This document shows, piece after piece, positions 1 to 34,813 of a stretch of DNA of 34,813 nt. The position numbers and the translations under genes were made by a program. The notes under the pieces are model-generated. The model was not told the DNA's origin, made no database searches, and was given only the letters and a program-made list of their open reading frames with translations. The stretch spans positions 1-34,813 of IMG/VR virus record IMGVR_UViG_3300044846_001401. One strand, 5' to 3'. This DNA is from a virus. The stretch's first letter is position 1. Each line of letters opens with the position of its first letter.

Positions 1-241
1 ATTGTCGGTGGTATATTAGCTGGTGTTGTTGCTGCGACTACAGCTGTTCAAGTTGCTGCAATTAGAAAGACAACATTTGATTCTGGTTCTCCTGAGATAA
101 CACCTGCCAACACAGGTGGTGGATCCGGTTCCGGTTCAGCTATCAATCAAGCATCTGGTGGTGGATTTACATCGTTTAATCAAAACCTTGTTGGTACTCC
201 TACTACGACTACGACTGGTGGTGGTTCAACACCATTTGGTT
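1..241. repeat. Left copy of the terminal redundancy
   Basis: Bases 1-241 match bases 34570-34813 except for one extra GGT in the right copy, in the stretch after ACAGGTGGT. The overlap stays in frame through the tape measure gene. This is the expected signature of an untrimmed circular or circularly permuted assembly. A genuine direct terminal repeat of about 240 bases lying inside a gene is possible but less likely. Confidence 0.93.
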
Positions 242-327
242 CTCAAAGAGTTTATGTTGTTGAGTCAGATATAACTAATTCACAAAACAGAGTTAGAACA
301 TTAGAAAGCAACTCAACTTTTGGTTAA
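1..327 (+). CDS. Tail tape measure protein, C-terminal end (continues from the right edge)
   Basis: This frame is open from base 1 and encodes 108 residues before a TAA at 325-327. It is the in-frame continuation of the gene starting at 31867, because bases 1-241 repeat the last 244 bases of the window in the same reading frame. The segment starts inside a Gly/Ala/Val-rich hydrophobic stretch (GGILAGVVAATTAVQVAA) and runs into a low-complexity Gly/Ser/Thr tail with a short poly-Thr and poly-Gly run. It ends with a more ordinary sequence (QRVYVVESDITNSQNRVRTL). Joined across the map junction the protein is about 1009-1010 residues. The protease/scaffold gene starts 32 bases downstream. That the two ends belong to one gene is seen directly; the tape-measure role is inferred from length, coiled coils and hydrophobic segments. 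Confidence 0.85.
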   Translation: MVGGILAGVVAATTAVQVAAIRKTTFDSGSPEITPANTGGGSGSGSAINQASGGGFTSFNQNLVGTPTTTTTGGGSTPFGSQRVYVVESDITNSQNRVRTLESNSTFG

Positions 328-359
328 AAACAAAAGTCATAAAAAAAGACATATAAAGT

Positions 360-1409
360 ATGAATAAAGATTTACCTATATTCGATATCATCATAAGTGA
401 TGATAATCAAGGAGTTGGAATGATATCTCTTGTAGATGAACCAGCAATTGGCGTTGATTGGATTAAACTATCAAAACAAGTAGAGATTTCATTTAAGGCA
501 GATAAAGACAGACAAATGTTATATGGTCCTTTCTTAATTCCTAATATGTTAATTTACAGAAAAGACGACACTAATGGTGAATACTATGTTCGTTTTTCTA
601 AAGAAGAAATAGATAAAATCGCCACAAAGTTCAACGAAGACTTAAATAGTAAGAACATCAATCTGATGCACACTGATACTAAGGTTGATGCTTTCGTGGC
701 TCAGAATTGGGTTATTGAAGGCGAACAAGATAAGTCTCGTAATCTTGGATTTGACCTTCCTGAAGGTTCTTGGTTCGGTGGTGTTAAAATCAAAGACCAA
801 AACTTTTGGAATGAGAAAGTTAAAAACGAAGAAGTTAAAGGTTTTTCAGTTGAGATATTGGCTGATTTACAATTATCACTAAAAAATAAAGAACAAATAA
901 TGGAAAAACAAATCAAATTAGGAACCGCTAATCTTAAAGACGGAATCACCGTTTATTGGGATGGTGAGTTCGGAATGGGTACTGCTATATTTATGGATGA
1001 AGCTCTTACTCAAGCAGCTCCTGACGCTGACCACATTTTAGAAGATGGTACGATTGTTACAACTAAAGATGGTGTAGTAGTTGAGATTCAAGTATCTTCA
1101 ATTGAAGAAGATGTAGCTGAAGAAGATTTAGCAATTGACCCAAACGCAGCACCAGTTGCAGCAGCACTAACATCAGAAGAAGTGAGTTTAATGATTGACT
1201 CAAGATTCTCTGAACTTATGGACGAGATTTCAAGATTGAAAGAGTTAGTAACTCAAAAAGACGAATCAATGAATCAGTACAAAAAAGAAATCGATGAGAA
1301 GTTCTCTACAACACCAGCAACTACAACTATCACTAAAGGTGAAGCTAAAGTAGATGAAAAGTTTGCTAAGATAGAAGCTAGAATCAGAGAGTTCGCTAAA
1401 AACAGATAA
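360..1409 (+). CDS. XkdF-type prohead protease fused to a scaffold-like domain
   Basis: The 349-residue protein has two parts. Residues about 40-175 resemble the XkdF family of putative phage serine proteases, which process scaffold and capsid proteins during head maturation: a GPFLIPNMLIYR-type opening, a conserved HTD in NLMHTDTKVD, and a WFGGVKI...VKGFSVE ending. Residues about 181-349 look like scaffold: an acidic, Ala/Pro-rich middle and a helical, coiled-coil-like C-terminus (SRFSELMDEISRLKELV). An in-frame ATG at 900 (Met181) with an A-rich upstream tract could make the scaffold part alone. Position supports the role: the gene lies between the tape measure and the major capsid protein. 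The exact catalytic residues cannot be assigned by eye. Confidence 0.75.
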   Translation: MNKDLPIFDIIISDDNQGVGMISLVDEPAIGVDWIKLSKQVEISFKADKDRQMLYGPFLIPNMLIYRKDDTNGEYYVRFSKEEIDKIATKFNEDLNSKNINLMHTDTKVDAFVAQNWVIEGEQDKSRNLGFDLPEGSWFGGVKIKDQNFWNEKVKNEEVKGFSVEILADLQLSLKNKEQIMEKQIKLGTANLKDGITVYWDGEFGMGTAIFMDEALTQAAPDADHILEDGTIVTTKDGVVVEIQVSSIEEDVAEEDLAIDPNAAPVAAALTSEEVSLMIDSRFSELMDEISRLKELVTQKDESMNQYKKEIDEKFSTTPATTTITKGEAKVDEKFAKIEARIREFAKNR

Positions 1410-1415
1410 TAAAAC

Positions 1416-2132
1416 ATGGCTACAATTATAGACTACAAAAATAGATCAGTACTAATAGCTAAAGGTATATCAGATGATGGCCAAGCTAATGTTTCTATCA
1501 ATTATGATAGATTTGATAAACTCACTTATATAATCGAGTTAGATAGTGACTACATTAAAATGGATGGTACTGCTTATGTACCGACTCCTATTCCTGATAG
1601 TCAAAAAATTGTTAATGCAAGAATGGCTACACAACAAAGTGGTGGTCTTTCAGGTGGTATAAGAATGAGAGTTACTTTTCAATATCCAGTACCAGTTACT
1701 GACTTAATTGTTAAGAACTTTAAGTTCTTTGCTGATGATGTTGAAATGCCTATAACTGGTTGGATAGATGGAAACGAGGAAGTAATCCCACCAATAAGTA
1801 TTATAAACTCAACTCAAAACTGGAATGTTCAACATACACCATATACGGTTATTGAATTAAATATTACAAACGAAGCTGGTTGGGATAATCCAGTTTTAAT
1901 CGATATGCTTGGTAAAGTATATTCAGTTGAAGCATCAGTTGGTAATGGAACAGGACAAATGTACAGGTCTTCATTCTCAGACGATACTTGGTTGAACACT
2001 GAGATAGTTGAAGAAGGACAATACGCATATGGAATGTGGTATGATACGGTAGAAGATACTTATTATCTTGAACCTGGTTGGTGGGGTGCATATGACCTTT
2101 ACGAGAGAACTGCTACTAATCCACCAGAGTAA
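1416..2132 (+). CDS. Unknown head-region protein between protease and capsid
   Basis: The 238-residue protein starts 6 bases after the protease/scaffold gene and ends 59 bases before the major capsid gene, so it is probably co-transcribed with both. I do not recognise a family. The sequence looks beta-rich and soluble, without signal peptide or membrane segment. It has a proline-rich patch near residue 50 (YVPTPIPDSQ) and a strikingly Trp/Tyr-rich C-terminal third (YAYGMWYDTV, LEPGWWGAYDLY). Decoration protein, head fibre or capsid-assembly partner are reasonable guesses from location only. Confidence 0.7.
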   Translation: MATIIDYKNRSVLIAKGISDDGQANVSINYDRFDKLTYIIELDSDYIKMDGTAYVPTPIPDSQKIVNARMATQQSGGLSGGIRMRVTFQYPVPVTDLIVKNFKFFADDVEMPITGWIDGNEEVIPPISIINSTQNWNVQHTPYTVIELNITNEAGWDNPVLIDMLGKVYSVEASVGNGTGQMYRSSFSDDTWLNTEIVEEGQYAYGMWYDTVEDTYYLEPGWWGAYDLYERTATNPPE

Positions 2133-2145
2133 AAACAAAAACATA

Positions 2146-2169
2146 GTCTTACGACATATTAGTTAAGAC
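2146..2169 (+). promoter_or_regulatory. Possible 5' leader hairpin ahead of the major capsid gene
   Basis: The 59-base gap before the capsid gene contains GTCTTA (2146-2151) and its complement TAAGAC (2164-2169), a 6-bp stem with a 12-base loop. An A-rich tract then leads directly into the capsid ATG. No Shine-Dalgarno sequence is present, as expected for Bacteroidota. The hairpin could stabilise or set the 5' end of the highly expressed capsid message, but a stem this short could be chance. Confidence 0.3.
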
Positions 2170-2191
2170 ACAAAAAATAATAAAAAATAAA

Positions 2192-3097
2192 ATGGCTTTA
2201 ACAGACAATACTATTTTCTACGGAACTGATGCAGAAGGTTTCTTCAAGAAAGTTTTAACAACTGGAGTTGCTAAAAGTGAATTGGCTCTTGTACCAAATG
2301 TAAAGAGCAAAATCAAATTAGCTTACTCAGATTTAGGTAACATTCTTCAAGCTGAAGATTGTTCATTCTCTGCAACAGGAGAAGGTTCATTGAACCAAAA
2401 AACTATGGAGGTTTGTGACCTTAAAGTAAATCTTGAATATTGTGCTACAACATTCGAGGCTAACTATTTATCAGTTCAATTAAGAGCAGGTTCTAACAAC
2501 CCAGAAGCAGTACCAGCATCATACGCAGCATTCGTTGTTGATTATGTAGCTGAAAAAGTTGCATCTGACTTAGAATTGGTTATGTTCCAAGGTAACACAG
2601 CAACAGCTTCTTACCCACTTTCATTATGTGATGGTTTGGTAAAACAATTCTTAGCTGACTCTGATGTAATCGATGTAAGTGCTACAGCATCTACAATCAC
2701 ATCATCTAATGTAATCGGTGAGTTGAACAGACTTTTACAAGCATCACCTGCACAAGTAAGACAACAAGCTAACTTTAAGATATTCGTATCTCAAGAAATC
2801 GCTTTCGCTTACAAACAAGCACAAGCAGCTACAACTGGTGGTTTATTCATGGTTGGTGATAAAGAACTTAACTACTTAGGTTTCAGACTTATCCCTACAT
2901 CTGGATTGTTAGCTAAGCAAATGATTGCTGCTAATATGGATAAAGTTTTCTTCTTAACAGATTTAACATCTGATTGGGATGATATCATCATTATACCACA
3001 AAGAAATATCTCTGGAGCTAGAACTGAAAGATTCGCAACTTCATTGAAATTTGGTGTAAATTACCTTTATGGTAACGAAATCACACTTTACTCATAA
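2192..3097 (+). CDS. Major capsid protein
   Basis: A 301-residue protein, in the size range of compact HK97-fold capsid proteins. It follows the protease/scaffold gene and has the sequence character of Bacteroidota-phage capsid subunits. There is an N-terminal region around VKSKIKLAYSDLGNILQAED, a likely E-loop/spine region rich in Ala and Asn, and a C-terminal region around ISGARTERFATSLKFGVNYL ending in short hydrophobic strands. Codon use is unusually clean and the leader is A-rich, fitting high expression. It assembles the icosahedral shell around the scaffold. The HK97 fold is inferred from context and general pattern; no catalytic motif is expected. Confidence 0.8.
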   Translation: MALTDNTIFYGTDAEGFFKKVLTTGVAKSELALVPNVKSKIKLAYSDLGNILQAEDCSFSATGEGSLNQKTMEVCDLKVNLEYCATTFEANYLSVQLRAGSNNPEAVPASYAAFVVDYVAEKVASDLELVMFQGNTATASYPLSLCDGLVKQFLADSDVIDVSATASTITSSNVIGELNRLLQASPAQVRQQANFKIFVSQEIAFAYKQAQAATTGGLFMVGDKELNYLGFRLIPTSGLLAKQMIAANMDKVFFLTDLTSDWDDIIIIPQRNISGARTERFATSLKFGVNYLYGNEITLYS

Positions 3098-3128
3098 TCC
3101 TAACGGAATAAAAATAAAACTATAAAAT

Positions 3129-3644
3129 ATGGCATGTGTTTCATTTTCAGGAGGTATCGCTAAGGATTGTGCTAATAACATCGGTGGTTTAACTAAAGTT
3201 TATTTAACAGACTTTGATAACATCGCATCTTATGCTCAAGCTGGAGGTACCGTATCAAACATAATAATGGCATCTGCTTCTTACTTTTACGAGTTTGAGT
3301 TCAACAGAAATAGTGCAACATTCACCGAGGATTTATTGAAATCCGTTGAGGCTGGATCTGCTCTGTTCGAAGGAACTTTGACTTTAACAATTCCAAGAAG
3401 AGATGTAGCAAAAAGAAATACTTTGAGCTTATTAACTCAAAGAGATTTAGCAGCAGTAATTAAAGATTCAAATGGTCTTTACTGGTACTTAGGAGCAGAA
3501 GAAGGTATGTACCTTTCTGAATCAACTTCTACATCAGGTACTGCAAAAGCTGACGGTTCTAATTATGTTTTAACTCTTAAATCATTCGAGCAAGAGAGAG
3601 CATACGGATTAACGGCTGGTACAATCAATCCACTTGTAGCTTAA
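3129..3644 (+). CDS. Probable major tail (tube) protein
   Basis: A 171-residue protein that starts 31 bases after the capsid gene and ends just before a strong terminator. It is beta-rich with alternating polar and hydrophobic residues, opens with GGLTKVYLTDFDNI, and has a central EGTLTLTIPRRDVAKRNTL segment. Length, abundant beta strands and position after the capsid gene suit a siphoviral tail-tube subunit, which would stack in rings around the tape measure. A head-decoration role is the main alternative. I see no catalytic motif. Confidence 0.6.
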   Translation: MACVSFSGGIAKDCANNIGGLTKVYLTDFDNIASYAQAGGTVSNIIMASASYFYEFEFNRNSATFTEDLLKSVEAGSALFEGTLTLTIPRRDVAKRNTLSLLTQRDLAAVIKDSNGLYWYLGAEEGMYLSESTSTSGTAKADGSNYVLTLKSFEQERAYGLTAGTINPLVA

Positions 3645-3662
3645 TCACTACAACTTTATAAG

Positions 3663-3695
3663 AAGACCCATCGACATTAGTTGATGGGTCTTTTG
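3663..3695 (+). terminator. Intrinsic terminator after the capsid/tail-tube block
   Basis: AAGACCCATC (3663-3672) pairs perfectly with GATGGGTCTT (3683-3692) around a 10-base loop, and the right arm runs into TCTTTTGTTTTT on the plus strand. It lies 18 bases past the stop of the tail-tube gene. It also lies between convergent genes (the small minus-strand gene ends at 3699), so it may act weakly in the other direction, where the T-tract is poorer. Confidence 0.88.
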
Positions 3696-3698
3696 TTT

Positions 3699-3965
3699 TT
3701 ACATAAAACTATTTAACATCGTAGCAGCTTGTAGGTCTAACATATCAGATCCTAAACAGATTCTATCATATTCATATTGAGTAACTAAAAAGCTACAATT
3801 CTCATAGACATCAAAAAAAGCCTGTTGAGTTTGTAAGTCTGTGAAGTCTTTATCAAAGTTGCTAGAAATTAAAGACATAAGTCTATCATCTGAAAAAAGT
3901 TCATTGAAAAATACTTCTATTGTTTTTTTTGTTTTGTAGTTTTGAGAGTAATTTTGTGTGTTCAT
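3699..3965 (-). CDS. Small unknown protein in an isolated early-type cassette
   Basis: An 88-residue, rather acidic protein, probably cytoplasmic and helical, with no recognised family. It is the only leftward gene between the capsid block and the portal block. The 5' side carries a promoter (3990-4021) nearly identical to those of the 16-19 kb small-gene array. Its leader (AGAAACTATGAAC) matches the array leaders including the MN start. It therefore looks like a member of the early cassette family that moved, or was inserted, into the late region, much like a moron. Function is unknown. Confidence 0.72.
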   Translation of the reverse strand: MNTQNYSQNYKTKKTIEVFFNELFSDDRLMSLISSNFDKDFTDLQTQQAFFDVYENCSFLVTQYEYDRICLGSDMLDLQAATMLNSFM

Positions 3966-3989
3966 AGTTTCTATCTTTATTTGTTCTTA

Positions 3990-4021
3990 CAAAGATATGG
4001 AATCATCTTCGATTTACCAAA
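3990..4021 (-). promoter_or_regulatory. Bacteroidota-type promoter P1
   Basis: On the minus strand TTTG (4018-4021) is followed after exactly 20 bases by TATCTTTG (3990-3997), matching the Bacteroidota primary-sigma consensus TTTG-N19/21-TAnnTTTG. It drives the gene at 3699-3965 through a short leader. It is isolated from the other seven copies at 16.6-18.8 kb. Confidence 0.88.
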
Positions 4022-4071
4022 TAAAAAACAAAGTTTCTTTTAAAAGACATAATAAAAAAGTAAATGCAACA

Positions 4072-4431
4072 ATGATATATTTCACACCAGGAATAACACA
4101 ATCAGTTTGGATGAGCCTAAGAGAATCAGAACCTTATGGATCAACAGCATCTTTCAAATTTACTTTCACTAATGATATCTCAGGTGAGTTCAAAGTCTTT
4201 TACCCAACAGACTTACAACCTACGAATCAGTGGTCGAAGTTTGAAATAGTTGTTGGAACACCTGAAAATCTAGCTACGCCAAAGTTGAATATGAGACCAG
4301 GTATGTGGTCATATAAGGTTGAAGCTGATACGACTATACTTGAGACGGGTAAGATTATAGTTAATGAGACTACTAAAATATGGACAACTTTAGATAGACC
4401 TGCTAAAAACACAAAAGTCCTTAAAAGATAA
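4072..4431 (+). CDS. Small conserved-looking protein upstream of portal
   Basis: I take the ATG at 4072 (119 residues, MIYFTPGITQSV). Starts further upstream would overlap the divergent promoter P1 and add an atypical N-terminus. The protein looks like a small beta-sandwich: SFKFTFTNDISGEFKVF, WSKFEIVVG, PGMWSYKVEADTTILETGKI. It ends with a basic tail (RPAKNTKVLKR). The stop overlaps the portal start (TAATG at 4429-4433), implying translational coupling and a structural or assembly role next to the portal. No family is recognised. Confidence 0.7.
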   Translation: MIYFTPGITQSVWMSLRESEPYGSTASFKFTFTNDISGEFKVFYPTDLQPTNQWSKFEIVVGTPENLATPKLNMRPGMWSYKVEADTTILETGKIIVNETTKIWTTLDRPAKNTKVLKR

Positions 4432-5591
4432 TGGCATTATTTGACTTTATGAAAAGACCTGAACCACCAAAACAGGCACCTCAAATATCTACACAAGATA
4501 TCTTTGAGACTATCAATATGAGAAATATTGATTTACCGATGCCTAAAGAAAGTAAAGGTTATGACTGGGTTTTATTCGGTCCTAACAATCAATTTCCTTT
4601 AGACATCTTAGACTATAGAAATTCTTCAGCGATACACGATAGTATCATTGAATCTAAGACATCTTTAATCGCCGGACAAGGATTTATATTCGGAGAGACA
4701 AGAGAACTCTCTAATCAGTTCTTAGTCGATAATTGGAAGTTAGTTCCTTTCTGGAGAAAACTTGATAAAATCTTTTGGATGGTTGCAAGAGACCAACAAA
4801 CATTTGGTTATTCTTGTTTTGAGATAATCTATTCTATGGATAGAACTCGTATCGCTGATATGAACTGGATTGATGCATCAAGAATTGCCTCTGGTAAAAG
4901 AGATGAGTTTGGTAACATTGATTGTTATTACTACTCTGATAACTGGAAAGACACAAGAAACAATCCACCAAGAAAAATTGAAGCTTACGATCCTAATAAA
5001 GATGGTATGAGACAATTGATGTTTATCAAATATGATGATAACAATATGGACTACTACGCACTACCTAACTACTACTCTGCTTTGAGATGGATTAAAGCCG
5101 ACTCATTAATGGGTGAGTATAACTTAGCAGCAATCAATAACGGATTCTCACCTTCTATCGTGTTTAAGTTTTATAAGAAACCTACACCAGAAGAAAGAAG
5201 AATGAATGCTGAGTCAATAAAGGCACAACACGGAGGTCCAAGAAATGCTGGTAAAGCTTTAATATTCTATGCTGATGGTAAAGACTTAGCACCAGATGTA
5301 GATACATTAGATGCTACAAACATTGACCAAAGACTTATTCAAGTAGCAGACCAAATCGTACAACAAATAATCACAGCTCACAGAGCACACCCACAACTAT
5401 TAGGAATTCAAACACCAGGTAAGTTAGGATACTCATCTGAGTTACTTCAGTCTTGGGAAATCTTTAACGCGATGGTTATTGAACCAGAAAGAAAGTTGAT
5501 TATGGATTCATTCAGACAAGTTTTAATCTACAATGGTGTTGTAAGAGCTGAGATAGAACCAACGGTACCAATAAAAATAATTCAAGGATAA
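4431..5591 (+). CDS. Portal protein
   Basis: The 386-residue protein forms the dodecameric DNA-entry ring at one capsid vertex and the docking site for terminase. Features fitting the portal family are the N-terminal GPNNQFPLDILDYRNSSAIH, an early RDQQTFGYSCFEIIYS strand, a WIDASRIASGKRDEFGNID wing segment, and a long C-terminal helical region (QRLIQVADQIVQQIITAH followed by LGYSSELLQSWEIF) typical of the stem and crown. At 386 residues it is short for a portal but normal for compact Bacteroidota-phage versions. Start and stop overlap neighbouring genes by one base (TAATG) on both sides. Confidence 0.82.
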   Translation: MALFDFMKRPEPPKQAPQISTQDIFETINMRNIDLPMPKESKGYDWVLFGPNNQFPLDILDYRNSSAIHDSIIESKTSLIAGQGFIFGETRELSNQFLVDNWKLVPFWRKLDKIFWMVARDQQTFGYSCFEIIYSMDRTRIADMNWIDASRIASGKRDEFGNIDCYYYSDNWKDTRNNPPRKIEAYDPNKDGMRQLMFIKYDDNNMDYYALPNYYSALRWIKADSLMGEYNLAAINNGFSPSIVFKFYKKPTPEERRMNAESIKAQHGGPRNAGKALIFYADGKDLAPDVDTLDATNIDQRLIQVADQIVQQIITAHRAHPQLLGIQTPGKLGYSSELLQSWEIFNAMVIEPERKLIMDSFRQVLIYNGVVRAEIEPTVPIKIIQG

Positions 5592-6163
5592 TGGAAGATT
5601 CACTTTTTATAGATGATAACTATCTAAAACAATATTCACCTTTAGGTAAGTCAATTGATGTTGATGAGATATACCCGTTTGTATCTTCTGCTCAAGATGT
5701 TTATATACAAGATGTGTTAGGAACACCTTTGTATAATGACTTTCTAACAAAGACATCAAATATGATTGTCGGTACAGGTGTAACATTCTCTTCTTACGAA
5801 TGGAACTTGTTAAACTTATGTTCTAAAGCTTTAGTTTATTGGACGACTTATATGTCTTTACCACACATCTACTTAAAGATTAGAAATGCTGGTGTGATTA
5901 AGTCACAATCTGAGAACACAACAAACTCTGATTTATCTGAGATGAAGTATCTAAGAGAAGAGATGAAGAACTTAGGTGAGTTCTGGAACACAAGATGTGT
6001 TAATTACTTATGCCAGTATAGTGTTAATTTTCCATTATATCAAGCAGCTTCAACAGATATGTATCCGTCGATTAAACAATATGACGCAGACATTTACATT
6101 GAAGATGGTATATCAGATTTAACATTTGAAGAACTTAGGTTCCTAAAAAAGTACTTTGGCTAA
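5591..6163 (+). CDS. Head-tail connector (adaptor) protein
   Basis: A 190-residue, mostly helical protein translated directly from the portal stop (TAATG at 5589-5593). The pattern is that of the small adaptor family following portal genes in Bacteroidota phages: an N-terminal DDNYLKQYSPLGKSIDVDEI, then IQDVLGTPLYNDFLTKT, and a central aromatic helix (LVYWTTYMSLPHIYLKI). It should form the ring joining portal to neck. Assignment rests on position, helix pattern and length; the fold cannot be proven from sequence alone. Confidence 0.65.
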   Translation: MEDSLFIDDNYLKQYSPLGKSIDVDEIYPFVSSAQDVYIQDVLGTPLYNDFLTKTSNMIVGTGVTFSSYEWNLLNLCSKALVYWTTYMSLPHIYLKIRNAGVIKSQSENTTNSDLSEMKYLREEMKNLGEFWNTRCVNYLCQYSVNFPLYQAASTDMYPSIKQYDADIYIEDGISDLTFEELRFLKKYFG

Positions 6164-6164
6164 A

Positions 6165-6416
6165 ATGGATATGTTACCGATACTTACAATTATTGGAGGC
6201 GTGATGCTTTCTGTAATAGGATATTTCTTAAAGAAAACAATGGAAGACCTCAAAGATACAAAAGGGATTGCTTACACTACGAAAAACGAGTTAGATATCT
6301 TAAAGAACGACCACAGCAACAAGTACAATAATCTTACTGAAAAGTTTGATGAACTTAAAAGTGCTGTGGTTGATCTAACAAAAGAAATCAAAGAATTAAA
6401 CAGAAGAGTTAAATAA
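6165..6416 (+). CDS. Small membrane/coiled-coil protein, holin-like candidate
   Basis: I prefer the ATG at 6165 (83 residues) to an in-frame TTG at 6156, because it begins one base after the previous stop. Residues about 3-22 form one hydrophobic membrane helix (LPILTIIGGVMLSVIGYFL). The rest is a charged heptad-type coiled coil ending in KELNRRVK. One membrane helix plus a coiled coil resembles XhlA/class-III holins or spanin-like factors. However, the location between connector and fibre genes and the absence of a recognisable endolysin leave lysis unproven. A virion membrane-contact or tail role is also possible. Confidence 0.65.
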   Translation: MDMLPILTIIGGVMLSVIGYFLKKTMEDLKDTKGIAYTTKNELDILKNDHSNKYNNLTEKFDELKSAVVDLTKEIKELNRRVK

Positions 6417-6997
6417 TGGCTATAAAAAACTTATTAATCAAAAACAATCACTACGAAAATGTTAGATTAACTATCGTTGGTTCTCAGAGTGGTGTTGAAC
6501 ACTACTATTATACTGAGGCTAGTGGTAACAGATACTACTATACAGCTTTAGGTGGTACAGCTGCTCCTGATATGGAGTCAGCTACTTTTGATTCTTTTCT
6601 AAGTTTTACTATGTCTGGTGCTGTTACATATCAGTACAACCTTATTCCTATGTTACCAGAAGAATCTGTTATGATAGAAACAAATGTTGTTGGTATCAAT
6701 TTAGATGGTTCTAAAGGTTATGTGATGAAGTCATTTGGTGGTTATAGACACAATGGTTCATCATTATCTTTAATTGGTGGTTCAATAGATTACACAACTA
6801 AAACAGACTTTACTACAGCTTCAGCTTCTTTTGTTGTTGTCGGTACTCAATCAGTTGCTTTAAGAGTAACTGGTCAAACAAGTCAGACAATAGACTGGAA
6901 TGTTTATATTAGATATACAAAAGGATTTCACGCTTTAACATTTACTGGACCAGTACCACCACCAAAACCAATATACCCACAGAGTCCATCTTCTTAA
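6416..6997 (+). CDS. Unknown, probable tail appendage protein
   Basis: The 193-residue protein starts on the stop of the previous gene (TAATG). It is Ser/Thr/Gly/Tyr-rich and beta-strand-like (HYYYTEASGNRYYYTALGG, TFDSFLSFTMSG, VALRVTGQTSQTIDWNVYIR) and ends with a proline-rich tail (GPVPPPKPIYPQSP). This composition and its place directly before the large collagen-like fibre suggest a fibre-attachment or tip protein. No catalytic motif and no signal peptide are visible. Confidence 0.65.
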   Translation: MAIKNLLIKNNHYENVRLTIVGSQSGVEHYYYTEASGNRYYYTALGGTAAPDMESATFDSFLSFTMSGAVTYQYNLIPMLPEESVMIETNVVGINLDGSKGYVMKSFGGYRHNGSSLSLIGGSIDYTTKTDFTTASASFVVVGTQSVALRVTGQTSQTIDWNVYIRYTKGFHALTFTGPVPPPKPIYPQSPSS

Positions 6998-7035
6998 AAG
7001 ATAAACAATCTGAAGAAAAAATGATATAATTAGTA

Positions 7036-10000
7036 ATGAACAAAGACAATTACATATACAAGAAATTACCTGATGGTAGATATATCAAAGTCCTTGATAA
7101 CAAGGATGAGAACTTCGCATCAGCTCAAGAAGATGCTAAGATGGCAAGTGATATTAGAGAACTATTACAAGGTTCTCAAGGTGAATCTGGTACTTCAGGT
7201 ACTTCAGGTAAAGATGGATCTGATGGTATCAATGGTAAAGATGGTCAAATCGGTAGAACTGGTTTAACTGGACCTCGTGGTATAAACGGAACAAGTGGAA
7301 CTGACGGTTCTTCAGGAACATCTGGTATAAATGGAGAAGATGGTACATCAGGAGAGCAAGGTCCGAGAGGATACAAAGGAGAGAAAGGTGATAGAGGAGA
7401 TAAAGGTTTTCCTGGTATGCCTGGTCCGTCAGGTCAAAACGGTACTGATGGTGGCTCAGGAACAAACGGAACATCTGGTTTAGATGGTTTATCTGGTACA
7501 TCTGGTATAGATGGTACAAGTGGTACTGATGGTCTTAATGGAACATCTGGTTCTTCAGGTGAAAGCGGAACATCAGGTGAGTCAGGAACCTCAGGTGAGT
7601 CAGGAACTTCAGGTGAGAGTGGTACAAGTGGTGAATCTGGTACATCAGGTGAGAGTGGTACAAGTGGTACAAGTGGTGAATCAGGAACTTCAGGTGAAAG
7701 TGGAACCTCAGGTATAGATGGTACAAGTGGTGAATCTGGAACAAGTGGTTCAAGTGGTGAATCAGGTAGTTCAGGTGAAAGTGGTACTTCTGGTTCAAGT
7801 GGTGAGAGTGGGTCATCTGGAACCTCAGGTGAATCAGCTTTAATTTGTTCGCCATTCTTAGCAGGTGACTATTACTTTCAAGCAGTAGGTACGACTTACA
7901 ACGGACTTTCTTATACAAATATGTCTTGGGGTCCTGGTCAAATACTAAGTGTTTATGCTCCTGGTGATGATATTATACAATATATGTTAGTTAGTGGATA
8001 TACCGCCTCAACAGGTGTTATAGATGCGATTATAACATATTCTCAAAATCCTGGTTATAAAACAATTGGTGGTGTTAATCTTTGTCTTTCTGGACAACAA
8101 GGTGTATCTGGTACATCAGGTAGTTCTGGTGAAAGCGGTACATCAGGTTCAAGTGGTGAAAGCGGTACATCAGGTGAAAGCGGTAGTTCAGGTGAAAGTG
8201 GCACATCAGGTTCAAGTGGTGATAGTGGTACTTCAGGTGAAAGTGGAACATCAGGTTCAAGTGGTGAAAGCGGAACATCAGGAGAGTCAGGAACCTCAGG
8301 AGAGTCAGGAACTTCAGGTGAAAGTGGTACTTCAGGTACATCAGGTGATAGTGGTACTTCAGGTGAGTCAGGAACTTCAGGTGAAAGTGGTACTTCTGGT
8401 TCAAGTGGTGAATCAGGAACAAGTGGTGAGTCAGGAACAAGTGGTGATAGTGGTACTTCAGGTACTTCTGCTTCATTTTATTACATTGCTACTTGGGTAG
8501 CTGGTTCTTATGTTGCTAACACGGTTGCAATATCTACAATAGATGGTAACACTTATGTTAGTAATCAAGTAATAACAAATGTATATGATGATCCATCAAT
8601 AAACACCACAGAATGGGACTTGTTTATATTAGCTGGTGATAACGGAACATCTGGTACAAGTGGTACAAGTGGTGAAAGTGGTACTAATGGAACATCAGGT
8701 GAATCTGGTACAAGTGGTGAGTCTGGTACATCAGGTAGTTCAGGTGAAAGTGGTACATCAGGTAGTTCAGGTGAGAGTGGTACTTCTGGTGAGTCAGGAA
8801 CAAGTGGTGTTAGTGGTGCTAACGGAACTTCTGGTATTAACGGAACTTCTGGTTCAAGTGGTCATCAAGGTAATAGAGCGGGATTACAATATGAGTTTTC
8901 AACTTCAACCAGTAGTGGAAATCCTGGAAGTGGTGTATTAAAATATAACAATAGCACTTTATCATCTGTTACTCAAATTATTTTATCAACAACAACTTTT
9001 GATGCCTTATCAGTTGCTAACATTTTAGACTTAATAGATGATAGTAATTCAACAAATAAAGCAATAGTAACAATTACAAGTAATATAAATGGTGATGGAA
9101 GTTTCTTTTCTTTTCAAGTAACAAGCATCACAACACACGCAAGTTATTATGAGTTAAATGGAACTTTTGTTGCGGGTTCGGCTTTTACTAATAATGAAAT
9201 TATAGCATTCAATTTTACACAAACTGGTAATTCAGGAACTTCTGGAACTTCTGGCACATCAGGTGTATCAGGAACTGCTGGAACAAGTGGTACATCAGGT
9301 GTTAGTGGAACTGCTGGAACAAGTGGTTTAACTGGTACATCAGGAACATCTGGTGAAAGTGGTTCATATACTTTTATTACAGAGGATACTATAGAACCAA
9401 CACTTACTATTGATGTCTTTGATATGGATAATAATTCTACTATATCAGTAACACCTTCAACAATTAATTTAACATCTGGTATTGCTGAAACTAAATATGG
9501 AACTGGGGCAGATGGTAGTAAATTTATTAGTTCTAAAATAACAGACCCTGATGACGCAACAAGATATGATGAGATAAGATTAGAACCAAGTGACTTTCAA
9601 ACAGCAGATTATGGAACTATGATACAATCAGTTGATGGAACTAATTCTTTAAGTTCATCACTTACTTTAACACCAAATTATACAATTATGTATAGTTCGG
9701 ACGGGCTTCAGGGATGGGTGCAGGTAATAAATGGAGTTCCATCTATTGTTGGTAATGGTGCTTTTGGTGAGACAAGAATTAATGTTAATAACGCTAACGA
9801 AGGAGCAATAGAATTATTAGCAACTGGAATTAAAATTGGTTCTGGTGGTAGTATTGCATATAATATACCAGTAACAAATGGTTCGGAAGGACAAGTTTTA
9901 ACAGCTCACGATGATGGAACATCAACTTGGGAAACACCAAGTGGTAGTTCAGGAACCTCTGGTGAGTCAGGAACCTCTGGTGAGTCAGGAACATCAGGTG

Positions 10001-10803
10001 AAAGTGGAACCTCAGGATTAACAGGAACATCTGGAACAAGTGGTCAGAACGGAACATCGGGTTCATCTGGTATAACTGGCGCAACTGGAGCGACTGGTTC
10101 AGTTGGTGATGCAGGTACAAGTGGAACATCATTTTATGGAACTACAAGTGGCACATCAGGATTAACTGGATTATCTGGATCAGCTGGATCAGCTGGAACA
10201 TCTGGAACATCTGTCGCTGATTATAAAATAGGAGGAGCACATGCGCTTGTTACACCAACAAATGGAACATCATCTACTGCAAATACTGCATATGATGTGG
10301 CAATAGGTTGTCCTGGAAAGATAAACCAAGCTCAAACAATAAATGTGATTAGATTATTTCCATTCATACCAGCAACTGATTTTATATGTGGTACAATGTC
10401 TATTGAAGTTGTGACGGCAATTGCGTCATCATTAACAAAGATACTTATATATAATGAAGGAACACCAACGGGTTTTAACGGACAACCTGGTGCTAAGGTT
10501 CTTGAAACAACATCATTTGATGGTTCAACTACTGGAATTAAGACCTTTGCTACAAGTATATCATTCGAGAGAGGAAAACTATATTGGATTGGTGCATGGT
10601 CTAATATTGGAACATTAGGTTTAAGGTCAATACCATCAGCAAACACGATAAATATAGGGTCTGCACCTAGTGGAAACTCTGGATATTGGAACCATTATTC
10701 ATTAACATTAACATTTAATAATGCGGCAAACTCTGCTCCAAGTATATTTAGTGGTGGGGCACTAGCTCAAGCACCAGCCGCGTTAATTCAAATGAGAGCG
10801 TAA
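7036..10803 (+). CDS. Large collagen-like tail fibre
   Basis: The 1255-residue protein alternates Gly-X-Y triplet tracts with globular islands. Residues 1-45 are a likely attachment domain. Triplet tracts cover about 46-267, 355-478, 535-612, 732-775 and 970-1060. The first contains classic charged collagen sequence (GPRGYKGEKGDRGDKGFPG); later ones are mostly GTS, GES, GSS. Islands lie at about 268-354, 478-535, 612-731 and 775-968, and the C-terminal head at 1061-1255. The island at 478-535 recalls a small CBM5/12-like carbohydrate-binding module, with Trp near both ends and a central NTYVSNQVI. Collagen-like rods trimerise to form long fibres, so this is probably a side or tip fibre binding the host surface. 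Head and islands are unidentified. Confidence 0.85.
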   Translation: MNKDNYIYKKLPDGRYIKVLDNKDENFASAQEDAKMASDIRELLQGSQGESGTSGTSGKDGSDGINGKDGQIGRTGLTGPRGINGTSGTDGSSGTSGINGEDGTSGEQGPRGYKGEKGDRGDKGFPGMPGPSGQNGTDGGSGTNGTSGLDGLSGTSGIDGTSGTDGLNGTSGSSGESGTSGESGTSGESGTSGESGTSGESGTSGESGTSGTSGESGTSGESGTSGIDGTSGESGTSGSSGESGSSGESGTSGSSGESGSSGTSGESALICSPFLAGDYYFQAVGTTYNGLSYTNMSWGPGQILSVYAPGDDIIQYMLVSGYTASTGVIDAIITYSQNPGYKTIGGVNLCLSGQQGVSGTSGSSGESGTSGSSGESGTSGESGSSGESGTSGSSGDSGTSGESGTSGSSGESGTSGESGTSGESGTSGESGTSGTSGDSGTSGESGTSGESGTSGSSGESGTSGESGTSGDSGTSGTSASFYYIATWVAGSYVANTVAISTIDGNTYVSNQVITNVYDDPSINTTEWDLFILAGDNGTSGTSGTSGESGTNGTSGESGTSGESGTSGSSGESGTSGSSGESGTSGESGTSGVSGANGTSGINGTSGSSGHQGNRAGLQYEFSTSTSSGNPGSGVLKYNNSTLSSVTQIILSTTTFDALSVANILDLIDDSNSTNKAIVTITSNINGDGSFFSFQVTSITTHASYYELNGTFVAGSAFTNNEIIAFNFTQTGNSGTSGTSGTSGVSGTAGTSGTSGVSGTAGTSGLTGTSGTSGESGSYTFITEDTIEPTLTIDVFDMDNNSTISVTPSTINLTSGIAETKYGTGADGSKFISSKITDPDDATRYDEIRLEPSDFQTADYGTMIQSVDGTNSLSSSLTLTPNYTIMYSSDGLQGWVQVINGVPSIVGNGAFGETRINVNNANEGAIELLATGIKIGSGGSIAYNIPVTNGSEGQVLTAHDDGTSTWETPSGSSGTSGESGTSGESGTSGESGTSGLTGTSGTSGQNGTSGSSGITGATGATGSVGDAGTSGTSFYGTTSGTSGLTGLSGSAGSAGTSGTSVADYKIGGAHALVTPTNGTSSTANTAYDVAIGCPGKINQAQTINVIRLFPFIPATDFICGTMSIEVVTAIASSLTKILIYNEGTPTGFNGQPGAKVLETTSFDGSTTGIKTFATSISFERGKLYWIGAWSNIGTLGLRSIPSANTINIGSAPSGNSGYWNHYSLTLTFNNAANSAPSIFSGGALAQAPAALIQMRA
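7165..10215 (+). repeat. Discontinuous GGT-ACA-TCA-type triplet repeat tracts
   Basis: Five tracts of 9- and 18-base units encode GTSGES and GTSGSSG. Synonymous codons change from unit to unit (GGT/GGA, TCA/AGT/TCT, ACA/ACT/ACC, GAA/GAG), so the protein repeat is far more regular than the DNA. That pattern is expected if selection keeps the rod while limiting slippage and recombination. The boundaries are those of the first and last tract; unique islands interrupt them. Confidence 0.9.
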
Positions 10804-10817
10804 AAAATAAAATAGAT

Positions 10818-10994
10818 ATGGCAACAGAATTAGTAAGAAACGAAATATATGACGAGAATGGACTTGTTAGAGTAGAGTTTATTGAAAGAGAGGTTGAGAA
10901 CATAGAGGAACAGATTGCTAGCAAAGAGCAAGAGTTACTGAATATGTATAATGAACTCATAGAACTTAAAAGCAGGTTAGAAAATAACCTGTAA
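10818..10994 (+). CDS. Small coiled-coil protein downstream of the fibre
   Basis: A 58-residue, strongly charged protein starting 14 bases after the fibre stop. It opens with MATELVRNEIYDENGLVRVE. The rest is one amphipathic helix with heptad spacing (VENIEEQIASKEQELLNMYN, then IELKSRLENN). It has no Cys and no membrane helix. It could be a fibre chaperone or trimer clamp, given position and size, but this is inference. The last codons and stop lie in the hairpin at 10973-10991. Confidence 0.68.
   Translation: MATELVRNEIYDENGLVRVEFIEREVENIEEQIASKEQELLNMYNELIELKSRLENNL
10973..10991 (-). terminator. Possible terminator hairpin at the convergent gene junction
   Basis: CAGGTTA (10973-10979) pairs with TAACCTG (10985-10991) around a 5-base loop. 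Read leftward, the hairpin is followed by CTTTTAAG, a short T-tract, so it could end the leftward operon finishing at 11019. Read rightward there is no T-tract. It overlaps the last codons of the 58-residue gene. A 7-bp stem with four T is weak. Confidence 0.4.
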
Positions 10995-11018
10995 AGTCTG
11001 ATAAGTTTGATAGTGATG

Positions 11019-12137
11019 TTAGCTAATCTTAACTCTTGCTACCCACTCGTGACGACAGAAAGGTGTTGTATCAACTCCTCTTACACCACCTGGTGTTGTG
11101 TAAAAACCACCTCTATATAAGAATGGATCTGCTGGTAAGCCCATATCAGTTAAATGTGATGTAGGTAGATTTTGTATCTCATCTAATGTATAATCTCTAT
11201 TAGAAGTTGCCATTAGTCTTGAACAGAATGGTCTTGAACCAGATTGTGCAGGCGCTACACCTATTCTTTCTCTGTAGTTATAAACAACAGATACTTTAAC
11301 AAATCTTAATTCTAAGTCACTTACTAAGTTCTGAGCATTAACAGCGTCTTCCATTGAGAAGATAGGAACTTCTACATTAAGATATTTACCTGATGGGGAA
11401 CCAACAGCCATTAACTTTTCTAAGATAGGATCTTTACCTGTGAATATCAGGTCATAGTTGTACTTTTTATTAAGTTCTCTTATTTCACCAAAGACTAAAG
11501 CATCTTCTGTTAAACCTACACTTTTAAGTTTATTCCAGACTTTCTTATCTTTCTTCATAATCTTTCTTGAACTTCTAATCTGTACTTTGAATCCTTTTGA
11601 TTTATATTCTCTTACAACATCTTCATCAAAATCTTCTTCAAAGATGATTGTTTTTACTTTGTTGAATATCTCAGCAATTCCTGGTAGTAGTTTAACTACA
11701 TCCATATTGTTATCAACATGTCTTCTGATACCTAACTCTTTTACTTTATCAGCTTTAGCCTTATTAGATCCAGTAGCAAATACTTTAGAGTGAGGAATTC
11801 CTAACTCGTCAGCTCTTGATAACATACCAGACTTGTCTCTACGAGCTGAGATGATATAAACATCATCACCTTTGTTGATTGCTCTTTTAGCCATTTCCAT
11901 ACCTTTAGGTGTAGATAAAGTTTCATCATAATCAAAACTAACCTTAGCAAAGTTTATACTTACTGGTGGTTCGTTGTTTGATGATGTACCAACAATAGGA
12001 TCAGCTACAAACTCATCCCATTTTGCATAACATATAGCAGCAGCTTGTGAAGGGTCTTTTCCGTTATTGATTTCAATTCCGATACATTTACCCATCCATT
12101 CGTCTTTTGTTTCTCCTGGTTTTCTTTCAATTGGCAT
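11019..12137 (-). CDS. HAD-type phosphatase domain fused to a minor head protein domain
   Basis: A 372-residue three-part protein. Residues about 1-42 (KPGETKDEWMGKCIGIEI, then AAICYAKW) resemble a short module common in phage head proteins. Residues about 62-150 are HAD-like: motif I FDYDET with Asp69 and Asp71, motif II IISAR with Ser97, a Lys-rich motif III, and motif IV HVDNN with Asp142. These residues suggest a working magnesium phosphohydrolase. The C-terminus (from about residue 300: SRPFCSRLM, YTLDEI, RGGFYTTPGG, PFCRHEW) matches the Cys/His-containing end of minor head-type proteins in Bacteroidota phages. It is the last gene of the leftward operon, so a virion-type domain lies on the opposite strand from the main structural genes. 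Substrate unknown. Confidence 0.7.
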   Translation of the reverse strand: MPIERKPGETKDEWMGKCIGIEINNGKDPSQAAAICYAKWDEFVADPIVGTSSNNEPPVSINFAKVSFDYDETLSTPKGMEMAKRAINKGDDVYIISARRDKSGMLSRADELGIPHSKVFATGSNKAKADKVKELGIRRHVDNNMDVVKLLPGIAEIFNKVKTIIFEEDFDEDVVREYKSKGFKVQIRSSRKIMKKDKKVWNKLKSVGLTEDALVFGEIRELNKKYNYDLIFTGKDPILEKLMAVGSPSGKYLNVEVPIFSMEDAVNAQNLVSDLELRFVKVSVVYNYRERIGVAPAQSGSRPFCSRLMATSNRDYTLDEIQNLPTSHLTDMGLPADPFLYRGGFYTTPGGVRGVDTTPFCRHEWVARVKIS

Positions 12138-12154
12138 AATTAAACTATTTCTTT

Positions 12155-12379
12155 TTAGTTATGTCGTTTAACACCTCCGTTGTTTATCCACCAGTCTTTA
12201 AGTCTGTTGTATGTTCTTTGTCTGCAAGAACCACAACTTGTACTATATTCTGGATTTTGTGGAAAAACCACATTGTGAGTGTTGAATAATCTTCTGATTA
12301 CTTCTCCGTTGTGGTTGTAGTTTTCTCGACCAACTAACTCTTGCATTAAGTCATCGACTTCGTTAAAATGTTCTATCAT
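12155..12379 (-). CDS. Small Cys-motif protein, translationally coupled
   Basis: I choose the start at 12379 (74 residues, MIEHFNEVDDLMQEL). The ATG overlaps the TGA of the upstream membrane-protein gene as ATGA, and any earlier start would overlap that gene extensively. The protein ends with a compact STSCGSCRQRTYNRLKDWW segment, a CxxC plus aromatic/basic motif that may bind zinc. It is followed by NNGGVKRHN. Such small C-terminal CxxC proteins recur beside a small membrane protein in Bacteroidota phages, but I cannot name a function. Confidence 0.68.
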   Translation of the reverse strand: MIEHFNEVDDLMQELVGRENYNHNGEVIRRLFNTHNVVFPQNPEYSTSCGSCRQRTYNRLKDWWINNGGVKRHN

Positions 12380-12627
12380 ATTGAACCTTGATTTAATTTT
12401 CGGCAGATGAACTCTGCTATTATTGCGCTTAAAGAAGCTGCGAATAAGTCTAAAGATTGATACCATAATAAGTTGTAAAAGATTGATATCCAAAATGTCG
12501 AACACAAACAGCAGTTTATTAGTCTTGAAAACCAATCATTATTTTTGTATAGACTTCTAAGTCTTGTAGTTGGTTCTGCGTTAATCCACATAACACCAAC
12601 AGCCGCTATTCCAATTATTGACCACAT
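12376..12627 (-). CDS. Small membrane protein with a Cys-rich turn
   Basis: An 83-residue protein with a hydrophobic N-terminal segment (MWSIIGIAAVGVMW), a charged stretch (EPTTRLRSLYKNN), a Cys-rich motif entering a second hydrophobic segment (INCCLCSTFWISIFYNLL), and a third hydrophobic helix (DLFAASLSAIIAEFI). The CxLCxxFW pattern is reminiscent of small DUF1360-like inner-membrane proteins. It overlaps the sigma-like gene by 13 bases and the next gene by 4 (ATGA). Holin or other membrane function is possible; the sequence alone does not decide. Confidence 0.65.
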   Translation of the reverse strand: MWSIIGIAAVGVMWINAEPTTRLRSLYKNNDWFSRLINCCLCSTFWISIFYNLLWYQSLDLFAASLSAIIAEFICRKLNQGSI

Positions 12628-13172
12628 TTGATTTTCATTTTATATTTTAGTATCTTTATCATCTGATATACAGCCGAGAGTGGTAAGTCAATCTTAATTG
12701 CTATATCTCTCATCGACATCATCTGAGTGAAGTAAAGGTCGTAAAGAACTTTCTCAGGTGTTCCCAACTCAAGATATACCTTTCGTAAGATCATCAATCT
12801 GGCAACATCTAATTCGTTGTGACGACGATTTATGTCTATCATCCAATCTCTGATATCTGAACGAGATGATTCAGCAAAGATTTCAATGTATGAATCTTCA
12901 GGATCTTCAGGTATGTTATATTCTTCTGGTAAGTTATTAACTCTAATTGATTTGTTAAACTCAGACATAGGCCACTTAACCATATTCTTTAACCAAGCTT
13001 GCATAAACTTGATTCTTTGTTCGTCGTCAGGTATAGCATTAAACTTAATCCAGTTCTTATCAACATACATTGCAAAATGAACGATGAGTTCTCTAAACTC
13101 TTCTTTGTGCCAGTGCTTACACCACCTTTCTATCGTTTTGTAATTGTCTGTAATCCACTGAGAGCCATTCAT
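12615..13172 (-). CDS. Sigma-70/ECF-like transcription regulator
   Basis: The 185-residue protein has a C-terminal helix-turn-helix very like sigma region 4 at residues about 133-180: VLYDLYFTQMMSMRDIAIKI followed by LPLSAVYQMIKILKYKMK. The N-terminal half (ELIVHFAMYVDKNW, FMQAWLKNMVKWP) has the helical, aromatic character of a reduced region 2. It would direct host RNA polymerase to phage promoters, plausibly for mid or late genes. It starts by ATGA overlap with the preceding gene. A terminase small subunit-type DNA-binding protein is the alternative, but a better TerS candidate stands beside TerL. Confidence 0.6.
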   Translation of the reverse strand: MNGSQWITDNYKTIERWCKHWHKEEFRELIVHFAMYVDKNWIKFNAIPDDEQRIKFMQAWLKNMVKWPMSEFNKSIRVNNLPEEYNIPEDPEDSYIEIFAESSRSDIRDWMIDINRRHNELDVARLMILRKVYLELGTPEKVLYDLYFTQMMSMRDIAIKIDLPLSAVYQMIKILKYKMKIKCGQ

Positions 13173-13531
13173 TCAGGTAACATAACTTTTTTTAGATTAG
13201 CTGCTACTTCATACTCTTCACGATCTACTGCTAATTTTATCCACTTCTCACTTAAATCACCTATATGTAACCAGATGTAAAGAACATCTTTAGGTTCAAG
13301 TATCATATTCAGTTCATCAAACACTTCTTCTATGTCTTTTGATATCTTTATACAATCTGATTCAGTCAATGGTGTTGTAACAATAGCATCTAAAAGATAG
13401 TAATAAATCTGATTGATTGATGCCGTTGATAGATTTCTTAAAGTCAATGATAAGTTAGGATTCTTTAAGAAACCTGGTGTTACCATTGACTCTGTAATGT
13501 CTCTTCTAAGTAATGTAAATTGCTCTGCCAT
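13169..13531 (-). CDS. Unknown helical protein
   Basis: A 120-residue, mainly helical, soluble protein with a mildly acidic C-terminal half (KISKDIEEVFDELNMIL, then WLHIGDLSEKWIKLAVDREE). No family is recognised and no metal-binding or catalytic motif is visible. It sits 12 bases downstream of the preceding gene and overlaps the sigma-like gene as ATGA, so the two are translationally coupled. A partner or antagonist of the sigma-like protein is one guess from the coupling alone. Confidence 0.62.
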   Translation of the reverse strand: MAEQFTLLRRDITESMVTPGFLKNPNLSLTLRNLSTASINQIYYYLLDAIVTTPLTESDCIKISKDIEEVFDELNMILEPKDVLYIWLHIGDLSEKWIKLAVDREEYEVAANLKKVMLPE

Positions 13532-13543
13532 AGGTGTATATAT

Positions 13544-13762
13544 TTAATTTAGAACGCTCTCTATTTTAGTGTCTCTAACCTTTTGTTTGCATAGGTCTTC
13601 GATAATATCAACTAAACTTCCGTAATCAGGAATGATTTTCTTATCGTGAAACATTGTAACTTCACCATTAAAATCTACAATAAAAACACCTTCTCTTCTA
13701 AGATACTTAACATCTCTCCAGTAGTGACCTAACTTTGTTATGATTAACTTTTTGATTATCAT
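13544..13762 (-). CDS. Small unknown protein
   Basis: A 72-residue protein with a basic N-terminus (MIIKKLIITKLGHYWRDVKY) and a mixed alpha/beta look (GVFIVDFNGEVTMFHDKK). No family is recognised. The start overlaps the stop of the zinc-ribbon gene (ATGA at 13759-13762), which fixes the start codon and shows membership of the leftward operon. Confidence 0.62.
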   Translation of the reverse strand: MIIKKLIITKLGHYWRDVKYLRREGVFIVDFNGEVTMFHDKKIIPDYGSLVDIIEDLCKQKVRDTKIESVLN

Positions 13763-14454
13763 TCTTGTCCTCTACTTTTTCTTTTCTTAGCATTGTAAGC
13801 TTCAACCTTATCAGGATTGTTTTTCTTCCACTCAATCATATACTCTTTGTACTTGTCTTTATTCTGAAGATACTTTTCTCTTCGTTTAATGGCAACATAA
13901 CTACTATTTCTTTCTCTCCACTTTTTGTGATACTCTTTCATATCATCAGTAGCTTTTGGTTTGAACTCAATGAATGGTGCATCAAATAACTTCTTTAAGG
14001 TTTTAAGAACGATAATGATTTGTGAGTCTTCTGTGAATGAACTTAACTCTTCATCAGCATTGTATATCTCTAAATAAACAGATATCAGTCTGTAGTGGTC
14101 AGCTCCTGTTTGCATACCTACTTTGTATCTAACAAGAAGTCTTCTTATTTCTTCTCGTTGTGCAATCGTCATAGGCACACCTTCAGTTTGCATATCTGCT
14201 TTCTTTCTGTTCTTGTTTGCTTTGTTTGTTCTTAATCTATATTCTTCCATCTTAACTTTTTTACATAATCTACATACTGGTCTTGCTGATGGTTTGATTA
14301 ACTCACCACCACAAGTTTTACAAGTGTTAGACAATCTTTTAAGATATTCTGTTTGATAACAAAACTTACACAAACCTTTACCAGCCAGTTTAACTTCCTT
14401 ACCTTTTTCGTTTAATGAACCAAACTCCTTGAAACATTTTGTACAACCACTCAT
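13759..14454 (-). CDS. Double zinc-ribbon, basic nucleic-acid-binding protein
   Basis: I take the start at 14454 (231 residues, MSGCTKCFKEF); a longer frame begins at 14505 but lacks family-like sequence. Four CxxC pairs (Cys4/7, 29/32, 45/48, 61/64) suggest two zinc ribbons. The C-terminal third is very basic with spaced aromatic and charged helices (KKWRERN, KRREKYLQNKDKYKEYMIEW, NPDKVEAYNAKKRK), resembling regions that flank DNA-binding modules of phage HNH-type proteins. No HNH catalytic triad is visible. As first gene of the leftward operon, it is likely a DNA- or RNA-binding regulator. Confidence 0.65.
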   Translation of the reverse strand: MSGCTKCFKEFGSLNEKGKEVKLAGKGLCKFCYQTEYLKRLSNTCKTCGGELIKPSARPVCRLCKKVKMEEYRLRTNKANKNRKKADMQTEGVPMTIAQREEIRRLLVRYKVGMQTGADHYRLISVYLEIYNADEELSSFTEDSQIIIVLKTLKKLFDAPFIEFKPKATDDMKEYHKKWRERNSSYVAIKRREKYLQNKDKYKEYMIEWKKNNPDKVEAYNAKKRKSRGQE

Positions 14455-14534
14455 AGTTATTATACAAAACTTTTGATGGTTTGTTGAATATAAATCATAC
14501 GGCAATTCCGCCGCATTAAAATTAATTTACAATT
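14455..14534. promoter_or_regulatory. Divergent intergenic region with a GC palindrome
   Basis: Eighty bases separate the leftward zinc-ribbon operon from the rightward gene at 14535. No perfect Bacteroidota promoter is visible here, unlike the array promoters. CGGC-AATTCC-GCCG (14500-14513) is an imperfect palindrome standing out in AT-rich DNA. Beside it on the plus strand is TATAAATC (14489-14496), one base from the T4-type late -10 TATAAATA. This is a candidate control point for phage-specific transcription; the functional reading is inference. Confidence 0.4.
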
Positions 14535-15134
14535 ATGAGTAACATGAGACAAAAAACAAAAGAAGAGCTAACAAGATTAGCCGAGATTTTGATATCAAAG
14601 TATCAAATCGAAAAAATCAAAGGAACAAATGAGTTCTTAGAATGTGCTTTAGTAGAAGCAAGAAGAGGTGATATCGCTTTAGATAATCAATCAGTTAAAA
14701 AGCACGAACAATGGATAGAGTCAAAGTGTATAGCTTTACAAGGCCATGTTGATTACATGTCTGAACAATCTGTAGAAGAAGAAGAGTCTAACTTCGGTGA
14801 TGATAATGATTTATACACCTACTATGGTGATGTAGCAGAAGATTCATTCATCGTTCAAAAAGCAATGGAGATAATGTCTCGTTACTTAAAAGGTAATCAA
14901 ACAACAAACTTTACAACAACACAATACATTCCTGATTATTCAATGTTTGTTGAAGGTGAAGATGGTTTAGTAGTGATTAAAGGTTCTTACAAAGGAAAAA
15001 CTTTAGATGAAATAGATGGAGTCAATTTCAAAGGTGCTAAAATAGGTTGGGCTAAATGGTGTCTGCTTAATGATAAGAACCTCACAGACGACGATAGGAA
15101 TGTTTTTAACAAGATTATGATGAATCAACTCTAA
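14535..15134 (+). CDS. Unknown protein with an exodeoxyribonuclease X C-terminal-like domain
   Basis: A 199-residue acidic protein encoded alone on the plus strand between two leftward gene groups and closed by its own terminator. Residues about 145-199 (VVIKGSYKGKTLDEID, then IGWAKWCLLNDKNLTDDDR) resemble the short G-x-Y-K-G-K-x-L-x-E-I...W domain found after the nuclease of ExoX/DnaQ-like exonucleases and in DUF3820-type proteins. No DEDD exonuclease core precedes it, so nuclease activity is not supported. The N-terminal half is helical and charged with an EEEESNFGDDND acidic stretch. Confidence 0.62.
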   Translation: MSNMRQKTKEELTRLAEILISKYQIEKIKGTNEFLECALVEARRGDIALDNQSVKKHEQWIESKCIALQGHVDYMSEQSVEEEESNFGDDNDLYTYYGDVAEDSFIVQKAMEIMSRYLKGNQTTNFTTTQYIPDYSMFVEGEDGLVVIKGSYKGKTLDEIDGVNFKGAKIGWAKWCLLNDKNLTDDDRNVFNKIMMNQL

Positions 15135-15142
15135 ATGAGAAC

Positions 15143-15170
15143 GAGACACTTTGAGAGTGTCTCTTTTTTT
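15143..15170 (+). terminator. Intrinsic terminator
   Basis: GAGACACT (15143-15150) pairs perfectly with AGTGTCTC (15156-15163) around a 5-base loop and is followed by seven T (15164-15170). It lies 8 bases after the TAA of the preceding gene and should end that transcript. Anything transcribed rightward beyond it needs its own promoter or read-through. Confidence 0.93.
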
Positions 15171-15232
15171 GCCATAAAAAACCTACACCTACAAAACTAA
15201 ACTTTTTTAACTTAATAGATATAACATAAAGT

Positions 15233-15280
15233 AACGGCAATCAAAAGCAATCAACAAACAAGTAAAAGGCAATAAACGGA
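15233..15280 (+). repeat. Iteron-like GCAAT repeats
   Basis: GCAATCAA occurs at 15237-15244 and 15247-15254, and GCAATAAA at 15269-15276, all on the same strand. They sit in an A-rich tract next to AACGGCAAT (15233-15241). The spacing of 10 and 22 bases is close to one and two helical turns, as in iterons bound by replication or regulatory proteins. Short A-rich repeats can arise by chance in this genome. Confidence 0.35.
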
Positions 15281-15671
15281 TTTATCATAGAGCGGGGACA
15301 ACAACGCTGGCTATGTTTATCTTATCGCGATACCAGGAGGACTATACAAATCGCAGCTATAGAGTTTAAGTCAGAAGTAGTATGTATAGCGGGGAACCTT
15401 AAATCCTTGAAAGTTGCTGACCAATCACATACAAAGGTGCTATGTGTGCGACCGACACTTATACTCAGAAAGAAGAGAGGTATTTGGGAGGTAGATAGAT
15501 TCTGAGCAAGTTTAATCACTTGTAAGGAATGTAGTCTGCTTCCCTCTCCTAACCTCAGAAAGAAAAATTGCCCACCATACCAGCAACATCATTTAACAAT
15601 CTTACCACGAGTTGAAGTGTGAGCCCACACGGAAACGAAACTCGTGATGATGGATTATGCCTAAGTGGAAC
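15278..15671. ncRNA. Candidate large structured non-coding RNA, class unrecognised
   Basis: No credible gene lies here; composition is about 42% G+C over 15301-15660, higher than the AT-rich flanks. Complementary arms on the plus strand: 15278-15284/15400-15406 (7 bp), 15291-15294/15305-15308, 15327-15331/15350-15354, 15356-15361/15385-15390, 15413-15419/15581-15587 (7 bp), 15426-15431/15441-15446, 15464-15470/15500-15506 (7 bp), 15507-15511/15518-15522, and 15606-15613/15639-15646 (8 bp) enclosing 15617-15621/15626-15630. These are nested and mutually compatible; 15475-15480/15543-15548 would add a pseudoknot. The strand is not certain: a GAAA loop at 15632-15635 favours plus, but leftward read-through from the 16.6 kb promoter is possible. 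I see no tmRNA, RNase P, group I or group II core motifs. GOLLD- or ROOL-like phage RNAs are conceivable comparisons, unproven. Confidence 0.6.
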
Positions 15672-15890
15672 TTAAGAAATAAGGTTATGGTTATTAATAA
15701 ACTCTTTTACAAATTCTTTTTCAGATTCTGAAATCATCATAAGTGCTTCTCCTGTGTAAAGTCCTGTGTGAAGTAAGAATAGGTCTTCATACCTTCCAGA
15801 AAAAACATCATTGTATGATGTCTGATTATCGATGCAAAATATAACTGATGCAATCTTCTTTGCTAAATTTTTTGGCTTTCTTTTTTTCAT
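15672..15890 (-). CDS. Small unknown protein, last gene of a three-gene early unit
   Basis: A 72-residue protein with a very basic start (MKKRKPKNLAKK) and an acidic C-terminal helix (SESEKEFVKEFINNHN). No family is recognised. It follows the 85-residue gene by 5 bases and is the distal gene of the unit read from promoter P2. It borders the candidate structured RNA, so a leftward transcript would run straight into that region. Confidence 0.65.
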   Translation of the reverse strand: MKKRKPKNLAKKIASVIFCIDNQTSYNDVFSGRYEDLFLLHTGLYTGEALMMISESEKEFVKEFINNHNLIS

Positions 15891-15895
15891 ATTTT

Positions 15896-16153
15896 CTAAT
15901 TGTTTAACAAATTCTTGGAACCGAGTATCTTGTTAATCTTATCTTCTCTTTTCTGTTGTATAAACATACCTTTAAGACCATCAGCCTCAGCTTGATGATA
16001 ACCAGTTAATGTTTCAAGTGCTTCTATGTTTGCTTGAATGTAGTGAATGCCAGGATTTTTGGCAATAACATCATCAAGTATCTCAAGATACCAGTCGAAG
16101 TAGTCGTCACCAACGACTGACTTCATTCTTTCTAAAACTTCTTTGTCCGTCAT
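15896..16153 (-). CDS. Small unknown helical protein
   Basis: An 85-residue protein, predicted mostly helical (DYFDWYLEILDDVIAKN, then ANIEALETLTGYHQAEADGL), with a Lys/Arg-containing C-terminus. No family is recognised. It starts 2 bases after the stop of the 144-residue gene and is 5 bases from the next, so all three share promoter P2. Confidence 0.65.
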   Translation of the reverse strand: MTDKEVLERMKSVVGDDYFDWYLEILDDVIAKNPGIHYIQANIEALETLTGYHQAEADGLKGMFIQQKREDKINKILGSKNLLNN

Positions 16154-16155
16154 AA

Positions 16156-16590
16156 TTACTTTCTTTTCTTTTTCTTTGGTTGAACAGGTGCTAAAACATG
16201 AGTAACCTCAGCAATAACACACTCACAATCTGCTGGCTGATAACCTAAAGCCATAGACAAAGTATCATAAGATGTCTTACCTTCTTGAGTATAACCATAG
16301 AAGTTTTTTGATTCATCTTGGTTTCTATACACATGTAGTTTAACAATCTTAGCACCACAAGTATCGTGAGTTACAGAGATAGTTTTAGAAAACTTGAATC
16401 CTTGTGACTCATAAAGAGCAATAGACTCGTTAAACTCGTCTCTCGTATCGATAGCCATAATCTTATCACAATCTCTGTGGTAAAAGTACCAAGCCTTTTT
16501 GATACCATCTTGTTTGTCGTTCTTGAAAAATTCAACGACTTCTTTTCTACATTCTACTAAGTTAATAACTGCAAATCCTAAATTGTTCAT
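16156..16590 (-). CDS. Unknown protein, first gene of the P2 unit
   Basis: A 144-residue protein with mixed alpha/beta character. The start MNNLGFAVINLVECRK leads into an aromatic, charged region (KKAWYFYHRDCDKIMAID). Further on are a THDTCGAK segment and a paired-Cys PADCECVI, and the tail is KKKKRK. Cysteines are scattered rather than in a clear zinc motif. No family is recognised. Promoter P2 lies 25-56 bases upstream and its class A leader runs to the ATG. An early-expressed host-interaction role is plausible from promoter type only. Confidence 0.66.
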   Translation of the reverse strand: MNNLGFAVINLVECRKEVVEFFKNDKQDGIKKAWYFYHRDCDKIMAIDTRDEFNESIALYESQGFKFSKTISVTHDTCGAKIVKLHVYRNQDESKNFYGYTQEGKTSYDTLSMALGYQPADCECVIAEVTHVLAPVQPKKKKRK

Positions 16591-16614
16591 AATGTTTGTG
16601 TTTTAATGTTTTTG

Positions 16615-16646
16615 TAAAGATACGGATTGTTTTTTAATCTGCCAAG
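16615..16646 (-). promoter_or_regulatory. Bacteroidota-type promoter P2 (class A leader)
   Basis: On the minus strand the -33 region CTTGG (near 16642-16646) is followed after 20 bases by TATCTTTA (16615-16622), one base from TAnnTTTG. The spacer GATTAAAAAACAATCCG is shared with the other copies. The stop codon of the 88-residue gene (16634-16636) lies inside this spacer, so promoter and coding sequence overlap. Confidence 0.82.
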
Positions 16647-16900
16647 ATTTCACACTCAAAATTTAGGATATATTCACCTGTCTCATTTTGTAGGTCTTGG
16701 TGTAAATCATCATCAATAGAACCTAAATCATCATCATAGTCGATAACAACCTCACGAATAGTACCGAGATACTCAATCTCTTTATCATAAATTTGTTGAT
16801 AGGTCATATCTTCTGACTCTAACTGGTCAAGAATATACTCTCGTTGATAACCTAAGTCGTCCTCGAATTGATACTCAATGTTGTAAAATCTAACTTTCAT
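16634..16900 (-). CDS. Small acidic unknown protein
   Basis: An 88-residue, highly acidic protein (long runs of Asp/Glu such as VIDYDDDLGSIDDDLHQDLQ), with alternating strand/helix pattern and no recognised family. Strongly acidic small phage proteins can be DNA mimics or inhibitors of host nucleic-acid enzymes, but that is only a possibility here. It has its own promoter (P3). Its final codons (ILAD and stop) are formed by the -33 element and spacer of promoter P2. Confidence 0.68.
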   Translation of the reverse strand: MKVRFYNIEYQFEDDLGYQREYILDQLESEDMTYQQIYDKEIEYLGTIREVVIDYDDDLGSIDDDLHQDLQNETGEYILNFECEILAD

Positions 16901-16924
16901 AATGTCTGTGTTTTAATGTTTTTG

Positions 16925-16956
16925 TAAAGATACGGAATGTTTTTTAATCTACCAAA
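16925..16956 (-). promoter_or_regulatory. Bacteroidota-type promoter P3 (class A leader)
   Basis: TTTG (16953-16956 on the minus strand), a 20-base spacer and TATCTTTA (16925-16932). It directly abuts the stop codon of the GNAT-like gene (16957-16959). The leader AAAAACATTAAAACACA(G/A)ACATTATG is shared with P2 and P5. Confidence 0.85.
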
Positions 16957-17481
16957 TTACTTTGATAAAAAAGATAATGTTCTATCGAAGTCGTCATTGC
17001 TAGAAAGAGCCATGTGAATGTGGTTTGCATTGTACTTACCATATTTTCTGAAGCCAAACTTTCTAAAGAAAGCCGCTTGTTGAGCCACAGGCATTTCTCT
17101 TCTATTTGAGCCAGTACCTACTGAACCGATACACTCAAGGATTAAAGTACCAGCTTCACCTAACTCTTGAAAAGATGAAATGTAAGCTGCGAACACAATT
17201 CTCATAAGAGAAGTACCATTACCTTTTGTGTTTGAAATGATACGAGAGATATCAACTTTATTCTCAAATGATTTGAAGTTGATGTGAGAACCATCAGGTA
17301 GAGATATAGAACAAACCTCAGAAGAGTAACACTTTGTGCCTTTACCAGAACTAACCATAGTAATCATATCGTAAGTGTCTATGGTAACAATAGTGTTATC
17401 GTTAAAGCTTTCTTTGATGAAGCTAACCATAGAGTTGTATGTGTTGTTGTTCTCGAATTTTGTGATGTTATCTAAGTTCAT
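16957..17481 (-). CDS. GNAT-like N-acetyltransferase fold protein
   Basis: The 174-residue protein is the size of a single GNAT domain. A candidate acetyl-CoA-binding motif A lies at residues 85-95 (TKGNGTSLMR, followed by helix IVFAAYISSF). Strand LILECIG is at 113-119, and a characteristic C-terminal helix/strand QQAAFFRKFGFRKYGKY at about 134-150 matches the usual AxxFYxKxGF of the family. The Q/RxxGxG/A loop is degenerate (TKGNGT), so activity is uncertain. It is by far the largest gene in the early array and has promoter P4. Acetylation of a host protein, tRNA or toxin-like target would fit early expression, but the substrate is unknown. Confidence 0.58.
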   Translation of the reverse strand: MNLDNITKFENNNTYNSMVSFIKESFNDNTIVTIDTYDMITMVSSGKGTKCYSSEVCSISLPDGSHINFKSFENKVDISRIISNTKGNGTSLMRIVFAAYISSFQELGEAGTLILECIGSVGTGSNRREMPVAQQAAFFRKFGFRKYGKYNANHIHMALSSNDDFDRTLSFLSK

Positions 17482-17518
17482 AATTTTAAGTTTTAAGTGT
17501 TTATCGTTATTTGTCTTA

Positions 17519-17550
17519 CAAAGATACGGAATGTTTTTTAATCTACCAAA
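17519..17550 (-). promoter_or_regulatory. Bacteroidota-type promoter P4 (class B leader)
   Basis: TTTG (17547-17550 on the minus strand), a 20-base spacer and a perfect TATCTTTG (17519-17526), then the class B leader TAAGACAAATAACGATAAAC. The spacer contains the stop codon (17538-17540) of the 43-residue gene. Confidence 0.9.
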
Positions 17551-17669
17551 GGATGACCGTGTCTTTTCATCATCTTTTTAAGTTTATCATTGTACTTTTT
17601 AATTGGCATCCTTGTGATACCAGCCCATAATGTAAATAAAGAGAATTCAATGTAGTTTAAATTTTTCAT
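17538..17669 (-). CDS. Micro-gene encoding a 43-residue basic protein
   Basis: ATG at 17669 and TAA at 17538-17540 define a 43-residue protein: MKNLNYIEFSLFTLWAGI, then a basic tail containing KKYNDKLKKMMKRHGHP. The N-terminal half is hydrophobic enough for a membrane-associated helix. It is supported as a real gene by its private promoter P5, by the standard class A leader reaching its ATG, and by its stop falling exactly where the other array genes stop. Its last codons (LVD) are built from the P4 -33 element. Function unknown. Confidence 0.68.
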   Translation of the reverse strand: MKNLNYIEFSLFTLWAGITRMPIKKYNDKLKKMMKRHGHPLVD

Positions 17670-17693
17670 AATGTTTGTGTTTTAATGTTTTTG

Positions 17694-17725
17694 TAAAGAT
17701 ACGGAATGTTTTTTAATCTGCCAAA
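17694..17725 (-). promoter_or_regulatory. Bacteroidota-type promoter P5 (class A leader)
   Basis: TTTG (17722-17725 on the minus strand), a 20-base spacer and TATCTTTA (17694-17701), followed by the same leader as P2 and P3. It abuts the stop codon of the 93-residue gene (17726-17728). Confidence 0.85.
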
Positions 17726-18007
17726 TTATATTGAGATATTCCACTCATCAAGATAATCTTTTTGGTCTTCAACCTCGTAGGCTAAGTTGATACCACCACT
17801 ATTCACAACTTTCTCAAACATATATTTAATCTCTTCCATTTGAGGCTCAATAACCTCAACTTTAGTATCCCATAGTTTTGCAATGTGGTCGGCATAAAAC
17901 CAGTTTAGTAATAAAACTCTATCGTCTTCATTTACAACATGCATTACCTCTGTAATAGACATTTCGCTAATTAGTTCTCTCAATTGATTCATCTTTTCTA
18001 TGTTCAT
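17726..18007 (-). CDS. Small acidic unknown protein
   Basis: A 93-residue acidic, helical protein (MNIEKMNQLRELISEM, VMHVVNEDDRVLLLNWFYAD, VIEPQMEEIKYMFEKVV). No family is recognised and no metal or catalytic motif is visible. Monocistronic under promoter P6; its stop lies immediately before the -33 element of P5. Confidence 0.68.
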   Translation of the reverse strand: MNIEKMNQLRELISEMSITEVMHVVNEDDRVLLLNWFYADHIAKLWDTKVEVIEPQMEEIKYMFEKVVNSGGINLAYEVEDQKDYLDEWNISI

Positions 18008-18046
18008 AGTTTCTATTTTTTTAAGTGTTTATCGTTATTTGTCTTA

Positions 18047-18078
18047 CAAAGATACGGATTGTTTTCTAATCTACCAAA
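18047..18078 (-). promoter_or_regulatory. Bacteroidota-type promoter P6 (class B leader)
   Basis: TTTG (18075-18078 on the minus strand), 20 bases, TATCTTTG (18047-18054), followed by TAAGACAAATAACGATAAAC. It abuts the stop of the 113-residue gene (18079-18081). Confidence 0.9.
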
Positions 18079-18420
18079 TTATTTTTGACCATTCTTTTTA
18101 CAAATCTGTAAAACATCATTTAGATAGTCATATACTTCATCAGCCTTAATCAAGCCAGAGTTTTGTAGAATAAATTCATCTATGCTGATTAGTTTTGCCA
18201 AGTCAAGACATCTTCTTTTAGAGTATATACGAGTACCTTTCTCACCTTTTATCAAACTGATTAATATACCTGATGACTTACCTGTTGGTGTGTTGTTTGT
18301 ATAGAAGAAGAACTTTAATTCATTCTCTACAGCAACTACAGAGAACCAGTTTTTGTTTTGTAAATCCATTTGCTCTTTAATCAATCTTGAAAATGCTTGT
18401 GTTGGTGTTTCGTTGTTCAT
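18079..18420 (-). CDS. Small unknown protein
   Basis: A 113-residue protein with a helical start (TQAFSRLIKEQMDLQ) and a beta-rich middle (WFSVVAVENELKFFFYT, GILISLIKGEKGTRIYSKRR). A helical end (EVYDYLNDVLQICKKNGQK) follows. No family is recognised. It is read from promoter P7 with a class B leader, and its start (MNNE) extends the MN shared by several array genes. Confidence 0.67.
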   Translation of the reverse strand: MNNETPTQAFSRLIKEQMDLQNKNWFSVVAVENELKFFFYTNNTPTGKSSGILISLIKGEKGTRIYSKRRCLDLAKLISIDEFILQNSGLIKADEVYDYLNDVLQICKKNGQK

Positions 18421-18451
18421 AGTTTCTAAATGTTTATCGTTATTTGTCTTA

Positions 18452-18482
18452 CAAAGATACGGAATGTTTTTTAATTCTCAAA
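18452..18482 (-). promoter_or_regulatory. Bacteroidota-type promoter P7 (class B leader)
   Basis: TTTG (18479-18482 on the minus strand), 19 bases, TATCTTTG (18452-18459). The spacer (GAATTAAAAAACATTCCG) holds the stop codon of the 89-residue gene (18471-18473), whose last residues FEN are encoded by promoter bases. Confidence 0.87.
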
Positions 18483-18740
18483 GCTTTCTACATACTTTTT
18501 AGCATATCTTTGAAGATTTTCTGAGAAGCCTTCAAACATAAACTGAGCATATCCATCAGTAATGAACTTGTTGAATAACGCCTGTAAGTCATTATAGCAG
18601 AACATCCAAAAGTCAATAATCGTATCACCATCAAGGCAACCATCTATCGATAGTGCTTTCATAGTATCATCATCTATCCCCTGAATGAATGTGTAGAGTT
18701 GAACATTTGTTCCATCAATTAAGTCAATTTGTGTTTTCAT
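18471..18740 (-). CDS. Small acidic unknown protein, first gene of the array
   Basis: An 89-residue acidic protein (IDLIDGTNVQLYTFIQGIDD, then FWMFCYNDLQALFNKF), with a helical C-terminus (NLQRYAKKYVESFEN). No family is recognised. It is the promoter-distal boundary gene of the leftward array, under P8. Its coding end overlaps promoter P7. Confidence 0.67.
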   Translation of the reverse strand: MKTQIDLIDGTNVQLYTFIQGIDDDTMKALSIDGCLDGDTIIDFWMFCYNDLQALFNKFITDGYAQFMFEGFSENLQRYAKKYVESFEN

Positions 18741-18767
18741 AGTTTCTATCTTTCTTTATTTGTCTTA

Positions 18768-18798
18768 CAAAGATACATAATCTTTTCTAACCACCAAA
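18768..18798 (-). promoter_or_regulatory. Bacteroidota-type promoter P8 (class B leader)
   Basis: TTTG (18795-18798 on the minus strand), 19 bases, TATCTTTG (18768-18775). The spacer differs from the other copies more than they differ from one another, as expected for an end member with no upstream array gene to encode. Leader TAAGACAAATAAAGA is class B. Confidence 0.86.
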
Positions 18799-18830
18799 AC
18801 TTTTGAGAACTTTTTTGATATAATTTTTGT

Positions 18831-18925
18831 AGTTAGGTGTTTCGACATAATTTGCCTAACTTCTAAACCAGTAGTCTCACTCATAATTGAATTGCCGTTT
18901 AATTTCCGACTACTGGTTTTTTTGT
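18831..18925 (+). promoter_or_regulatory. Tandem hairpins between the early array and the terminase operon
   Basis: AGTTAGG (18831-18837) pairs with CCTAACT (18855-18861), a 7-bp stem. Four bases later AAACCAGTAGTC (18865-18876) pairs perfectly with GACTACTGGTTT (18908-18919), a 12-bp stem with a 31-base loop; the right arm runs into a plus-strand T-tract. It could be a rightward terminator or attenuator in the terminase leader, or a terminase recognition site, which often lies near TerS. The large loop contains GAATTGCCGT, a motif repeated inverted at 14499-14508. Confidence 0.55.
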
Positions 18926-18985
18926 GCTTAAAACAAACAGACTAAACCTACATATAATAAGTACAAAACATAGCAAACCCGTAAT

Positions 18986-19384
18986 ATGAGAGGTCCAACA
19001 TACGATAGAGAGTTCTTAGTAAAGAAAATAGCGATGATGAAAATCAAAGGTAAATCTACTTACTTCATCTTAGAGTTCTTACAGAATGATATTAAGATGG
19101 GTCAGACAACAGCCTATGAAGTTCTAAGAGATGCCCAGAAAGTAATCAACGAGATGCAACTAACAGAAATAGAAACAGCATTCAGTGAAGCAATCGCTCA
19201 GTTAGAAGAACTTTATGAAAGTACATCAGATAAGAAACTAAGACTTGAAATAAGAAAAGAAATATCTAAGATGAGAGGATTGTATGCTGCACAAGAAATC
19301 AAACACTCAGGTGAGATAGGAATACAAGGCATCGACATAAAAATCATAACAAACAAAGATGATATCTCCAAAGAAGACTTATAG
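18986..19384 (+). CDS. Probable terminase small subunit
   Basis: A 132-residue helical protein at the head of the terminase operon. Residues about 10-55 (LVKKIAMMKIKGKSTYFIL, then TTAYEVLRDAQKVIN) look like a helix-turn-helix recognition domain. Residues about 55-100 form a long helix suited to oligomerisation (ISKMRGLYAAQEIKHSGEIG), and the C-terminus is strand-like (IDIKIIT) and acidic. These are the usual three parts of TerS, which binds the packaging site and passes DNA to TerL. The last 26 bases overlap the sigma-like gene. Identification rests on size, HTH and position; TerS proteins are very divergent. Confidence 0.65.
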   Translation: MRGPTYDREFLVKKIAMMKIKGKSTYFILEFLQNDIKMGQTTAYEVLRDAQKVINEMQLTEIETAFSEAIAQLEELYESTSDKKLRLEIRKEISKMRGLYAAQEIKHSGEIGIQGIDIKIITNKDDISKEDL

Positions 19385-19736
19385 TAAGCAGTACCTAAAA
19401 CCTAAAGACCTTTACATTGAAATCATCGTTAGTAAAGAAATGGGAAAACTAACTAAAGATGCTGAGAAGTATCTTAACATCTTAGGTAAGAACATTATGA
19501 AGAAGTTCTACTACAAAGACAATGATGATAAGTTAGATTGTTATCAGAATGGTATGTATCAAATCTACAAGAACTGGCATCTGTTTGATGAACTGAAAGG
19601 TGATAATCCTTTTGCTTATTACACAGAAATCTTTAAGAGAGGTGTAGCTGCTGGTTGGAAAGAAGTTAATAAAGGTAGAAACGAATGTATCTCAATGGAT
19701 AACATTTACGAAGATGGAGGAGATATGAACATATGA
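19359..19736 (+). CDS. T4 gp55-like late sigma factor
   Basis: The 125-residue protein contains a segment closely paralleling T4 gp55 region 2: an acidic/aromatic helix (DKLDCYQNGMYQIYKNW) then FDELKGDNPFAYYTEIFKRG and the basic KEVNKGR. T4 gp55 has FDE, a NPxAYxT core and a following basic helix in the same order. gp55 gives RNA polymerase specificity for late promoters. There is no room for sigma region 4, as in gp55. The gene sits between TerS and TerL, overlapping TerS by 26 bases and TerL by 4 (ATGA). Late-transcription control is inferred by analogy; no T4-type clamp-loader or gp33 partner is seen. Confidence 0.66.
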   Translation: MISPKKTYSKQYLKPKDLYIEIIVSKEMGKLTKDAEKYLNILGKNIMKKFYYKDNDDKLDCYQNGMYQIYKNWHLFDELKGDNPFAYYTEIFKRGVAAGWKEVNKGRNECISMDNIYEDGGDMNI

Positions 19737-20932
19737 GATTACAGATTAGTGGTACAAGAATTCTTAATGAGATGTTGGCGACAGATAAGAGATTCATTCT
19801 TAATGTCGGTGGAAGTAGATCGTCAAAGACTTATTCAATTCTTCAGTACCTGCTGATTTATGCTCTTAAACACAAAGACAAGACTATTACAATTGCTCGT
19901 AAAACATTTCCTTCTTTGAGAGCTGGTGCTTATCGTGAGTTTATACAGATGTTAAAAGACTACGAAGTCTATAAAGAAGAACATCATAACAAAACAAATA
20001 ACATCTACAACATAAACGGAAACATCATTCAGTTTATATCAATCGACCAGTCTATGAAGTTGAGAGGTCTTAAACACGATGTAGTTTTCATTGATGAGGT
20101 AAATGAAGTTAGTAAAGAAGAAGCCGACCAATTGTTTATGAGAACGAATGATAAGATTATCTTAGCTCAGAATCCATCAGATGCTCTTCACTGGTCATTA
20201 AAGTTAAAGTCAAGTCCTGATGCTTTATATCTACACTCAACTTATATTGATAATCCTTTTCTATCACAAGCCATTGTAAATCAGATTGAAAGTTACAAAG
20301 AAACAGATGAAGACTTATGGGCGGTATATGGTTTAGGACTACCTGCTAAAAACAATGAGTTAGTTTATAATCACCATCAGTTCTTTACAGATGATGACCT
20401 TTACATTATAGATGAAGAAGGTGAAACACACAATAAGTTTGAAGAGATTATATACGGATTAGATTTTGGTTACAACCACCCCACAGCTTTGATTAAGATA
20501 TACATCGACTCTAACAAACGATATATCTTTTGTGAAGAGATAGTTCATCAATCTTATTTGACTACATCAGACTTAATTAAAATGATGTTAGACTTAAAGA
20601 TAGAAGGTCGTATCTACTGCGACTCAGCTGAACCTAAAACAATTGAAGAAATAAGAAGAGCAGGTTTTGATGCTGTTAGTTCAATGAAAGAAGTAAAAGA
20701 GGGAATAGATTGTATAAAAGGTTGCCACTTCTTTGTTCATTCTAACTCAATCAAAATACAAGATGAGTTAAGAAAGTATAAATGGAAGTTAAAAGGTGAG
20801 ATTAAAACTGATGAGCCAATTAGATTATTTGATGATGGTTTGTGTGCTATAAGATACGCAACATTCACTTATCTAAGTAAGACAGCCAGAGCAAACGCTT
20901 ATGACTTCGATGTTGAATGGCTTGACTTATAA
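19733..20932 (+). CDS. Terminase large subunit
   Basis: The 399-residue ATPase-nuclease pumps DNA into the prohead and cuts it. Walker A is GGSRSSKT at residues 26-33; Walker B is VVFIDE at 117-122 with the catalytic Glu122; NPSDALHW near 147-154 probably belongs to the coupling motif. The RNase H-like nuclease has Asp244 in YGLDFGYNHP, Asp296 in IYCDSAEP and Asp367/368 in FDDGL, giving the expected acidic triad. The length is normal for compact siphoviral TerL proteins. It overlaps the upstream gene by ATGA. This is the most secure gene in the window and the best phylogenetic marker. Confidence 0.95.
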   Translation: MRLQISGTRILNEMLATDKRFILNVGGSRSSKTYSILQYLLIYALKHKDKTITIARKTFPSLRAGAYREFIQMLKDYEVYKEEHHNKTNNIYNINGNIIQFISIDQSMKLRGLKHDVVFIDEVNEVSKEEADQLFMRTNDKIILAQNPSDALHWSLKLKSSPDALYLHSTYIDNPFLSQAIVNQIESYKETDEDLWAVYGLGLPAKNNELVYNHHQFFTDDDLYIIDEEGETHNKFEEIIYGLDFGYNHPTALIKIYIDSNKRYIFCEEIVHQSYLTTSDLIKMMLDLKIEGRIYCDSAEPKTIEEIRRAGFDAVSSMKEVKEGIDCIKGCHFFVHSNSIKIQDELRKYKWKLKGEIKTDEPIRLFDDGLCAIRYATFTYLSKTARANAYDFDVEWLDL

Positions 20933-20945
20933 AATAATAAAGACT

Positions 20946-21173
20946 ATGAAAAGAGTACCAGTTTATATGGACGAACATATCTACTTAGAAAGGATACAAC
21001 TACCTAATCTAAGAGATAAGAATAAGATTGGACAACCAAGATGGGTTTGGAGACAAGTTACTAACATCAATGATGAATTAGAGGTAAAAGAAACTAACAA
21101 TGAACCTGACTGGTATATAAGACACAAAAAATTAAATAACATATTAGATGAACAAGATAAGAAGTTGGAATGA
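20946..21173 (+). CDS. Small unknown protein between TerL and the tail chaperone
   Basis: I take the ATG at 20946 (75 residues, MKRVPVYMDEHIYLERI), 13 bases after the TerL stop; a longer frame begins inside TerL. The sequence is charged with Trp residues in the middle (PRWVWRQVT) and end (PDWYIRHKKL), and ends in an Asp/Glu/Lys helix. The 3' end overlaps the chaperone gene by 26 bases. No family is recognised. Confidence 0.6.
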   Translation: MKRVPVYMDEHIYLERIQLPNLRDKNKIGQPRWVWRQVTNINDELEVKETNNEPDWYIRHKKLNNILDEQDKKLE

Positions 21174-21789
21174 TGTAACGATTGCTATGTGGCAAGAGTT
21201 GAGTAACATACAAACAGAATCAGAGATAACAAGAGAGATAGAACAAATATCAATCTTGACTGATAAAGACTCTGAAGAGATTAGAAATATGCCGATGAAC
21301 GAGTATGGTAAATGGCGTAGTGAGTTAGACTTTGTTAAGTCAATTCCAACAGCTGAAGTTCAACTAACATTTGAGTTAGATGGTGAAAGATATGGTATGA
21401 TACCTCAGTTAGATTTCATATCTGCTGGTGAATGGATTGATGCTGAGAACTGGAAAGAAAATCCTATTGATAACTTACATCTTTATTCAGCAATGATATA
21501 CAGACCTATCACAAAAGAGAAAGGTGAAGTGTATGAGATTGAACCACATAAGGCCTCAGGCTTTGTTGAAAGGTCAAACTTGTTTAAGAATAAACTACCG
21601 ATAACAACCGTACATGGAGCTGTTCTTTTTTTTTCGAGTTCCGCAATCGGATTTATGCCGATTTTAGTGGATTATTTGGAGAGTCAAGCTCAGGAGGATC
21701 TGAAGTTGATGAAGATGAATCAGACCCAAACACCTACGAAGACGCGCAAGCAGAGGCGTTCCAAAAGAACTGGGGACTCTACCATATGA
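21148..21789 (+). CDS. Tail assembly chaperone, zero-frame product (G-like)
   Basis: The 213-residue zero-frame product opens with SWNDVTIAMWQELSNI, a start common in Bacteroidota-phage tail chaperones. It continues with LTFELDGERYGMIPQLDFIS and a helical body. After residue about 162, at the slippery T run, its sequence changes to a basic low-complexity tail (KTRKQRRSKRTGDS). That is typical of out-of-frame reading rather than a folded domain. It should help assemble the tail tube on the tape measure, as lambda G does. It overlaps the upstream gene by 26 bases. Confidence 0.72.
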   Translation: MNKIRSWNDVTIAMWQELSNIQTESEITREIEQISILTDKDSEEIRNMPMNEYGKWRSELDFVKSIPTAEVQLTFELDGERYGMIPQLDFISAGEWIDAENWKENPIDNLHLYSAMIYRPITKEKGEVYEIEPHKASGFVERSNLFKNKLPITTVHGAVLFFSSSAIGFMPILVDYLESQAQEDLKLMKMNQTQTPTKTRKQRRSKRTGDSTI

Positions 21790-21914
21790 TAGCAGCACTT
21801 GCTGATGGAGATTTACTAAAGATGCAGAGTTACTTTGACCTACCTATAATCTCAGTGTTCAATCACTTATCATATCAGTTATCAGGTGGAATAAAAACAG
21901 CAAAACAAAATTAA
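21148..21914 (+). CDS. Tail assembly chaperone, -1 frameshift fusion (GT-like)
   Basis: Slipping back one base on T TTT TTT (21627-21633) continues the first 162 residues for 93 more codons, to the TAA at 21912-21914, giving a 255-residue fusion. The added part reads as a genuine domain: an acidic linker (SEVDEDESDPNTYEDA), then FQKNWGLYHMIAALADGDLL and a helical end (FNHLSYQLSGG). The W-G-x-Y...A-x-G-D pattern is typical of the C-terminal T domain of Bacteroidota tail chaperones. By analogy with lambda GT it binds tail-tube subunits. No other gene would otherwise occupy 21790-21914. Confidence 0.78.
21627..21633 (+). promoter_or_regulatory. Programmed -1 ribosomal frameshift site
   Basis: Nine consecutive T (21626-21634) include the canonical X XXY YYZ heptamer T TTT TTT, in phase with the zero-frame codons TTT (21628-21630) and TTT (21631-21633). 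The -1 frame then stays open to 21914 and encodes a family-like domain. A homopolymer can also hide a sequencing error, but the arrangement is the known one for this gene pair. Confidence 0.78.
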
Positions 21915-21926
21915 AACATATAGAAT

Positions 21927-22409
21927 ATGAGTATAGGATATTTAAGTCAAAACGGAGTCAATAGAATGTTTGAACAATGGGTTCAAGCTGACCCAAACAT
22001 CAACCAATATGGATTTGGTCAGTTGTACAATGAGAATGGCGAACCTAAAGCTAATCAGGTTTATCCTGGTATGTGGGTTAATCCAGTATCAACAACAGAT
22101 GGCATCTATGCACTAACAAGAAACTATCAAATCTTAATCTACGATTTAGTCTTTCAAGATGATAATGGTAACAATCAAAATAAGATTATGTCTGACTGCG
22201 AAGAGATTGCGTTTAGACTTGCCAGATTTCTAAGACTTAAATCAGACTTATTCACAATCAACACTGACCCTGTGATTACACCATTTACAGATAGATTTCT
22301 TGATGATGTATCAGGTGTTATCTTAGATGTACAAATTGAGTTTAATGCTGAGTCTTCTGATTGTAATGACCCTGATTACAACTTCAACATAAAAAGTAAC
22401 GAAATATAA
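21927..22409 (+). CDS. Probable tail completion/terminator protein
   Basis: A 160-residue mixed alpha/beta protein 12 bases after the chaperone fusion. The opening NGVNRMFEQWVQADPNINQY is followed by a strand-rich middle (YALTRNYQILIYDLVFQ), a helix (NKIMSDCEEIAFRLARFL), and a final strand region (GVILDVQIEFNAESSDC). This order and size suit the tail-terminator family that caps the tube and joins it to the head. The stop overlaps the fibre start (TAATG). Assignment is from pattern and context. Confidence 0.58.
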   Translation: MSIGYLSQNGVNRMFEQWVQADPNINQYGFGQLYNENGEPKANQVYPGMWVNPVSTTDGIYALTRNYQILIYDLVFQDDNGNNQNKIMSDCEEIAFRLARFLRLKSDLFTINTDPVITPFTDRFLDDVSGVILDVQIEFNAESSDCNDPDYNFNIKSNEI

Positions 22410-23737
22410 TGCAAAAGAAAATAGGATTTGTAGAAGGTGTTGCTAACGCAGACGCTCTTAACATACACAACGGACTAACTGCCTCAACACTATTCGTGTT
22501 TGAAGGTGATAATGATTTAACATTCAACCTACCAATTGCTGATGGTACAAATGGTCAAGCACTTAAAACAGATGGCGCTGGTAACTTATCTTTCGGTACG
22601 GTTGCAGTTAGTTCAACCTCTGGTACAAGTGGTGCGTCTGGTACATCAGGATTAGCCGGAACAAGTGGTTCAAGTGGTGATAACGGAACAAGCGGTACAT
22701 CATTTTACGGTACTACATCTGGTAGTGCTGGTACATCAGGAACTTCAGCACCTCCAGTAAGTTCTAATTACTCAATTAGAAACGCACCTGATGCTCCTGT
22801 ATCTGTGAGTGTTACAGAAGTTATGGTTGGTTTATCAGCATCATTCACACCAACAATAAACGCTGATTGTTTAGTTGTAATAGAGGGTGATTTAAACCTA
22901 ACATTGAACTCAACTCATACATCAAGAATGAGATATGGTACAGGCACCCCACCTGTAAATGGTGGTGCTGCTACTGGTACAACCTTTAGTTCAATTAACA
23001 CACATCAATTTGGTACGGCAACTGCTACAAGATTTGCATACTATACTCAAGGTGTTGTTAATTTAACAGCTGGTACGACATATTGGTTTGACCTAAGTGT
23101 ATCTGTACCAAGTAGTACTGGAACTGCAACATTTAGAAACTTTAACATCTATGTAATTCAATTAACTGAGAGTAAAGGCACAAGTGGCACATCAGGTAAC
23201 GCTGGTACATCAGGTACATCATTCTTCGGTACCACATCAGGTACAAGTGGTGTAACTGGTACATCAGGCACATCAGGAATAAATGGTACATCAGGAATAA
23301 ATGGTACATCAGGAATAAACGGAACATCAGGAATAAATGGTACATCAGGCAACGCTGGTACATCAGGAGTAAATGGAACATCAGGAGTAAGTGGTACAAG
23401 TGGTGTAAGTGGTACATCAGGATTATCAGGTACGAGTGGTGTAAGTGGTACATCAGGATCATCAGGTACGAGTGGTACATCAGGAATAAACGGAACATCA
23501 GGTTCAAGTGGTACAGCAGGTACAAGTGGTGTGTTTGATGCTATATTCTTTGATGCTTATTTAACAAGTCCATCTTATTCAACTCAAATATCATTGCTCA
23601 CAGGAACAAGTTGGAGTGGAGGTGGTACATTTTCAGGTACTATGTCTGGTACTTATCAAGGTCAGAAGTACTACGCTGGTACTTACATATATGAAGCTGT
23701 TGCTGATAACAATTGGATTAGAATAACAATAGGGTAA
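22409..23737 (+). CDS. Second collagen-like tail fibre
   Basis: A 442-residue protein. Residues 1-66 form an N-terminal domain (FVFEGDNDLTFNLPIADG, then GQALKTDGAGNLSFG) typical of phage fibre subunits. A short Gly-X-Y tract spans about 70-112 and a beta-rich island about 113-257. A long tract at about 258-375 includes four consecutive GTSGIN units. The compact C-terminal head lies at about 376-442 (FDAYLTSPSYSTQ, GQKYYAGTYIYEAVADNNW). Like the larger fibre it carries a GTSGTSFYGTTSG linker, and a GTSGTSFFGTTSG variant. Probably a trimeric receptor-binding or cell-contact fibre coupled to the tail-tip genes downstream. Confidence 0.8.
   Translation: MQKKIGFVEGVANADALNIHNGLTASTLFVFEGDNDLTFNLPIADGTNGQALKTDGAGNLSFGTVAVSSTSGTSGASGTSGLAGTSGSSGDNGTSGTSFYGTTSGSAGTSGTSAPPVSSNYSIRNAPDAPVSVSVTEVMVGLSASFTPTINADCLVVIEGDLNLTLNSTHTSRMRYGTGTPPVNGGAATGTTFSSINTHQFGTATATRFAYYTQGVVNLTAGTTYWFDLSVSVPSSTGTATFRNFNIYVIQLTESKGTSGTSGNAGTSGTSFFGTTSGTSGVTGTSGTSGINGTSGINGTSGINGTSGINGTSGNAGTSGVNGTSGVSGTSGVSGTSGLSGTSGVSGTSGSSGTSGTSGINGTSGSSGTAGTSGVFDAIFFDAYLTSPSYSTQISLLTGTSWSGGGTFSGTMSGTYQGQKYYAGTYIYEAVADNNWIRITIG
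22616..23530 (+). repeat. Triplet-repeat tracts of the second fibre
   Basis: Two tracts encode GTSG-type triplets. At about 23274-23345 an 18-base unit (GGTACATCAGGAATAAAT) is repeated four times with few changes, the most homogeneous array in the window. It is therefore the likeliest to expand or contract. Elsewhere synonymous codons alternate. Confidence 0.88.
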
Positions 23738-23739
23738 TT

Positions 23740-24855
23740 ATGAGAATATCTAAATATACATCAAGGATAGGATTGTATAATCCTAACATAATCTTAAACT
23801 ATCCATCAACAGGTATAGTAATCTTTTCAGGTGGAATTGGTGGTGATTTTGCTGCATCTTATAGTAAAGACGGAATAAACTTTACTGAGATGAATATCAT
23901 CAACATAGTATATAATCCATCCGATAGAGAGTTTTGGAATGCTGGATGTTACTCACCACAATTAAATAGATTTTTACTTGTAAATAGATCAGACACTGGA
24001 GTTACCACAAAAAAGGTTGCTTACTCATCGGATGGAATAAATTGGACAGCTGCGACAGGTTCTACCATAACACCAGCAACTGCTTGTGCTTGGTCACCAA
24101 CATTAAATAGGTTTGTAGTTGTACATGGCCATACCTCAGTACTCGGAGGACCTGGTACAGCTATGTACTCAAGTGATGGTATAAGCTGGACTAATGCTTC
24201 ATATGACGGAGGACCTGGTAATTATCCAATTAGTTCTTATTGGGGCTCAGTTATATGGGCAGGTAATAAATTTGTAGCTGTTGGAACAGCAGGTGCAAAT
24301 GGTACAGGATACGCAATGTACTCAAATGATGGTATAACTTGGGTTAGATATGGTTTATCGACATCACCAGTAGATAATAATTACTTTGTTGGAGTGGCTT
24401 GGTCACAATCGCTAGGTAGATTTGCTGCCGTCGCAACAGATTTTTCTAATAGTTCAAGTATATATTATTCATCTGACTCAATAAACTGGGTAGCTGGGAG
24501 TGCAAGTTTAACTAACTTAGGATTAAGAGATGTTTGTTACTCTGACGAAGTTGGATTATTTGTCGCAGTAGGATTGAATCCAAATGTGGGTGGTACTTAC
24601 GCATCAGATAAGATACTAATATCATCAGATGGTATGAATTGGACATCAGTCACAGCTTCATTTGCTGCTCCTTGGCAAGATGTTAAATACTCAAAACAAT
24701 TTGGTAAGTTCTTTGTTGTCGCCCAATCAAATGTTGATGGTGGTAGAACATTTTTATATTCTACTGACGGATACACTTGGTCTTATCAAACAAGTACATA
24801 TTCAAGTAATAAATCTTTTGCTGGAATAATAGCATCAGAAACTTTACCATCATAA
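23740..24855 (+). CDS. Seven-repeat beta-propeller protein, tail-tip or receptor-binding candidate
   Basis: A 371-residue protein with seven copies of an Asp-box-like motif Y-S-x-D-G-x-x-W: YSKDGINFT, YSSDGINWT, YSSDGISWT, YSNDGITWV, YSSDSINWV, ISSDGMNWT, YSTDGYTWS, spaced about 45-60 residues apart. A second repeated element, W-S-x-x-x-x-R-F-V-A-V (WSPTLNRFVVV, WAGNKFVAVG, WSQSLGRFAAVA, YSKQFGKFFVVA), supports blade repetition. The pattern fits a BNR/sialidase-type seven-bladed propeller. No complete sialidase arginine triad was seen, so binding is likelier than hydrolysis. It begins 2 bases after the second fibre gene and overlaps the next gene by TAATG. Confidence 0.8.
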   Translation: MRISKYTSRIGLYNPNIILNYPSTGIVIFSGGIGGDFAASYSKDGINFTEMNIINIVYNPSDREFWNAGCYSPQLNRFLLVNRSDTGVTTKKVAYSSDGINWTAATGSTITPATACAWSPTLNRFVVVHGHTSVLGGPGTAMYSSDGISWTNASYDGGPGNYPISSYWGSVIWAGNKFVAVGTAGANGTGYAMYSNDGITWVRYGLSTSPVDNNYFVGVAWSQSLGRFAAVATDFSNSSSIYYSSDSINWVAGSASLTNLGLRDVCYSDEVGLFVAVGLNPNVGGTYASDKILISSDGMNWTSVTASFAAPWQDVKYSKQFGKFFVVAQSNVDGGRTFLYSTDGYTWSYQTSTYSSNKSFAGIIASETLPS

Positions 24856-25316
24856 TGGACGAACTAGCACAGATATTAAAATTAGTACAAGACAAGTGGG
24901 GTCGTGAAACGGTTAATGCAATCGTTAGAAAGATTGATTCATATCCTATCAGATGGAATGGTACTCTGAGAAGGTCTATCTCTTACTCACAAGCACAAGG
25001 AATCGATGGTGAGATTGAGTTCAATATGGCTGACTATGGTAAGTTTGTAGATGAAGGTGTTAATGGTATCTTTCAGAATAGAAACTCACCTTACTCATTT
25101 AGAATATCATCTATCGGTGGTGTTGCCTTTCACATTAAACCTTGGGCTAGTTCTAAAGGTATAAACAACTGGGCTGCTGCTCGTTCTATTGCAAGAGATG
25201 GTATAAAACCAAGACCGTTCTTTAACTCAGTGATTGAGAGTAGAACACCACAATTAGGAGAAGCAATTACTAAAGCGATGGCAGACTTTATGGAAACTAC
25301 ATTTAAGCAGCAATAA
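24855..25316 (+). CDS. HK97 gp10-like neck/tail-completion protein
   Basis: A 153-residue protein with an N-terminal helical half (ELAQILKLVQDKWGRETVN) and GTLRRSISYSQ. The family-like core is MADYGKFVDEGVNG, and the ending is ARDGIKPRPFFNSVIESR followed by a terminal helix. The YGxFVDEGV and GIKPRPFF elements are characteristic of gp10-like proteins acting at the head-tail interface. It starts by TAATG overlap with the propeller gene, and a 47-base A/T-rich gap follows. The position amid tail-tip genes is unusual for a neck protein but common in compact Bacteroidota phages. Confidence 0.75.
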   Translation: MDELAQILKLVQDKWGRETVNAIVRKIDSYPIRWNGTLRRSISYSQAQGIDGEIEFNMADYGKFVDEGVNGIFQNRNSPYSFRISSIGGVAFHIKPWASSKGINNWAAARSIARDGIKPRPFFNSVIESRTPQLGEAITKAMADFMETTFKQQ

Positions 25317-25363
25317 ACAGACAACAAACATACTAACATATTCTATAAAGATAAGTATAAAGT

Positions 25364-26824
25364 ATGGCAATAACAATCATTAGTAACTTCACATCAGGTA
25401 AGTACTATCCATCTTCAAATTCGATTAATTGTACAATCAACTCTAATAACTCAGGTAATTGTAACTTCAGATATATCTGTGATATTTACATCAACGGAAC
25501 AAAAGTTTTCTCAGATAAGATATTTCCTGACCCTTCAACAGGTCACGGATTCTTTCAATGTAGTAGAGTTATTCAAGACTACATTCAAACATCTTTACCT
25601 TATTCACCTTACACATCGTTAGTGAATCTTGCTGGTGGTGCATCAGCACCTTCATCTATTCTATCTGTATCTTGTAAGTTTGGTGAAGAGTATGATACAT
25701 CTGTTGCTTGTGATGGTACGGTTTATCAATTTACTAATCTATCAACATCAAACACTTTTTATGTTTTTGAAGGTGTTGTTGATTATGAAGATTATCCAAC
25801 ATACACTTATACAGACTATCTTATTGGTACTCAGTCAGGTACAAAGAAGTTCTTAACTAACTCACCAAGAGAAGCTGAAGTAACTTACAATGATTCTTAC
25901 TTTTTAGATTTCTTATCTAATGCAACAATCACTGGCTCTTATAGTTTAGCTATAATCGCTACCACAAATACTGGTACTTACTCAGCTACAACTACACTAT
26001 CATCATTGTCTGTTAGAAGAAGATACAGATTAGCTGTAGGTCCTTACGACATTAATAAACTTAATGCTTCACCAATTATAAACCAAAAGACAAACAAGTA
26101 TGAAGTTTGGTTAAACTACAATGGCATACAAGTAAGTGAGAAATTTACCTTCAATGTTAAACCACCAAAAACATTTCAAACAAGATTAGCCTTTACAGGA
26201 CTTTTAGGTGGTATAGAAACATTCACATTCTTTCACAGAAATAACAAAAGATTTGATGTTCAAAGGTCTTCATATGAAAAGAACTTAGAGACTAACATAT
26301 CTAATGTTTGGAAGTACAGAGTAGGTGATAGAGGTACAACAACTTACAAGATTAATGCTAAAGAAACTCACTCAGTATCTACTTATTGTAATAGAGATAT
26401 TAGTGAGTGGTTATACGAGATGTGGTTATCACCAGATGTCTGGACATTTAGAAGACCAGAACTTATACCATTCAGAACTTACAAAGATGGATCAGAGATA
26501 TGGTTTTGGTTGAACGACGGACACGATCTATCAGTAGGTGATACATTCTTATGTTTCCCTACAACTAATAGTTTATATGACGACCTAATCGATACATTTA
26601 CGGTAGTTGCTGTAGATGGTAATAAGGTAGATTGTAACTTAGTTTATTCATCTTGGTCAGACACTGAAGGTGCTTGTGGTTGGATACAAAAAGTATCTGA
26701 CTGGGATAGACTACCTGTAGTTATATCAGACTCAGTAATAGATGTAAAACAAAAAACAAGTAAGCCAATTGAATACGCACTTAACTATTCAGCAGCTTAT
26801 TCTAAAAACACTTTAAGAGGATAA
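25364..26824 (+). CDS. Tail protein, distal tail or baseplate candidate
   Basis: A 486-residue beta-rich protein. Its N-terminus (MAITIISNFTSGKYYPSSNS) and the FQCSRVIQDYIQTSL segment resemble large tail proteins that precede the giant tail-tip gene in Bacteroidota phages. The middle has FEGVVDYEDYPTYTYTDYL and the C-terminal third is Trp-rich (ISEWLYEMWLSPDVWTF). There is no signal peptide, membrane helix or enzymatic motif. The last codon overlaps the next start (TAATG), and the tape measure lies further downstream. A distal-tail or baseplate hub partner is inferred from order and size. Confidence 0.68.
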   Translation: MAITIISNFTSGKYYPSSNSINCTINSNNSGNCNFRYICDIYINGTKVFSDKIFPDPSTGHGFFQCSRVIQDYIQTSLPYSPYTSLVNLAGGASAPSSILSVSCKFGEEYDTSVACDGTVYQFTNLSTSNTFYVFEGVVDYEDYPTYTYTDYLIGTQSGTKKFLTNSPREAEVTYNDSYFLDFLSNATITGSYSLAIIATTNTGTYSATTTLSSLSVRRRYRLAVGPYDINKLNASPIINQKTNKYEVWLNYNGIQVSEKFTFNVKPPKTFQTRLAFTGLLGGIETFTFFHRNNKRFDVQRSSYEKNLETNISNVWKYRVGDRGTTTYKINAKETHSVSTYCNRDISEWLYEMWLSPDVWTFRRPELIPFRTYKDGSEIWFWLNDGHDLSVGDTFLCFPTTNSLYDDLIDTFTVVAVDGNKVDCNLVYSSWSDTEGACGWIQKVSDWDRLPVVISDSVIDVKQKTSKPIEYALNYSAAYSKNTLRG

Positions 26825-29800
26825 TGGCTAAAACTCAAATGATTTTATTTCATAGACCGAGTAACAACAATGTTATCTCTGGTTCTATCTATGCTTCACA
26901 AAGTACGAACTATAGTTACAGACTACAACAAAATCCTAATGAGGTAATCACAGGTGCTTTTCAATCAGTTGTTAGACCTAACTCACCTGCTACACAAGGA
27001 TTAAACATTGACTTATTTGAAGACATTTCTATTCCGATTACTTACACGATATTAGATGTAAGAGAACCTGAGAAGAGAAAGACATCTTGGTCTAAAACAA
27101 TTCTTATACCTGGCACAAAGAACAACAACAGAATCTTTTCTCACATCTACGAGATAGGACAAGATGGTTGGGTTACCATTGGTAACACATCTGTTTATGA
27201 AGGATTCAATCCTAACCTTAGAAAAGAAGTTATTGTTAATTCTGATGGTGTTCAAATAATGAAAGGTAATATGCAGATGAAGCGTATCAAAAGAGATAAA
27301 GATGGTAACATTGAATATGAGATATCTCTTAATGGTGATTTGACTTCTTTGTTTTATGATGTAGGTACTTCTAAACTAACAGACTTAAATTGGTCAGAGT
27401 GGGACCACGAATGGAATAAAGAAAACATCATAAACTCTTGGAGTGGTATATCTAAGAAAACTGATGATACAACATACAACTCAATAGTATCTGGTTCAGC
27501 AGTTCAGATTAAAAGAATCTTTATGAGTGTTACGACTGGTAGATTATCAATTGAGACATTTACTAATCACGGACTACAAGAAGACTACTGGGTTAATATA
27601 GACCTTTACACTGGTTCAGCTGCGACTAAAAAGTTATTGGCAGCATCAGGTGAGTGGGTTGTTACAGAGATAATATCAAGTAAGATATTCTCTGTTAATT
27701 ACTTTTATCCTAAAGCGTTTGCTGAGTATGGTGCTAATGGTTGGACTTTACCAACAGGTTCTGAATCTTCTTATATGTATAAAAGAACAGCAACTGGTAA
27801 AGGTTATGTTTATCCGATGATATCTTGGGGTGATGAGTTTGATTACAATTCATTTCCAGTTACATCTTTTGCACCAGGATTTTATGTTAAAGAAATCTTT
27901 GATAAGATAATGGCAGAAACTAATTCTAAGTATGAATCAGATTTCTTAGACTCTCAGTTCTTCAAAAGATTAATTCTACTACAAAAGAAACCAACATATG
28001 ATATAAACCCAAGAGAAGTATCTTCAAGAAAGTTCTGGGTAGGTTTAACACAATCATATTTAACTGGTTGTTCTTTTAGAGAACAATATTGGAGTGGTAA
28101 CAATGGTGGTTTATGGTTAAACACAACTACACCTGGTTTAACAGCTCCTACAGCAAGTCAGTCAGCAAATGCTGGTTTATTTCCAAGTACAACAGCTAAT
28201 AAGATTCCTTTCAATGAGTCAGGTTCTTTCGCAGTATCACAATTTGAAAATCAATCATTCTATGACGGGCTTACTGGTACATCATCTTATAACAACTGGG
28301 ATTCACAAGGTTACAAATGGAAAGTACAAAGGTCAGGTGAATATACTTTGACTACAAACATTAAACTATCTTGTTGGTGTGATATGAATGGTTATGTAGG
28401 TTTTCCTGGCACAGGAACATCATCTTTTACTCCATCAACAAAGGAATACTTTCCAGGAACATTTAATTCAAATGGACCTTTAGGAACAAATAAGACGGGT
28501 GTTTATGTTAGATTCAAAATATACAGACAAAGGTCAAATGGTCCTGTTGATGAGATAGGAACTGCTGAGTATAGGTTTGATATGAATAACAATGCTAAGT
28601 GGTCAGCAGGAAACACATCTAACTGGAAGTACTTTGGTAGATATCAAAAAGATTCTTGGGAAAATGTATCAATTACAATTCCTTCAACATCAACTTACTT
28701 TAATGAAAATGATGAAGTATGGGTTGAAGCTAAGTTTTTTACACAAGGTGATTATGGTGATTATCTTGGAACTCCTTTTAATGCTAGAAGAATGATTGCT
28801 TCATTCTATGAGAGATATCCATCTGACGATCCTTACTACCCTTATGAAACAAATATGATTAATGGTGAGTGGTTTCTACAATTAAATGCTGCCTCGTACA
28901 TCTTTAATGACCCTTCTCCTAAATCAATTGAGAACTCAACGATAGAAGCAACTAACTTCTTACCTAAAGATATGTCTTGTAAAGATTTCTTATTATCAGT
29001 GATTAAAATGTTTAACTTACATATTGAACCTGATAAACAAGTTGAGAAGAAGTACTACATTGAACCAAGAGACACCTACTATAAAGATGGTTCTGGTGGT
29101 TTAAGTGATTATGTTGATTGGACTGATAAGATAGATGAGACATCTGTTGATATAATTCCTATGGGTGAGTTGATTGCTAAGTACTACATCTTTGAAAATA
29201 AAGATGAGAATGACTATTGGAATGCAAGATTTAAGACAGATAGAGGTCGTCCTTATTCTCAATATACAAAAGAGATTGAAAATGACTTCTTAAAGAACGA
29301 AGTTAAAGTATCGATACCATTAGGAACAACAATGATGATTAACAATCCAGTTGATTCAGATGTTGTGATACCATCGATTATACAAAAAGAATCAAATGGT
29401 TCATTCAAACCGGTTAGTAACTCACAACCAAGAATGTTGATATGGGGTGGTAAAAGACCTTACACATCTCAACGAGGAGGTGCTACACCGAATCTAAATA
29501 ATGCTTACTTCGGTAACATATCTGGATGGGAAATGTTATCTACTCTGAATGCTTCTGCTAATAACATATCAGCAACATCATCTGTGTTTAACTACTATCC
29601 TTATGCTGGTACGGTTGATTCACCTACAGATCCTGTTTATGATATCAACTGGTACAATATGGAAGAGAATGACTTTGTTTATTGGGATGCTGCAAGATGG
29701 ACTAATGAGAACCTTTACAACAAGTACTGGAGAAACTTCATTGAAGAGATTAGTGACCCTGCTTCTAAAGTAGTGATTGCTGATTTAAGATTAACACCTA

Positions 29801-30654
29801 AAGACATTTATAGTTTAGACTTTAGAAAGATTTATGTGATTGAAGGACACTATATGAGATTACAAAAAGTAATTGATTATGACCCAGTTGTAAATGGTCT
29901 AACAAGATGTGAGTTCTTAAAGTTGAAATCACCTTCTAAGTTTAGAAGAAGAAGTATGACTATTGATTCTAATGGATTTACAGATGTTGCGTTTAGTGTA
30001 AATGTAGATACAACAAGACCAGTAATTGTAACAAGTATCGAAGTTGCTCCTTCAAGAAAAAGACCTGAGTTTGGATTTAACAACACAACACCAGGTGTGA
30101 ATCTATCAAACAATTCATCTGTAGTAACAAATGGTTTATCAAACTATGTTGGTGCTGGTGGTAGAAATATAAAAGTAAATGGTAATGAGAATGCGGTTGG
30201 TGGAAATGCTACAAACATACACATTAGTTCTGGTAATGGTAACTACATTTCTGGTAATGTTAATAATGTTAATGTTATTGGGACTGATAAAAAGTACATT
30301 GCAGAAAGTGATGTTACTTATATCAATGGTATAAGATACAAGAACGGAATTCCTATCTCTAAATCAAATGTGATTGATGGTGGTATAAATGTTGCTGTTG
30401 TGAGACAATCTAATTCTACGACTGCTACTACAATTGATGGTTCAGAAGATGTTGTTATCAGTGCTGGTTCAACTACTTACGAGAATGTAATTGACCCAGG
30501 TGTTGATGCTATTCTACCAGACCAAGTTGAGTTAGGTATATCTACTCAGGCTAATCCTAATCCAAGAACAAACTTAGCAGGTGGATATGAAATTGATTTA
30601 GTAGATCAGTCTTATGTTCAAGTCGTTAGACAAAGAGATGAGTACAAATCATAA
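26824..30654 (+). CDS. Giant tail-tip/baseplate protein
   Basis: At 1276 residues this is the longest single-frame gene fully inside the window. It begins MAKTQMILFHRPSNNNVI with a DISIPITYTILDVREPEKRK segment, and has a long central Trp/Tyr-rich region. The C-terminus is Gly/Asn/Val-rich (NINVIG-like repeats around NGNYISGNVNNVNVIG) and may form a beta-helix or fibre attachment. This layout fits the tail-hub protein of siphoviruses, at the end opposite the head. No lytic or protease motif stands out. It is translationally coupled to the preceding gene. Confidence 0.72.
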   Translation: MAKTQMILFHRPSNNNVISGSIYASQSTNYSYRLQQNPNEVITGAFQSVVRPNSPATQGLNIDLFEDISIPITYTILDVREPEKRKTSWSKTILIPGTKNNNRIFSHIYEIGQDGWVTIGNTSVYEGFNPNLRKEVIVNSDGVQIMKGNMQMKRIKRDKDGNIEYEISLNGDLTSLFYDVGTSKLTDLNWSEWDHEWNKENIINSWSGISKKTDDTTYNSIVSGSAVQIKRIFMSVTTGRLSIETFTNHGLQEDYWVNIDLYTGSAATKKLLAASGEWVVTEIISSKIFSVNYFYPKAFAEYGANGWTLPTGSESSYMYKRTATGKGYVYPMISWGDEFDYNSFPVTSFAPGFYVKEIFDKIMAETNSKYESDFLDSQFFKRLILLQKKPTYDINPREVSSRKFWVGLTQSYLTGCSFREQYWSGNNGGLWLNTTTPGLTAPTASQSANAGLFPSTTANKIPFNESGSFAVSQFENQSFYDGLTGTSSYNNWDSQGYKWKVQRSGEYTLTTNIKLSCWCDMNGYVGFPGTGTSSFTPSTKEYFPGTFNSNGPLGTNKTGVYVRFKIYRQRSNGPVDEIGTAEYRFDMNNNAKWSAGNTSNWKYFGRYQKDSWENVSITIPSTSTYFNENDEVWVEAKFFTQGDYGDYLGTPFNARRMIASFYERYPSDDPYYPYETNMINGEWFLQLNAASYIFNDPSPKSIENSTIEATNFLPKDMSCKDFLLSVIKMFNLHIEPDKQVEKKYYIEPRDTYYKDGSGGLSDYVDWTDKIDETSVDIIPMGELIAKYYIFENKDENDYWNARFKTDRGRPYSQYTKEIENDFLKNEVKVSIPLGTTMMINNPVDSDVVIPSIIQKESNGSFKPVSNSQPRMLIWGGKRPYTSQRGGATPNLNNAYFGNISGWEMLSTLNASANNISATSSVFNYYPYAGTVDSPTDPVYDINWYNMEENDFVYWDAARWTNENLYNKYWRNFIEEISDPASKVVIADLRLTPKDIYSLDFRKIYVIEGHYMRLQKVIDYDPVVNGLTRCEFLKLKSPSKFRRRSMTIDSNGFTDVAFSVNVDTTRPVIVTSIEVAPSRKRPEFGFNNTTPGVNLSNNSSVVTNGLSNYVGAGGRNIKVNGNENAVGGNATNIHISSGNGNYISGNVNNVNVIGTDKKYIAESDVTYINGIRYKNGIPISKSNVIDGGINVAVVRQSNSTTATTIDGSEDVVISAGSTTYENVIDPGVDAILPDQVELGISTQANPNPRTNLAGGYEIDLVDQSYVQVVRQRDEYKS

Positions 30655-30688
30655 AAACAACAACAAATAAAAATAACATAATTAGTAT

Positions 30689-31852
30689 ATGGCTAAAATA
30701 GAGCAATTTTCCAGAATAATAAACCACAGACTCTCTACAAGTGGAGCTGTCTTTACGGTTCCAACATCAAATGACCACACAGACGAAACTTGGTTAGCAT
30801 CAGACCTTTACATAGGTGAGCTTGGTGTGAATATAACAGACGATAAAGTTTATGTTAGAACTAACAATGGTGTAGTTCAATTAGCAAGTGCGACAGCATC
30901 TGGAGCAACATCATCACAAGCAGCTATATGGGTGTTTAACTCACCTGATATAAAGATTGGTGCAACTTACTCAGCTGATTCAGTATCACCTCGTTCAGGT
31001 TATTACACAGACTTAGGTACTTCTATATTACCTTGGAAAGATTTATATCTTGGTGGTTCATTAACAGGTAATGCTACAATAAACACAAATGGTGCTCTTT
31101 GGTTAAAACAATCATCAGATTCTATCTTAGTTACTGACGGAGCTGCTTCAACAAACGCACCTATAGAGATACACACTAACTCATCTAACTTAAATAAAGA
31201 TAGAGTTCTTTGGCTAAACACAAGATACGGAACTACAACAGGTTCAACAAACTACATTACTTGTATAGGTACTCAACAAGTTGCTTTTACAAATAACACA
31301 AGAGTAACGGTTGTATCTGGTTTTAATGTTAATTACAATGATTCAGTTACTGACTCAGTACATTTAGGTAAAGGTTTTTCTAAAACTAACTACGAATCAG
31401 ATACGATTTATGCTGGTGGTGGTTTAGCAATAAGAGGTGTAGATGATGATGGTTCAGGACAATATAATCGTTCAGACTGGAGTACAACTCAAACAAGATT
31501 ATCAACAGCCAATGCTTTAACAACAAACATAGCTACTATACCATTCATTGACTTAGTAAATGGTGGTGAAGTTATTCACATTAAGGCTTACATCACTGGT
31601 GTAAGTGTTGCTGATGCTACTCAAGTTTATTCAGCTGAGATTATGGGTTGTTATTCATTAGATGGTTCTCTTAATGCTATTGAAGTAGGAACTCCTATCA
31701 TAAATCAAATAAACTCTTTTACAGGTGCTGAACCAAGTTGTGAGATGGCATCTGATGCTACTTATGCTTACATAAAAGTAACTGGTAACGCAACCGAGAC
31801 AATCAAGTGGTTATGCACATACTCATATCAAAGATTCATAGGAATCTACTAA
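30689..31852 (+). CDS. Appendage protein, fibre-like
   Basis: A 387-residue protein. Near residues 45-70, ASDLYIGELGVNITDDKVYV followed by a short turn and VVQLAS matches the small N-terminal module found in many phage fibres and tropism determinants. A tail-fibre-like middle (LGTSILPWKDLYLGGSL) and a beta-rich C-terminal region follow, ending AYIKVTGNATETIKWL. Such proteins attach to the tail tip and may carry receptor-binding surfaces. It lies 34 bases after the giant tail gene and 14 before the tape measure. Confidence 0.68.
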   Translation: MAKIEQFSRIINHRLSTSGAVFTVPTSNDHTDETWLASDLYIGELGVNITDDKVYVRTNNGVVQLASATASGATSSQAAIWVFNSPDIKIGATYSADSVSPRSGYYTDLGTSILPWKDLYLGGSLTGNATINTNGALWLKQSSDSILVTDGAASTNAPIEIHTNSSNLNKDRVLWLNTRYGTTTGSTNYITCIGTQQVAFTNNTRVTVVSGFNVNYNDSVTDSVHLGKGFSKTNYESDTIYAGGGLAIRGVDDDGSGQYNRSDWSTTQTRLSTANALTTNIATIPFIDLVNGGEVIHIKAYITGVSVADATQVYSAEIMGCYSLDGSLNAIEVGTPIINQINSFTGAEPSCEMASDATYAYIKVTGNATETIKWLCTYSYQRFIGIY

Positions 31853-31866
31853 AATAATAATCAAAC

Positions 31867-34813
31867 ATGGCAGATTTTAGTCTTAATATAAAATTAAATG
31901 GTGTTGAGCAGGCAGTAACTACGGTTGGTCAGATAGAAAAAGCTTTGATAGCAACGAGACAAGAACTTAAAAATGTTCAAATTGGTTCTCAAGTCTTTCA
32001 AGATTTATCTGACCAAGCTGTTAATTTACAAAGAGAGTTTGTTAATTCATATAAAGAAACAACAAACTTTAACAAGAACATTGCAGAGTTAGGTCAATCA
32101 GTAGGTTCATTAGCATCTACGGTTACAGCAGGATTCACAATTGCCACATCAGCCATTTCATTATTTGGAATTGAAGGTGAGGCTGCATCTGAAGCTGCTG
32201 CTAAGGCTCAACAAGCATTAGCTTTAGCTTTATCAGCAACTACAATTGCGACTAATGCTAAAACACTTGCTGAAGATTTATCAAATGTTGCTTCTGCGTT
32301 AGGACTTAATTTAACCAGAGCAAACACAGCAGCAACGGCTGTTGAAACGGTAGTCACAACGGAGAATGCTGCCGCGACAACAGCCTCAGCCGTTGCTGCC
32401 GGTGCTGATGCCGTTGCCAAAACTGCTGAGACTGCTGCCACAGGTGCTGCTACGGTTGCACAAGAAGGATTAAATGTAGCGATGGCTGCTAACCCTATCG
32501 GTCTTGTACTTGTAGGTTTAACTGCTTTAGTAGGTGCTTTATTCTTATTCTCAGGTGGTGAAGAGACTGCTAAGTCAAACACACAAGAGACTAATAAAGT
32601 TTTATTAGAACAATCTGACCTAATTAAAAAACAATCAGATGACTTCATAGCTGTTTATAAATTAAGAAGAGAAGTAGAGATACTATCAATCAAAGATTCT
32701 AAAGAAAGAGCAAAGGCTCAAAAAGATTTAGATGAAGAAATAGCAGGACTACAAGGAGATGCTGTAGATAAACAAATCAAAAGACAAGAGTCTGCTAATA
32801 GTAGATTACTAAAGGATTTTGAAGGTTATAGAGATGAGTATATTGGAATCAGACAAGAGCTTGTTAGTGTTACTAATGAGACTGATGAGTTTGGTGTATC
32901 AATTGGTCAATCAGAAAACTATAGAGATGTAGAGTTTAAGATAGGACAACAAGTTCTATCAAACCTAAAAAGTAACTTAAAAGATAGAACTGATGAAATA
33001 GCAGCTGCTGTTAAGAAAGGTACTTACACACAAGAAGAAGGTAACATATTAACACAACAGGCACAAACACAATATTACATTGAATATCTTACAAAACAAA
33101 AGTACTTTTTATCTCAATCTACAAAATCTGATGATGAGAACTTAAAGAAAAACTTAGAGAACTTAATCGCTTCATTCAAAGAAGTTAGAACTGCATTAGA
33201 AAAGTCTTATCAAGATAGATTAAAGATTCAAGCAGATGCTGAAAAGAAAAGATTAGAAGAAGAACAGAAAGCTAATGATGAGGCAAACAGAAAGGCTGAA
33301 GCTGCTTTAGCTGAAAGACAAAGAAAGTATAAAGCCGCTTACGATGATATAAAGAAGACGATTGCTGATACTTACAAAGAGTTAGATGCCATTGAAAAGA
33401 AATTTAATGATGAGTCTCTTAAATTGACTTTTAAGACAAAGGGTGAAGAAGTAAAGTTTGAGACAACTGAAGAAAAGAAAAAGTTAGATGAGTTAGATAG
33501 ACTTAGAAGAGAAGACATTACTAAATCTGTTTTAGGTAAGAAAGAAAAGAACGCCGCTTTAATTAAACTTGATGTTGAGTATAAACAAGCAAGTGATGCT
33601 CTTGATGCATTCTATAAACTAAAACAAAAAGAGGCTGATGCTGAAGACCTTAGATTAGCTGAAGAAAAAGCTGCTAAGATTCTTTTAATCGAAAAGACTT
33701 TAAAAACCGAGATATCATTTGGTGACCAAAACACAGCCGACTTAAAAGAAACACTTATCGTAAGAGAGAATCAATTAAGATTAGAACAATTAGACTTTGA
33801 AGCTTCATTGAATGAAATGTCTATTAAAGAGTTTGAGGCTTATCAAGTTGAAAGACTTAGTTTAATCAGAAAGAACAATGTAATTAAACAACAGATTGAA
33901 TTAGACCAGGCAGACAAAGATGCTGCTAAGAGTTTAGGTAACTTTATTGATAACTTAAAGAAAGAGTTTGGTGCTGAGTTTGTTGAGACTGAAAAAGGTA
34001 TAGCTATCATAAAAGCCGCAAAAGAAAACGCTGAAGAAGAAGTAGTCACTAAAAAGAAAGAGATTAATCAAAAGTATAGAAATGAAGAAAAGACAGAAGA
34101 AGAGAAATCTGCTGATGCCATTCTACAATATAAACTATCTCAACTTGATAAGTATGCTCAGTTCGCAGCACAAACCGCTACGACTATACTTAACTTATTT
34201 AGTGCTATCACTGATTTAGCAAATGTTAAAAGAGAAGAAGAGTTAAAAAATCTAAGAGACTTTACAGCAGCACAAACTGATATCTTAAACGAAGGATACA
34301 ACGAACAAAGAAAAGCTTTAGATGATAAGTTAGCAGCAGGTGTTATATCACAAGAACAATATAACTCAGCAATTTTATCATTAGACACTAACTTAGCAAA
34401 CTCAACTAAATCTATAAGTGATAAGCAAAAGGCTCAAGAGTTGGCCGCTAAGAAGAAAGCATTTGAGGCTGATAAGAAGTTAAAGATAGCTCAAGCAATC
34501 ATATCAGGTATCCAAGGTGCTATTTCAGCATTCACAGGAGCCTTTGTACTTGGTCCTATCGCTGGTCCAATTGTCGGTGGTATATTAGCTGGTGTTGTTG
34601 CTGCGACTACAGCTGTTCAAGTTGCTGCAATTAGAAAGACAACATTTGATTCTGGTTCTCCTGAGATAACACCTGCCAACACAGGTGGTGGTGGATCCGG
34701 TTCCGGTTCAGCTATCAATCAAGCATCTGGTGGTGGATTTACATCGTTTAATCAAAACCTTGTTGGTACTCCTACTACGACTACGACTGGTGGTGGTTCA
34801 ACACCATTTGGTT
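31867..34813 (+). CDS. Tail tape measure protein (runs off the right edge)
   Basis: ATG at 31867 opens a frame with no stop to the window end; its completion is at 1-327, giving about 1009-1010 residues. Features are an N-terminal helical domain (VEQAVTTVGQIEKALIATRQ), an Ala-rich hydrophobic region (residues about 95-235, including IGLVLVGLTALVGALFLF), a long charged coiled coil with KKRLEEEQKANDEANRKAEA-type segments (about 250-800), and a final hydrophobic stretch. This is the standard tape-measure plan. At roughly 0.15 nm per helical residue it predicts a tail near 150 nm. A mainly Ala-rich antisense frame exists over part of it but is a shadow. Confidence 0.87.
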   Translation, partial: MADFSLNIKLNGVEQAVTTVGQIEKALIATRQELKNVQIGSQVFQDLSDQAVNLQREFVNSYKETTNFNKNIAELGQSVGSLASTVTAGFTIATSAISLFGIEGEAASEAAAKAQQALALALSATTIATNAKTLAEDLSNVASALGLNLTRANTAATAVETVVTTENAAATTASAVAAGADAVAKTAETAATGAATVAQEGLNVAMAANPIGLVLVGLTALVGALFLFSGGEETAKSNTQETNKVLLEQSDLIKKQSDDFIAVYKLRREVEILSIKDSKERAKAQKDLDEEIAGLQGDAVDKQIKRQESANSRLLKDFEGYRDEYIGIRQELVSVTNETDEFGVSIGQSENYRDVEFKIGQQVLSNLKSNLKDRTDEIAAAVKKGTYTQEEGNILTQQAQTQYYIEYLTKQKYFLSQSTKSDDENLKKNLENLIASFKEVRTALEKSYQDRLKIQADAEKKRLEEEQKANDEANRKAEAALAERQRKYKAAYDDIKKTIADTYKELDAIEKKFNDESLKLTFKTKGEEVKFETTEEKKKLDELDRLRREDITKSVLGKKEKNAALIKLDVEYKQASDALDAFYKLKQKEADAEDLRLAEEKAAKILLIEKTLKTEISFGDQNTADLKETLIVRENQLRLEQLDFEASLNEMSIKEFEAYQVERLSLIRKNNVIKQQIELDQADKDAAKSLGNFIDNLKKEFGAEFVETEKGIAIIKAAKENAEEEVVTKKKEINQKYRNEEKTEEEKSADAILQYKLSQLDKYAQFAAQTATTILNLFSAITDLANVKREEELKNLRDFTAAQTDILNEGYNEQRKALDDKLAAGVISQEQYNSAILSLDTNLANSTKSISDKQKAQELAAKKKAFEADKKLKIAQAIISGIQGAISAFTGAFVLGPIAGPIVGGILAGVVAATTAVQVAAIRKTTFDSGSPEITPANTGGGGSGSGSAINQASGGGFTSFNQNLVGTPTTTTTGGGSTPFG
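34570..34813. repeat. Right copy of the terminal redundancy
   Basis: The last 244 bases repeat bases 1-241 with one additional GGT codon in a GGT run. Because the repeat begins mid-codon-compatible with the tape measure frame, trimming one copy closes the circle without disturbing the gene. Confidence 0.93.

Follow-up and report, generated by a model that had tools for sequence, protein, structure and literature searches.

Morons are expressed from the prophage and benefit the lysogen, and T4-type phages are said to carry promoter early stem-loop cassettes (PeSLs), reportedly described by Arbiol in 2010 and by Comeau in 2014. A moron of lambdoid phages is an open reading frame (ORF) with its own promoter and terminator between two genes that are adjacent in relatives (PMC1524935), PeSLs are treated as elements of T4-type phages (PMC4503421), and archaeal viruses are described in which anti-defence genes are marked by early promoters (PMC11065993). 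Here we analyze a virus record from IMG/VR (IMGVR_UViG_3300044846_001401; 34,813 bases, the whole of which we call the window), in which a single reverse gene with its own early-type promoter lies between a terminator and the portal block, as a preliminary description of the sequence had reported. We read this cassette, with a probability of roughly 0.85, as a single-gene early transcription unit (promoter, leader and ORF) that has entered a site at which phages of this group repeatedly carry accessory genes.

Matches in Pfam and PHROGs show late blocks on the plus strand of the window that encode a terminase, a portal, a protease and further structural proteins. The ends of the window (1-241 and 34570-34813) match each other over approximately 240 bases apart from one difference of 3 bases, as would be the case for a terminally redundant or circularly permuted genome. 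Long GTSG/collagen-like repeat proteins are encoded at 7036-10803 (+), with a match to Pfam Collagen at 1.1e-75, and at 22409-23737 (+). Among named phages the portal search recovered only two, P12024S and P12024L of Nonlabens (27.5% identity), and the hosts of the group are probably flavobacteria. No integrase or recombinase match was seen among the window proteins scanned (Pfam, PHROGs), and none of 37 pattern candidates for a portal relative in the bacterial genome collection was confirmed. Expression of the cassette outside lytic growth, which had been raised earlier, thus finds no support.

The slot is framed by two late operons. Gene A (3129..3644, +; 171 aa, phrog_19091 at 7.6e-22) is followed by the intrinsic terminator of its operon (3661..3694, +; 15 pairs, 6 GC), which has the longest stem among the 13 terminator-like sites in bases 1-20000. 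On the other side a late-promoter-like element, AAAACAA-N15-ACATA (4025..4051, +), adjoins the -33 box of the cassette and precedes gene B (4072..4431, +; 119 aa), the first gene of the portal operon. The earlier placement of the cassette directly before the portal block is correct for the block; the 119 codons of gene B intervene before the portal gene itself (4431..5591, +; PF04860 at 4.2e-10, phrog_33693 at 1.4e-30). The cassette gene runs in reverse (3965..3699, -; 88 aa, pI 4.1), and the T tail of the terminator plus one A reads TTA, the TAA stop codon of the cassette on the opposite strand. By reading the sequences we found the same use of a T tail as the stop of a reverse gene in the window and in three relatives (L002, L016 and L018). 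The hairpin at 3661-3694 serves both the gene A operon and the cassette, and a similar hairpin is present in the empty junctions shown. At a site that follows the terminator of one late operon and precedes the promoter of the one downstream, the insert would harm neither operon: it points backwards and would borrow the existing hairpin as its own 3' end.

The cassette promoter (3990..4021, -) is of the Bacteroidota type, with a -33 TTTG at 4021-4018, a spacer of N20 and a -7 element, TATCTTTG, at 3997-3990, and it fits the Bacteroidetes -33/-7 consensus as given in PMC6847099. As proof of a promoter the bare pattern TTTG-N17-22-TAnnTTTG is weak, with 7 matches against 2.0 expected and a maximum of likewise 7 in 200 first-order Markov randomisations, and a sigma-70 promoter scan was uninformative (72 found, 77.5 expected). 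A two-block profile was built from seven promoters of the early array of small genes at 15672..18798 (-), which share one promoter family (18798, 18482, 18078, 17725, 17550, 16956 and 16645), with the junction site left out. With this profile the junction promoter scores 36.3 bits and ranks eighth, just after the seven array sites, and the remainder of the best 22 scores are one- or two-base shifts of the same eight sites. Given that the best whole-genome score in 100 randomised genomes has a maximum of 18.9 bits (mean 10.1), the original observation of a promoter family common to the cassette and the array, whose nearest promoter (16645) is 12.6 kb off, holds. The MN protein start that had been listed beside it is not distinctive, being found in 4 of the 8 array genes translated. 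The cassette would be read by the host sigma-A RNA polymerase soon after infection, a timing that we infer from sequence, and expression independent of the late operon, as originally suggested, would fit the promoter and terminator. Next to the array, the stretch at 15134-15672 has low coding potential and contains a hairpin (15143-15163) that is terminator-like on both strands.

We compared the junction across relatives. The portal alignment search yielded 44 loci, of which L027 is the same contig as L028, leaving 43 contigs and, with the window, 44. The order of gene A, gene B and portal is kept in all 44. The gap between A and B measures 98–153 nt in 37 of them (empty) and 390–1388 nt in the other seven (filled), namely the window, L002, L016, L018, L023, L033 and L034. 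Gene content differs among the filled junctions; BLAST within these contigs found no junction gene in another junction, and the cassette gene of the window is at the junction of none of the 43 relatives. The comparison of junctions with and without the cassette, proposed in the preliminary description, thus bears out a site of variable content, and the opposite picture, in which all relatives carry the gene at this place behind a diverged promoter, was looked for and not found. On a portal DNA tree (43 rows, 36 of them different; L027 and L046, whose portal is cut off, left out) the filled or empty state changes at least six times, four of these forced by well-supported branches, with a bootstrap that is not fully settled. 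Filled rows cluster on this tree as they do with shuffled labels (184 of 500 as low), and in one near pair, L016 (filled) and L017 (empty), the portal sequences are 96.8% identical over 900 bases. Searching again with gene A as query gave 63 loci, among them no new close relative and 19 distant contigs (L097-L115), which were inspected by eye and kept outside the 44; this collection thus seems to contain few further members of the close group. We found no account of this slot in the literature on flavobacterial and Bacteroidetes phage early promoters, a search that mostly did not cover subscription papers, so it may be published.

The boundary on the late-promoter side is also recurrent. In five of the seven filled junctions (window, L002, L016, L018 and L023) the TTTGG of the -33 box starts exactly at the end of AATAAAAAACAA, and CCAAAT at that position is absent from all listed empty junctions that have the box. 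The gene nearest the late promoter is in reverse orientation in 7/7. Similar AAAACAA...ACATA sites occur at window positions 327, 2132 and 18930, at other late operon starts, and altogether the window has 5 plus-strand sites, 4 of them at operon starts, where 0.095 are expected, a count that is partly circular because the motif was picked by eye on the window itself. The constant 15-nt spacing across relatives is the better test: the strict motif is found in 23 of the 44 contigs, with a spacing of 15 nt in 22 and 14 nt in one. Among the 21 contigs without the strict motif, 6 have the AAAACAA box with CCATA for ACATA and 15 have no box within the 90 bases examined. This element is likely the late promoter of the phage. 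Elsewhere in the window, a 185-aa protein (12615-13172, -) has a weak sigma-factor/HTH match (phrog_1190 at 0.0059; PF04297 at 0.0056, below its cut-off), and we would guess that it could activate the putative late promoter.

The contents of the other junctions vary widely. L023 (8352-9543) carries an adenine-methyltransferase-like (EcoRI-methylase-like) gene (PF13651 at 1.6e-7, phrog_799 at 1e-30) together with a convergent gene of 213 aa that belongs to no known family. The -33 box of L033 is imperfect, and L034 holds several genes with promoters that do not abut the boundary; two of its junction genes (2675-3467, -) have N-termini that by eye resemble export signals. The junction of the distant L111 holds a gene of 105 codons in reverse orientation, preceded by a TATCTTTA box. 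Two further distant junctions bear on the strongest alternative, that the site is a homing-endonuclease hotspot at which empty copies would be cut and repair would copy in the filled junction with its neighbouring genes: L097 has an HNH-like gene (10595-11137; PF13392 at 1.9e-5, 24.7 bits against a cut-off of 24.8) and L104 a GIY-YIG/NUMOD3 gene (3530-4192; NUMOD3 at 4.9e-20). However, the Pfam scan gave no endonuclease match for the window gene or for the nine proteins encoded at the junctions of the six other filled close relatives, and we consider a hotspot unlikely.

The cassette has one convincing relative, which at 52% identity is the first gene of the early array of G010. There it sits just upstream of the terminase genes, and the junction of G010 itself is empty. 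With one convincing relative the direction of movement, from array to junction or the reverse, is unrooted. The window protein alone as query retrieved no relative in the viral contigs (10 candidate stretches) and none in phage records, and the two-row alignment query retrieved G010 and L079 from the viral contigs (139 candidates). The L079 stretch (4213-5574; 28% identity) lies, by eye, inside a terminase-like ORF and has the string QAFFDVY in common with the query; it is probably a chance match, and its E-value is unfair because the stretch was picked by that 7-residue pattern. None of 166 candidates in bacterial genomes was a relative of the cassette, and nothing else in the window resembles the cassette gene. 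The search for homologues of junction genes covered 17 relatives' contigs (G012 to base 38000 of 44471, G004 to base 20000 of 20372) and, for the other 26, the locus; an alignment search of 21 short records gave no match. For the junction gene of L033, a relative at 47% identity lies among the early genes of G015, and the G015 junction is again empty.

From the promoter and leader catalogue, three unlikely sites (in G006, G015 and G019) were removed before comparison. For L033 the promoter and leader of the G015 relative are the best match (0.52, the next being 0.37 and the best of 100 shuffles 0.29). The promoter and leader of the window cassette are closest to arrays of its own clade (G002_4605 at 0.66, W_18798 at 0.57) and not to those of the G010 homologue, so this gene and its promoter may have moved separately. 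The L016 and L018 junctions match each other in promoter and leader at 0.89 while their proteins are unrelated, which would fit a gene placed behind a resident promoter. A 25-base early leader, TATCTTTGTAAGACAAATAACGATA, common to the window array and the L002 junction occurs in only two viral contigs, in three copies in the G002 array and at the L002 junction. As the L033 and window patterns differ, a gene may travel with its promoter or land behind a resident one. Taken with the 37 empty junctions, the other genes at the remaining six and the relative in the G010 array, the description of the cassette as acquired or displaced is supported. Transposition from the phage's own array may be one origin, but nothing similar to the gene was found elsewhere in the window. 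Since the cassette is also lower in G+C (28.1%) than the eight array genes measured (29.2–35.7%), acquisition from a relative is as likely.

The cassette gene lies below the phage as a whole in G+C (35.0%), and only 0.9% of 267-nt windows are lower; its G010 homologue is low as well (27.4% against 32.1%). The protein has no family match in Pfam, NCBIfam or PADLOC, its sole PHROGs match is phrog_22831 at E = 0.078, and comparison with solved structures gave E-values that were all above 0.6. The structure prediction (mean pLDDT 43.6) is too poor to use, and an RNA-family search of the window gave no match. Over 86 codons the cassette and its G010 homologue differ at 26, 23 and 46 sites in codon positions 1, 2 and 3, and this third-position excess indicates that the protein is under selection. 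This, together with the conservation of the ORF in G010 and a promoter type that stays constant while the genes change, speaks against the idea that the unit is an antisense or insulating element between late operons with an incidental ORF. That idea draws on the orientation of the cassette, which faces gene A and points away from the portal operon, and on L108, in which a junction insert of approximately 270 nt (about 3474-3790) carries, besides a promoter-like site, a second hairpin of terminator type and lacks an ORF of 60 codons; we regard the idea as quite improbable. The L108 insert is absent from the similar contig L109 and is perhaps a small RNA, and its RNA-family matches are all below gathering scores. 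Least probable of all, by a small step, is that gene and promoter were always resident at the junction and were lost in most relatives: the window and L002, both filled, group as sisters in the portal tree, and this would fit an old occupied state of a small clade, but their junction genes are unrelated, most junctions are empty, six others hold other genes and the cassette homologue lies in another phage's array.

Insertion of an early unit at a recurrent site raises the question of the route. L002 and the empty L004 are 97.8% identical in gene A and 99.7% in gene B, and the L002 portal is nearer to that of the window (96.5%) than to that of L004 (90.0%); given this mosaic, exchange near the junction probably happened. 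No scar or recombinase was found. Units would be gained, lost and replaced by recombination among related phages with flanking late genes and early-promoter sequence in common. Array content differs between near relatives: of the 9 and 8 genes of the window and its near relative G002, only 3 are common by BLAST (43, 144 and 85 aa). Where an array promoter follows a gene, the stop codon of that gene lies directly before the next -33 box or 12–13 nt into it in 6/6 cases in the window (16634-18798, -) and 5/5 in G002, and TTTGGYAGATTAA, the -33 box with the bases that follow, often encodes the ...L-A/V-D-stop of the preceding array gene. Stop positions are looser in G010 (0, -2, -4 and -16) and G012 (13 and 13); for two boxes in G010/G012 and for one in the window there is also a second candidate ORF end, and the first array box in each of the window, G002 and G012 has no gene upstream. 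This overlap is a plausible recombination seam: because TTTGGYAGATTAA often doubles as the stop of the previous gene, any two units could be joined there without extra DNA. The late junction would act as a second port, with the -33 box abutting the late promoter and the stop supplied by the T tail of the terminator. Whether the early promoter is in this way a handle for seamless, recombinase-free exchange of single early genes between two ports, array and late junction, is a tentative proposal, and we hold it to be rather doubtful.

Given that the gap is usually empty and sometimes holds a different small early-type gene, it looks like a docking site for gain and swap of accessory genes. We call the junction a moron-like slot: it takes in single early genes as accessory units that come from related phages. 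For a phage group that is uncultivated it offers a marked place, easy to search, with contents that vary even among near relatives, and the overlap of stop codon and promoter suggests how phages might exchange genes one at a time with no recombinase dedicated to the task. The cassette product most likely adjusts the host early in infection. That it inhibits host defence is conceivable, at somewhat less than even odds, by analogy with the single small genes with a conserved early promoter described for archaeal viruses in PMC11065993. Should proteins for counter-defence or host takeover indeed be encoded by early units, such genes could be collected simply by means of the frame of terminator and late promoter.

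Compared with the described systems, the cassette resembles a moron as an ORF with its own predicted promoter, between genes that directly follow each other in 37 of 44 contigs, and in a G+C content that deviates from that of the phage. In contrast to a moron, it would use the pre-existing terminator of a neighbour instead of bringing one, its promoter belongs to the phage's own early-promoter family, there is no sign of lysogeny and its known relative is in a phage and not in a host genome. With the anti-defence genes of archaeal viruses it has in common the small single gene under a conserved early promoter, although here the virus is a bacterial phage, no Aca-type regulator was identified and a counter-defence role is only a guess. 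Unlike the T4-type phages that carry PeSLs, the window phage is small and not T4-like; its array seams have no stem-loop (no minus-strand terminator-like site lies within 15672-18798), and the stop of the upstream gene abuts or lies in the next promoter. What it would share with PeSLs is that repeats of an early promoter provide the common sequence between shuffled accessory genes.
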